Virus record (IMG/VR): IMGVR_UViG_3300030060_001534
Coordinates: 1-43,437 of that record
DNA from: a virus
Length of the DNA stretch: 43,437 nucleotides
Reading direction: 5' to 3' (one strand)
Positions 1-43,437 of this stretch are shown here, piece by piece. The notes beneath the pieces were generated by a model, which worked only from the letters and a program-made list of their open reading frames with translations, was not told the origin of the DNA and did not search any database. The translations under genes were made by a program, and so were the position numbers. Numbering within the stretch: position 1 is the first letter of the stretch; every line of letters begins with the position of its first letter.

Positions 1-492
1 AGAACTGGTTTATACCGTCTACTTGCATATCGTTTAGTTTTTGGAAACATTGGTATAGCTACAGATGCAAATAATGATTTATATATGACATTAACTGTTA
101 GTGGTACAGCAGATTCAGATGCAGCAGATTATTCAAGTATGTGGATTAGAGGCTCAGGAGGATTTGATGAATCAGATTTTCATGATGATGATGGAAGTAG
201 TGGTGTAGGTATTAAAATAAATCAAGAATCATTAGGTGGCACTTCAGGCGCTCAATACAATAGGTGGGCAGGAGTAATGGATATCTTTGGTTCACAAGAA
301 GCAAGATATACACAAACATTAATTAGAAGTACTATGGGTTCAGGTAATGATTCAGGAGATAGTAATGGTGGTCACAATACTTTTGGTGCAGGTACTTATA
401 AACAAACTGCTGTAGTAGATGGGTTTAAATTAACTGCAACAAATGGAGAAAACTTTGCACAAGGTAAAGTTTCAATTTATGGTATTACTTAA
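1..492 (+). CDS. Tail fibre / receptor-binding-type protein, C-type (5' truncated)
   Basis: The reading frame is open from base 1, so the N-terminus lies outside the window; the first internal ATG is at 85. The visible part is Gly/Ser/Asp-rich with alternating beta-type hydrophobics, and ends in SIYGIT. That ending matches the aromatic-Tyr-Gly-hydrophobic ending of the fibre proteins at 39760-43071 (LYGIK, VYGLR, LYGVK, VYGVR, LYGLK). The segment NIGIATDANNDLYMTLTV aligns best with NVHCVTDAQEINFRF of the gene at 42538, so I place it in the C-type of the fibre cassette. It is followed by the same small gene (519) that follows 42538 at the other contig end, so it may be an allele of 42538 rather than an extra gene. 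A receptor-binding role is inferred from position and fold type. Confidence 0.6.
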   Translation, partial: RTGLYRLLAYRLVFGNIGIATDANNDLYMTLTVSGTADSDAADYSSMWIRGSGGFDESDFHDDDGSSGVGIKINQESLGGTSGAQYNRWAGVMDIFGSQEARYTQTLIRSTMGSGNDSGDSNGGHNTFGAGTYKQTAVVDGFKLTATNGENFAQGKVSIYGIT

Positions 493-518
493 AAAAGTAT
501 GGTAAGATAGGAAATAAT

Positions 519-857
519 ATGGCAATTAAAACATTAGAACAATTTACTGCAGAAGCTCAAACAGAGATTGATGCGAAGAAAACAGCCAACGGTGGTGATG
601 GCATGAAAGCTCAAATCAATAATGAAGTAAGAGAATTTACAGATGCAGAGTACGACCAAGCTGTAACTGACTTAGCTGCTGCTAAATTAGATTCACAAAA
701 TAACGATTATAAGAGAGCAAGACAATCTGCTTACGCTGAAATAGGAGAGCAACTTGATATGTTATATCATGATATGGCTGCTGATAAAGGTGATAAGACA
801 GGCGACTGGTTTGCTGCTGTAAAAAAAGTTAAAGACGATAACCCAAAGCCTAGCTAA
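519..857 (+). CDS. Small conserved tail-associated protein (QLDMLYHD motif), copy 1
   Basis: This 112-residue hydrophilic, mostly helical protein has a C-terminal half with RARQSAYAEIGEQLDMLYHD and then GDWFAAVKKVKDDNPKP. That combination (R..SY..IG.QLDMLYH, a Trp, and an NPKP end) is a pattern I know from small proteins encoded just after tail-fibre genes in many phages, with function unknown or chaperone-like. A second copy begins at 43106. The two have the same length over the first 255 nt, differ at about a dozen residues there, and become identical from 774/43361. The start is preceded by GATAGGAAATAAT. It lies directly behind a fibre gene, which supports a tail-assembly role by context only. 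Confidence 0.6.
   Translation: MAIKTLEQFTAEAQTEIDAKKTANGGDGMKAQINNEVREFTDAEYDQAVTDLAAAKLDSQNNDYKRARQSAYAEIGEQLDMLYHDMAADKGDKTGDWFAAVKKVKDDNPKPS
774..850 (+). repeat. 77-nt exact direct repeat, internal copy
   Basis: Bases 774-850 are identical to 43361-43437, the last 77 bases of the window. The identity begins exactly after a C/T difference (773 versus 43360) and runs to the contig end. A length of 77 is a commonly used assembly k-mer size, so this looks like a graph junction where the sequence end rejoins itself. It need not be a biological terminal repeat. Confidence 0.85.
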
Positions 858-861
858 TATA

Positions 862-870
862 TGTTATAAT
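862..870 (+). promoter_or_regulatory. Putative extended -10 promoter (TGTTATAAT), leaderless type
   Basis: TGT at 862-864 is directly followed by TATAAT (865-870), the extended -10 consensus. Only eight bases separate it from the ATG at 879, which has no Shine-Dalgarno. A transcript starting about seven bases downstream would begin almost at that ATG. No convincing -35 is visible. The same ATGTTATAAT decamer recurs at 16581-16590. Confidence 0.45.
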
Positions 871-878
871 CCATCATC

Positions 879-1010
879 ATGGATTACATAATAGGATTTT
901 TACTTGGTTACTATTGTCGTATATTCTTTAAGTATTTAAAAACAATAAACGATAGAAAGATTATAGACGAATACGATTGGGATTGGCTGTCTACAGATGA
1001 CTCACAATAA
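879..1010 (+). CDS. Small membrane protein (43 aa)
   Basis: This unrecognised ORF starts at an ATG eight bases after TATAAT. The N-terminus has a short hydrophobic stretch (YIIGFLLGYYC) followed by basic residues (RIFFKYLK) and an acidic C-terminus with DWDW, which resembles a single-pass membrane peptide with a cytoplasmic tail. Its end overlaps the next ORF (997) by 14 nt. There is no ribosome-binding site, so expression would depend on a leaderless transcript. Its position between tail and lysis genes suggests a late accessory role. An ORF on the opposite strand at 911-1114 is treated as a shadow. Confidence 0.5.
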   Translation: MDYIIGFLLGYYCRIFFKYLKTINDRKIIDEYDWDWLSTDDSQ

Positions 1011-1182
1011 CGGATACACAAATAAAGAAATGCTGCAAATAATTGCAGATGATGTACAAAACTTGCATAAAAGAATAGACTACTTACACGAAAAAATAAA
1101 TAAAACTCCTTCAAGAGCTGAGATTGTTGGATGGTTAGTTGGTTTAAGTAGTGCAGCAGCTTTGTTAAATACTATAATGTAG
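997..1182 (+). CDS. Small membrane protein with coiled-coil segment (61 aa)
   Basis: The N-terminal half is helical and charged, with a heptad-like stretch (QIIADDVQNLHKRIDYLHEKI, about residues 14-34). The C-terminus is a membrane span (IVGWLVGLSSAAALLNTIM). The coil-then-span arrangement is common in small phage proteins near lysis genes, but the sequence does not identify a holin or spanin. It overlaps the upstream ORF and is four bases from the next. The function is not recognised. Confidence 0.6.
   Translation: MTHNNGYTNKEMLQIIADDVQNLHKRIDYLHEKINKTPSRAEIVGWLVGLSSAAALLNTIM
1173..1178 (+). promoter_or_regulatory. Possible leaderless -10 box (TATAAT)
   Basis: A perfect TATAAT lies seven bases before the ATG at 1186, which lacks a Shine-Dalgarno. 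It sits inside the end of the preceding coding region, where the ATA-ATG codons produce it, so it could be chance. It matches the spacing seen at 865 and 16585. Confidence 0.25.
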
Positions 1183-1185
1183 ATT

Positions 1186-1398
1186 ATGAAAGCACAAGTT
1201 AACCTAGGACAAATATTACAAGGTGGTTTAGCTGCATTAGTTGGATGGTTATTTAAAACAGTTAACGATTTACAACAAGAAGTAGCCACACTTAAAGCAC
1301 AAGTTGCTGCATATTCAGAAAGTATTGGTGGATTTAATCAGAACTTAATAATTATAGAAGAAGTTATTAGAGAAATATTATTTAAAGTAGGAGGGTAG
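1186..1398 (+). CDS. Small membrane protein with C-terminal coiled coil (70 aa)
   Basis: It has an N-terminal hydrophobic segment (ILQGGLAALVGWLF, about residues 9-22) followed by a long amphipathic helix (DLQQEVATLKAQVAAYSESI and onward). The C-terminus is hydrophobic and charged (IIIEEVIREILFKVGG). The topology (span first, coil after) is the reverse of the preceding protein, so the two could act as a pair, but this is inference. No ribosome-binding site precedes the ATG. The end carries a strong Shine-Dalgarno (GGAGG, 1390-1394) used by the micro-ORF that follows. Confidence 0.6.
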   Translation: MKAQVNLGQILQGGLAALVGWLFKTVNDLQQEVATLKAQVAAYSESIGGFNQNLIIIEEVIREILFKVGG

Positions 1399-1400
1399 TA

Positions 1401-1439
1401 ATGGACTGTTGTGGCAGTTGTAACTGTGGTGGCAGATGA
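1401..1439 (+). CDS. Cys-rich 12-residue micro-ORF (MDCCGSCNCGGR)
   Basis: The ORF has a strong Shine-Dalgarno, GGAGG six bases before the ATG, which is better than the SNase gene's own site. Its stop overlaps the SNase start as ATGA. The peptide has four Cys in 12 residues (CCGSCNC). Such an arrangement fits a translational coupler for the nuclease gene, a metal-binding peptide, or chance. A second Cys-rich micro-ORF with the same stop/start overlap lies at 4067. Confidence 0.4.
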   Translation: MDCCGSCNCGGR

Positions 1440-1783
1440 AATATTATTACGCTGTAGAAATACTTAGGGTAGTAGATGGAGATACTGTTGATGTTAGAAT
1501 TGATTTGGGTTTTGATGTGTGGCATAAATGTCGTGTACGACTTATGGGTATCAATGCTCCTGAATCACGAACAAGAGATAAAGAAGAGAAGGTCAGAGGG
1601 TTGGCTGCTAAGGAATGGTTAAGCAAAGAGTTCTATGATTCAGTAGACCCTATTGAATTAAAGTCACATGGTAAAGGTAAGTTCGGAAGAATACTAGGAG
1701 AGTTTTTTATTAACGGTAAAAATATAAATCAACTGATGGTAGACAATGGTCATGCGGTGGAGTACTTCGGTGGCAAGCGTTAG
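1436..1783 (+). CDS. Staphylococcal nuclease-like (thermonuclease) protein
   Basis: The 115-residue protein is an SNase-fold OB-barrel nuclease without a signal peptide. Family signatures are VVDGDTVDVRID (residues 12-23, metal-binding Asp), VRLMGINAPE (34-43, catalytic Arg35 and Glu43), and GKFGR (81-85, second catalytic Arg85). All key positions of the Ca-dependent active site seem present, so it is likely active on DNA and/or RNA. It lacks the longer C-terminus of secreted staphylococcal nuclease, as is usual in compact phage and plasmid forms. It sits in the late region between fibre and lysis genes. A role in host DNA degradation or nucleotide scavenging is inferred. Confidence 0.85.
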   Translation: MKYYYAVEILRVVDGDTVDVRIDLGFDVWHKCRVRLMGINAPESRTRDKEEKVRGLAAKEWLSKEFYDSVDPIELKSHGKGKFGRILGEFFINGKNINQLMVDNGHAVEYFGGKR

Positions 1784-1786
1784 AAA

Positions 1787-3868
1787 GTGTTTAACAAGTT
1801 TGCCCGTTTGGCATTAGTATTAGCTTTAATATATCCATTACCTGTATATGCAGAAGAAGTAGAAGAAATAGAAACCTTTGATGATGGAGAACAAACTACT
1901 GATATTGTAGTACCTCCAACTGAAAACAATAACTTAGTAAAGATAGACAATACTTGGTCAGGTTCTTATGGTATGGATGGTCATCATATAGAACTAGAGT
2001 ATATGAAACATGGTGGTACATCTAATGATTATGAATTTACATTACCTACAGAACATGATGTGTATGAAGTAGGTTTTACTATAGGTGCTGTTAATAATCA
2101 AGGTAGTGTTGAGTACACACACAATGATGAAACTACACAATCAAATACTATTGATGCACAGAGTGGTTTAAATAATGCGACTATGTATGAAGATATAGTT
2201 TATTCTGTTAAAGAAACAGCTAATAAATTTATAGATAGTTTTGTTATTACTATTAATGATTGGTCTTTGGTAGATGATATATCAATTAAGTATGATACTA
2301 CTACCACTACTACTACAACTCTTAACCCTTTAGATGTACAACGCCAGGCTAACTTTGCTTCATATGGTATATCAGAAACTGATGAAGAACGTGGTGAACG
2401 TGAAGAAGAAGAAGCTATTATTCAGGAAGAAATTATTCAAATGGAAATACAAGAAGCTATTGAAGTTGAAGATAACATGGCTGAGACAGGATACAATGAA
2501 ACTAACGAAGAGCGTGCTGAAAGAGAAGCTCGTACTAATGTAACTTTAGTTGTTGGTGATGAAGAAGTTACTTATACTGAGAAAGAACAAAACGATGGTA
2601 CTATTGAAAGAGACCAGGAGCGTGCAGCTAATGAAGAACTTTATGGTGTAGCTCTTACTGATGAACAAATAGAACGAGGAGATTTAGAACTATATGACAT
2701 TGAAGAAGAAATCGGAGAAGAGTTTTTTGAAGATGATAATATGGTACTCATTGTGGCAGATGAATATGAAGATGAAGAGTATGAAGAACTTGAAAGACAA
2801 ATGGAGATTGATGCTAAAGCCCTTGAACTTACAGAAGAATTGGAGATATATGAATTTGAAACTAAAGAGGAAGCAGAAGAATTTATTGAAACCTATATTG
2901 AAATTGAAGAATACATTGAAGAACTAGAAGAATTTGAAACTGAAATTATTATAATTGAAGAAGATATAAACTTAATAGATATATTTATAGATAACGATTT
3001 GTTTCCTCCTAAAGAAGAGGATGTGTTAGAAGACTTAAAGGAAGTACAAGATGAACTTATTGAAAAAGAAATTGAAGAAGAAATATTTGTTGATGTCATT
3101 GAGATATTGGAAGACGAAGAACCTATTGAAGAAACTGTATTCGAAGTACTTGATATATTCAATGCAGAAAGTGGAGAAGAAATTCTTTCTGAAGAGATGG
3201 TTGAAGAAGAAGTTGCAGAGTTAGAAGAAGTAATAGAAGATATTATCGTTGTTGATATACCTGAAGTTACTGAAGAAGAGTTAGAAGAATATACAGAAGA
3301 GGAGGTAGAAGAGTATGAGGAAGCTAAAGAAGAAGCAATACAAGAGTTTGTACAAGAGCTTGAAACAGAAGAAGTAGTTGAAGTCTTAGAAGAAGTTAAT
3401 GATGTTGGCGTACAGAATCTATCCGAAGCCACAGAGGAAACACAGGCGGTAGTACAGGCTGTAGTTGAAGAAGCTATTGAAGATATAGAAGAACTAACTG
3501 AAGAACAAGTTGAAGTTGTTGCTGAAGTACTACAAGTAGAAGCTGAAGATGTTGAGATTATTGCTGAAGCTGTTAAAGATGATGAGATAGTAGCTGAAGC
3601 AGTAGAAGAATATGTTGAGAGAGCTGTAGAAAATAAAGATGTAGAGAACTACACCCTTGCGGATGTTGTTACAGAGGTACAGTATGAGCAGTTCCTCGAG
3701 AATCCAATAGAAACTTTTGTAGATTTAGATAACATACAAGAAATAACCCTTGATAATATTGGTGATGACATGACATCAGACCAAAAAGAAAAAGCACAAG
3801 AGGTGGTAGTTCCTGTAATTTTGACTAGAATAGCTAGTATGGCAGCATTTATAATGAGGAAATCATAA
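1787..3868 (+). CDS. Secreted, extremely Glu-rich protein (693 aa)
   Basis: The start is GTG, three bases after the SNase stop. Residues 1-22 form a clear signal peptide (basic start, LALVLALIYPL core, VYA cleavage site). A Thr run followed by LNPLD (near residues 172-182) separates an ordinary N-terminal domain (about 50-170) from a very acidic tract to about residue 660. That tract is dominated by Glu with regularly spaced Ile/Leu/Val, as in helical rods. Three related segments recur near its start: YGISETDEERGERE, TGYNETNEERAERE and YGVALTDEQIERGD. The C-terminus ends in a hydrophobic segment with basic end (VPVILTRIASMAAFIMRK), a possible membrane anchor. I do not recognise the family. 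It may be exported during infection, perhaps acting at the envelope or as a cation-binding polymer. Confidence 0.7.
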   Translation: MFNKFARLALVLALIYPLPVYAEEVEEIETFDDGEQTTDIVVPPTENNNLVKIDNTWSGSYGMDGHHIELEYMKHGGTSNDYEFTLPTEHDVYEVGFTIGAVNNQGSVEYTHNDETTQSNTIDAQSGLNNATMYEDIVYSVKETANKFIDSFVITINDWSLVDDISIKYDTTTTTTTTLNPLDVQRQANFASYGISETDEERGEREEEEAIIQEEIIQMEIQEAIEVEDNMAETGYNETNEERAEREARTNVTLVVGDEEVTYTEKEQNDGTIERDQERAANEELYGVALTDEQIERGDLELYDIEEEIGEEFFEDDNMVLIVADEYEDEEYEELERQMEIDAKALELTEELEIYEFETKEEAEEFIETYIEIEEYIEELEEFETEIIIIEEDINLIDIFIDNDLFPPKEEDVLEDLKEVQDELIEKEIEEEIFVDVIEILEDEEPIEETVFEVLDIFNAESGEEILSEEMVEEEVAELEEVIEDIIVVDIPEVTEEELEEYTEEEVEEYEEAKEEAIQEFVQELETEEVVEVLEEVNDVGVQNLSEATEETQAVVQAVVEEAIEDIEELTEEQVEVVAEVLQVEAEDVEIIAEAVKDDEIVAEAVEEYVERAVENKDVENYTLADVVTEVQYEQFLENPIETFVDLDNIQEITLDNIGDDMTSDQKEKAQEVVVPVILTRIASMAAFIMRKS

Positions 3869-4080
3869 TGTTCAAGAGGATATGGTCTTGGTTCATTGAG
3901 ATAATCAAAGAAACTTTGAATCTCAGTTGGACTTTAGTTGGTTTAGTTATTGCTACGCTTACCCTTACAGGTTCAGCGCAGCAAGTAACTGGTCTTGCGA
4001 CTTTAATAACTTTAATTATATGGTTATTAACCATAGGATTTAGAAAAGACAAGGGAACTAAGAAGAATGTTAGCCGATAG
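3868..4080 (+). CDS. Small two-span membrane protein, holin-like (70 aa)
   Basis: The start overlaps the preceding stop as TAATG. Two hydrophobic segments (about residues 17-34, LNLSWTLVGLVIATLTL, and 41-57, TGLATLITLIIWLLTIG) are joined by a short polar turn, with a basic C-terminus (RKDKGTKKNVSR). Size and topology fit a class II holin or antiholin, but there is no family signature. It precedes the DUF5675 gene and the r1t-like holin, so a lysis role is plausible by context. Confidence 0.6.
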   Translation: MFKRIWSWFIEIIKETLNLSWTLVGLVIATLTLTGSAQQVTGLATLITLIIWLLTIGFRKDKGTKKNVSR

Positions 4081-4123
4081 AAAGTGTAGTCAATCTTGCG
4101 GTTGTAAGAAAGGAGACGAATGA
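4067..4123 (+). CDS. Cys-rich 18-residue micro-ORF (CSQSCGC)
   Basis: This ORF starts inside the end of the two-span membrane gene and ends over the start codon of the DUF5675 gene (ATGA, 4120-4123). The peptide reads MLADRKCSQSCGCKKGDE. Its CxxxCxC core recalls the CCGSCNC core of the micro-ORF at 1401. Its own start has no obvious ribosome-binding site, while its 3' end contains the AAGGAG used by the next gene. It could serve coupling, bind metal, or be chance. Confidence 0.3.
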   Translation: MLADRKCSQSCGCKKGDE

Positions 4124-4716
4124 AGTTACAAGTAGTAAGAACTCAATTCGGTAAAGATGCAACAAATGGTTTGTTGTTTATTGATGGTATCTTTGAATGT
4201 TATACATTAGAGGACCAATACCAAGCAGTAAAAGTAATGCATGAAACATGTATACCTGAAGGTACATATGATATAGAGTTTAGAAAGACTGGTGGTTTTC
4301 ATGCCAAGTATTCTGAAAGATATAAGAACGCACACTATGGTATGTTGCACATACAAGATGTACCTAACTTTACTTATATCTTAATTCATACAGGTAATAC
4401 TGATGAACATACATCAGGTTGTCTAATCGTAGGAGAAACTCAACAAGATTTAGATATAGCTGACGATGGGTTCATTGGTTCAAGTGCTGTTGCTTATAAG
4501 AAAATGTATTCGAAAGTTGCAAATCAATTACTACAAGGTAAGAAAGTTAGTATTGAATACACAACTATTGACAAGTTATTAGCAGGTAAGCCTGCAGTAG
4601 ATAACAAATCTAAAGACCACGTTGTCTTAGCAGAAACAGTATACGAAAAACTAGAAGAAATAAACGGCAATGTATTAGTTAACAATGCTATGTTGAAAGG
4701 AAGGTTAATAAACTAA
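4120..4716 (+). CDS. DUF5675-family protein, lysis-region
   Basis: The 198-residue protein carries motifs I associate with DUF5675: LEDQYQAVKV (30-39), CIPEGTYDI (44-52), GGFHAKY, HYGMLHIQDVPNFTYILIHTG (72-92), and TGNTDEHTSGCLIVG (91-105). The conserved His90 and the SGC at 99-101 resemble a compact version of the His/Cys arrangement of L,D-transpeptidase folds, so action on peptidoglycan is possible but unproven. Residues from about 110 onward are a less conserved helical tail. An AAGGAG site lies four bases upstream of the ATG. It is sandwiched between two membrane proteins and overlaps the r1t-like holin start, so a role in lysis is likely by context. Confidence 0.7.
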   Translation: MKLQVVRTQFGKDATNGLLFIDGIFECYTLEDQYQAVKVMHETCIPEGTYDIEFRKTGGFHAKYSERYKNAHYGMLHIQDVPNFTYILIHTGNTDEHTSGCLIVGETQQDLDIADDGFIGSSAVAYKKMYSKVANQLLQGKKVSIEYTTIDKLLAGKPAVDNKSKDHVVLAETVYEKLEEINGNVLVNNAMLKGRLIN

Positions 4717-4997
4717 TGTTTGAAAAACTAAAAAGAGCAAGAAAATCCGATGGTACATTCAAGAAGGATGTAGTGTGGACGCCATGGAACGAAGCATGGG
4801 AGTATAAGATGAGTGAAGACTTAAAAGATATGTTAGAGCGAACAGCTTGGACATTCATTGAAGCCTTTATCGGTGCTTTAACTGTTGCTCCGTTGGTAGG
4901 TGTAGAGGCTGAAACAATTCAGCTAGCAGCACTTGCAGGCGGTGGCGCTGCGTTAGCAGTAGTTAAGACATACGCTAAAAAACAAATTACTAAGTAA
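4716..4997 (+). CDS. r1t-type holin-like protein (93 aa)
   Basis: A basic, soluble N-terminus (with WTPWNEAWEYKMSEDLKDMLER) leads to TAWTFIEAFIGALT, a short hinge and a second Ala/Gly-rich span (IQLAALAGGGAALAVVKTYAKK). The pattern of an Asp/Glu-Arg helix followed by AWTFIEAFIGAL and a second Ala/Gly-rich helix resembles the r1t holin family, common in phages of Gram-positive and especially actinobacterial hosts. It would form lethal membrane lesions that release or activate the endolysin. The stop of the previous gene overlaps the start (TAATG). It is the last rightward gene before the convergent terminator. Confidence 0.65.
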   Translation: MFEKLKRARKSDGTFKKDVVWTPWNEAWEYKMSEDLKDMLERTAWTFIEAFIGALTVAPLVGVEAETIQLAALAGGGAALAVVKTYAKKQITK

Positions 4998-5011
4998 TTA
5001 TTTTATGGGCA

Positions 5012-5044
5012 AAGCCGAGGTTTTTATCCTTTCTTCCTCGGCTT
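5012..5044. terminator. Bidirectional intrinsic-type terminator hairpin
   Basis: A perfect 9-bp inverted repeat, AAGCCGAGG (5012-5020) and CCTCGGCTT (5036-5044), has a 15-nt pyrimidine-rich loop. It lies between the convergent ends of the lysis genes (stop at 4997) and the annealing-protein gene (stop at 5059). The trailing U-tract is weak on both strands, so it may also act as an RNA-stabilising end structure. Confidence 0.75.
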
Positions 5045-5058
5045 CTGTCTAGGTTAAA

Positions 5059-5901
5059 TTAAAAAGGTAAATCACCTTCAGGGATTTCAGCCATGTTAGG
5101 TAGCTTTATACCATTCTTTGCTGCAGCCCAATCTTGCCAACACTTAGGTGTATCTTTACTATCCATCCACCATGATTTAGCAAACACTTTACCGTCTACT
5201 GTATCACCTGCTGTGCATTGACCCATTGCTTGACATCTAAAGTCAGGACTTCTTGGCTTACTTTTTTCTTCTGTAGTATAGAATTTAACTTGTGATTTAG
5301 AACCACAAGGACACCATAAACCTAGGTCATCCATAGCAATAGAACCATTAGGATGCAACATTTTATTTTTGTCAGCAGTAAAGTTAGCTTCCTTTAGTGT
5401 ATCTACTGGGCTATCAGAAGATGTCGAGACAGGCGGTGAAACAACATCTTCTTTAGCCTTAATACTTTTTGTTGCCGATTCAGAGGTTTTACGCACCTCT
5501 GTATTATCTGCGTAATGTTCTTCTTCTGTGGTACCACCTGTCCATAGCTCTAGTCCTATGCCTAGTCTCATGCAACATCTTTTAATACCATCAGATACAG
5601 CGAGCTTTAATATTTCACTCTCTGTTATATTTCTTTTTACTGCGTTCATATCAACATCACCAACTTCTTCTATTGTTTGTTCTGTTGATTTGATATATAG
5701 TTTACATTTCGCACCAATGATAGAGTTATCTTTAGCTCTAACAACTTCATAAGTGAAGTCATAACCACCTGGTATCACATCAACAAGTCGTTGTGTGTAT
5801 ATGTGGTGTGGAACGTAGTCGCCAAACTTACCTTGTGGTGCTTTCTTTACAACACTTTTAGGAAAGTCTTTGATTAGTTTTTTATGAGTCTCTTGATTCA
5901 T
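5059..5901 (-). CDS. Rad52/Sak-like ssDNA-annealing protein with zinc ribbon and SSB-like tail
   Basis: The 280-residue protein begins with a region typical of Rad52-fold single-strand annealing proteins. It has DYVPHHIYTQRLVDVIPGGYDFTYEV (28-53), a central beta segment (GAKCKLYI), then ESEILKLAVSDGIKRCCMRLGIGLELW (94-120), the usual place of the annealing core end. A disordered Ser/Thr linker (about 135-170) leads to a zinc-ribbon-like part, Cys197, Cys199, Cys223 and Cys229. The last residues, EGDLPF, mimic the acidic Asp-hydrophobic-Pro-Phe tip of bacterial SSB. It would anneal ssDNA during recombination-dependent replication or end repair and may recruit SSB-binding host proteins. A TATAAT box and an AGGAGG site lie upstream. 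An ERF-like or plain SSB identity is less likely. Confidence 0.65.
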   Translation of the reverse strand: MNQETHKKLIKDFPKSVVKKAPQGKFGDYVPHHIYTQRLVDVIPGGYDFTYEVVRAKDNSIIGAKCKLYIKSTEQTIEEVGDVDMNAVKRNITESEILKLAVSDGIKRCCMRLGIGLELWTGGTTEEEHYADNTEVRKTSESATKSIKAKEDVVSPPVSTSSDSPVDTLKEANFTADKNKMLHPNGSIAMDDLGLWCPCGSKSQVKFYTTEEKSKPRSPDFRCQAMGQCTAGDTVDGKVFAKSWWMDSKDTPKCWQDWAAAKNGIKLPNMAEIPEGDLPF

Positions 5902-5933
5902 TTCTTACCTCCTGTCTCATATCGCCTATATAT

Positions 5934-5939
5934 ATTATA
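5934..5939 (-). promoter_or_regulatory. Putative -10 box for the annealing-protein gene
   Basis: On the minus strand TATAAT lies directly after the stop codon of the small zinc-finger ORF. With a 17-nt spacer it is preceded by a poor -35 (TTAATG). It lies 32 bases upstream of the start at 5901, which has an AGGAGG site. This would let the annealing protein be transcribed apart from the genes upstream. Confidence 0.45.
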
Positions 5940-6080
5940 CTATTTGTTTATTTTATCATTAATCTCTGACAAAAAATATTGTGTTTCTTGAAACATCGGA
6001 CATAAAACATTAGCGCATATTAGTGCCGCCTGTTTTATTCTGAGATGTTTCCCACAATAATAACATATGTTGCTAGCCAT
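5940..6080 (-). CDS. Small zinc-finger protein (46 aa)
   Basis: ATG at 6080 lies one base after the metallophosphoesterase stop and has GAGGAG upstream. The product has CYYC near the start and two further Cys (C22 and C27, in LICANVLC), a C-x2-C...C-x4-C pattern of a small treble-clef or ribbon. The rest is helical and charged. It is one of several tiny Cys-pair proteins in the leftward block. The function is unknown; nucleic-acid binding or anti-host activity is plausible. Confidence 0.55.
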   Translation of the reverse strand: MASNICYYCGKHLRIKQAALICANVLCPMFQETQYFLSEINDKINK

Positions 6081-6081
6081 G

Positions 6082-7146
6082 TTACTCCTCTAGTTGTACC
6101 AAGTATTCTGCTGTTACGCCTTTGTTTGGCTTAACAAATAAACAAAATTGTGAGGGTCTACCCATACTTGCTAGCTGTTCTTGGGCAAAAGTATTATAAC
6201 TTTCAGTAGAACCATTAACCCATACACGTGTATCATTGATATACATAGTTGTTGGTGTGTGATAATGTCCACACACAGCGTGTGTAAAGTCTTCCATTAG
6301 TCCATTAGCTGCTAAAGATTTCCAACCTAAGATTTTTTTGTTATATCCATACCATGGTATGCCTGCATGTCCTCTTATTTGGTCTCCATGAAAACACATG
6401 AACTTAGCTTTAACACCTAAGTCAGCTACTAAATACCAATTTCTTTCATTACCACCATCAGGAACTATAAACTTTATACGTGGCTCATTAGCAAACATCA
6501 TCTTTAATATTCTTCCAAGCATTCTATCTGCGTTAGTTTCAGGGTTATAATCTTTACGACTTCTACCACCTAATGCACCATGATTACCAATAACCCAATA
6601 GACTTCTACTTCTTCAAACTCTGTTAATAATATAGATAGAAATTTATGTAGTATACGTGGACCATCAACTGTAACCTGTCTGTATAAACTTGCATCAATC
6701 ATGTGGGATTGTCCAGGAAATATTAATTCTCCTTCTACAATATCTCCTAAACATAGAACTGCACATTTCTTTACAGGGTGTGAATGTCTTTGAAGTCTTG
6801 CCAATTCAGAGATTTTATGTGCGTATCTAACAACTCTTTCTTCTGCTGTAGCTGTATCATAATCAGGTGTAGTCTTAGCTAATTGAATATCAGATAGCAA
6901 TGGCACGCATATTTCTTCGCCTGAAGTTTTCCTAGACTTTGGTGGTGCTTTTACAGGGGGTAAGTCTAAAGATTGTATTCCGTCTTTGATACCATGATAG
7001 ACAGCCTCAATGACATCAGCGTTCTTATCCTTTAATCTATCTATCTTCTTTAGCAAACGTTCGTTAGTTGCTTTTAATTCAGCATACTTACCGTCAGTTA
7101 CCTCTGCTAAGAGTTCTGATATTTCTTCTTTGTTTCTTTTATCCAT
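6082..7146 (-). CDS. Calcineurin-like metallophosphoesterase
   Basis: Residues 14-55 form a charged coiled-coil-like helix. The catalytic domain follows with motifs in order: SDIQ (85-88), GDIVEGE (134-140), GNHG (187-190), HGD (253-255) and GHYH (293-296), then a Gly/Ser C-terminus. These make up the two-metal site of the family. The first motif is Asp-Ile-Gln where Asp-x-His is canonical, so one metal ligand seems replaced. The domain order resembles SbcD/Mre11-type nucleases and phage phosphatases, but no partner ATPase of SbcC type is present. It overlaps the small HTH gene upstream by 40 nt. Roles in DNA end processing or nucleotide/phosphate removal are both possible. Confidence 0.8.
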   Translation of the reverse strand: MDKRNKEEISELLAEVTDGKYAELKATNERLLKKIDRLKDKNADVIEAVYHGIKDGIQSLDLPPVKAPPKSRKTSGEEICVPLLSDIQLAKTTPDYDTATAEERVVRYAHKISELARLQRHSHPVKKCAVLCLGDIVEGELIFPGQSHMIDASLYRQVTVDGPRILHKFLSILLTEFEEVEVYWVIGNHGALGGRSRKDYNPETNADRMLGRILKMMFANEPRIKFIVPDGGNERNWYLVADLGVKAKFMCFHGDQIRGHAGIPWYGYNKKILGWKSLAANGLMEDFTHAVCGHYHTPTTMYINDTRVWVNGSTESYNTFAQEQLASMGRPSQFCLFVKPNKGVTAEYLVQLEE

Positions 7147-7349
7147 GACCTTACGCTTGTATCTGAAACATTGAAAGATAATTGTTCATTAATTATCTCA
7201 GATATCTTAGCACCATTAACGTGCTTACCTTTTTTAAGTAATTCTTCCACGCCAACTAAAAATTTCTTGACATCTTCAGGGGGATTTTCGTACCACTTGC
7301 CTGTATCGGCAATAACACTATTAAGAAGTTGTTCATAATCTAAACTCAT
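7107..7349 (-). CDS. Small helix-turn-helix-like protein (80 aa)
   Basis: The C-terminal half, VNGAKISEIINEQLSFNVSDTSVRSWIKE (about 44-72), reads like a helix-turn-helix. A positioning helix is followed by a recognition helix with Ser/Thr-x-x-Val-x-x-Trp spacing, and the end is basic (TKKKYQNS). The N-terminal half resembles a helical dimerisation region. Size and position at the head of a transcription unit, next to two direct repeats at 7413-7472, suggest a DNA-binding regulator. No Shine-Dalgarno is visible; a -10-like TATTAT lies nine bases upstream, so the mRNA may be nearly leaderless. Confidence 0.5.
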   Translation of the reverse strand: MSLDYEQLLNSVIADTGKWYENPPEDVKKFLVGVEELLKKGKHVNGAKISEIINEQLSFNVSDTSVRSWIKETKKKYQNS

Positions 7350-7358
7350 CTAATATAT

Positions 7359-7386
7359 ATAATACAAAGTTTCCATAAATATGCAA
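7359..7386 (-). promoter_or_regulatory. Putative promoter TTGCAT-N16-TATTAT
   Basis: On the minus strand, TTGCAT (7386-7381), a 16-nt spacer and TATTAT (7364-7359) precede the ATG at 7349 by nine bases. The absence of a ribosome-binding site fits a leaderless or near-leaderless transcript. It would drive the HTH and metallophosphoesterase genes. Confidence 0.4.
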
Positions 7387-7412
7387 CAACCTAAATAAAT
7401 AAATAGAAATCT

Positions 7413-7472
7413 ATACACGCGCGTATGAAGACAAATTTTTTTAAGTAAAATACACGCGCGTATAAAGACAAA
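7413..7472 (-). repeat. Pair of 23-nt direct repeats with ACGCGCGT core
   Basis: Two copies of a 23-nt element, 7413-7435 and 7450-7472, differ at one base: ATACACGCGCGTAT, then G or A, then AAGACAAA. The core ACGCGCGT is a perfect palindrome, and the copies are 37 nt apart. They lie just upstream of the promoter at 7359-7386. GC-rich motifs are rare in this AT-rich genome. Operator sites, for example for the adjacent HTH protein, are the simplest reading. Confidence 0.6.
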
Positions 7473-7562
7473 AAAAAGGAGGCGCGCACGCGACTACTTG
7501 CGCATAGCCTTTCGGCTAACGTGCGAACCTCCTTAGTAATACTAGGTGCTATCTTATAGTAC
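7470..7562 (-). ncRNA. Candidate small structured RNA with own -10 box and terminator
   Basis: On the minus strand a TATAAT (7572-7567) is followed by about 90 nt that fold into stacked helices. These are AAGGAGG with CCTCCTT (7534-7528 and 7482-7476), CGCACG with CGTGCG (7525-7520 and 7490-7485), and an inner TAGCC-GAAA-GGCTA hairpin (7518-7505), a GNRA tetraloop. The outer helix ends in a U-run (CCTCCTTTTTTT), as in an intrinsic terminator. Anti-Shine-Dalgarno-like GGAGG is locked in the stem. It could be a discrete sRNA, or only a large terminator of the VWA operon. I do not recognise it as a known RNA family. Confidence 0.5.
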
Positions 7563-7590
7563 GTATATTATAAGGGGAAAAACCTAGTAT
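7539..7590. repeat. Nested inverted repeat after the VWA gene
   Basis: ATACTAGGT (7539-7547) and ACCTAGTAT (7582-7590) form a perfect 9-bp inverted repeat. Inside it a second inverted repeat, CTTATA...TATAAG, overlaps the minus-strand TATAAT. The arrangement may be an operator over the promoter of the candidate small RNA, or an mRNA end structure of the VWA gene. Confidence 0.5.
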
Positions 7591-7594
7591 CACA

Positions 7595-9070
7595 CTAAGC
7601 CTCGACCCATTCTATTGCAGTTTGAACATTAGCAATAGGAATTATTTTATACTTAGCTACTTTATTTATAGCTTCTAATGTAAATTCTGCATCAAATATT
7701 GCATGACCATACTCATCTGTTGCTTCATTCCAACCTATACCTGATACTTGCATATCAGATACAAGTAATCTTGGGAAAGGCATTTTACCTAACCAATCTA
7801 TCGCGGGTCCATCTATTATATTTTCTCCGTCATGTTCAGGTATATCTTTAACCCACTTACCATCTTGGGCTAGTATGTGTAACGCACCATGTATATCATT
7901 AGGTGTACCACTTGTACTACCACTATACATAGCAATAGTTGAAGCAGGTAATAACCTAACTAATTCTTCTATCTCATAATTTGATAATGACATAGAGCCA
8001 CTAACATCTATGAGAACAGTACCACCTTTACGTTTAGCAGGTGCAGTAAATACTTTTCTATCAGTAGTATGTCTGTGCATTGCTCTTGGCGACACACCTC
8101 TATCTGAATATTTTTTACTCCTGCCTCTAATCTTTATAGGTAGTTGTTCAAGAAATGGATAGTTTTTAATTTCCATATTACCCCATTTAGTAATAGCATT
8201 ATCACGTTCGTAACTATCTTTTATAGTATTAGCAATGCTTCTATTAATATGTTCAGTACTCTCAGCTAGTACACCTTTATCATCTATCCAACTATCTTGA
8301 TTTAGTTGCTCATACTTTTCACTAGGTAAAGTGAAATCAAACTTGCTATTTTCAAGTTCGTCATAAAGATATTGTGCTACTTGTTTTAACTTTTTATTAG
8401 TAACAACCTTTGCATCTGCTCTAGTACTATGTATCTGATACCATGCACTAGATACTACTGCAATTATATCTGCTAACTTTTCTGTAATAAATTTAATATC
8501 AGCTTGAAACATAGGGTTTCTTTCATCTGACATAGGATTTATACGTGCTAGTTCTTTTGCAACTGTGCTACCTAAATCTCTACGTGCAAAGTAATATGTA
8601 TCTAAACACGTGTGAGGATTTTGTATTAACATTACAGCAATGTCATAAGCACTACCTCTTCTTAATATTTCATTCACCATGAAACTTTGGTTACTTTCGC
8701 ATAGCCCTGTCATATCACTTGTAAGGGTATAAACAAGACTACGATACTTACTAGCCATGTGTGTATCAGCTCTGAGTTTTTTCTGATAATACCAATATGC
8801 AGACATTCTCATAGCTAAAGGTATGTATTTATTTTCGAGATGTTTAACATCTTTTAATACACGTGTATCACAATACTTGGCTTCTATGACAGATAAAGCA
8901 GTTTCTATCTTAGGGTCTTTAAACCTTTGATTAAAGTAAGCTACTTTATTTTTAATATCTGTGTAGTGAACAGCACCTTCGTCTACTGTCCACTCTCTAT
9001 CTTTTAAAGCCAAGCCTAATAAAGGTAATCTCTTACCTTTATTAATAGCTTTTGACCTGTTCTTAAACAT
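7595..9070 (-). CDS. VWA-domain protein, partner of MoxR-type AAA+ ATPase
   Basis: The 491-residue protein has a long helical N-terminal part (about 1-345) and a C-terminal von Willebrand A domain starting at GGTVLIDVSGSMSLS. DVSGSM (355-360) is the MIDAS metal motif, and TIAMYSG follows as the next beta strand with a Thr-type residue. Its gene overlaps the AAA+ gene by 8 nt, the typical pairing of MoxR-family ATPases with VWA proteins (as in CobS/CobT, GvpN-type or RavA/ViaA systems). Such pairs remodel or insert metal into target proteins. No chelatase-type large subunit is seen, so the target is unknown. It ends a transcription unit before structured non-coding DNA. Confidence 0.75.
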   Translation of the reverse strand: MFKNRSKAINKGKRLPLLGLALKDREWTVDEGAVHYTDIKNKVAYFNQRFKDPKIETALSVIEAKYCDTRVLKDVKHLENKYIPLAMRMSAYWYYQKKLRADTHMASKYRSLVYTLTSDMTGLCESNQSFMVNEILRRGSAYDIAVMLIQNPHTCLDTYYFARRDLGSTVAKELARINPMSDERNPMFQADIKFITEKLADIIAVVSSAWYQIHSTRADAKVVTNKKLKQVAQYLYDELENSKFDFTLPSEKYEQLNQDSWIDDKGVLAESTEHINRSIANTIKDSYERDNAITKWGNMEIKNYPFLEQLPIKIRGRSKKYSDRGVSPRAMHRHTTDRKVFTAPAKRKGGTVLIDVSGSMSLSNYEIEELVRLLPASTIAMYSGSTSGTPNDIHGALHILAQDGKWVKDIPEHDGENIIDGPAIDWLGKMPFPRLLVSDMQVSGIGWNEATDEYGHAIFDAEFTLEAINKVAKYKIIPIANVQTAIEWVEA

Positions 9071-9752
9071 CTTGTAACTCTAAGCTGTCTATCACACACT
9101 CTGCATCGTCACTCGTAAAGACAATTCTCGCAGCGTCTTGTATACTTATACCGTTATCAACGAGCTTTCCAAATGTTTTCCAAGCTCTTATAGACATTGG
9201 TATATCATTCTCTGTTAAGTTTTCAGAGTAAGCACCTTGATATTCTTCAGGTAGTTGCTCTATTGCAGATGGGTGTACTTCATCAATATTTATCTTTACA
9301 GTAAACCTATCAGCTAAAGCTAATGGTAAATCAGTTGGCTTACCATTCATGGTAGCTACAACTTGAAATCCTTTAGCAGGCATAACAGTTTCTTTGTCTT
9401 GGTTTGGTAGAGTAAATCTAGCAATCTCTTGGTCATCAAGGATAGCATGCAGTACTGACATAACATCAGGACCCGCGTGGTCTATCTCATTGATAACAAG
9501 TCTTGTACCTTCTCTCCAAGCCTTGATACCTACGCCATCGTTCCAATCAAATGTTCCATTGGCATTTGGTATATAATGTCCAACTAATTCTGTAGCTGAA
9601 CTATCTATTGTTAAGGTCGTACTATATACTTCCTTATTCTTCTGCACTTTAGACTTAACTGCTTGGTAAGTCTTACCTGTGCCTGGCACACCGTATAGTA
9701 AAACCCTATCTGATATGCCTATTACGTTTTGGAATTTTTCCCAACACTCCAT
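9063..9752 (-). CDS. MoxR/CobS-like AAA+ ATPase
   Basis: In order: Walker A GVPGTGKT (21-28), Walker B LVINEID (85-91), sensor-1 region VVATMN (131-136), and LADRF with an arginine-finger candidate R149. At 229 residues it is a single compact AAA+ module like AAA_5/MoxR proteins, without N- or C-terminal extra domains. AAGGA lies seven bases upstream of the ATG. It overlaps the VWA gene, so the two proteins probably form one complex in which ATP hydrolysis drives remodelling of a substrate held by the VWA protein. CobS-like ATPases are known in marine T4-like cyanophages. Pairing with VWA in a small podovirus is less usual. Confidence 0.85.
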   Translation of the reverse strand: MECWEKFQNVIGISDRVLLYGVPGTGKTYQAVKSKVQKNKEVYSTTLTIDSSATELVGHYIPNANGTFDWNDGVGIKAWREGTRLVINEIDHAGPDVMSVLHAILDDQEIARFTLPNQDKETVMPAKGFQVVATMNGKPTDLPLALADRFTVKINIDEVHPSAIEQLPEEYQGAYSENLTENDIPMSIRAWKTFGKLVDNGISIQDAARIVFTSDDAECVIDSLELQDV

Positions 9753-9767
9753 AATATTATCCTTTCC

Positions 9768-10355
9768 TTATTCTTCTTCTTCATTACCTAAATTAGTCAT
9801 GAAGTCTTTCTCGCTTTCTGCAAGAAAACTTTCTATATCCTCAATAGTTGCATTAGCATCTCCTGAGAATTTTTCTTCTGCCTCGTCTAATATGTTTTCT
9901 TCCCACCTGATTTCTTCAGGCACATCTAACCAAGCATAAGGTCTGATAGTAGGTAGGTTTTCCCATGTATTACCTTGAATATCTAAAGATACCTGTACCC
10001 ACTTAACTTCAAACCCTTTATCAACTACATTAAACGTAGTTCCTGCAACTGATACATAATCTTCTACGCTGATAGTTGGAACAGACCATTGTGTTCTCAC
10101 ATGAGGCATTGTTAATACACCTCTTTTGTGATAATGGGGTAAAGCCATTACACAACTTACAGGATAATCAGGTATTGCTACCCTATCCGATTGTTCTATA
10201 CTATCTTCAATAGAAGCACTAGGGTCAAAGAAACCTTTTAATATAGTTCTATTGTACCCTTCTTTAACTGCAACATCATTAAGATGTTTCAACACAGAAG
10301 TAGTAACTACTAAGTAGTTGTACTCATGTGGCATAACTCTATAAGTTATATTCAT
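9768..10355 (-). CDS. Hypothetical early protein (195 aa)
   Basis: I do not recognise this protein. It is mixed alpha/beta for about 140 residues with several aromatic and Pro-rich turns (YPVSCVMALPHYHKRG, IRPYAWLDVPEEIRW), then an acidic helical tail ending in EEEE. There are no membrane spans or Cys pairs. The start overlaps the preceding stop by four bases (ATGA) and the next gene, the AAA+ ATPase, follows after 15 nt. Co-expression with the AAA+/VWA pair makes it a candidate substrate or adaptor, by context only. Confidence 0.65.
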   Translation of the reverse strand: MNITYRVMPHEYNYLVVTTSVLKHLNDVAVKEGYNRTILKGFFDPSASIEDSIEQSDRVAIPDYPVSCVMALPHYHKRGVLTMPHVRTQWSVPTISVEDYVSVAGTTFNVVDKGFEVKWVQVSLDIQGNTWENLPTIRPYAWLDVPEEIRWEENILDEAEEKFSGDANATIEDIESFLAESEKDFMTNLGNEEEE

Positions 10356-10837
10356 TCGTCCTCATTTCTTTTTAGATGAATTTCTTCACCCTTGTTGTTT
10401 ATTATTTTGCCATCATCATCAATGACAACATCTTCTAATTCCATTCCTACTTTCTGCCCAATAGCTTCTCCTATTGATAGTATGTAAGATGATATAACTT
10501 TTTCTTGTGCGTCTTTATCATATGGCATTAAAGCCATTGGACAGCATTCACATATTTTTATCAATGCCTGTCCTTTACGTACTGATTTGGATAGCTCATT
10601 AGCTAAACATTTCTTACACCAAGCGTTACTTTCATCACACATGATAGGTTCACTTGCATCAATAGTTTCATTGCAGTAATCACATACCCATTCGTTATCT
10701 GCTAATCCACCGTCAATTATCACGTCATATATAACGTCACTTTTACCATGTATTTTGTAATAATCTACTCGTGCTTGTCGGTCATTGACCCTGTGTTTTA
10801 CAGGGTCAGTAACCAAATGGAACTCAAACCTACTCAT
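10352..10837 (-). CDS. Zinc-finger protein of the early block (161 aa)
   Basis: A central treble-clef-like arrangement is visible: CDYC (about 52-55), a Cys in IMCDES, then CKKC, and later CECC. This suggests one or two zinc sites of the prokaryotic DksA/RING-like kind. The N-terminus is basic and His-rich (VKHRVNDRQARVDYY); the C-terminus is acidic. It overlaps neighbours on both sides by 4 and 8 nt, so it is translationally coupled. The function is unknown; binding of host transcription machinery or nucleic acid would fit such a small early zinc protein. Confidence 0.6.
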   Translation of the reverse strand: MSRFEFHLVTDPVKHRVNDRQARVDYYKIHGKSDVIYDVIIDGGLADNEWVCDYCNETIDASEPIMCDESNAWCKKCLANELSKSVRKGQALIKICECCPMALMPYDKDAQEKVISSYILSIGEAIGQKVGMELEDVVIDDDGKIINNKGEEIHLKRNEDE

Positions 10838-11162
10838 CTGTAGTAGGTGTGGTTAGTAAGGCATTCTCATACCTACCGAACAAATACGTAAAGCCCTGCT
10901 CGTTTCTTACAGCAAATTGAAAACCTGCGTCTCCATATCTTTTGTTGTAATTAGTAGCAAGACCGTAGAGACGACCACTCTTAGAGCCACCTCTTTTACC
11001 ACCGTTCTTTTCCGTTTCGAGAACAATCCATCTGTTAGGTTTGTTCTTCATGAGGGCATCCCACCCACGTAGATAGAATATGGTGTTACTACCACCTAAG
11101 AATTTCTTCTTCTTCGGTAGATTTTCAACTTCCATACCTATTTTATATTTTGCTTCTTGCAT
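10830..11162 (-). CDS. Hypothetical basic protein (110 aa)
   Basis: I choose the ATG at 11162 over one 12 bases upstream (11174), because GGAG lies six bases before it. The product is basic and Gly-rich in the middle (KNGGKRGGSKSGRLYGLATNY) with beta-type hydrophobics around it (RWIVLETE, FQFAVRNEQGFTYLFGRYE). This suggests a small beta-barrel or nucleic-acid-binding fold. No family is recognised. It is the first gene after the structured 11.2-11.5 kb stretch, so that region may be its leader. Confidence 0.6.
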   Translation of the reverse strand: MQEAKYKIGMEVENLPKKKKFLGGSNTIFYLRGWDALMKNKPNRWIVLETEKNGGKRGGSKSGRLYGLATNYNKRYGDAGFQFAVRNEQGFTYLFGRYENALLTTPTTDE

Positions 11163-11201
11163 ATTTTTCTCCATTTCTTTGGGTATGCAATGCTATCTTA
11201 T

Positions 11202-11527
11202 AGACAGCTTGTAAGATACAATAGTGATAGCAGTCTCTCGTTTATCTATCATTCTTGTGTACACATAACGCCTACTATATCCTACAAGCTACCTACTTTC
11301 AGTAACGAGACAACAGGGCAATATCATAACTCGTTCCTACTAATAGATAGCTTGTAACACACGGCAAGTCATAGAACAAGTACTCACGGGTACTTGGGCA
11401 GTTACTCTGCGTATGCTACAAGCTACCTACCTTGTGTCTATTGCTAGACACTTGGGCTATTGCTAGTCCGATAGGTAGCTAACTGCGTTTCAACAGTCCT
11501 CTTTACGTGTAGTCCGATGGGTCTACA
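11202..11527 (-). ncRNA. Highly structured non-coding region, candidate tandem regulatory RNA
   Basis: No plausible coding frame spans this G+C-richer stretch. On the minus strand, in order, hairpins form at 11527-11508 (loop ACCCATCGGA), 11479-11462 (loop CCTATCGGAC) and 11451-11434 (GTGTCT/AGACAC). Next comes a 13-bp helix of GTAGGTAGCTTGTA (11430-11417) with TACAAGCTATCT (11356-11345), enclosing CAAGTAC/GTACTTG (11396-11377). A second such unit pairs 11296-11283 with 11213-11202. The left arms are identical over 15 nt (11282-11296 and 11416-11430). A further AGCTACCTAT (11480-11471) can pair with the left arms, giving alternative folds. It could be a tandem structured RNA, a leader switch for the gene at 11162, or a protein-binding or origin array in DNA. 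Confidence 0.55.
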
Positions 11528-11539
11528 TCTTTTTAAATT

Positions 11540-11767
11540 TTATTCATCTTCATAGTCAGAGTATTCTGACTTAGAAAATATAGAAGGTCTATGGTCAGTA
11601 AACTTAATTGTATCATTATCATCTGCCAATGAAACTAATTTATCTATCTGACTCACAGCTTGTTTTACATTAGTCATTACATCAAATGTAAAATCTACTG
11701 TTAATATATTCTCACCCTTCTTGGTACATTGGGCATCTACCATTTCATATATATCATTCTTCTTCAT
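11540..11767 (-). CDS. Hypothetical acidic protein (75 aa)
   Basis: The small soluble protein has a beta-rich start (GENILTVDFTFDVMTNV), a helix (KQAVSQIDKLVSLADDND) and an acidic Ser/Tyr tail. No family is recognised. The start overlaps the preceding stop by four bases (ATGA), so it is co-translated with the 216-residue protein upstream. The structured non-coding stretch follows directly after its stop. Confidence 0.55.
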   Translation of the reverse strand: MKKNDIYEMVDAQCTKKGENILTVDFTFDVMTNVKQAVSQIDKLVSLADDNDTIKFTDHRPSIFSKSEYSDYEDE

Positions 11768-12414
11768 TCTTCCTCGCTCTTAGTTGTTTGTTTTAAAAAT
11801 GTTTCCATTTTTTCTACAGTATCTTTAGCTATATCTTCAACAGTTTCAGCATTAATCTTCATGCCTTCTATTATGTTAGGGTTACCCATGACTACCATCT
11901 CTGGCTCTTGCCAAAAGATACTGTTATCACTATGACGAATGTTTTCCATTATGTTGTCTAATATCTCTATTGCATAACCGACTTTAATTCTTACATCTTT
12001 GTAATCCTCTGTCTCAGTATATTGTTTACTGAAGTCTTTCCACTTAGATTCTTTTTCTTCTTCAGTTAAAGAACTCATTTCATCTTCAGAATTCATTACT
12101 TCCATAAACATTTCTTTAGCTTTGTCATGTCCAATGTCATCTATCGCATTAGCGAAATGACCTGTAAACTCATTAGACATAAATACAGCTATGTTTGCAC
12201 AGTACATTTGTACTACTTTACCAAGCCACTTGCCCATAGCTTCAGGGTAAGAGCTAGCAGATATATTAAAATCTATTATCTCTAAATCTTCCGCATCAGA
12301 CACGTTGTCTGCCATACCTTCCCTAGTAACAAACATGCGTGTTGCATAATTTCTATTACTATATTCTCTATTAACTGTTTCGTCCTTATCGAATTGTTTA
12401 AATTCTTTAGGCAT
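11764..12414 (-). CDS. Hypothetical early protein (216 aa)
   Basis: A mostly helical, acidic protein with a basic, Asn/Arg-rich N-terminus (NREYSNRNYATRMFVTRE). A moderately hydrophobic helix (MGKWLGKVVQMYCANIAVFMS) and many Glu/Met-rich helices follow, and the C-terminus is acidic (SEEE). No catalytic motif is seen. It overlaps the 50-residue zinc-finger ORF by 8 nt and the 75-residue ORF by 4 nt. The function is unknown. Confidence 0.65.
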   Translation of the reverse strand: MPKEFKQFDKDETVNREYSNRNYATRMFVTREGMADNVSDAEDLEIIDFNISASSYPEAMGKWLGKVVQMYCANIAVFMSNEFTGHFANAIDDIGHDKAKEMFMEVMNSEDEMSSLTEEEKESKWKDFSKQYTETEDYKDVRIKVGYAIEILDNIMENIRHSDNSIFWQEPEMVVMGNPNIIEGMKINAETVEDIAKDTVEKMETFLKQTTKSEEE

Positions 12415-12559
12415 ATATATTTCCTTTCTTGTTATTCATTTTCTTTATAGTTTCATATCCACATATAAAACATTTGACTATACATAAAGTCATAGACTTT
12501 ACGTTTGAATGTATAGCAATTCGTTTATACTCTCCTTGCCTGCACATATCACATGTCAT
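12407..12559 (-). CDS. Small zinc-finger protein (50 aa)
   Basis: The ATG has GGAGG eight bases upstream (AGGAGGAAGA), a strong site. The product has CDMC at residues 3-6 and CFIC near residues 30-33, a classical two-knuckle C-x2-C...C-x2-C zinc ribbon with a basic remainder. Its end overlaps the start of the 216-residue gene. Function unknown; nucleic-acid binding is the common role for such ribbons. Confidence 0.6.
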   Translation of the reverse strand: MTCDMCRQGEYKRIAIHSNVKSMTLCIVKCFICGYETIKKMNNKKGNIYA

Positions 12560-12567
12560 TCTTCCTC

Positions 12568-12726
12568 CTAATCTAATTCGTCAACAGTACATTGACTATC
12601 TTTTATTTCATCGAGAGGGTTACTCTCCGTTTCAGAGGTCTCGCCCTGCTTCTTATTATTTTTAAGTATACGAAAAGTTCTACTTCTTCGTAACTCTTTT
12701 AATGTTGCTATCTTATTTCTGAACAT
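12568..12726 (-). CDS. Small hypothetical protein, basic start and acidic end (52 aa)
   Basis: The start overlaps the stop of the upstream 74-residue gene as TAATG, with GGAGAAGAAG before it. The N-terminal 26 residues are strongly basic (RNKIATLKELRRSRTFRILK), the second half acidic and polar. It ends eight bases before the next start. No family is recognised. Tight packing and its own ribosome-binding site support it as a real gene. Confidence 0.5.
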   Translation of the reverse strand: MFRNKIATLKELRRSRTFRILKNNKKQGETSETESNPLDEIKDSQCTVDELD

Positions 12727-12950
12727 TATTCTTCTTCTCCTATCATCTCGTTTAACCTGAGATATATAGAACGCATAAGTTCTTTACTCTCATTGGCTTT
12801 TAATTTCATATGACTTGCTACTGTCATATCTGCATTAATTAATATAGCCATGTCTTTAAGCGTTCTATATGCTTTATCTACATCATCTCTACGGAACGGA
12901 GATTTCTTCATCTCTTCATTAGTAAGTAACTTTATAGTTTTACTATCCAT
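12726..12950 (-). CDS. Small helical protein (74 aa)
   Basis: A charged all-helical protein with a basic patch (KKSPFRRDDVDKAYRTLKDM) and a second helix pair rich in Met, Leu and Glu. Its start overlaps the previous stop by 8 nt. No recognisable family, Cys pair or membrane span. Confidence 0.55.
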   Translation of the reverse strand: MDSKTIKLLTNEEMKKSPFRRDDVDKAYRTLKDMAILINADMTVASHMKLKANESKELMRSIYLRLNEMIGEEE

Positions 12951-13113
12951 TATCTACCTCAGCAATGCTAACTTCATAGCAATCCTTACACACGTAGTCA
13001 TCTTCGCATGGACATTCATGCAACATACCTTGTGTCGCATGAAGGTTATCCGTTAACTTATCCATAGATTTAGAGATAAGTTTTAGTTGTATCATAAGTT
13101 CAACGTTATTCAT
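12943..13113 (-). CDS. Small protein with C-terminal zinc knuckle (56 aa)
   Basis: I choose the ATG at 13113, preceded by AGGAGG about ten bases upstream, over an upstream start at 13161 that lies inside the previous gene. A helical N-terminus (MNNVELMIQLKLISKSMDKL) leads to a Cys-rich C-terminus (HECPCEDDYVCKDCYE) with a C-x-C...C-x2-C metal-site pattern. The function is unknown. Confidence 0.55.
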   Translation of the reverse strand: MNNVELMIQLKLISKSMDKLTDNLHATQGMLHECPCEDDYVCKDCYEVSIAEVDNG

Positions 13114-13115
13114 AT

Positions 13116-13454
13116 CTATTCTTCCTCCTCGCTTAATATGAAATTTAAACAGCGTGTACAAACGCCATCGTTTACTTTTACTTTATTCTTTCTACACAAC
13201 CTACACTTGTTAGGAAACTTCTTATCCTCTGTGTAGTCTGCATATTCTTTATCTAACCTAGCTTTCTCGTGAGTAGGTATACTATTTTTGAATACACCGT
13301 CTTGCGAGATTTGATACTCTTGCCTGCATTTATAACAGTATGGATTATCTCTAGGTATTTTCCTGTCGCATATACTACAACGAAAGTTATAGTTTGCATT
13401 TTTTGGCTTGACTTCCTCAGGAATATAGAAATCGTTTATATTGTATATAACCAT
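13116..13454 (-). CDS. Double zinc-ribbon protein (112 aa)
   Basis: Two C-x2-C pairs form a first ribbon (CSIC at about 26-29, CYKC at 40-43) and two more form a second (CRLCRKNK at about 84-87 and CTRC near 99-102). They are joined by a charged linker, and the tail is acidic. Such twin ribbons bind DNA, RNA or RNA polymerase. It is the first gene after a promoter-bearing structured leader (13455-13637), so it may be made early and regulate others. The exact family is not recognised. Confidence 0.65.
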   Translation of the reverse strand: MVIYNINDFYIPEEVKPKNANYNFRCSICDRKIPRDNPYCYKCRQEYQISQDGVFKNSIPTHEKARLDKEYADYTEDKKFPNKCRLCRKNKVKVNDGVCTRCLNFILSEEEE

Positions 13455-13489
13455 TTTTTGCCCTTCTGTTTTCGGATTGCTCCAAAGCT

Positions 13490-13551
13490 ACCACACCGCC
13501 ACATAAACTATATAGTTAGGTGTGGTTTCTTGACACGTGTCGCGCATTATA
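13490..13551 (-). promoter_or_regulatory. Putative promoter and structured 5' leader of the double zinc-ribbon operon
   Basis: On the minus strand TATAAT (13551-13546) is followed by the palindrome GACACGTGTC (13541-13532). An 8-bp hairpin comes next, AACCACACC side at 13526-13519 pairing with GGTGTGGT at 13497-13490, with a palindromic ACTATATAGT in its loop. The first gene starts at 13454. No good -35 is visible. The palindrome near the expected start site could be an operator. Confidence 0.45.
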
Positions 13552-13601
13552 AACGCACGAGCGATAGCTATATACAAAGGTATACCGCATGCTCGCGCGT
13601 C

Positions 13602-13620
13602 AAAAAATCCGAAAGGATTT
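13602..13620 (-). terminator. Intrinsic terminator after the 149-residue gene
   Basis: On the minus strand AAATCC-TTTC-GGATTT is followed by a T-run (GGATTTTTTG), 18 bases beyond the stop codon of the gene at 13638-14087. On the plus strand the loop is GAAA. This separates the first leftward genes from the double zinc-ribbon operon. Confidence 0.7.
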
Positions 13621-13637
13621 CGTTTTATTTTATAAGT

Positions 13638-14087
13638 TTATTGTTTAACTTTTGTCCATATTTCATAGCCATTAAAGTTTTCATAATGCATGCAATCATA
13701 AGGCAGACAGCAAGACCATCTATAATCTTCTTCTCTTCTTTCTGCCTCATAATCTCTAGCATAGACATCATTAGCTGTTGGTCTAGGATACTCACGTATG
13801 TAGCCCATTAGCTTGTCAATGATTTTTCCACGCACGGGAGACCAACTTCTAGTCATACCGTAAGGGTGAGCTAAAGATATTTGTATGTTGTAATGAACAA
13901 CTAAATCTTTAGCATACATTATTTCTTTCTTATTATCTGTGGAATACCAATCAAAGATTTTAGATTCCCAAATATTTTCTTGTGTGGAATTTCCCTCTTG
14001 ATTAAATTCATACCAAATTTGAGCTCTACGCACAAAATCAGAACTACGAATTAATTCGATTACTATATTATATTTCATATGATGCAT
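13638..14087 (-). CDS. Hypothetical early protein (149 aa)
   Basis: This aromatic-rich soluble protein (many Tyr and Trp: WYEFNQEG, IFDWYSTDNKKE, YRWSCCLPYDCMHYENF) has three Cys in its C-terminal part and a basic Pro-containing segment (YGMTRSWSPVRGKIIDKLMGYIREYPRP). No family is recognised. GAGG lies nine bases before the ATG. It is the second leftward gene from the divergent region, hence probably early, and is followed by a terminator. Confidence 0.6.
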   Translation of the reverse strand: MHHMKYNIVIELIRSSDFVRRAQIWYEFNQEGNSTQENIWESKIFDWYSTDNKKEIMYAKDLVVHYNIQISLAHPYGMTRSWSPVRGKIIDKLMGYIREYPRPTANDVYARDYEAERREEDYRWSCCLPYDCMHYENFNGYEIWTKVKQ

Positions 14088-14174
14088 TTGATATTGCCTC
14101 TCTTTCTTCTGCTATTATTATATTATTATTTATATATTATTAACTATCTTATTTTAATTATTAAGTTGTGACTA

Positions 14175-14187
14175 TCTGTGGTCTCAT
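14175..14187 (+). repeat. 13-nt direct repeat TCTGTGGTCTCAT, copy 1
   Basis: Identical to 15085-15097. Both copies are in non-coding DNA on either side of the first leftward gene. At the second copy the motif is the loop of ATGTATG/CATACAT; here there is no such stem. A protein-binding site is possible. Confidence 0.45.
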
Positions 14188-14215
14188 GGTATTTTTCAGG
14201 AGAAAAATTTTTTTA

Positions 14216-14245
14216 GTAAGGAGGTAGAATTAACTACCCCCCTAC
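14216..14245 (-). terminator. Strong hairpin after the first leftward gene
   Basis: As minus-strand RNA, GUAGGGGGGUAG (14245-14234) pairs over 12 positions with CUACCUCCUUAC (14227-14216), two of them G-U, with a six-base loop. An A-run and then a U-run (14213-14206) follow about eight bases later, so termination may be imperfect. It lies 12 bases past the stop at 14257 and may alternatively protect the mRNA end. Confidence 0.6.
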
Positions 14246-14256
14246 TTATACTGTTA

Positions 14257-14727
14257 TTATTGTTCTTTAGTTTCTTTTGGAAATGTTAGAAACTGTTCCC
14301 ATACAGTATCTTTCTTTAAATTAGTACTAGACTTTACAGCTTTATTAACCTGTTCTTTTACTTCAGGTTTGTTATAAAGACCTATCGGACATACATAAGG
14401 AAATAAATTCCTTATCTTGTCTGTACCAATTAAGTCAGGCATGTTGGCTTTTAATTCACCTGCCTTAGTGAATATCTTGTCAGCGTCTCCGCTAACAATT
14501 ATTTGATGTACTTGGTGTACACCTTGCCAAGAGCGTAATAGATACTTAGAGGGTTTCTCGTTTACCACGAGTTTATACCTAAGTTTAGGTTTACCGTCTG
14601 TACCTATTACAGCGTTTTCTACGGCACCACTAGAGACAATGAAGTCCTTTTTACCTAGTGAGTACCGTGTAGTTGTTGATAACGGTCTTGTTATCATAGA
14701 GTTAAGTTTGGTTACCATTTGTACCAA
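14257..14727 (-). CDS. First leftward early protein, unknown (156 aa)
   Basis: A basic, soluble alpha/beta protein with Ser/Thr-rich start and segments such as KPKLRYKLVVNEKPSKYLLRSWQGV and DLIGTDKIRNLFPYVCPIGLYNKPEV, and Lys-rich end. No domain is recognised. AAAGGAG lies about ten bases upstream of the ATG. It is the gene nearest the divergent control region in the leftward direction and is closed off by a strong hairpin, so it is probably the first early product. Such proteins often act on host functions, but nothing in the sequence shows it. Confidence 0.6.
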   Translation of the reverse strand: MVQMVTKLNSMITRPLSTTTRYSLGKKDFIVSSGAVENAVIGTDGKPKLRYKLVVNEKPSKYLLRSWQGVHQVHQIIVSGDADKIFTKAGELKANMPDLIGTDKIRNLFPYVCPIGLYNKPEVKEQVNKAVKSSTNLKKDTVWEQFLTFPKETKEQ

Positions 14728-15084
14728 TCTCCTTTATATTTTACGCTAGTCTGAGTGACTAACTCTTATTCCATTTAGTAACAGGGGTCCGTACATGTCA
14801 GAATTGATGAATACATAGTGGAGATTTTACGAGTGTGAAGACTTGTAATGGTTGGATGTGTTTTAGGCGGGATAATAATGACTTCGCACGAAGTAAAATT
14901 GACATAGAAATTGCATTTATCTATTTGACCTGTTCGCAACTTCTGTTACGCGTGAGCGCAACAACGTAAGGTGGAAGAAAAACTAGAGATGGGTAGGCTT
15001 GGTTAACAGATATATAGAGAGAGATATATGATATATATACTATATATTGTGTATATCCTATGTATGAATGGTTGGTTATGTATG

Positions 15085-15097
15085 TCTGTGGTCTCAT
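15085..15097 (+). repeat. 13-nt direct repeat TCTGTGGTCTCAT, copy 2
   Basis: Identical to 14175-14187. Here it is flanked by ATGTATG and CATACAT, which overlap the motif ends and could form a 7-bp hairpin with the motif in its loop. Confidence 0.45.
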
Positions 15098-15360
15098 ACA
15101 TTGGGTTACATTTGGATACAGATACTAGACGAATGTTAACAAAGGGTACTATATCTTGTGTATATGTTTTTATATGGGCGGGTTTTATGTGTCGCGAGCG
15201 TTAGCGAGCGTCTTATGGGGGGTGGGGTATAGGTACGTATAGAAGTAAGTTGTAATGACTAACGTTTCATACGTTTCTACGGTATAGTTTAATGTTGGGG
15301 CGGGGGGTGTACATATGTGATACCTAAAAAAATTACTGGTAACTAGGTTAAATTGGGCAT

Positions 15361-15428
15361 GACACCAACCTGAACAGTTGACTGGGAAACGAGTTACAGG
15401 AGGACTGCGTCCTGTCTTAGTTGATGTC
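15361..15428. other. Folded segment in the divergent region
   Basis: GACACCAAC (15361-15369) pairs with GTTGATGTC (15420-15428) at eight of nine positions. The stem encloses an AGGAC-TGC-GTCCT hairpin (15401-15413). It lies upstream of the rightward genes and may be RNA structure in their leader or a DNA site. Confidence 0.35.
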
Positions 15429-15727
15429 TAGTTTAGTATAACAGAAATAAAAGAATGTCTAGTAAAAAGCGTGTTATTTTTGTTATTTATAGTGGGCTAG
15501 TGCTTTTGCGCATGCGCGGACATATGCGTAGATTTTAAAAAAATTAATTCGTAAGTTTTCTAGCGTCCTCGGGTACTAATCTTGTGGTAATCCCAGTCCT
15601 GCACCGTAGCACAGTAATTAGCTTTCTGCCGTCCGATAGCAACTTTACCTGTAACGCTGTAATAATTTACAAATGTTTGTTAGTAATATAAAAATTATGT
15701 TAGCATAGAAATAATTAAAAGGAGGAT

Positions 15728-16264
15728 ATTATTTATGAATTTAAGGAAACCTATGAAACAGGTTTACAAGGTGAACAACTTATTAAGTTACACTATCAAA
15801 CACAGAATAGGGAAGACGGAAAAGGAATCTACATTGTCAGACCCTCGAAGAAGTGGGAGCAAGAACAAGGAGCAGACTTCTTCGTAGTTAATAACGAACT
15901 AGGTACTAGATACTTTGAAGTTAAAACAGACACACAGGCAACCCAAACAAACAACGTAGCTTTAGAAATACAGATAGTACATCCTGATAAAAAAACTATT
16001 GGATGTGCAATGAAAACTTTTCCTGACTTTCTTTTTTACTGGATATACCCAACTAACAGAGTATTGTTTTGGAACCCTACTGAATTAAACCCATACATTA
16101 TAGATTGGACCTACGACAACAAATACAAGATAGTAGAGACAGAAAATAAAAAATTTTTTTCACGCTCTATGCTTGTTCCTATAGAGGACATGTTGGCAAC
16201 GAGCGTAGTAAAAGAACTTAGTGTAAGTATGGAGTTAGTAGATAAGGTGGTGGCAGGTGTCTAA
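15728..16264 (+). CDS. PD-(D/E)XK nuclease with non-standard or frameshifted start
   Basis: The frame holds a typical PD-(D/E)XK core: GEQL (Glu16), a strand, GAD (Asp50), YFEVK (Glu64 and Lys66), then a TNNVALEI segment, where many resolvase-like phage nucleases have T-G-N...E. No ATG or GTG begins it. The frame opens just after TAA, and the first usable codons are ATT (15728 or 15731), two or five bases after AGGAGG. The well-placed ATG at 15735 is one base out of frame; one extra A after ATGAA would give ATG AAA TTT AAG and restore the whole protein. It is thus an AUU start, a sequencing or assembly deletion, or a natural frameshift. Likely roles are branched-DNA or host-DNA cleavage. Confidence 0.6.
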   Translation: MIYEFKETYETGLQGEQLIKLHYQTQNREDGKGIYIVRPSKKWEQEQGADFFVVNNELGTRYFEVKTDTQATQTNNVALEIQIVHPDKKTIGCAMKTFPDFLFYWIYPTNRVLFWNPTELNPYIIDWTYDNKYKIVETENKKFFSRSMLVPIEDMLATSVVKELSVSMELVDKVVAGV

Positions 16265-16367
16265 ATGTTATATTACAAAATATAAAGATGGTTCATTTGT
16301 GCAGATTTGTAATAACAAATATGGTAGTGCAAATTGTAAAAATAAAATTGTTGTTAAGAACCTTTAA
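16257..16367 (+). CDS. Tiny Cys-containing protein (36 aa, GTG start)
   Basis: The GTG start overlaps the nuclease stop by 8 nt and is preceded by GGTGG. The basic peptide has three Cys (SKCYIT, QICNN, ANCKNK) and a hydrophobic end. It is closely fitted between the nuclease gene and the opposite-strand gene ending at 16354. Unknown function. Confidence 0.4.
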   Translation: MSKCYITKYKDGSFVQICNNKYGSANCKNKIVVKNL

Positions 16368-16575
16368 TCTTAGGTCCATGCCAACGAGAACTACGAATAA
16401 TATTTTTTCGTTTATCGTCAGACAAACAAGGTAAACCATCTTCATGATGTTTGTATTTTTCATTACAGACTAAACACGGTTGATGTCTGTTGTAGTCAAA
16501 ATCAACTTCTGCCATTAGATAATCTAATCTAATAGCAACTTGACGACCAATTTTGTTTATATCTTGTTCCTGCAT
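16354..16575 (-). CDS. Small Cys/His protein on the opposite strand (73 aa)
   Basis: This is the only credible minus-strand gene inside the rightward block. The centre holds CLVCNEKYKHHEDGLPCL, a C-x2-C...HH...C zinc-type arrangement like a degenerate HNH or small zinc ribbon, followed by a basic end (DKRKNIIRSSRWHGPKIK). No Shine-Dalgarno is present; a TATAAC box lies seven bases upstream of the ATG, sharing its bases with the divergent TATAAT at 16585. The 3' end overlaps the ORF at 16257 by 14 nt. Unknown function, perhaps regulatory. Confidence 0.5.
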   Translation of the reverse strand: MQEQDINKIGRQVAIRLDYLMAEVDFDYNRHQPCLVCNEKYKHHEDGLPCLSDDKRKNIIRSSRWHGPKIKGS

Positions 16576-16581
16576 TAGAGA

Positions 16582-16590
16582 TGTTATAAT
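16582..16590. promoter_or_regulatory. Putative bidirectional extended -10 promoter, leaderless in both directions
   Basis: Plus strand: TGT-TATAAT (16582-16590), six bases before the ATG at 16597. Minus strand: TATAAC (16588-16583), seven bases before the ATG at 16575. Neither gene has a ribosome-binding site. The shared GTTATAAT core therefore may serve as a -10 box on both strands. Confidence 0.5.
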
Positions 16591-16596
16591 ATCATA

Positions 16597-16728
16597 ATGA
16601 GAAGATTATGCAATTCTTGTAATAAAGAATTAGCTGAATATCGAAAGCACAGGCGCTGCGAAAATTTGCATTGCCTAAAATATAATGTACGTATAATAAG
16701 GAGAGTGAAAAAAAATGCCAATGAGTAA
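16597..16728 (+). CDS. Tiny zinc-knuckle protein (43 aa)
   Basis: The ATG is six bases after an extended -10 box and lacks a ribosome-binding site. The sequence has CNSC (5-8) and CENLHC (21-26) in a basic context, giving a compact Cys4 zinc knuckle, and a strongly basic end. Probably nucleic-acid binding. The stop lies inside the next micro-ORF. Confidence 0.5.
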   Translation: MRRLCNSCNKELAEYRKHRRCENLHCLKYNVRIIRRVKKNANE

Positions 16729-16783
16729 AAAAGGCAAGAAAAAAAGATACAGTTCTAAACGCGTATCTAAGAAAGGTTATTAG
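16715..16783 (+). CDS. Very basic micro-protein (22 aa)
   Basis: The ORF is preceded by AAGGAGAG and two TATAAT boxes (16681 and 16692 region), and ends in TAGTG overlapping the next GTG start. More than a third of the residues are Lys or Arg (MSKKGKKKRYSSKRVSKKG). It could condense or coat DNA, or be a coupling ORF. A related basic protein is at 17084. Confidence 0.45.
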   Translation: MPMSKKGKKKRYSSKRVSKKGY

Positions 16784-17004
16784 TGCCAAAGAAAATTAAG
16801 AAACAACCAAATATATTTTTAACACCAAGAAGTTTAAAGTCTTGGGCTATAGATTTAGTAGAAGCATGTGGTTCTGAAATAACTAATAAGAAACATAATA
16901 CTTCTAAAATAGATGCTTTAATAGAAAAATTTGTTTCTGATTACAACGACAATATGACATTAATGGTTGAATTAGCTAATAGTATTAAACAAGAAGAAGA
17001 ATGA
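16783..17004 (+). CDS. Small helical protein upstream of terminase (73 aa)
   Basis: The GTG start overlaps the stop of the basic micro-ORF (TAGTG). A basic N-terminus (PKKIKKQPNIFLTPRSLKSW) is followed by three helices (AIDLVEACGSEI, KIDALIEKFVSDYND, MTLMVELANSI) and an acidic end. Size and position leave open a small-terminase or DNA-binding role, but there is no family match. Confidence 0.55.
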   Translation: MPKKIKKQPNIFLTPRSLKSWAIDLVEACGSEITNKKHNTSKIDALIEKFVSDYNDNMTLMVELANSIKQEEE

Positions 17005-17075
17005 TGGAATTGTTAATTCTATTGTTTATTGGTTTAATAGCCTGGAATTACGCTTGGACTAAAATAAAATGGTAG
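17001..17075 (+). CDS. Single-span membrane micro-protein (24 aa)
   Basis: The ATGATG start overlaps the upstream TGA. The peptide is one hydrophobic span (MELLILLFIGLIAWNYAW) with a short basic end (TKIKW). It is packed between genes with no gap on the left and an eight-base gap on the right. Function unknown. Confidence 0.4.
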   Translation: MMELLILLFIGLIAWNYAWTKIKW

Positions 17076-17083
17076 GATAAATT

Positions 17084-17215
17084 ATGGCAAAAAAGAAAAA
17101 AAATAGTTTAGTAGGAAATATTAATAGACGCAAGAAAAAAGGAATTTCTAGGTCTAAAAAAAATAGTACTATAAGTCCAAAAGCTTACAGAGCTATGAAG
17201 AGAGGGTGGAAGTAA
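17084..17215 (+). CDS. Small very basic protein (43 aa)
   Basis: Starts with MAKKKKNSLVGN and continues with RRKKKGISRSKKNS, then SPKAYRAMKRGWK. It is strongly positive overall and ends in TAATG, overlapping the next start. Probably binds nucleic acid or is a minor capsid component. Confidence 0.5.
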   Translation: MAKKKKNSLVGNINRRKKKGISRSKKNSTISPKAYRAMKRGWK

Positions 17216-17487
17216 TGGCACATGAAGGTAGAAAAAAAGCCTTATTACAAAAGCATGGTTTAAAGGGTGTTAACAAACCTAAGAGAACACCTAAACATAA
17301 AACTAAGTCACATGTTGTTTTAGCCCAAACTGGTCACAATATGAAATTAATTAGATTTGGTCAGCAAGGTAAAACTGGAGACAAAGGTAATACAGCACGT
17401 GCTAGGTCCTTTAAGGCTAGGCATGCTAAGAATATTAAAAAAGGTAAAATGTCTGCAGCGTACTGGGCTAACAAAGTTAAATGGTAA
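17215..17487 (+). CDS. Conserved small basic phage protein (AAYWANKVKW)
   Basis: I prefer the ATG at 17215, overlapping the previous stop, to a GTG nine bases upstream. The protein has KHGLKGVNKPKRTPKHKTKSHVV, then IRFGQQG, and finally SFKARHAKNIKKGKMSAAYWANKVKW. That end (SFKARHxxNIxKGKMSAAYWANKVKW) is a pattern I know from small hypothetical proteins beside terminase genes of marine phages. The rich Lys/Arg/His content suggests DNA or RNA binding. It overlaps the terminase start by seven bases, so the two are translationally coupled. Confidence 0.7.
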   Translation: MAHEGRKKALLQKHGLKGVNKPKRTPKHKTKSHVVLAQTGHNMKLIRFGQQGKTGDKGNTARARSFKARHAKNIKKGKMSAAYWANKVKW

Positions 17488-19421
17488 ATGTAGTTTGTGC
17501 TGTACCTGAATGTTCTAATACATTACCTAAAGGTCAAAGAAAATTTTGTTCTGACAAATGCAGACAACTTATAGATAAAAGAAAATGGCGAGCTAAACAA
17601 AATGGTGAAGTATATATACTCCCTGAAAAAAAATCAAATTTAAAAGCAAACGAACCAAAGAAAAAAAGTACTGCTAAAGATGGTAGAGCTTCTGCTAGAC
17701 GTGGTGAAACCTACGAATATTTTGTTAAAGACAATATGCCTCAAGAAATATTAAATGAAGAATTAAATAGAGAAGATGCTGCAAAAATATTAAAAGTATC
17801 TAAAGCACAAGTTTCAAGGTTCCTTGCAGCTTATCAAGAAGATTTAGAAGTAGAGAAAGCACAAACAGATTGGGATGTACCTGAAGCAGCTATACAATCA
17901 TTAGATAGTTTTAAAGAATTTAGAGATAGATATTTTTTAACAGAACGTGGTGTTCCTTTTGAAACTGCAGACTTTCATGATAATTGGATTAAATCAATTA
18001 ATAAAGCAATAGAAGAAGGTGGACAACAAATGATATTATCTCCACCTAGACATGGCAAAACAGAATTGTTAATACATTTTGCTATATGGCAGATATGTAG
18101 AAATCCTAATGTAAGAATCATGTGGGTAGGTGGCAACGAAGATATTGCAAAAAACTCTGTGTCTTCTGTAATTGATACTTTAGAATCTAACGATAGATTA
18201 AAAGAAGATTTTTGTGGACCTATGGGTTCTTTTAAACCTAGAACTAGAACAGGAAAGTCCTGGTCACAAAATGGATTTACAGTATCAACAAGAACAGTTC
18301 ATGGTATTAAATCTCCTACAATGATAGGTATAGGCAAGGGTGGTAAGATTTTATCAAGAGACTGTGACATAATTATTGCAGATGACATTGAAGACCACGC
18401 TACTACTGCACAACCTAGTGCAAGAAGAAATACAAAAATGTGGTGGACTACAACATTAGCTTCAAGAAAAGAAGAACATACAGCTATTATTGTTATTGGT
18501 TCAAGACAACATCCTGAAGATTTATATTCATCCTTATTAGATTCAGAAGCATGGGAAACTATAGTAGAAGAAGCTCATGACTCTTCATGTGAAATACCTG
18601 AATTAAATGAAGAAGAACATGTTGATTGTATGTTGTGGACAGGGTTTAGAAGTTACAAATGGTTGATATCACGTAAAAGAGATGCTATGACTACTGGTGG
18701 ACAACAAAGATTTGAGATGGTCTATATGAATAGACCTGGTGAAGCAGGTGCAAATATTTTTGATGTAGAGTCAATTACTAATTGTATGGACCGCTCAATT
18801 AATATTGGAAACATACCAAAGAATAGTTATTTAGTTGCAGGACTAGACCCTGCTGCTACAGGTTATCAAGCTGCATTTTTATGGGCAATACTTGATGATG
18901 GTGGAGATGCATTATTACAAATGGTAGATGTAGAAAACCAACAAGGTGGTGGCATTGATGAAGCTCTAAGAGTTATTAAAGAATGGCATCAAAAGTATGA
19001 CTTGTATCATTGGGTTATTGAAGAAAACAATTTTCAAAAAGCTATTAGACAAGACCCAAGAATAAAAGAATTTGCTAATAAAACAGGTGTACAGATAGAA
19101 GGGCATGAAACTTATAAAAATAAATGGGATAGTCATTTTGGTGTTTCTTCACTTGCACCAATGTTTAATGATAAACTTATTAGGTTGCCTTATGGAAACA
19201 CAGAATCTCAAGTAAAAACAGAGATGTATAGAAAACAACTTATGTATTTTGCAATGTCAGGTTCTAACAAATATAAATCTGACATAGTAATGGCAAGTTG
19301 GTTTCCTATGAAAGTATTTAGAAAACTACAAAAAGCTCAATACGCAGAAATAGGAATTGATTACATTCCTAGCTACAAGGACTTTGATGTAGTAGAATGG
19401 AACGAAGCACCATGGAGTTAA
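17481..19421 (+). CDS. terL: Terminase large subunit with N-terminal zinc and HTH modules
   Basis: Packages DNA into the procapsid. Residues 6-27 hold four Cys (C6, C11, C23, C27; KFCSDKC) as in a small zinc ribbon. A basic linker follows, then a helix-turn-helix-like segment REDAAKILKVSKAQVSRFLAAY (97-118). The ATPase domain has SPPRHGKTEL (Walker A, from 187), VRIMWVGGNE, and DIIIADDIED (Walker B and catalytic acid, 296-305). The RNase-H-like nuclease starts at AGLDPAA (Asp456) with VIEENNFQKA as the second acidic motif and SDIVMAS near the end. At 646 residues it is longer than usual because of the N-terminal part, which may replace a separate small subunit. Start overlaps the upstream stop. 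Confidence 0.93.
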   Translation: MVNVVCAVPECSNTLPKGQRKFCSDKCRQLIDKRKWRAKQNGEVYILPEKKSNLKANEPKKKSTAKDGRASARRGETYEYFVKDNMPQEILNEELNREDAAKILKVSKAQVSRFLAAYQEDLEVEKAQTDWDVPEAAIQSLDSFKEFRDRYFLTERGVPFETADFHDNWIKSINKAIEEGGQQMILSPPRHGKTELLIHFAIWQICRNPNVRIMWVGGNEDIAKNSVSSVIDTLESNDRLKEDFCGPMGSFKPRTRTGKSWSQNGFTVSTRTVHGIKSPTMIGIGKGGKILSRDCDIIIADDIEDHATTAQPSARRNTKMWWTTTLASRKEEHTAIIVIGSRQHPEDLYSSLLDSEAWETIVEEAHDSSCEIPELNEEEHVDCMLWTGFRSYKWLISRKRDAMTTGGQQRFEMVYMNRPGEAGANIFDVESITNCMDRSINIGNIPKNSYLVAGLDPAATGYQAAFLWAILDDGGDALLQMVDVENQQGGGIDEALRVIKEWHQKYDLYHWVIEENNFQKAIRQDPRIKEFANKTGVQIEGHETYKNKWDSHFGVSSLAPMFNDKLIRLPYGNTESQVKTEMYRKQLMYFAMSGSNKYKSDIVMASWFPMKVFRKLQKAQYAEIGIDYIPSYKDFDVVEWNEAPWS

Positions 19422-19422
19422 A

Positions 19423-21207
19423 TTGCTAACAAATGAAATTATAGATAGGGCATTATTCCTAAAGAAAATGCATGACGAAGCATTGCCTGATAGAGCAAGA
19501 TTTAGAGCTATTATGAATGGTGGAGCTGAAGGAATAGCAGCTTTATTAGGAAACATGTCAGGTAATCAAGAATCAGAAAATTTACCTGCTCCTAACTTAT
19601 TAGTATCAGCTTTAGATAGACTTGCACAAAAAATAGGACGTGTTCCTGCTTTAGATGTTCATATTACTAATCCAAGAGATAGTGAAAGAAATAAAAACAA
19701 AAAAGATAAACTAGAAAGAATTGTTACATCATACGACCAATATCAAAAATTAGAATTACAAATGCCACAAATAGCAAGATGGTTGCCAGGTTATGGTTTT
19801 GTAGTTTGGGTTATAACATCTAAGTCTGATACAGAAGGTAATCTATATCCATGTGCTGAATTACGTGACCCTTACTCTACTTTCCCTGGATACAATGGCA
19901 ACAGTCAAATGGCTGATGAACTTGTAAATATTAGAAAAGTTCCAATACCTGATTTAATTAAAATGTATCCTGAACTAAAATCATTTTTTAATAAAAAAGA
20001 TAAAGGTACAGAAGAAAGTGAATTTTTTAGACATGGCTTGTACACAGATGGAGGTGCAGGTTCATGGGATAATTCAGGAGATTTAGGTGATATTATTGTT
20101 GAATACATTAATGAAGAAGGAACATACGTCACACATGTAGATTCTAAAACAGTTGTTGATTTTGTACCTAATCCACTTAAATCAGGACCATCATTTGTTT
20201 GTGCTAAAAGATATGCATTTGACCAAATACAAGGACAGTTTGACCAAGTCATTGGATTAATGGGCGCAATGGCAAAAATTAACATTATGTCAGTTATTGC
20301 TATGGAAGACGCTGTATTTACAGAAACCAATGTAGTTGGTGAAATTGAGTCAGGTCAATATAGAAAAGGTAGAAATGCTATTAATTATTTAACACCAGGT
20401 TCACAGGTAATTAAACCTGTAAACAATTTACCTTATCAATTATTTGAATCTGTATCAAGAATTGAAAGACATTTAAGAACTGTAGCAGGTTACCCTGTAA
20501 CTGACGATGCAATATCTCCTAACAGCTTTGTAACTGGTAGAGGACTAGAAGAATTAAATCAAGGCATTGGTGCAATGGTAAATGAATATCACACAGTATT
20601 ACAACATGCTTTGCAAGATATAGATTCTAAAAGATTAGAATTAGATGAGTTAGCTTTAAATAAAAGAAAACCATTAGTTGGAACAATTAAAGGTTCTGCA
20701 TTTTCAGAAAACTATACACCTGCAACAGATATAGGTGGCAACTATACAACAAGACGTAAGTATGGAGCTATGGCTACATTTGATGAAGCAAGTAAAGTTA
20801 TTACAGGTTTACAATTATTACAAGCAGGTATTATTGATAAAGAAACTATGCAACGCGAAATGGATGGTCTTGAAGATTTAGTATCTATAAATGAAAAGAT
20901 TACAAAAGAAAAAGCAGAAGATGTAATGTTTGATTCTTTATTAGCTCAAGCAAGTCAAGGTGATGCAAAAGCATCTATGGCATTAGTAGACATTTATGCA
21001 AGTCCAGGAAAAATGGCAACTATATTAAAGAAATTTTTTACAGTAGAAGAACCTCAAATGAATCCACAGGAAATGGCATTAACACAAATGGGTGGACCAG
21101 GTGGTCCTGGTGGACCTCCTCCTCAACAAGGTGGACAACCGCCTAACCCTGCAGATATTTTAGGTATGATTAATCAAGGTGCATTACCAACACCAGGAGG
21201 TGGATAA
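19423..21207 (+). CDS. Portal protein
   Basis: The start is TTG, five bases after GGAG and one base after the terminase stop; the next in-frame ATG is at codon 16. The 594-residue protein follows the terminase directly and has portal-like features: an N-terminal helical part, LVSALDRLAQKIGRVP, a wing region with CAELRDPYSTFPGY, and the long stem-type helical stretch ELNQGIGAMVNEYHTVLQHALQDIDSKRLELDEL. Those are the usual order in phage portals, which form the dodecameric DNA channel. The C-terminus is a Gly/Pro/Gln-rich low-complexity tail (GGPGGPGGPPPQQGG). The identification rests on position, size and pattern. Confidence 0.8.
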   Translation: MLTNEIIDRALFLKKMHDEALPDRARFRAIMNGGAEGIAALLGNMSGNQESENLPAPNLLVSALDRLAQKIGRVPALDVHITNPRDSERNKNKKDKLERIVTSYDQYQKLELQMPQIARWLPGYGFVVWVITSKSDTEGNLYPCAELRDPYSTFPGYNGNSQMADELVNIRKVPIPDLIKMYPELKSFFNKKDKGTEESEFFRHGLYTDGGAGSWDNSGDLGDIIVEYINEEGTYVTHVDSKTVVDFVPNPLKSGPSFVCAKRYAFDQIQGQFDQVIGLMGAMAKINIMSVIAMEDAVFTETNVVGEIESGQYRKGRNAINYLTPGSQVIKPVNNLPYQLFESVSRIERHLRTVAGYPVTDDAISPNSFVTGRGLEELNQGIGAMVNEYHTVLQHALQDIDSKRLELDELALNKRKPLVGTIKGSAFSENYTPATDIGGNYTTRRKYGAMATFDEASKVITGLQLLQAGIIDKETMQREMDGLEDLVSINEKITKEKAEDVMFDSLLAQASQGDAKASMALVDIYASPGKMATILKKFFTVEEPQMNPQEMALTQMGGPGGPGGPPPQQGGQPPNPADILGMINQGALPTPGGG

Positions 21208-21437
21208 TGTCAATACCTGATTTTAATGAATACAATTTACAATTTCATGAAATGGTGACGTCAGAAGAATGGGATATAAACAGAATGGATGTTGCAGAAT
21301 TGTATCTTAATGATAATTTAAATAAAGAAAAAGAACAACAAGAAGAATGGGAAAACATGGATGGTTTAACAATTATGTATGTTCCTGGATATGGAAGGTT
21401 ACAAATGATATGGATTGAGGAAGATATAAATGAGTAG
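21207..21437 (+). CDS. Small acidic hypothetical protein (76 aa)
   Basis: It begins on the last base of the portal gene (TAATG). Acidic with many aromatics (FNEYNLQFHEMVTSEEWDIN, MYVPGYGRLQMIWIEEDINE). No family recognised. It may be a portal-associated minor head protein by position. Confidence 0.6.
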   Translation: MSIPDFNEYNLQFHEMVTSEEWDINRMDVAELYLNDNLNKEKEQQEEWENMDGLTIMYVPGYGRLQMIWIEEDINE

Positions 21438-21762
21438 AGGTCCTAAAGGTGCTTTTGGCATAGACATGCAAAGAGGTGAAGGTTCAGCAGATAGAGAAAG
21501 AATGTTAAGAGAAGTTCCACTTGAAGGAACAGATGATTTAATATCAACAGATGGCATGATGGATGCAACTACAATTTCTCCTAATGCAGGCAATGCATTT
21601 AAAACTACAGATAAAACGTTTATAAATCCATTAGATGAATTGCCACCAGTAGAAGGATATGAGGTTGATAAACCCGAGAGTATTGACAGGACTAATGCTA
21701 TACTAGCAAGTATAAACGATTTACTGGGAGGTAGTGAAGAAGCAACGGCATTGATGAGGTAG
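21430..21762 (+). CDS. Hypothetical head-region protein (110 aa)
   Basis: Overlaps the preceding gene by 8 nt. The start is basic and Gly-rich (SRGPKGAFGIDMQRGEG), and the rest is polar and probably disordered, with a short C-terminal helix (TNAILASINDLLGG). No recognised family. Its place between portal and the giant virion protein suggests a structural adaptor or internal head protein. Confidence 0.6.
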   Translation: MSRGPKGAFGIDMQRGEGSADRERMLREVPLEGTDDLISTDGMMDATTISPNAGNAFKTTDKTFINPLDELPPVEGYEVDKPESIDRTNAILASINDLLGGSEEATALMR

Positions 21763-21763
21763 C

Positions 21764-24700
21764 ATGGCAATATTTGGTTACGACCCAATAGACCAAGAAT
21801 TAAATAATTATAATCTTAGAAAAACTAGAGAATCTCAATTCAAAGCTGTAAGAAAAGTCATTGAAGAAAAACCTGAAATAGGTGAAAATTTAGAAGACTT
21901 AACAAATAAACACGGCAATATACTACCTAGAGATATATTAATTGGTGGCGCACTCATGGGATTTAAATCAGATAATCCTGAAATAGCTGCACTTATAAAT
22001 AGACAATTAGAAATTGAAAGTGAAAATCAAAAAAAGTTTGCTCCTAAAGTAAGAGCAGTAGGTAGAGGACTCGTACGTTCAGCTTTTGTTGGAATGGATT
22101 CTTTAGCAGAATATTTTGTTAAAAGACCTTTTCAAGCAGGAGCTAGAACATTAATAGATGCAGGTAAATCACCCATACATGCATGGGGTGCAATGTTTGG
22201 AAGCATTATAGGTGCAGGACAAGGCGATGAATTAATGTTTAGTGCAATGGGATTAGGAGACGAGTATAGAGATAATTTAAAAAAACTTGGTCCTACACAA
22301 GCAGGACGTGCAATAAGACAATTAGCTAAAGGTGAAACAGTTAATTTAGGAGAAGGTTATTTTGGTAATTCTACATTAGCCAAAGATACAGAAATTTATA
22401 AAGAAATTGCTGCACAGATTCAAGACCCTGAACAATTAGCTGAAATAGAAAATGTTATACAACAACAATTAGGTGCGCCTATTACAGCAATAGAAAGAGA
22501 AGCTGTTGAAGGAAACTTATATAAAGGTGTAACTATTAGTCCAGGTAGAGTAACTGCTATGAATTTAGCAGAGCCAGGTACAGATAGATATAAATTTTTA
22601 TCAGGTCTTATTGATGGTGTAGTTACATTAGGTCTTGACCCTTCAAACTTAGTAGGAGGTTGGGCTGTAAGAATGACAAGCAAAGGTAGAAAATTTAAAG
22701 TAGCAGAACTTGCTGAACAAGGTGCAGGCATGGCTAAAGCTAGAAGAATATTAGAAGCTGATGTATTTCAAAAAGTTAGAATTAAAGATGCTAATGGAAA
22801 TGTTGTTATAAGACATGCTGATGTTGGTAGTGAAATAATAGACCATCAAAAGATTTATACATGGGATGAAGTAAGAGAACTATCTCGTAAAGGTGGAAAT
22901 ACAGGTAATAAAAATATATGGGCTAGAAACACAAAAGGAAAAGTAGTAACAAGTAATGTTGTAGCTGATAAAGGAGGAGTAGCAGTACCTGCAGATGTTT
23001 TAATAGATGGAAAAGTAAAAGATGTTTCAGATTTAAAACATAGACCTTTTGGTCTTGGATTACAAAAAACTACTTTGGCTAACAATAGGTATGGAAGTAG
23101 ACATCAAATATTTATAGATAAAGAAATATTACAAACCAAAAGAATATTTGAAGTTAAAAAAGCTAAAGATGGAAGCAAATATTTACAATCAGTTGGAGAT
23201 GCAAAATATAAAATAGATGACCCAGGTGGTAAGTGGATGACAGAATGGTCTAAGAATTATGAAGTAGGAGATTTTGTTACAAATGGTCCTGGAATGTTAG
23301 ATAATGGTATGAAATTTAAAAGTGCTGATGAAGTATTAGATTTTATATTAGCTCATGAAGCAGAACATATTTTAAATTATAGAGGTTTAGGAACTAAAGC
23401 AACACAAAAACTTTATGGTAAAAGAACTAAAGCTGCAAGAGCATTTGGTAATGATAAAAAAGTTAGAGCATTATATAAAGAAAAAGTAGATTTAACAAAA
23501 CAAAAAGATGAAATATTATTAAGAACAAGTTATGACCCTAAAGGCAATAATTTAAAAAGAGTAAATGATTATACAGACAGAATAGATAAAATAGATGTAG
23601 ATATTGCAACGCTTGATTCAACTATGAAAAAAGAAGCAGCATTAATGCGTTATGAAAAAGGTTTAAATGAAAGTGTTTATGAATCTATGGGTAAAGGTTT
23701 AATAACACATATGGATGGTAAAGAAATATTTACTGGCAAAAAAGCAGCAGGTCTTTCTAGTTGGGTAAGACCTTCATTAAATAAAACAATATTTGAAGAG
23801 TGGCATATAGATACAGGTAAAAAGATTTATAATTTTTTACATGACAATATTCAAAAAGGTGGATTAAATCACGAAGACATAAGAAGATTAATGCCTGATG
23901 TATCTGTTGATATGATTGACGATATATTAACTGCAGGAAGTGCAGATGAAATTGGAGACCTTATAGCAAAAGAAGTAAGAGCAGGTAATATTTCAAAACG
24001 TTTAGACCCATATTCATATACATTTAAAGGTGGTGCATCTAAAAAAATAGGTAAATATATAAATAGAAATAACAAACTTGTAGATGACGGAGGAAGAATT
24101 GATTTCTCTGATATGGGAGATTTCCTAGGTGTTGGTGCTGTAGCTAGAAGAAAAGCAAGTGATAGCAAATTATTTAGATTGTTTAAAGAAATTGCACCTG
24201 GAAATATTAATACACATTCTCATGTTTTAGCATTTAAAGGAGTAGAAAAATTAGTAAGAAGCCTACCTTTTAGTAAAAAACAAAAAGGTAAAATATATAA
24301 AGACTTAGCAAATGCTAGTAGACGTATGAATATTTCTGTTATGGATGGACAACCATATTCAAAAATTAGATTAACAGAAGAAATGTATAATATTTTACTT
24401 GGCTCTAAAGATGACCCAGGTGGTATTTTAGATGAGCTTACAAAACTTCTAGCAGCTAAAGGTCATGGTAAAGAAGTATCTAATGGTGTTACAAAATTTA
24501 TTGCAGAGATTAGAGATGCAAGAAAATATTGGGTTGGATTAGTTGGAGATGAAGTTATAGATGTAGCATTTACAGGTGCTAAAAGTAAACCTCCTTCTGC
24601 TACTCACAAACGATTAGCTGATGTACAACAAAGAATTGATGAATTAGATGAATTAACATCTAAAGGAACTAGAGATGAAATAGAAGATTTTATTTATAGA

Positions 24701-27700
24701 ACTTATGATGGAGACGCTGAAGTAGCACAACCAACAGCACAACTTATGACAGAAATGATGACAGGTAATATTCCACTTCCTGATATGGGAGAAGTTTATA
24801 GAATACTTGGAAGTTTTAGAAATAATTTATATTCGTTAACTGGTTTAAATAAGTTACCGTTTATGCCTAAAAGAATAGACCTTCCTCAAATATTAGATAA
24901 AGAAAATAAATTTATTAAGTTAGTAGATAATGTATACGATGATGATTTTGCTATAGCAGCAAGAAAGAACAAAGAGTTTGCAGAATTTTTAACAGGTTGG
25001 AAATATCCAACGTTAGCTGATATAGATACTGCTAAAATTAAAAATCCTAGAAAACATATAGAAAAATTACAACAAAAAGCAAGAGATGAATTATATGAAA
25101 ACTATAAAAGAATTACAGGTAATGAAAGACCACAACAATATGATGGAGATATTCTTTCTGTATTTGGACAATTAGATGAAGTACAAATGATACAAGATGC
25201 AGCTAACGCAGGAAATATTGTAAGTAATGCATTAACAAGACGTTTAGCAAGAGTCTTATATAAAAGACAAAAAACAGGAGCAGCAGCAGATGAATACGAT
25301 AAATTAGTTAATACAGCTTTAACACGTTATGCAAACAATGCTGTTACTCAATTATGGAAACCACTACAATTATTAAGATTTGCTTGGACAGCAAGAGTTA
25401 TTTCAGAAGAACAATTACGTATGTATGCAGCAGATTTAGATAATGTGTGGACAAGTCCTATATCTTTATTTGCTTATGCGTTCGGACAAAAAGCAAGCAA
25501 GGATGTTTTAGGAGGCAATATTAAAATGTCTCTTTTACATGACGCTGCTATGTCAAGAGGTTCACAAGGAATAATGATGAGAAAATCTACAAGCATAGAT
25601 AGATTTTATGATATTGTAAGAAAAAAATTAGCTTTAGGTGATAGTGCAAGTAGAGGTAGGTATGCACAAGGTTGGTCAACTGAAATAACTCATTTAGCAG
25701 AAGATGATATGGCAGTTGAAATAGCAAAAATATTAGGTGGTGTTAAAGGAAAAAACTTTGATACTATGGATGACTTAGCAGATTTTTTAGTTAATCCTGA
25801 AAACCTTAGAGAAGATTTATATAGAGTCTATCAAGACTGGGGAGCATCAGGAGATTTAATATCAGGTCCTATGAGAAAACAAATTGTATCTGATAAAGAC
25901 AGAACATTAGAATTTTTAGAAGGTGTTGCAGCTAGAATAACTGACAAAACAGGTGGTAGTTTTAGAAAGTATATTCTTAAAGATGGTAAAAAAATAGAAA
26001 TACCTTTAGGTGTTTCTTATAAAAGTAAAGATGGAGGACTACCTTTAAGAATGTATTATGAAATTGTAGATTCAGGAAATAAAGAAATTATAGAAGGTAT
26101 AGCTACAGGTAAAGTAAGTTTCTTTCAAAAGGTTGATGATTCAGGAAAAGAAGTATTTAGACAAATTAATTTAAAAAATATGTCTGATAATGATTACAAA
26201 GCATTAAAAGCAGAGTTAGGTAGAAGGGCAGAGTTAGGTCCTGAAGTAGTAAAAGTATCAAGACGTTTAGATAAAACTGCTTTAGAAAAAACAGCACAAG
26301 GTTCAAGAGAGTTTGTTGAAAAAATGTTTAATTTGTTTATGTCAGCACCTACTAATAAACTTTCTAGGTCTCCTGCATTTAAACAATTTTACTGGAGACA
26401 TGTAGCAGATGCAGCAGATAGATTAGACCCTAGGGCATTAGAATCAATTATTGATAATGCTAGAAAAGCTAAAGTTAATAAAAAAGTTATTAAAGAACTT
26501 GAACAAGCAACAGGTCAAATAGGAGGATATAATTTAAATAATCTTAATGATTTTGATGAGCTTATGAAAGCTGCAGCTTTAACTGATGTAGAAGAATTAC
26601 TTTATAATCTAAATAAACGTTCAGAATTTTCACAAGCATTAGAGTTACTATTCCCATTCGCTGAAGTACATAAAGAAATTGCAGGCACATGGACAAGGTT
26701 AATTAGAGAAAATCCAACAAAATTAAGAAAAATGCAGATAACTGTAGATAGTCTAAAAGAAAGCGACCCTACAAACTTTGATGCATTTGGTGGTGACAGC
26801 TCTGATGATTCACAAGCCTTTATATATACTGACCCATTAACAGGAGAAGAGATATATACAATTCCTGTAGTAGATACAGTATTTAATAATATGTTTCAAA
26901 AAATATCTAACGTACCTGGTTCAGCTTCAGCAGATAATATAGATAGTGTTTTACAAGGTTCAGATGAAAATTTAAGAGGACTAATGGAATCAGGATTTCC
27001 AAAAACAGGTGCTGATGTAAGAATGAGAACTGTAGGTTTTACGTCTTCTGCAAACATTGTTGCAGGAGGTATTATACCAGGTGTTGGTCCTGCAATACAA
27101 ATACCTGCTAAATATTTATTACCTAATGATAAAGAAAAAGATGCTATATATCAGACTATATTTCCATATGGCGAACCTGAAACTGTTTTAGATTCTTTTA
27201 TACCTTCATGGTTAAAAAAAGTAATAGGTGCTTTTGATGTAGGTCCTGATTCATGGAGAAGACAATATACTAATGCAGCTAAAGATATTCTTAAAGCAAA
27301 GATATTATCAGGACAAATAGTTATTAATGATGAAAATGATATGTTAGAAGCATTAAAAATTATTAAAAGACAAGCAACAATATTTACTGTGCTTAGAGGT
27401 GTAACACAAGGTGTATCTTTAACAGGTGGTAGTTTTAGATTTGAAGCTGCTGTATCTCCTGGAGGAGAAATGTATATGAATCCTGCTTTAATGAAAGAAC
27501 GAGGACTAGACCCTGATGGAAGATACTTTGCTTTTAATGTATTAGCGTCTCAATATTATAGAATGTACGCAGAAAATAATGGAGATAATGTTAAAACAAC
27601 TCAACAATTTGCAGACATGTTTGGTTATGACCCAACTGCATTATTAATATCTAAATCAAAAGAAATAATTAGAACTCCTTACACTATAGATAATATTGAT

Positions 27701-28393
27701 TATTCCAGGACAAATAAAACTATGCAGTATGCTTATGAAAAATATACAGATGTTGCATATTATTTAAGTCCTGATATTCCAATAGATGAGTTTTCTTATA
27801 AAGCATTTATTGAATCATTTGATGATGATAATATATCAGGTTATACAGCAAGATATGATTTAGGTATAGATGAATGGGCAGCATTATATAACGTAGTTGC
27901 AGGTAAGTTTGCAATGGAAAATTTTAGAAGAGCAATATCTGACCCTTCAAATACAAGACAATATATAGCTAGTTCAAAACTTAGAGATGAAATGATATTT
28001 AGAGCTAACAAATCTTTAGAAGAAATCTTTCCAGGATATGGTGTAAAACCTAGAACTGCTAGTCCTACAGATTATGAATCGTTAGAAAAACAATTAAGAA
28101 AAATGGTTAGAGACCCTAATATTTACAAAGAAAACCGTGACTTTGTAGAAACAACAAATATTTATTTAGCATCTTTAGATGCAATGAGAAGCAGTTTAGA
28201 AAGTAAAACTGGCACAAGGTCTAAAGTAGAAACAAACTTTTTTTCATATACACAAAGACAAGCGCTAGAAAATAAAGCAAAAGAACTATATACTCAATAT
28301 CCACAATGGATTTATATATGGGAAGATGTTTTCAGACCACAGTTACAAGAGGACCAAAGTAAGCTATTATTAGGAGGAAGTAATTTACCTTAA
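21764..28393 (+). CDS. Giant virion/ejection-type protein with HExxH metallopeptidase-like motif (2,209 aa)
   Basis: Sits where podoviruses keep internal virion proteins. The N-terminal part is helical with amphipathic Gly/Ala stretches. A HEAEH motif (residues 531-535, in LDFILAHEAEHILNY) fits a zincin active site, as in phage polyvalent proteins, followed by a long Lys/Asp helical region. The centre and C-terminal half contain helical repeats and a segment ELLFPFAEVHKEIAGTWTRLIRENP (about 1,625-1,650) that I recall from very large structural proteins of marine phages. Many hydrophobic Gly-rich stretches (AGGIIPGVGPAIQIPAKYLL) could cross membranes during ejection. No RNA or DNA polymerase motif was found. 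Probably ejected with DNA; exact function unproven. Confidence 0.7.
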   Translation: MAIFGYDPIDQELNNYNLRKTRESQFKAVRKVIEEKPEIGENLEDLTNKHGNILPRDILIGGALMGFKSDNPEIAALINRQLEIESENQKKFAPKVRAVGRGLVRSAFVGMDSLAEYFVKRPFQAGARTLIDAGKSPIHAWGAMFGSIIGAGQGDELMFSAMGLGDEYRDNLKKLGPTQAGRAIRQLAKGETVNLGEGYFGNSTLAKDTEIYKEIAAQIQDPEQLAEIENVIQQQLGAPITAIEREAVEGNLYKGVTISPGRVTAMNLAEPGTDRYKFLSGLIDGVVTLGLDPSNLVGGWAVRMTSKGRKFKVAELAEQGAGMAKARRILEADVFQKVRIKDANGNVVIRHADVGSEIIDHQKIYTWDEVRELSRKGGNTGNKNIWARNTKGKVVTSNVVADKGGVAVPADVLIDGKVKDVSDLKHRPFGLGLQKTTLANNRYGSRHQIFIDKEILQTKRIFEVKKAKDGSKYLQSVGDAKYKIDDPGGKWMTEWSKNYEVGDFVTNGPGMLDNGMKFKSADEVLDFILAHEAEHILNYRGLGTKATQKLYGKRTKAARAFGNDKKVRALYKEKVDLTKQKDEILLRTSYDPKGNNLKRVNDYTDRIDKIDVDIATLDSTMKKEAALMRYEKGLNESVYESMGKGLITHMDGKEIFTGKKAAGLSSWVRPSLNKTIFEEWHIDTGKKIYNFLHDNIQKGGLNHEDIRRLMPDVSVDMIDDILTAGSADEIGDLIAKEVRAGNISKRLDPYSYTFKGGASKKIGKYINRNNKLVDDGGRIDFSDMGDFLGVGAVARRKASDSKLFRLFKEIAPGNINTHSHVLAFKGVEKLVRSLPFSKKQKGKIYKDLANASRRMNISVMDGQPYSKIRLTEEMYNILLGSKDDPGGILDELTKLLAAKGHGKEVSNGVTKFIAEIRDARKYWVGLVGDEVIDVAFTGAKSKPPSATHKRLADVQQRIDELDELTSKGTRDEIEDFIYRTYDGDAEVAQPTAQLMTEMMTGNIPLPDMGEVYRILGSFRNNLYSLTGLNKLPFMPKRIDLPQILDKENKFIKLVDNVYDDDFAIAARKNKEFAEFLTGWKYPTLADIDTAKIKNPRKHIEKLQQKARDELYENYKRITGNERPQQYDGDILSVFGQLDEVQMIQDAANAGNIVSNALTRRLARVLYKRQKTGAAADEYDKLVNTALTRYANNAVTQLWKPLQLLRFAWTARVISEEQLRMYAADLDNVWTSPISLFAYAFGQKASKDVLGGNIKMSLLHDAAMSRGSQGIMMRKSTSIDRFYDIVRKKLALGDSASRGRYAQGWSTEITHLAEDDMAVEIAKILGGVKGKNFDTMDDLADFLVNPENLREDLYRVYQDWGASGDLISGPMRKQIVSDKDRTLEFLEGVAARITDKTGGSFRKYILKDGKKIEIPLGVSYKSKDGGLPLRMYYEIVDSGNKEIIEGIATGKVSFFQKVDDSGKEVFRQINLKNMSDNDYKALKAELGRRAELGPEVVKVSRRLDKTALEKTAQGSREFVEKMFNLFMSAPTNKLSRSPAFKQFYWRHVADAADRLDPRALESIIDNARKAKVNKKVIKELEQATGQIGGYNLNNLNDFDELMKAAALTDVEELLYNLNKRSEFSQALELLFPFAEVHKEIAGTWTRLIRENPTKLRKMQITVDSLKESDPTNFDAFGGDSSDDSQAFIYTDPLTGEEIYTIPVVDTVFNNMFQKISNVPGSASADNIDSVLQGSDENLRGLMESGFPKTGADVRMRTVGFTSSANIVAGGIIPGVGPAIQIPAKYLLPNDKEKDAIYQTIFPYGEPETVLDSFIPSWLKKVIGAFDVGPDSWRRQYTNAAKDILKAKILSGQIVINDENDMLEALKIIKRQATIFTVLRGVTQGVSLTGGSFRFEAAVSPGGEMYMNPALMKERGLDPDGRYFAFNVLASQYYRMYAENNGDNVKTTQQFADMFGYDPTALLISKSKEIIRTPYTIDNIDYSRTNKTMQYAYEKYTDVAYYLSPDIPIDEFSYKAFIESFDDDNISGYTARYDLGIDEWAALYNVVAGKFAMENFRRAISDPSNTRQYIASSKLRDEMIFRANKSLEEIFPGYGVKPRTASPTDYESLEKQLRKMVRDPNIYKENRDFVETTNIYLASLDAMRSSLESKTGTRSKVETNFFSYTQRQALENKAKELYTQYPQWIYIWEDVFRPQLQEDQSKLLLGGSNLP

Positions 28394-28401
28394 GGATTAA
28401 T

Positions 28402-30021
28402 ATGGCAAGTACAGATTTTATAAAAGAATTATATGTTTCTCACGGATTAGGAGAATGGTATACAAAAAATTTAGAAGGAAAGTCTAATAATTTAATTGTT
28501 CAAACATTTAATAAACACGTACAAGATGGAACAATAAATATACCTACAGGTAAATTAGGTGATGGCAAAGCTCCTAAAGCCTTAGTAGATAGAATCAGAG
28601 ATAATCTATCAGAGGCATCTGATGCTACTCCTTCTTATTATGGAATTGATAATCTTACATTTGGAGAAGCTATTGAAAGAGCTTTAACTCTTTATACTGA
28701 AAGAGGTACAGATAAAGATTTAGAAGAAGTATATCATGATGGAGAAGCTCCAGTAGAACCTGAAGATATCCTTGTAGGAGGTGGAGCTATCGCAGGACCT
28801 GGTATGACTCCAACCCCTGTTTTAGGTACACCACCAATACGACCACTTACTCCTGACGAAATAGCAAGTGTATCTATGCCTGCGTCAAATCTTGCTGAAA
28901 CATATTATGGTGTTACTCCGACAACACCTTCAGTTGAAATGCAACAAGTTGTTGAACCTTTAAATTACGAAGATGGTATAGCTAGATTATTAGAATTAGG
29001 AATTAACGTACAATTTTTAGGGCTTAGTTCTCCAGGTTATCCTTTAGGTTATAAAGAAAGACAAGTTGGGGGAGAATTTGAAAAAGATAAATATGGACAA
29101 TACCCTGTTTATTTACCTGATATGTCAGATAGTTTATTTGGTGATTATATATCAGGAGGAAAATTTATAGAAACAGTACAAAGAAAATTAGTTGCTGCTG
29201 AATATTTAACTACTGAATTTACACCAGGAAGATGGGATACAGCTACAAAAACAGCAGTAGAAGCTGCAATGATGGTACATAATCAAGACGGACGTATACC
29301 TAACGTTCCTGAAATAGCAGGTGCTTTAATGGATTTTTATAATATAGATTCAGGAAGAGACGCTACTTTATATGGATTTACTGGAGAAAGAGCTGCGTCA
29401 ATTAGAGACTTCTTTATTAATGAATTAGATGTTGATGCAGAAGAAATTAATCAACAAAGAATAGCAGACTTAAGTATTGAAGCTCCTACTTTTGATACTG
29501 AATCAGCAACATATCAAATATTAAATGTGGTACAACAAAACCATGGTGGATATGGAATTAAGTATGACAATATTAGAAATGCTACACAACTTGTAAATAG
29601 TTTAATGAAACAAGTTAGTCTTGATTCAAAGATAAAAGAAAAAGAATCTGTTGCAGCAAGTAAAGCTGCTGCTTTTGCAGGTATAGATAAAGCTCAACAA
29701 ATAAGAGAACTTAGAGAATCTAATCCAAACTTAAATGACGAACAACTTAAAGCATTACATCCTGAAGTATTTCAATATGAAATATCCGAAGTTGTTGGTG
29801 AGTTAGGTCCAATGGGTGAAGACCCTCAAAATGCATATAGAACTTCTTTATTTAATAACAGATTACAAATGGCAGTTGAAAGATTATTACAACCTGAAAT
29901 GGAATTAGATGAAAAAAGAGCTGCTATTAATAATGCTAGTCAAAACTTTTATAAGTCTACAAGAAATGCAAGACAGTCTATTACAGGCGGTGCTAGTTTA
30001 GATAGAGGTATATCAACATGA
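28402..30021 (+). CDS. Virion protein with peptidoglycan-binding-like domain (539 aa)
   Basis: AAGGAT precedes the start by four bases. A helical N-terminus (1-110) is followed by a Pro/Thr-rich linker (115-180). Then comes a globular part with FIETVQRKLVAAEYLTTEFTPGRWDTATKTAVEAAM (about 255-290), which has the spacing of the PG_binding_1 fold (x-x-VQ-x-x-L ... G-x-W-D-x-x-T ... AV). The C-terminal third is helical and Gln-rich. It ends in an ATGA overlap with the transglycosylase-like gene, suggesting a shared job in penetrating the cell wall at injection. The peptidoglycan-binding call is by pattern only. Confidence 0.6.
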   Translation: MASTDFIKELYVSHGLGEWYTKNLEGKSNNLIVQTFNKHVQDGTINIPTGKLGDGKAPKALVDRIRDNLSEASDATPSYYGIDNLTFGEAIERALTLYTERGTDKDLEEVYHDGEAPVEPEDILVGGGAIAGPGMTPTPVLGTPPIRPLTPDEIASVSMPASNLAETYYGVTPTTPSVEMQQVVEPLNYEDGIARLLELGINVQFLGLSSPGYPLGYKERQVGGEFEKDKYGQYPVYLPDMSDSLFGDYISGGKFIETVQRKLVAAEYLTTEFTPGRWDTATKTAVEAAMMVHNQDGRIPNVPEIAGALMDFYNIDSGRDATLYGFTGERAASIRDFFINELDVDAEEINQQRIADLSIEAPTFDTESATYQILNVVQQNHGGYGIKYDNIRNATQLVNSLMKQVSLDSKIKEKESVAASKAAAFAGIDKAQQIRELRESNPNLNDEQLKALHPEVFQYEISEVVGELGPMGEDPQNAYRTSLFNNRLQMAVERLLQPEMELDEKRAAINNASQNFYKSTRNARQSITGGASLDRGIST

Positions 30022-30902
30022 CAAGAGAAGAATTACTTAAAGTAAGAAGAATGTACAACGCTTTATTAGCTAATGGTTTTAGTAAAGAACAAGCAACTAC
30101 ATTAGTTCCTATACTTGGATATGAATCAAGAGGAACAGTAAATGGAGAACAACAAATATTTGTTCAAGATACTAAAGACCCTGAATCAGAATCGTATGGT
30201 TTAGTACAAGTTAATTTAAGTTCTATGGGTCCTGCTATATATAAGACAATGGTAGATGTAGGATATGATTTACCACCTGGCACAACAAGAGAACAAGAAA
30301 TGCAGATGAGTCATAACAGGGAAGGCACTAAAGATAACAGACAATTTACTGAAGAACAAAGAGGTTATGTAAGTGACTTTCTAAAATCTTTAGATATAGA
30401 AGAAGCTGCTGTTATGGTTAAGAATTTATTTTGGCAAAAGCAAAATGAAAAAATGTCATATGAAGAAGGTTTAAAAGATTTATATTTTTTAACTATTGAA
30501 AAATTTGAAGGCAGAGTAACTACTGACCCTACCGCTATACCACATAAAAATGCTGTAGATGAACAAATACTTTATCATCAAGATAAATTAGACTCTGATG
30601 TTGACACTACTCCACCACCTGAATTTAAAGAAGATGCAAGATTTTATTTTGATGAATCTAATCAAAGAGAATTTGAATCACAAGTTCCTAAAGAAGCAGG
30701 CAGCTATCAAGATGCAAGGTTTGAGACAGATATGAAAAGACCAACGCAAGACCCAGTTAGAGGTGCAGGAAGATTTTATGATTCTCAAGGTAGAAAAATA
30801 ATACAAAGAGAAATACTAGAATATTTATATCATCATGGTATTAAAAAAGCTGACGCTTTAAGACCTGACAGTATGAGTAGGGGGGTAGATGACAACCGAT
30901 AA
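30018..30902 (+). CDS. Virion-associated lytic transglycosylase-like protein (294 aa)
   Basis: The N-terminal part is lysozyme-like: ANGFSKEQATTLVPILGYESRG with Glu36 in place of the catalytic acid, then SYGLVQVN (59-66), equivalent to the GL-Q-I/V motif of SLT domains. Helices follow (DFLKSLDIEEAAVMVKNLFWQKQ). The C-terminal half is disordered with repeated DARF(Y/E) segments. The enzyme would cleave glycan strands locally so the tail or ejected proteins can cross the wall. Overlaps at both ends (4 and 14 nt) link it to neighbouring virion genes. It is not placed in the lysis module, so a structural role is favoured. Confidence 0.65.
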   Translation: MTREELLKVRRMYNALLANGFSKEQATTLVPILGYESRGTVNGEQQIFVQDTKDPESESYGLVQVNLSSMGPAIYKTMVDVGYDLPPGTTREQEMQMSHNREGTKDNRQFTEEQRGYVSDFLKSLDIEEAAVMVKNLFWQKQNEKMSYEEGLKDLYFLTIEKFEGRVTTDPTAIPHKNAVDEQILYHQDKLDSDVDTTPPPEFKEDARFYFDESNQREFESQVPKEAGSYQDARFETDMKRPTQDPVRGAGRFYDSQGRKIIQREILEYLYHHGIKKADALRPDSMSRGVDDNR

Positions 30903-32118
30903 TGAAGAAGTAACTGATTTACAAGTAAACAATACTGTTGTACCTGATTCCGTTGCAACAAAAGATGGGGTCGTATATTACATATGGGAAATTAATCCTG
31001 AAGTATTTGGAATTACAGGTCCTACAACTTATTATTACTATACATCTGATACAATCTATGACCCTGCGGCAGGTGTACCAAGAGTTAACATAGACGAAAT
31101 AGATGACTTCGCTACTAATTTAGGAAGCATAGAAGAAATAGACGGAACTCTTAGAGGTAATCCTCTTGAATTATTAATAGATGATATATTATTAGAATCT
31201 AAAATTAATCCTTTCTTATTAACACAAGAAGTTGAAGGTGCAGTTAATTCATTTGGAGAAGACGTAGGTGGACAGTATGCTTATTTGTTAGCTTACTTAG
31301 ACAATATATATAGTGGTACAAACTATGGTAATGCAGAATACGAACAGTTTGCTCCAAGTTTAAAATCATTAACAGCAGACCAAAGAGCATTTACATCAGC
31401 TTGGTCGTTAGGTTCAGATAGTGATTCTAACGCATCATTAAGAGTATTAGAAGATAAAACTAAATTAGAAATTTCAGGTCTTGTAGCTAAATATGCCATG
31501 TTTGATATGGATGAAAACTTAATACAAAAGTTTTATGAAATGAGACTAACAGGTAAATTTGATGCAAACCAATTAAGAAATCAATTTAAGTTAGCTGTAT
31601 TTTCTGAGATACCTGGTTATAGAGACCCTGAGTTACAAGGTTACATTGCAGATAATAATTACAGCGTAGGTAAAAGTAAAGCATTACTTAATCAAGTAAA
31701 TGGTATTTTAAATAGCACTCTTGGTAATACTTTATCTATGGGATTTACAGCACAGGATAAAGATTTCTTAGTAAATGCTTTAGCTGTGGAAGGTGGAGCA
31801 GAAGAAATTCAAGCAAGAGCGCAAGGTATATGGGATGGATTTGTAGCTGATAGATTTAAAGGAAGTAATTATTCTACAACTATGGCAGGTTTAAGACCTG
31901 TCATTGGAAGAGAAGGAACCTTTGATGAAGATGGTAGAGATGTAGATTTAGTTATGAACATACTACAAGAAAATGATTCAGCAAATATTCCTGATATGGT
32001 AAGAGCGCACTTCTTAAATGTACAAGATGAAGGTGCATTAGCAAAAATGGCAAGCACATTAAAGAATAGTGGTATTCAAAATGTTATTGCAGGTGGCGCA
32101 GTAACTGGAGTATATTAA
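30889..32118 (+). CDS. Hypothetical virion protein (409 aa)
   Basis: The start overlaps the previous gene by 14 nt (GGGGG before ATG serves as ribosome-binding site). The first 80 residues are beta-type with a Tyr run (TTYYYYTSD); the remainder is helical and acidic with many Asn/Gln/Asp turns. No family recognised. It shares helical regions of similar character with the proteins at 28402 and 32118, and the three probably form a complex with the giant protein. Confidence 0.6.
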   Translation: MTTDNEEVTDLQVNNTVVPDSVATKDGVVYYIWEINPEVFGITGPTTYYYYTSDTIYDPAAGVPRVNIDEIDDFATNLGSIEEIDGTLRGNPLELLIDDILLESKINPFLLTQEVEGAVNSFGEDVGGQYAYLLAYLDNIYSGTNYGNAEYEQFAPSLKSLTADQRAFTSAWSLGSDSDSNASLRVLEDKTKLEISGLVAKYAMFDMDENLIQKFYEMRLTGKFDANQLRNQFKLAVFSEIPGYRDPELQGYIADNNYSVGKSKALLNQVNGILNSTLGNTLSMGFTAQDKDFLVNALAVEGGAEEIQARAQGIWDGFVADRFKGSNYSTTMAGLRPVIGREGTFDEDGRDVDLVMNILQENDSANIPDMVRAHFLNVQDEGALAKMASTLKNSGIQNVIAGGAVTGVY

Positions 32119-33371
32119 TGACAACAGAAGAAATTAAAGCATTACAAAAAGAACTAGGTGTTACAGCCGATGGAATTATTGGACCTATAACTAGAGCAGC
32201 AGCTCAGGATAAAATAGAAGGTTCTAGGTCTATTGATGAAGCAGCAGCACAAGCAGAAAAGTTTGGTAAGATTACTAACACAACAGGACTTGTTAAAGGT
32301 ACTGATTCTGCTCCTCCTGAAGAAACCACTCCTCCTGTTGTTGATGAAGAAGAAGAAGAAGTAACTGGTCCTGCTGTAGGAGATATCAAAACTATTAATG
32401 GTCTTCAATATCAATGGACAGGTTCAAGTTGGGAATTACTTGGAGGTGGTGAAGATACTAGCAAAGATGACTTCTTAGATAAATTAGGAAGCATGTTTGA
32501 TAATTTCGGTAAACCTACAGAGGTTCCTGATATACCTGAAGAAGTAGCAACACCAAAACAAATTGAAGACTTAGTTCCTTGGTTTAAAGGTAAAGGTGAT
32601 TTGTTACAGATATACACAGATACTTATATATCAACAGGTAGCGGTGATTTTTCAATAGCTGCTGTTCGTAACACAGCAGAATATGCTAATTACTATCCTG
32701 GTATTAAAAGAGATGATGGTTCATTAAGAATGAACGAAACACAATACGAACAAACAAGAGAAGGATATTTTAGAGTTTTGTTGGAGAATGGTTTGAATCC
32801 AACTATATTTGATGGTTTAGGGAAAGTATCTCAACTTATAGCAGGAGATGTAAGCGTTCCTGAATTTAGGAGTAGAGTAACCGCTACTAGAGAAGCGTTT
32901 GTAGACAATCCTAAAGCAGCTGAAATAAAAGCATACTACGAAGCTAACTTTAATATTAGCTTAGGAGATAATGCTGTGTTTGCAGCAGCACTTGACCCTG
33001 ATGTATCTGTAGGTATATTAAACAATCAAATAGATATAGCAGAGTTAGGTGCTGAAGCAGCATTACGTAACCTAGATTTAAATACAAATCAAGCACAGAG
33101 ATTATTACAAGCAGGTATAACTGAAGAAGGTGCAACTAGATTGTTTGCTAGAAGTGCTGATTCTATAGCTACATTAAATAGACTTAGTAGACAACAAAAT
33201 AGAACACGTCAAGTAGGACTTGAAGATGTTTTACAGTCTGATGTATTTCAAGACCCTGCTGCTAAGAGAGAACAAGCTGCAATCATAGCTCAAAATGTTT
33301 CAGGTTCATCCGTTGCAACAGGCGCTAGACGTGGGCAAACTGGTTCTGTAGAAGGCTTGACAGAAGGATAA
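32118..33371 (+). CDS. Virion protein with N-terminal peptidoglycan-binding domain (417 aa)
   Basis: The start shares one base with the preceding stop. Residues 5-27, EIKALQKELGVTADGIIGPIT, are a typical PG_binding_1 repeat (LQ-x-x-L-G-V-x-x-D-G-I-I-G-x-x-T). A polar acidic linker (about 55-85) leads to a domain with QYQWTGSSWELLGG, and then a helical C-terminal region with repeated Ala/Glu/Asn helices. The end is Gly/Ser-rich (VSGSSVATGARRGQ). It is the last gene of the ejection-type block and carries the capsid promoter in its final codons. Confidence 0.7.
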   Translation: MTTEEIKALQKELGVTADGIIGPITRAAAQDKIEGSRSIDEAAAQAEKFGKITNTTGLVKGTDSAPPEETTPPVVDEEEEEVTGPAVGDIKTINGLQYQWTGSSWELLGGGEDTSKDDFLDKLGSMFDNFGKPTEVPDIPEEVATPKQIEDLVPWFKGKGDLLQIYTDTYISTGSGDFSIAAVRNTAEYANYYPGIKRDDGSLRMNETQYEQTREGYFRVLLENGLNPTIFDGLGKVSQLIAGDVSVPEFRSRVTATREAFVDNPKAAEIKAYYEANFNISLGDNAVFAAALDPDVSVGILNNQIDIAELGAEAALRNLDLNTNQAQRLLQAGITEEGATRLFARSADSIATLNRLSRQQNRTRQVGLEDVLQSDVFQDPAAKREQAAIIAQNVSGSSVATGARRGQTGSVEGLTEG

Positions 33372-33383
33372 ACCTGCTATACT
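33357..33383 (+). promoter_or_regulatory. Strong-looking promoter for scaffold and capsid genes
   Basis: TTGACA (33357-33362), a 15-nt spacer and TATACT (33378-33383) with TGC in front, i.e. an extended -10. This is the closest match to the sigma-70/sigma-A consensus I found in the window. It overlaps the stop of the upstream gene and stands about 165 bases before the scaffold start. The short spacer is compensated by the extended -10. Confidence 0.65.
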
Positions 33384-33390
33384 ACATATA

Positions 33391-33455
33391 GTGCCTGACG
33401 AGGTCGGCACGCTAAATATAGGGTCGTATTCGAGAGAATCTCCAAGGTATTCTCT
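33391..33455 (+). promoter_or_regulatory. Structured 5' leader of the capsid unit
   Basis: GTGCC-TGAC-GAG-GTC-GGCAC (33391-33410) is a strong hairpin with one bulged base, at the expected 5' end of the transcript. A second hairpin AGAGAAT/ATTCTCT (33433-33439 and 33449-33455, nine-base loop) follows with a few U residues. Either they protect a high-level mRNA from decay, or the second is a leftover terminator for upstream transcription. No ORF lies in the rest of the 153-base gap. Confidence 0.55.
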
Positions 33456-33548
33456 TTGTCATTTGTAAACCCTTGTGGACAATCCCTTTAATTACCTAGC
33501 GATTATTGTTATGGGATTTTTTATATGCTAGAGAAAACGGAGAAAATA

Positions 33549-34031
33549 ATGGAAGAACCAAAAGAACAACAAGTTGAAGATACTCAGGAGAGTCCTGAAG
33601 AAGGTAGTATTCAACAACTCAGAGATGAATATAAAAAAATCAAAGCTGAGAATAAAGAATACAAGCAAGGGATTATGAATTCTGCGCTAACTTCTATGGG
33701 TCTTGAACCTGATAAAGGTATTGGTAAAGCAGTAACAAAATTATATGATGGCAAGGCAAATGTCGAAGACATCAAAGAATTTGTTGCTAAAGAATTTGGT
33801 GAAGGAGATGCTATTAATGCTGAACCTGCAACTGATGAAACCATTGCTACAAACGTAGTTGAAGCTCAATCACGTGTAGAGCAACTTAATAAATTAGGGA
33901 TAGATAATGAGCCTGCAGAAGCTATGCAGGAGGTAGTTAACTATATAAGAAACCCTGAAACTTCTGTTAAGAATACCATCGGAGCAAAACTTGCGATGAT
34001 GGACGAAATTAAAAAACAAAATAAACAATAG
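33549..34031 (+). CDS. Putative scaffolding protein (160 aa)
   Basis: I choose ATG 33549 because CGGAG lies seven bases upstream; an ATG at 33525 is in frame but has no such site. The protein is acidic and helical, with a coiled-coil-like stretch (IQQLRDEYKKIKAENKEYKQGIM) and a Lys-rich end (MMDEIKKQNKQ). It is placed 32 bases before the capsid gene. Acidic helical proteins with a basic C-terminus directly before the capsid are typical scaffolds. A protease or another role is not suggested by any motif. Confidence 0.65.
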   Translation: MEEPKEQQVEDTQESPEEGSIQQLRDEYKKIKAENKEYKQGIMNSALTSMGLEPDKGIGKAVTKLYDGKANVEDIKEFVAKEFGEGDAINAEPATDETIATNVVEAQSRVEQLNKLGIDNEPAEAMQEVVNYIRNPETSVKNTIGAKLAMMDEIKKQNKQ

Positions 34032-34063
34032 ATATAGCAATATATCGGAAAGGTTAGATTAAT

Positions 34064-35182
34064 ATGGCAGAAATATCGTTAACAAACAGTACGATTTATG
34101 CACAAAATATTAATAACTTTACTGGTGAATTGTTTAAAGTTGGTGGTCAAAGAACTCCTTTACTATCTGCAGTTGGCGGATTGAATGGCGGTAAGACATT
34201 AAACTCTACATATTGGCAAGTCCAAGTAGAAGATAATGCAACCATTTCTTCTGAACCTACTAAAGGTCAAGAAGGTTCTACACCTACAGAATATCTTGGT
34301 AGAGACAGAGCTGCATACACTTATGTAACTCAAATCTTCCATAAAGGTGTTCAGATGACTTATACAGCTTTAGCATCCACAGGAAATCAAAATCCTTTTG
34401 ATTTGTCAGCTAACATTGCAAACTCTTCTGATGGAGACGGAACAACAACAGCAGCAGATAAATTAGGATTATTCGGTGGTAATCCAGTAAACGATGAATT
34501 TGCTTTACAGCTTGAAAAAGCTATGGAAAAAGTAGCAAGAGAAGTTGAGTGGTTTGCATTCAATGGTTCTTTCTCAGATGGTGCTAACACAACACCTGGG
34601 TCAGGAACTAGAGAAATGTACGGTATTGATGTATGGATTACATTAAACAAGAACGCTAGCAACTCTGCAGCAGTAAACCCATTAGGTGGGAACTGCTACT
34701 ACAATGACGCTTCAGGTGACGGAACTGGTTCAGCTCAAGTCATCTCTTTCGCAACTATATCAGGTGCGTTAAAGAGAATGTATGACAACCATGCTCCAAT
34801 GAAACAACCTGTACTATGCGTTAGTCCACAACAATTACTAGACCTTAACAATGAACTTGTTAAAGGTACAGTTGATATAGCAGGTGCAATCATTCCTAGA
34901 GATAGAAATGTTGCAGGTGTTGATATTGATACAGTAGTCACTCCATTTGGTGCAATAGGACTAATGGTTATTGACCCTGACATCATGCCAACAGGAACTG
35001 CTTTCATCTTAGACTTGGCTTATATACAACCAGTATTTACCAACATCCCAGGATTTGGTACTGTGTTTGTAAGAGACCTAGACCAAGATGCCAACGCAAG
35101 AATTGGTAAAGCAATATACATGGAGATGGGATTCGAATTCGGACCTCCTTCATACCATTGTAAGATTCAAGCAGTAGCGTAA
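34064..35182 (+). CDS. Major capsid protein, SU10-like (DUF5309 type)
   Basis: The 372-residue protein follows the scaffold gene and has the signature order of SU10-type capsids. There is a short N-terminal arm, TPLLSAVGGLNGG, an E-loop region (WQVQVEDN...GRDRAAYTYVTQIFHKGVQMTYTALA), the spine helix (ALQLEKAMEKVAREVEWFAFNG), GTREMYGIDVWI, then P-domain strands and a conserved C-terminal region (LMVIDPDIMPTGTAFILDLAYIQPVF). It folds as HK97-type hexon. Fewer rare codons and more C-ending codons than its neighbours suggest selection for high expression. Bracketed by its own promoter and terminator. Confidence 0.85.
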   Translation: MAEISLTNSTIYAQNINNFTGELFKVGGQRTPLLSAVGGLNGGKTLNSTYWQVQVEDNATISSEPTKGQEGSTPTEYLGRDRAAYTYVTQIFHKGVQMTYTALASTGNQNPFDLSANIANSSDGDGTTTAADKLGLFGGNPVNDEFALQLEKAMEKVAREVEWFAFNGSFSDGANTTPGSGTREMYGIDVWITLNKNASNSAAVNPLGGNCYYNDASGDGTGSAQVISFATISGALKRMYDNHAPMKQPVLCVSPQQLLDLNNELVKGTVDIAGAIIPRDRNVAGVDIDTVVTPFGAIGLMVIDPDIMPTGTAFILDLAYIQPVFTNIPGFGTVFVRDLDQDANARIGKAIYMEMGFEFGPPSYHCKIQAVA

Positions 35183-35206
35183 AGTTATAATAATAAATTG
35201 AAGATT

Positions 35207-35233
35207 AGGGTGGAACTCCACCTCCACCCTTTT
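35207..35233 (+). terminator. Intrinsic terminator after the capsid gene
   Basis: AGGGTGG (35207-35213) pairs with CCACCCT (35224-35230), with a ten-base loop and then TTTT-C-TT. It lies 24 bases past the capsid stop and is the clearest rho-independent terminator on the plus strand. Confidence 0.8.
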
Positions 35234-35255
35234 CTTCTGCTATAGTAAGGAAGAT

Positions 35256-35588
35256 ATGATAAGTAAAACAGCTTTAATAGATGTATCAGAAGATAACAAT
35301 GATAGCCTAGCTGTAAAGACAGATGGCATGTTACTTTGCGGTATTGAGTTCCCTGCAGCAATGACAGGTTCTGCAATTACATTTGATTTCTCTATGAACG
35401 GTAGCACAGGATGGGTTGATGTTTTTGAAACAGACGGCACAGAAGTTAGCTACACAGTTTCAGCAGGAAACCTATTAAGAGTAGACCCTTCAGGTTGGGC
35501 TTTTGCAAGTAATGGATATATCAGAGTATCATCTAATGGTACAGAAGCAGCAGACAGAAGCATAGCATTATACTTTAGACACAGTTAG
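35256..35588 (+). CDS. Small beta-rich head or decoration protein (110 aa)
   Basis: AAGGAAG precedes the ATG. The sequence is almost all beta strands (MLLCGIEFPAAMTGSAITFDFSMNGSTGWVDVFE, GYIRVSSNG), ending with IALYFRHS. This form is typical of small capsid decoration or neck proteins found after capsid genes. It comes after the terminator, so it is expressed less than the capsid. No specific family. Confidence 0.6.
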   Translation: MISKTALIDVSEDNNDSLAVKTDGMLLCGIEFPAAMTGSAITFDFSMNGSTGWVDVFETDGTEVSYTVSAGNLLRVDPSGWAFASNGYIRVSSNGTEAADRSIALYFRHS

Positions 35589-35596
35589 GAGTAACA

Positions 35597-35791
35597 ATGA
35601 GTACGCTCTTAATGCTTAAAGAAGGTAGAGTTTTAGATATAGATTCTAAAGGTAGTACACCTATTCAAGAATCTTATCCTATGGAAGCTGCTGTACCTGT
35701 AAGTGAAGTACGTAGTGCTGCTTTTGGTATGGCTATGTTCGGACAATCACATTTTGCTAAAACAGTAAACGCAGAAGATAAGGCAGCTTAA
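35597..35791 (+). CDS. Small hypothetical protein (64 aa)
   Basis: GGAG lies six bases upstream of the ATG. The polypeptide starts MSTLLMLKEGRVLDID and is otherwise polar; it ends in TAATG with the connector gene. Possibly a head-tail region adaptor; not recognised. Confidence 0.55.
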   Translation: MSTLLMLKEGRVLDIDSKGSTPIQESYPMEAAVPVSEVRSAAFGMAMFGQSHFAKTVNAEDKAA

Positions 35792-36792
35792 TGAGTTCAA
35801 ATATTAGAGGATTAGTAGATAGAGTTTTTAGAGAGTATCTTGAACCTATGGATGACTTGTCATCATATACAGCATTAAGTTCTTCTATGAACTCAAGTGT
35901 TACAACACTATCTTTTAATGGAGATTTGTTAACCCAAGAAGAAAAAGATGCAATGGATGCAGGAACTGTTATTGAATGTGAACATGAGTTAATGTATTGT
36001 ACAGCTCTTGATACAGTTAATAATCAAGTAACAGTTGTTAGAGGTGCAAGAGGTACATCAGCAGACTCACATGATAGTGGAGCTATAGTTAAAATTGCAC
36101 CACCATTCCCAAGGAAAGTTGTATTCGATGCAGTATGTGACCAAATTAAAAACTTATATCCTACATTATTTGCAGTAGACACACAAGAGATAACTGTAAG
36201 TGATGGTTATACTTTAATAGGAACATATGATGCTCCTGGTACACATAATAATTTAGTAGCACCAATAAAAGCTATATCACAATATACAGATTTTTCTGCA
36301 GGTGCTGATTCAACTACAGTAACTTATAGAGGAGTTGCAGTTGAGTTAGTTGATTTGCCTAATCCTTTTACATATACTGACGACACAGGTACAGAAAGAA
36401 CAATAACTTATACAACAGGTCCTGACAATGTTAAGGCTGTACAGTTTACTGGTATATCTTCAGGACATAAAGTTTATGTTACATTTAAAAAGAAGTTTAT
36501 AGAACCAACATTAGAATCTGACACACTTACAACAATAGGTTTAGAAGATGAATATGAACCTATTATCATGGCAGGAGTTGCAGCACAAATGATGTCAGGA
36601 AGAGATATACCTAGTGCAACATCAGATTATATTTCAGAACAATTAGAGTTAGAAAGTTTTCCTGTTGACTCTGCTACAAGAATTAGAAACTCGTTACTTG
36701 CATATCAAAGAGCATTATTACAACAAGCTAGAAAAGATTTAAGAGCTAGATATCCTGAACCAGTAACAATAAATAATATTGCTTATTCATAA
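35791..36792 (+). CDS. Head-tail connector / adaptor-like protein (333 aa)
   Basis: It begins with a helix (NIRGLVDRVFREYLEPMDD). A beta domain with DGDLL/MYCTALDTVNNQVTVVRGARGT follows, and then APPFPRKVVFDAVCDQIKNLYP. The C-terminus has a helical bundle (EDEYEPIIMAGVAAQMMSGRDIP ... RIRNSLLAYQRALLQQARKDLRARY). This N-terminal VRGARGT segment and the C-terminal helices resemble adaptor proteins encoded after the capsid in podoviruses. Start and stop overlap the neighbours by one base each. Assignment is by pattern and order. Confidence 0.6.
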   Translation: MSSNIRGLVDRVFREYLEPMDDLSSYTALSSSMNSSVTTLSFNGDLLTQEEKDAMDAGTVIECEHELMYCTALDTVNNQVTVVRGARGTSADSHDSGAIVKIAPPFPRKVVFDAVCDQIKNLYPTLFAVDTQEITVSDGYTLIGTYDAPGTHNNLVAPIKAISQYTDFSAGADSTTVTYRGVAVELVDLPNPFTYTDDTGTERTITYTTGPDNVKAVQFTGISSGHKVYVTFKKKFIEPTLESDTLTTIGLEDEYEPIIMAGVAAQMMSGRDIPSATSDYISEQLELESFPVDSATRIRNSLLAYQRALLQQARKDLRARYPEPVTINNIAYS

Positions 36793-38732
36793 TGCCTAGG
36801 TTAACTACACAAGCAGAGGTACTTAATCCTAAACGAAAAGGTTATGACTTTCGTATTGATAATCAACTGTACAGAGCAGCAATAGCTCCTGAAAGACAGA
36901 TGACAATACAGTCATCAGATGTTCAAGACCAATCAGTTAATGTAAAACAAAATGCAGAAGACTTTACTTCTAACATTGGTCGTATATATTCAAGGAATAA
37001 TTTTACAGGTGGTTCTAATTTAGATAATGCACATAGACGAGATGGTACTCCACAAGATTCTAAAAGATTTTGGGATAGTGAAGGTGTAGATGTATTTAAC
37101 CAAGACTTAGGTAAAGCATATAATGTTCAGTTATTAAATACTACAGAATTAGAGCAAGCATTAAGTTCAAGTGACAATGATAATTCTATAGCTGTAGCAG
37201 GAACAAATATTTTTGTTTCTGATGATGCTACTTTATATATATCTACTGATGGAGGAGATACATGGAGTACACAATCTACAAACTTGACAGCAGGTTATCA
37301 CATAAAAGGTTTAGCTGTAGATGGTACAGATTTATATATAACTGCTAACAATGGTTCGGCAGGAGAAATAGAATTACTTCCTACTGCTAATGCTACTCCT
37401 GGTTCATCAACACAAAAAATGTCTGCTGCTATCTACGATAATATATGGTCAGTTAAAGGGCAATTCTTAGTAACTATAGGTAATGCAATACATCCTTATG
37501 ATGGTAATACAACTGTAGGTACTGCAATTATTACATTAGGAACAGGAGAAACATTTACAGATGTTTGTGATGCAGGTGCTGTTGTATTAGCTACAGCTTC
37601 AGATGGTAAGATATATTCTTTTAAAGATATAAGTGGTACGCTAACTGCTAAAGGTCAATCAGAACTTACAGGAGAATCTCCAACTTGCATAGTTGAATCA
37701 CAGGGTATAATTTTTTATGGCACCAAAGCCACACAAATAACAGGAAACAAAGTTATTGGAAGATTATACCGTGCCGATTTAACAGTTGCAGATGACTTGT
37801 ATGTATTAGCAAACAATCAATTAATTAAACAATGGGATGTAGATGCTATTGACAATGCACCTTATTATTTATACACAACAAGAGATTCTATTTATTGTGG
37901 AATAAAAGAATCAGGTAGCACAACATTTTTATGGAGATATTATTTACCTACTTCAGGTATAGCTAGATATTATAAAGCAAGTGCAGGTGGAAATGTTTAT
38001 GGTATATGTCATGTAGATGAAAAGTTTTTACTTACAGTTAGTGGTAGTGGAGTTTATCAACAAACAGATAATTATGAAGAAGAAGGTTATATTATAGCAC
38101 CTCCTGCTGATTTTTTTACAGCAGAATCTAAGCAATATGTAGGTGCAGAAGTAGATGTAGAAGAACTTGCAACTGGTGAAAGTGTAGAGTTACATATATC
38201 AAATACATACGAAGCAATAAATGATTCTAACGATAGTTCTTTTGATTTAGAAATTAATATACAATCAGGTATTGGTGGAGAAGAAGTACAAATATCAAGA
38301 GTTGCTAGATATGTTGTACCTAAAATAGTTTTAAAAGGTAATGGTACATCAACTCCAAAGTTTAAATCTTTTAATGTTAGAGCTTTGGCAAGACCTGAAT
38401 TAGTAGTTGTACAGATACCAGTTAATTTATCTGATAGAGTTGAACGACCATATAGAAAACCTATACTCGTTAAAAATTTAGGAGAAACAATTTATCAATC
38501 TTTAAAAGATAAAGAAGGTAGTGCAGTAACACTTGAAATCTATGACCCTGCAGAAGTAATAAGAGGTGTTGTAGAAAAAATAAGTTATCCAATACAATCT
38601 AATCCAAACATTGGCAGCGTGACACAGTATGCTATACTTACAGTCAGAGGTACTCGACAAGAGACTTTTGCAGCAGTTACATCAGGCGATATACTTGGTG
38701 TAAATGGATTTGCAATTATGAGATTTGGATAG
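36792..38732 (+). CDS. Tail nozzle / hub protein with beta-propeller (646 aa)
   Basis: After a 100-residue N-terminal arm, repeated beta segments follow with a perfect Asp-box, STDGGDTW (151-158), and similar short strands (LYITANNGSAGEIELL, GKIYSFKDISGTL). This supports a beta-propeller over about residues 120-430. The C-terminal third is beta-rich (VELHISNTY, FKSFNVRALARPELVVVQIPVNL). In podoviruses a large protein of this kind after the connector is the tail nozzle or tubular protein B, the channel for DNA. No catalytic motif seen; a sialidase-like role is possible but less likely. Confidence 0.65.
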   Translation: MPRLTTQAEVLNPKRKGYDFRIDNQLYRAAIAPERQMTIQSSDVQDQSVNVKQNAEDFTSNIGRIYSRNNFTGGSNLDNAHRRDGTPQDSKRFWDSEGVDVFNQDLGKAYNVQLLNTTELEQALSSSDNDNSIAVAGTNIFVSDDATLYISTDGGDTWSTQSTNLTAGYHIKGLAVDGTDLYITANNGSAGEIELLPTANATPGSSTQKMSAAIYDNIWSVKGQFLVTIGNAIHPYDGNTTVGTAIITLGTGETFTDVCDAGAVVLATASDGKIYSFKDISGTLTAKGQSELTGESPTCIVESQGIIFYGTKATQITGNKVIGRLYRADLTVADDLYVLANNQLIKQWDVDAIDNAPYYLYTTRDSIYCGIKESGSTTFLWRYYLPTSGIARYYKASAGGNVYGICHVDEKFLLTVSGSGVYQQTDNYEEEGYIIAPPADFFTAESKQYVGAEVDVEELATGESVELHISNTYEAINDSNDSSFDLEINIQSGIGGEEVQISRVARYVVPKIVLKGNGTSTPKFKSFNVRALARPELVVVQIPVNLSDRVERPYRKPILVKNLGETIYQSLKDKEGSAVTLEIYDPAEVIRGVVEKISYPIQSNPNIGSVTQYAILTVRGTRQETFAAVTSGDILGVNGFAIMRFG

Positions 38733-38742
38733 GAAAATAGTA

Positions 38743-38748
38743 TATAAT
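38743..38748 (+). promoter_or_regulatory. Possible -10 box for the fibre operon
   Basis: TATAAT lies 11 bases before the ATG at 38760, in a 27-base gap after the nozzle gene. No -35 and no TG extension are visible, so it is weakly supported. Confidence 0.3.
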
Positions 38749-38759
38749 GAAAGATAGAT

Positions 38760-39410
38760 ATGACAGCTAGAGAGACTAATTTAGTAAACGCTTTTGAAAC
38801 CACACTTGCTGCACAGCTAGCTAGTGGTGGTACTTCAATGAATTTAACAGATGACCCAGGAGTAGATTCTCCTGCTTATTTTGTAATAGACCCTGATAAT
38901 GACAGCACAAGAGAAGTTGTATTATGGTCAACAGGAACAAACCATGCTGCTGCTACAGTCACAAGAGATATTGATAGCAAACATGGTACTGACCCTACAC
39001 ATGCATCAGGAACAAAAGTTAGATTAGCTGTAGTTAAACAACATTTTGACGAAGCACATGATGCTATACAACAAGGTTTTATATTAGAAGATGGAGATGG
39101 TACTGAAGTTACTATTGCTCCTGCTGTTGCATCAGGTGTATATACAGCAAGAGAAGTTAAGTTTGTCGAAGGTGGCGGTATCGATATCAACTGGACAGAT
39201 GTTACAGATGGTACAGATGCAGACCCTTATGATTTAACTTTTACTGTAGAAGTTACTGCATCAGAAATTGCTGCAGGTACACTTGTTACAGAATCAGAAA
39301 GTATCTCATCAAACGATAATGACACAACAATTCCAACATCAGCAGCAGTCAAAGACTATGTAGATACTCGTGGCTTCGCAGATATTGGATTAATAATAGC
39401 ACTAGGATAA
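38760..39410 (+). CDS. Tail fibre/spike base protein (216 aa)
   Basis: An N-terminal domain (TNLVNAFETTLAAQLASGGTSMNLTDDPG...REVVLWSTGTNHAAATVTRDID) is followed by a beta-rich centre. A conserved link ends it, SNDNDTTIPTSAAVKDYVDTRG, the usual connector of phage fibre proteins before a trimeric shaft or a second subunit. It is the first of the fibre-type genes and would bind the tail; later small genes would supply the receptor-binding tips. GAAAGATAG may act as a weak ribosome-binding site. Confidence 0.65.
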   Translation: MTARETNLVNAFETTLAAQLASGGTSMNLTDDPGVDSPAYFVIDPDNDSTREVVLWSTGTNHAAATVTRDIDSKHGTDPTHASGTKVRLAVVKQHFDEAHDAIQQGFILEDGDGTEVTIAPAVASGVYTAREVKFVEGGGIDINWTDVTDGTDADPYDLTFTVEVTASEIAAGTLVTESESISSNDNDTTIPTSAAVKDYVDTRGFADIGLIIALG

Positions 39411-39420
39411 GAGGAATAAT

Positions 39421-39750
39421 ATGGCAAATGTATTTAAGAACGCTGTACTAGATGGACCAGGAACTCTTACTGATTTAATTGGTGCATTAGATGCAAACCA
39501 TGAGGCAATAGTCTTGATGTTAAGAGCAACTAATGTAGATGGAACTAATGATGCAACAGTAGATGTAAGAGTAGTAAAGTCAAGTAGTGATTCATATATA
39601 GCTAAGACTATGACAGTACCTGCTGACACTTCTTTAGATGTATTAGGTACATCTAAATTAGTTTTAATGGCAACAGATAAAATACAAGTACTAGCATCAG
39701 CAACAGGCGATATAGAATTTTTTGCAAGTTATCTTGAAATAACAGATTAG
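39421..39750 (+). CDS. Small beta-sandwich tail protein (109 aa)
   Basis: A strongly beta-type sequence (AIVLMLRATNVDGTNDATVDVRVVKSS, KTMTVPADTSLDVLG, KLVLMATDKIQVLASATGDIEFFASYLEI) that I know as a common small protein near tail fibres of marine phages, with unknown function. GAGGAATA precedes the ATG. Similar in form to the protein at 35256. Confidence 0.6.
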   Translation: MANVFKNAVLDGPGTLTDLIGALDANHEAIVLMLRATNVDGTNDATVDVRVVKSSSDSYIAKTMTVPADTSLDVLGTSKLVLMATDKIQVLASATGDIEFFASYLEITD

Positions 39751-39759
39751 GAGTAACCC

Positions 39760-40383
39760 ATGTCATATGGATATTTGGGAGATACTTCTACCAAGATAAA
39801 ACAAGTTAAGAAAAATGATGGCATTATTACAGCTAGTGAAGCGTTTGATTTAACAACTCAAGGTCATTTAGGTGGCTCATTAGAACTTATTCAAACTCAA
39901 ACACATTCAGGTAATGTAGCTTATGTAGATTTTACAAGTTTAGGTGGAGACAAATATGACTTATTATATGTAACTTACTTTGATGTAATATTCGCAAGTC
40001 AACAAGTTCCTGCTATGAGATTTAGAGAAGCAGGTACTTGGGAAGAAGCTGATGTTTATGAAACTGCTGAAGAATGGAAAGCTAATAATGCTACATCTGA
40101 AGTAAGAGAAACTACTCATGGCTTTATGTTTTTAGGAAATGATTGTCAAGGTCCATGGAGTGGAAACCTTTATATTTATAATGCAAATAAAAGTGGTAGA
40201 TATACACACATGAATCACCAAACTACAGATTATGACCCTGATAATGGTAGATATGTAAATACTTGGGGTGGTGCATCACTACCACAAGAAAGTGTAGTTG
40301 ATGGTATCAGAATTGGTTCTTCAGATTTTAGTACGAACATGACAAGTTATAACATGAGTTTATATGGAATAAAACAAATATGA
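39760..40383 (+). CDS. Fibre cassette protein A1 (207 aa)
   Basis: Starts with SYGYLGDTSTKIKQVKKNDGIIT, the form of N-terminal adaptors of small fibre proteins (GY-x-G...K/N-N-x-G-x-x-T). A beta core follows (LELIQTQTHSGNVAYVDFTSLGGDKYDLLYVTYFDV), and the end is MSLYGIKQI. The order and core match the gene at 41374 (A2). It is a candidate receptor-binding tip subunit. GGAG lies six bases upstream, and it overlaps the next gene by four bases. Confidence 0.65.
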   Translation: MSYGYLGDTSTKIKQVKKNDGIITASEAFDLTTQGHLGGSLELIQTQTHSGNVAYVDFTSLGGDKYDLLYVTYFDVIFASQQVPAMRFREAGTWEEADVYETAEEWKANNATSEVRETTHGFMFLGNDCQGPWSGNLYIYNANKSGRYTHMNHQTTDYDPDNGRYVNTWGGASLPQESVVDGIRIGSSDFSTNMTSYNMSLYGIKQI

Positions 40384-40889
40384 GTAGTAGTTTAAGATTA
40401 GTAAAAGAAGCATCAGGTAGCTCAGTTGCATCTATTTCATTAGATGATTGTTTTACTTCTGACTTTGAAATATATAAAGTGTTTGTTACTATGGAAGGAT
40501 TTTCAGGTAACCATGCTTTAAACATGAGATTTATTTCAAATGGAAGTATTGTAACTGAAAGTACTTCTTATGATTATAGTAGGCAAATGATTAAATCTGA
40601 TACAACTTTTGCAAATGACAATAGTGCTTCTGCTGCTTTTATATATACAGGAGAATTAGATGATGATGGTATGGGTCAAATGATAGATGTTTTTAGTCCA
40701 TATGATAGTTCTGTATATACTCAAATGATGATGAGAACTAGTGGACATTCAGGAAGTAATTGGAGAGGACAATTTGGTGGAGGTGCTTTACAACATCAAT
40801 CATCAGTTACAGGGGTACATTTTTATTCAAATAATTCAGGTGCAATTACTACAATTAAAGTATCAGTATATGGATTGAGAGAATCATAA
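40380..40889 (+). CDS. Fibre cassette protein B1 (169 aa)
   Basis: Begins SSSLRLVKEASGSSVASISLDDCF, then the beta core EIYKVFVTMEGFSGNHALNMRFISNGS, and ends TIKVSVYGLRES. The start, the Asp-(D/N)-Cys-Phe motif and the end match the gene at 42011 (B2). It overlaps A1 by four bases and shares one base with C1 (TAATG). Confidence 0.65.
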   Translation: MSSSLRLVKEASGSSVASISLDDCFTSDFEIYKVFVTMEGFSGNHALNMRFISNGSIVTESTSYDYSRQMIKSDTTFANDNSASAAFIYTGELDDDGMGQMIDVFSPYDSSVYTQMMMRTSGHSGSNWRGQFGGGALQHQSSVTGVHFYSNNSGAITTIKVSVYGLRES

Positions 40890-41377
40890 TGGGTAAATTA
40901 TTATATGTAGCTTCAGCAACAGCAGGTGCAAGTGATGGTACTTTATCTGTGACTGGTATTAATAGTGATGATGTATATGTTGTATATTGTTATGATATGT
41001 ACCCTGCAACAGATACTGCTACAACTTATTGGAGAGTAACTAAAAGTGGTACACAAGATACTGCTTCAAGCTATACATATGGAATGGATTATAATGCAGA
41101 TTTACAGAACACAGGTCAAGCACAATCAGAAGGTTTGTTTGGACATAGTCAAGCACCAGGTAAAAGAATAGTATTTAGAGTAGAATGTTATAACTTTAAT
41201 TCATCTTCTAAAAAAAGTTTTGCTACTATATCAAGTCAAATTGGTGCAAATTCCTTTTGCTATGGTGGTTTTGTTCATGAGGTTACAAGTGCTTCAGATG
41301 GTTTAGGAATATTTCCAAATGCAGGAAATGTAGCTGAAGGTTCTAGGTTAGTATTATATAAGCAGGTAGCATCATGA
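40889..41377 (+). CDS. Fibre cassette protein C1 (162 aa)
   Basis: Begins GKLLYVASATAGASDGTLSVTGINSDDVYVVYCYDMYPAT and keeps the beta core with a TDTATTYWRVTKSG strand pair. Its end (GSRLVLYKQVAS) lacks the perfect YG, an exception in the family. Corresponds by position to 42538 (C2). Overlaps A2 by four bases. Confidence 0.6.
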   Translation: MGKLLYVASATAGASDGTLSVTGINSDDVYVVYCYDMYPATDTATTYWRVTKSGTQDTASSYTYGMDYNADLQNTGQAQSEGLFGHSQAPGKRIVFRVECYNFNSSSKKSFATISSQIGANSFCYGGFVHEVTSASDGLGIFPNAGNVAEGSRLVLYKQVAS

Positions 41378-42018
41378 GTAAGTATGGATACATAGGACCT
41401 GATAGTGCAACACCAACGCAAAGTCCAAGAAATAATACAGGTGTTTTTTCTATTACTGACCAAAGAAAATTATTAGATGTAAATAAATTTACAAGTCTTG
41501 GACAATTAGAATTAATAGAAACACAAGCAAAAGCTAGTGCTGCTGCAGCTATAGATTTTACAAACCTAGGTAATTATGATGTACATATGATGACTGTATC
41601 AGATTATCAAGTAGCAACTGATGGACAAACAATGGGCTTAAGGTTTTCTGTTAATGGTGGCACAACTTTTATTTCAAGTGGTTATCAATGGGCAGGACAA
41701 AATGGACAAGGTAATGGAACTTTTACTGAATATCGTACTACAAGTTCTGCTTACTTAGAAATAAATAGATTTAATGGTAGTGCAGCTAGAGAAAATGCAA
41801 ATGCTTATATATATTTTTATCACTTATCTGACCCTACACATTTTAGTCATTTAAGTTACCATTGTACTTATACTGCAGAATACACAGAAAGACAAGCATT
41901 TCAGTATGGTGTTTGTATAGATGATACAGCTTTAGGAATAAATGCTATACGACTTTTCGCAAATTCAGGAAACTGTTCAGCAGATGTGTCTTTATATGGA
42001 GTAAAATATTATGAGTAG
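41374..42018 (+). CDS. Fibre cassette protein A2 (214 aa)
   Basis: SKYGYIGPDSATPTQSPRNNTGVFSITDQRKLL is the conserved N-terminal adaptor seen in many small phage fibre proteins. LELIETQAKASAAAAIDFTNLGNYDVHMMTVSDY and LRFSVNGG form the core, and it ends SLYGVKYYE. Homologous to A1. Overlaps B2 by 8 nt. Confidence 0.65.
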   Translation: MSKYGYIGPDSATPTQSPRNNTGVFSITDQRKLLDVNKFTSLGQLELIETQAKASAAAAIDFTNLGNYDVHMMTVSDYQVATDGQTMGLRFSVNGGTTFISSGYQWAGQNGQGNGTFTEYRTTSSAYLEINRFNGSAARENANAYIYFYHLSDPTHFSHLSYHCTYTAEYTERQAFQYGVCIDDTALGINAIRLFANSGNCSADVSLYGVKYYE

Positions 42019-42538
42019 TTTACAATTAATTAGAGCTGTACCAGTTACATCAGGTGTAACTGCTTTCAGTATTGATAATTGTTTTAACACAGGTACTTAT
42101 TTAAAACACAGAATTGTTATTAAAGGAGTATATCAAAGTAGTGATGTACAAAACTTTATTAATGGTATTAGATTAATAGATAATTCAGGCAGCGTAATAA
42201 CAGGTAATGAATATAATATTGCAACACATACTACTGCAACATACCAAAACTATTCAGATGAAAAAAGTACAGGTGTTGATTATTGGGATTTAGCAAATTA
42301 TGCAGACCAATTATCAGAAGGACAAACATCTTCAGTAGTAGAAATTTTTAATGCTAATGTAGCTGAATTTACAATGATGACTTGTCAATCTATGGGTGGA
42401 AATAGTGATGGAAAATTAGGTGGTCATGGAACAGGTGTGCATAGAGTAGCAGAAATTATACGAGGTTTTCAATTATACGAATCAACAGGTGCTAACACTT
42501 TTGGTGGTGGCTCTATAGCAGTATATGGAGTAAGATAA
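42011..42538 (+). CDS. Fibre cassette protein B2 (175 aa)
   Basis: Begins SSLQLIRAVPVTSGVTAFSIDNCF, with the same DNCF motif as B1, then core strands (YLKHRIVIKGVYQSSDVQNFINGIRLIDNSG) and an end SIAVYGVR. Start overlaps A2, and its stop shares a base with C2. Confidence 0.65.
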   Translation: MSSLQLIRAVPVTSGVTAFSIDNCFNTGTYLKHRIVIKGVYQSSDVQNFINGIRLIDNSGSVITGNEYNIATHTTATYQNYSDEKSTGVDYWDLANYADQLSEGQTSSVVEIFNANVAEFTMMTCQSMGGNSDGKLGGHGTGVHRVAEIIRGFQLYESTGANTFGGGSIAVYGVR

Positions 42539-43071
42539 TGGCTACAAAAAAATCAATGGTTTTAATTGAAAGCAAAACTGCTAGTGATGATGCAACTATT
42601 AGTTTAGGTGGTGCTAATTGGATTGATTCATATGATGTTTACATTGTACAATTTAGTAATGTACATTGTGTTACAGATGCTCAAGAAATTAATTTTAGAT
42701 TTTTAGATACATCAAACAATCCTATTACTACAAGCACATATGATTCCTCTTTCACAGAATTAAAATCAGATGCTGCATTTGGAGATGGTTATGGTGACAA
42801 TGTTGCAACAGCATTTCTAACAAGTGGTGGTTTAGGTAATGATACTAATGAACAACTAAATGGTACTGTTCATATATTTCAATCAAATAATACAGCAGAG
42901 TACACTTTTTATACAACAGAGACGTCATACTTAAACGGTAGTGGAGTTCTTAGAGGCAACCGTGGAGGTGGCGTAATTACAACTGCTGCAGGAACAAAAG
43001 GTATTCAAATATATGCAGCTAGTGGTAATTTAACTAGCGGTAATTTTGAACTTTATGGTTTAAAGAAGTAG
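42538..43071 (+). CDS. Fibre cassette protein C2 (177 aa)
   Basis: Begins ATKKSMVLIESKTASDDATISLGGANWIDSYDVYIVQFSNV, keeps the TDAQEINFRFLDTS strand pair, and ends GNFELYGLKK. Probable allele or paralogue of the partial gene at 1-492, to which NVHCVTDAQEINF aligns. Followed by a gap with two overlapping TATAAT boxes (43075-43085) and the small gene at 43106. Confidence 0.65.
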   Translation: MATKKSMVLIESKTASDDATISLGGANWIDSYDVYIVQFSNVHCVTDAQEINFRFLDTSNNPITTSTYDSSFTELKSDAAFGDGYGDNVATAFLTSGGLGNDTNEQLNGTVHIFQSNNTAEYTFYTTETSYLNGSGVLRGNRGGGVITTAAGTKGIQIYAASGNLTSGNFELYGLKK

Positions 43072-43105
43072 TAATATAATATAATATGGTAACATAGGAG
43101 AGAAT

Positions 43106-43437
43106 ATGGCAATTAAAACATTAGAACAATTTACTGCAGAAGCACAGACAGAGATAGATGCTCTTAAAACTGCTAATGGTGGTGACGGTATGTTCGCTCA
43201 AGTCAATAACGAAAGAAGAGAGTTTACTGACGCAGAGTATGACCAAGCTGTAACTGACAGAGCTGCATATAAATTAGACCAACAAGATAATAACTATAGT
43301 AGAGCAAGACAATCTGCTTACGCTGCAATAGGAGACCAACTTGATATGTTATATCATGACATGGCTGCTGATAAAGGTGATAAGACAGGCGACTGGTTTG
43401 CTGCTGTAAAAAAAGTTAAAGACGATAACCCAAAGCC
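43106..43437 (+). CDS. Small conserved tail-associated protein (QLDMLYHD motif), copy 2, 3' truncated
   Basis: Homologous to 519-857 from the first codon, with the same QLDMLYHDMAADKGDKTGDWF segment; the window ends inside the KDDNPKP part, three residues before the expected stop. GGAGAG lies about seven bases upstream. Differences cluster in the first 77 codons (for example K20/L, K30/F, A55/Y), while the last 77 nt are identical to copy 1. Confidence 0.65.
   Translation, partial: MAIKTLEQFTAEAQTEIDALKTANGGDGMFAQVNNERREFTDAEYDQAVTDRAAYKLDQQDNNYSRARQSAYAAIGDQLDMLYHDMAADKGDKTGDWFAAVKKVKDDNPK
43361..43437 (+). repeat. 77-nt exact direct repeat, terminal copy
   Basis: Identical to 774-850; see that entry. 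It ends exactly at the contig end. Confidence 0.85.

Follow-up and report, generated by a model that had tools for sequence, protein, structure and literature searches.

Two consecutive triplets of paralogous genes occupy positions 39760 to 43071 of the window, i.e., the whole 43,437-nucleotide stretch of marine phage DNA analyzed here (IMG/VR record IMGVR_UViG_3300030060_001534), and they probably encode two receptor-binding heads, each assembled as a heterotrimer of subunits A, B, and C and shuffled in register at the gene junctions. The array comprises six ORFs lying end to end, which code for proteins of 207, 169, 162, 214, 175, and 177 residues, with offsets of -4, -1, -4, -8, and -1 nucleotides between neighboring ORFs. 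The six genes and their ABC-ABC order, both reported in an earlier note on this DNA, were confirmed. Sequence hallmarks listed in that note were also found, namely, an N-terminal GYxG in both A1 and A2, a start of the SSLxLI/V type and a DxCF motif in B1 and B2, and a hydrophobic-YG ending in five of the six proteins, the exception being C1, which ends in VLYKQVAS. The assignment of the virus to the small podoviruses could not be established, as the tail type is settled by no family match; the capsid protein of the window is closest to those of phages of actinobacteria. The features of the array and its surroundings are as follows (designations starting with L refer to related loci).

1 to 492, plus strand: C2-slot gene of another strain, with its 5′ end cut (class C2, 47-bit margin; 93% to L023, 84% to L025)
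519 to 857, plus strand: U1, complete small gene behind the array, corresponding to U2 at this site in a different strain
38760 to 39410, plus strand: 216-residue protein, upstream left flank of the island, conserved (96% to L021)
39421 to 39750, plus strand: 109-residue protein, upstream left flank of the island, conserved (82% to L021, 100% to L025)
39760 to 40383, plus strand: A1, putative adaptor at residues 1 to 38 (GYLG) and β-sandwich core (class A1, 49-bit margin)
40364 to 40480, plus strand: A1/B1 junction, conserved, aligning to L021 and L011 even where the genes do not
40380 to 40889, plus strand: B1, core only, without anchor (class B1, 58-bit margin)
40866 to 40978, plus strand: B1/C1 junction, conserved, alignable to L021, L014, and L011
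40889 to 41377, plus strand: C1, core only, without anchor (class C1, 66-bit margin)
41354 to 41421, plus strand: C1/A2 junction, including the beginning of the A2 adaptor, conserved (90% to L021, where a Gly-rich fiber comes next)
41374 to 42018, plus strand: A2, putative adaptor at residues 1 to 40 (GYIG) and core (AF2 pLDDT 87)
42011 to 42538, plus strand: B2, core only (class B2, 56-bit margin)
42538 to 43071, plus strand: C2, core only (class C2, 72-bit margin; AF2 pLDDT 92.6; phrog_14820, E value 5e-16)
43106 to 43437, plus strand: U2, small gene following the array and truncated where the contig stops (its protein 89% identical to that of U1), candidate fiber chaperone

The six proteins and the fragment at 1 to 492 belong to one homologous domain family. 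The AF2 models of A2, whose core mostly exceeds a pLDDT of 90, and of C2 are β-sandwiches. Foldseek returned weak matches to solved structures, i.e., galectin CRDs (probability up to 0.97, TM 0.28 to 0.45, E value around 0.01), the carbohydrate module of a phage Dit, and a cyanophage tailspike. The BFVD yielded 113 matches at E ≤ 0.001 (best TM 0.93, E values down to 4e-21), including collagen-repeat, Stf-repeat, and tail-fiber proteins. Collagen-repeat and Stf-repeat fibers are trimeric. HMM matches placed the family domain as a single C-terminal head in 40 longer proteins, 31 of which have a YIG-type adaptor, and together with the BFVD matches they indicate that the array proteins share their fold with the domain found at the C terminus of fiber proteins. 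Searches of Pfam, NCBIfam, and PDB sequences with the domain gave nothing significant, and the cellular genomes scanned with a C2 protein contained no relative. According to the models, all six proteins thus represent one β-sandwich domain that caps many phage fibers and is unnamed in Pfam. From its fold, position, and variability, we infer that the A, B, and C heads probably bind receptors, with glycans as the probable ligand, which supports the earlier suggestion that a variable array suits receptor recognition.

The weak likeness to galectins and carbohydrate modules would also suit lectin-like proteins that decorate the surface of the capsid or the tail rather than tail-fiber heads. We find this highly improbable, because the corresponding slot in cultured relatives comes after the tail genes, including annotated tail fiber and virion structural genes, because the same domain caps fiber proteins, because A2 has its adaptor in common with a Gly-rich fiber, and because the related triplet of Pelagibacter phages is followed by a gene of a tail assembly chaperone family (the last two points are detailed below).

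The array had been proposed to stem from an old duplication of an A-B-C cassette, which would make A1 and A2, B1 and B2, and C1 and C2 mutual best partners. With the sequences of the window alone, the best partner of B1 was C2 (40 bits, versus 20 bits for B2), a result that by the criterion of the earlier note would speak against the duplication. This pairwise test is misleading because the divergence exceeds what single sequences can resolve, and we therefore collected relatives using A2 (24 loci), U (69 loci), a C2 protein (39 loci), or a Pelagibacter-phage protein (80 loci). With adaptor-free cores and matches taken outside the gene's own positional class, the best match was of the same type for A1, B1, and C1 (30/30 each), B2 (27/27), and A2 and C2 (26/27 each). 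Profile-profile scores ranged from 300 to 428 within types versus 139 to 200 between types. In a maximum likelihood tree of 99 cores, the types required five label changes, compared with a minimum of three and a mean of 50.5 after shuffling, and the exceptions were the long-branch second triplets of L024 and L025. The six-class models, from which the slot labels were taken, including those of the truncated loci L132 and L019, labeled arrays outside model building in the expected order. The cross-type affinity seen in the window was thus gone with relatives and adaptor-free cores, and best matches, profiles, and tree concur to indicate that the ordered duplication of the cassette is real and old.

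The number of genes follows a strict pattern. Among 99 distinct clusters of short family genes that were complete and flanked by at least 250 nucleotides on each side, 68 had three genes, 30 had six, and one had a single gene, with the proviso that counts across related loci are non-independent events; clusters of two, four, five, or seven genes were absent from this set. None of the 105 ABC-type arrays, whether complete or truncated, departed from the cyclic A-B-C order, and three-gene arrays were either all type 1 (L052) or all type 2 (e.g., L010, L037, L065, L067, and L091). One or three genes, never two, four, or five, is the pattern expected of a threefold head.

Alternatively, each of the six proteins might form its own homotrimeric head or knob, the array being a set of independent adhesins that were duplicated and diverged. 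The domain does occur as a single short gene in L074 and in the isolate Lederberg; these lone genes fit a homotrimer and show that the domain does not require three genes. Another tandem fiber family of Lederberg has four paralogues, and the genes of the arrays are exchanged singly, as described below. We nevertheless regard independent homotrimers as unlikely, because the copy number is three or six in 98 of the 99 complete clusters, because all 105 arrays keep the order and the types never mix, and because B and C have no anchor, unlike the four Lederberg paralogues, each of which has its own N-terminal extension.

The presence of an anchor in one type only bears on how the proteins of a triplet are organized. 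The extra N terminus of approximately 40 residues with the GYxG motif is found in A1 and A2 alone, and the B and C proteins start with the core itself. The triplet 2 slot of L014 and L021 is occupied by a protein of 310 to 334 residues whose A2-type N terminus (MSKYGYIGPDSATPTQSS...) leads into a glycine-rich domain (PF21722); next to it lies a gene for a protein of 121 to 126 residues. In L099, a similar Gly-rich fiber sits between the two triplets. As a Gly-rich fiber with an A2-type N terminus replaces triplet 2, the N terminus of A appears to act as a virion adaptor, and as triplet 2 is swapped whole for one such fiber, the triplet behaves as a single fiber module.

An anchor on A only, combined with the fixed gene order, could also denote a linear chain or stacked fiber in which A would sit on the virion and carry B, and B would carry C, with no closed threefold head. 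Phage fibers built of serial proteins do exist, e.g., the long tail fiber of T4. Such a chain seems quite unlikely to us, as it offers no reason for stopping at three twice independently, the B and C proteins lack connector extensions, and in other proteins the domain forms a terminal head.

Triplets of the same domain are also present in cultured phages. HTVC010P, HTVC019P, and HTVC034P, which infect Pelagibacter, have exactly three family genes each, in a fixed order and annotated as hypothetical proteins only, and this form of the triplet was found at 344 loci in one scan. In profiles and in the tree, the members of these triplets are nearer to one another than to A, B, or C. Because they are mutually closest, the triplet state would have been reached separately in this lineage, unless gene conversion homogenized the three genes; with that caveat, the three-paralogue state appears to have arisen at least twice. 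The best match was in the same slot in 197 of 204 cases, with nine discordant pairs. These triplets thus resemble the array of the window by their homologous domain, their three tandem genes, their fixed order, and the exchange of single slots among relatives. They differ from it by their apparently separate triplication, by their short N termini, which are similar in all three genes, and by the next gene, which belongs to the Phage_tail_APC family (tail assembly chaperone) and takes the place of U as its positional counterpart.

The borders of the variable region are sharp. The DNA of L021 is 95% identical to that of the window up to position 39891, shortly beyond the A1 adaptor, and 98% identical from position 501 on, whereas the array proteins of the two are approximately 33% identical (backbone, 95 to 98%). 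Upstream, the 109-residue flanking protein gave a weak match to phrog_1276 (E value 7.5e-6). Judging from these alignments, in which conserved flanks enclose content that is replaced between close relatives, the array forms a hypervariable island with sharp limits. The earlier note had located the variability at the end of the array; the variability is real, but it extends over the whole array. As for the switchable array that it envisaged, we saw no in-genome switch, and the variation consists of swaps of genes or modules at conserved junctions. We also rejected hypermutation by a reverse transcriptase, with the array as the target of a diversity-generating retroelement, because the record contains no match to PF00078.

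The two ends of the contig coincide with this island. Locus L014 has, in one contiguous piece, the counterpart of positions 34015 to 39903, an array, U, and the counterpart of positions 860 to 6216, and in the window positions 490 to 850 are repeated at 43077 to 43437 with 87% DNA identity. The contiguity of L014 implies that both window ends overlap at U, and on these alignments the ends are one and the same site in two strains. The further C variant described at 1 to 492 is thus indeed of the C type, but it does not represent an extra copy, and we discarded a seventh gene in favor of the other strain's allele of 42538 to 43071. Where the flank is long enough, the U gene comes immediately after the array in almost every case. 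It matched only PHROGs of unknown function and no family of NCBIfam or Pfam above the cutoff, named chaperone families included; from its position, U is likely to be a fiber chaperone. In L074, U-like genes come after single fiber genes.

Within the island, single genes are shared between otherwise divergent arrays. Thirty-nine pairs of arrays share one slot only (≥75% identity), with all other comparable slots below 60%, and all six slots are represented (e.g., B1, 96% between L006 and L047; B2, 95% between L035 and L112; C1, 96% between L066 and L105; C2, 95% between L112 and L115). The shared blocks mostly start within the last few to approximately 30 nucleotides of the preceding gene and stop early in the next one; if the next gene is an A, they stop close to where its adaptor ends. 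The remaining junctions of such pairs form isolated conserved islands, with up to 100% identity over 52 nucleotides. Across 34 six-gene arrays, mean identity was 0.59 to 0.77 in the first 20 nucleotides of the genes versus 0.30 to 0.34 in mid-gene. Exchange is faithful to the slot: 326 of the 355 gene pairs with at least 60% identity occupy the same slot, 29 are of the same type in the other triplet, and none is cross-type, the maximum identity between types being 43%. Since the junction DNA is partly slot-specific, this fidelity may result from recombination, from protein interfaces, or from both, and it could arise from the junction DNA alone. Distance correlations were higher within triplets than between them (0.48 versus 0.25). 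With two divergent arrays removed, the excess persisted for triplet 1 only, so that this weak signal of coevolution is partly driven by those two arrays.

Junctions of such high identity are also places where short-read assemblers may jump from one strain to another; the shuffled arrays are metagenome contigs, and strains are mixed at the ends of the window itself. Chimeras at conserved junctions may account for part of the sharing. That all of it is an assembly artifact is, however, very unlikely: the shared genes are about 91 to 96% identical rather than 100%, the contigs come from different metagenomes, the pattern recurs in the separate lineage of the Pelagibacter phages, and an artifact would leave the rule of three unexplained.

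Heterotrimers of paralogous subunits have precedents. In complement C1q, three paralogous jelly-roll heads encoded by neighboring genes form one heterotrimeric recognition unit. The likeness of the array to C1q/TNF-like heads lies in the working idea only and implies no common descent; C1q or TNF chains were absent from the best 50 structure matches listed. A phage example is described in the accessible text of a 2026 preprint, in which gp35, gp36, and gp37 of the cluster B5 mycobacteriophage Mysterious form a β-sandwich heterotrimer that attaches to the tail via N-terminal arms, as an accessory ring of a siphophage baseplate (PMC13252515). In its cluster mate Acadian, which we used as a proxy, gp35 to gp37 are encoded by three adjacent genes for proteins of approximately 205 residues with 4-nucleotide overlaps, and two of them are clear paralogues. 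As far as that text goes, the array resembles this system by its three adjacent, overlapping genes, which are paralogous (in that system, at least two of them), and by the β-sandwich; it differs in that it shows no detectable relationship in sequence and in that the Mysterious proteins form a baseplate accessory ring. The Acadian proteins gave no significant match to the class models (hhalign probability of 0.3% or less) and showed no detectable sequence relation to the Pelagibacter triplet. By these comparisons we rejected homology, and the array is not a member of the Mysterious family, but it could plausibly work like that heterotrimer.

The array also recalls the metaviromic, or hypervariable, host-recognition islands of marine phages, which harbor lectin-like, C1q-like, and tail-fiber genes (PMC3909814; for Polarivirus skadi, PMC10504331). 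From the accessible text of these two sources, the likeness concerns the sharply bounded fiber region, the turnover among close relatives, and the conserved number and order of genes. Obligate triplets, slot types, and single-gene exchange at junctions are not described in that text, the subscription literature lying outside our search.

We propose that each head would be a 1:1:1 heterotrimer of the paralogous β-sandwich subunits A, B, and C, produced in similar amounts from their overlapping, coupled genes. The GYLG- or GYIG-type adaptor of A would anchor the head on the virion. The unanchored B and C subunits would be held by packing against A, and U may help assembly. Heteromeric tips, one of the possibilities raised in the earlier note, are therefore likely. 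Conserved DNA at the junctions, in the adaptor, and in U would allow homologous recombination in register, by which a single gene or a triplet could be exchanged or a different fiber could take the place of a triplet, and re-mixed heads would change the host or receptor range. We consider the case about evenly balanced for the broader proposal, namely, a combinatorial receptor-binding system in which slot-specific cassettes of heterotrimeric heads are re-mixed, whole triplets included, to give new specificities, and in which sets of three paralogues evolved on at least two occasions.

The usual view of phage receptor-binding heads is that of homotrimers altered by point mutation or by exchange of the whole fiber. 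If our proposal is true, slot-faithful swapping of single subunits would provide common marine phages with a combinatorial library, present in nature, from which to vary host recognition. It would also help explain variable islands in which the number and order of genes are kept despite sequence turnover. The assembly rule of three or six is testable, with triplets available in cultured Pelagibacter phages.

The isolate Lederberg EXVC029P carries tandem fibre genes of another family, four paralogues followed by a U-like gene, one resembling the candidate fibre chaperone gene behind the array (L217:2673-4653 and L216:1-98). They are of the ITPSSTSSKI type and related to an annotated C1q-like protein. 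Their number and the N-terminal extension that each of them possesses contrast with the rule of three of the array, i.e., clusters of three or six genes. At L074:1-4400, unrelated single fibre genes stand in a row upstream of the six-gene array, most with their own U-like gene behind them. At two Pelagibacter-phage-type loci (L147:3572-7247 and L172), a distinct second triplet precedes pa-pb-pc, a separately derived triplet of the same domain family.

Positions 1-850 and 43077-43437 represent one genomic place from two strains, found at opposite contig ends. The record, though classed as linear, is therefore probably a near-complete, circularly permuted genome.

Two other proteins are encoded elsewhere in the window. 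The first (1787-3868, 693 aa) has a signal-like N terminus and a very long, acidic, Glu-rich body. It had no PHROG match but is conserved among relatives, at 98% for L021 and roughly 50% for the others. The second (21764-28393, 2209 aa), whose gene adjoins those for the terminase and a putative tail lysozyme, had no Pfam match and is possibly an injected virion protein.

The following genes lie on the minus strand:
5059-5901, minus, Rad52-like (weak match, score just under the cut-off)
6082-7146, minus, metallophosphatase-like (weak match)
9063-9752, minus, MoxR/AAA_5 ATPase

The putative Rad52-like protein could provide the recombination for cassette exchange, the slot-faithful swapping of single array genes.
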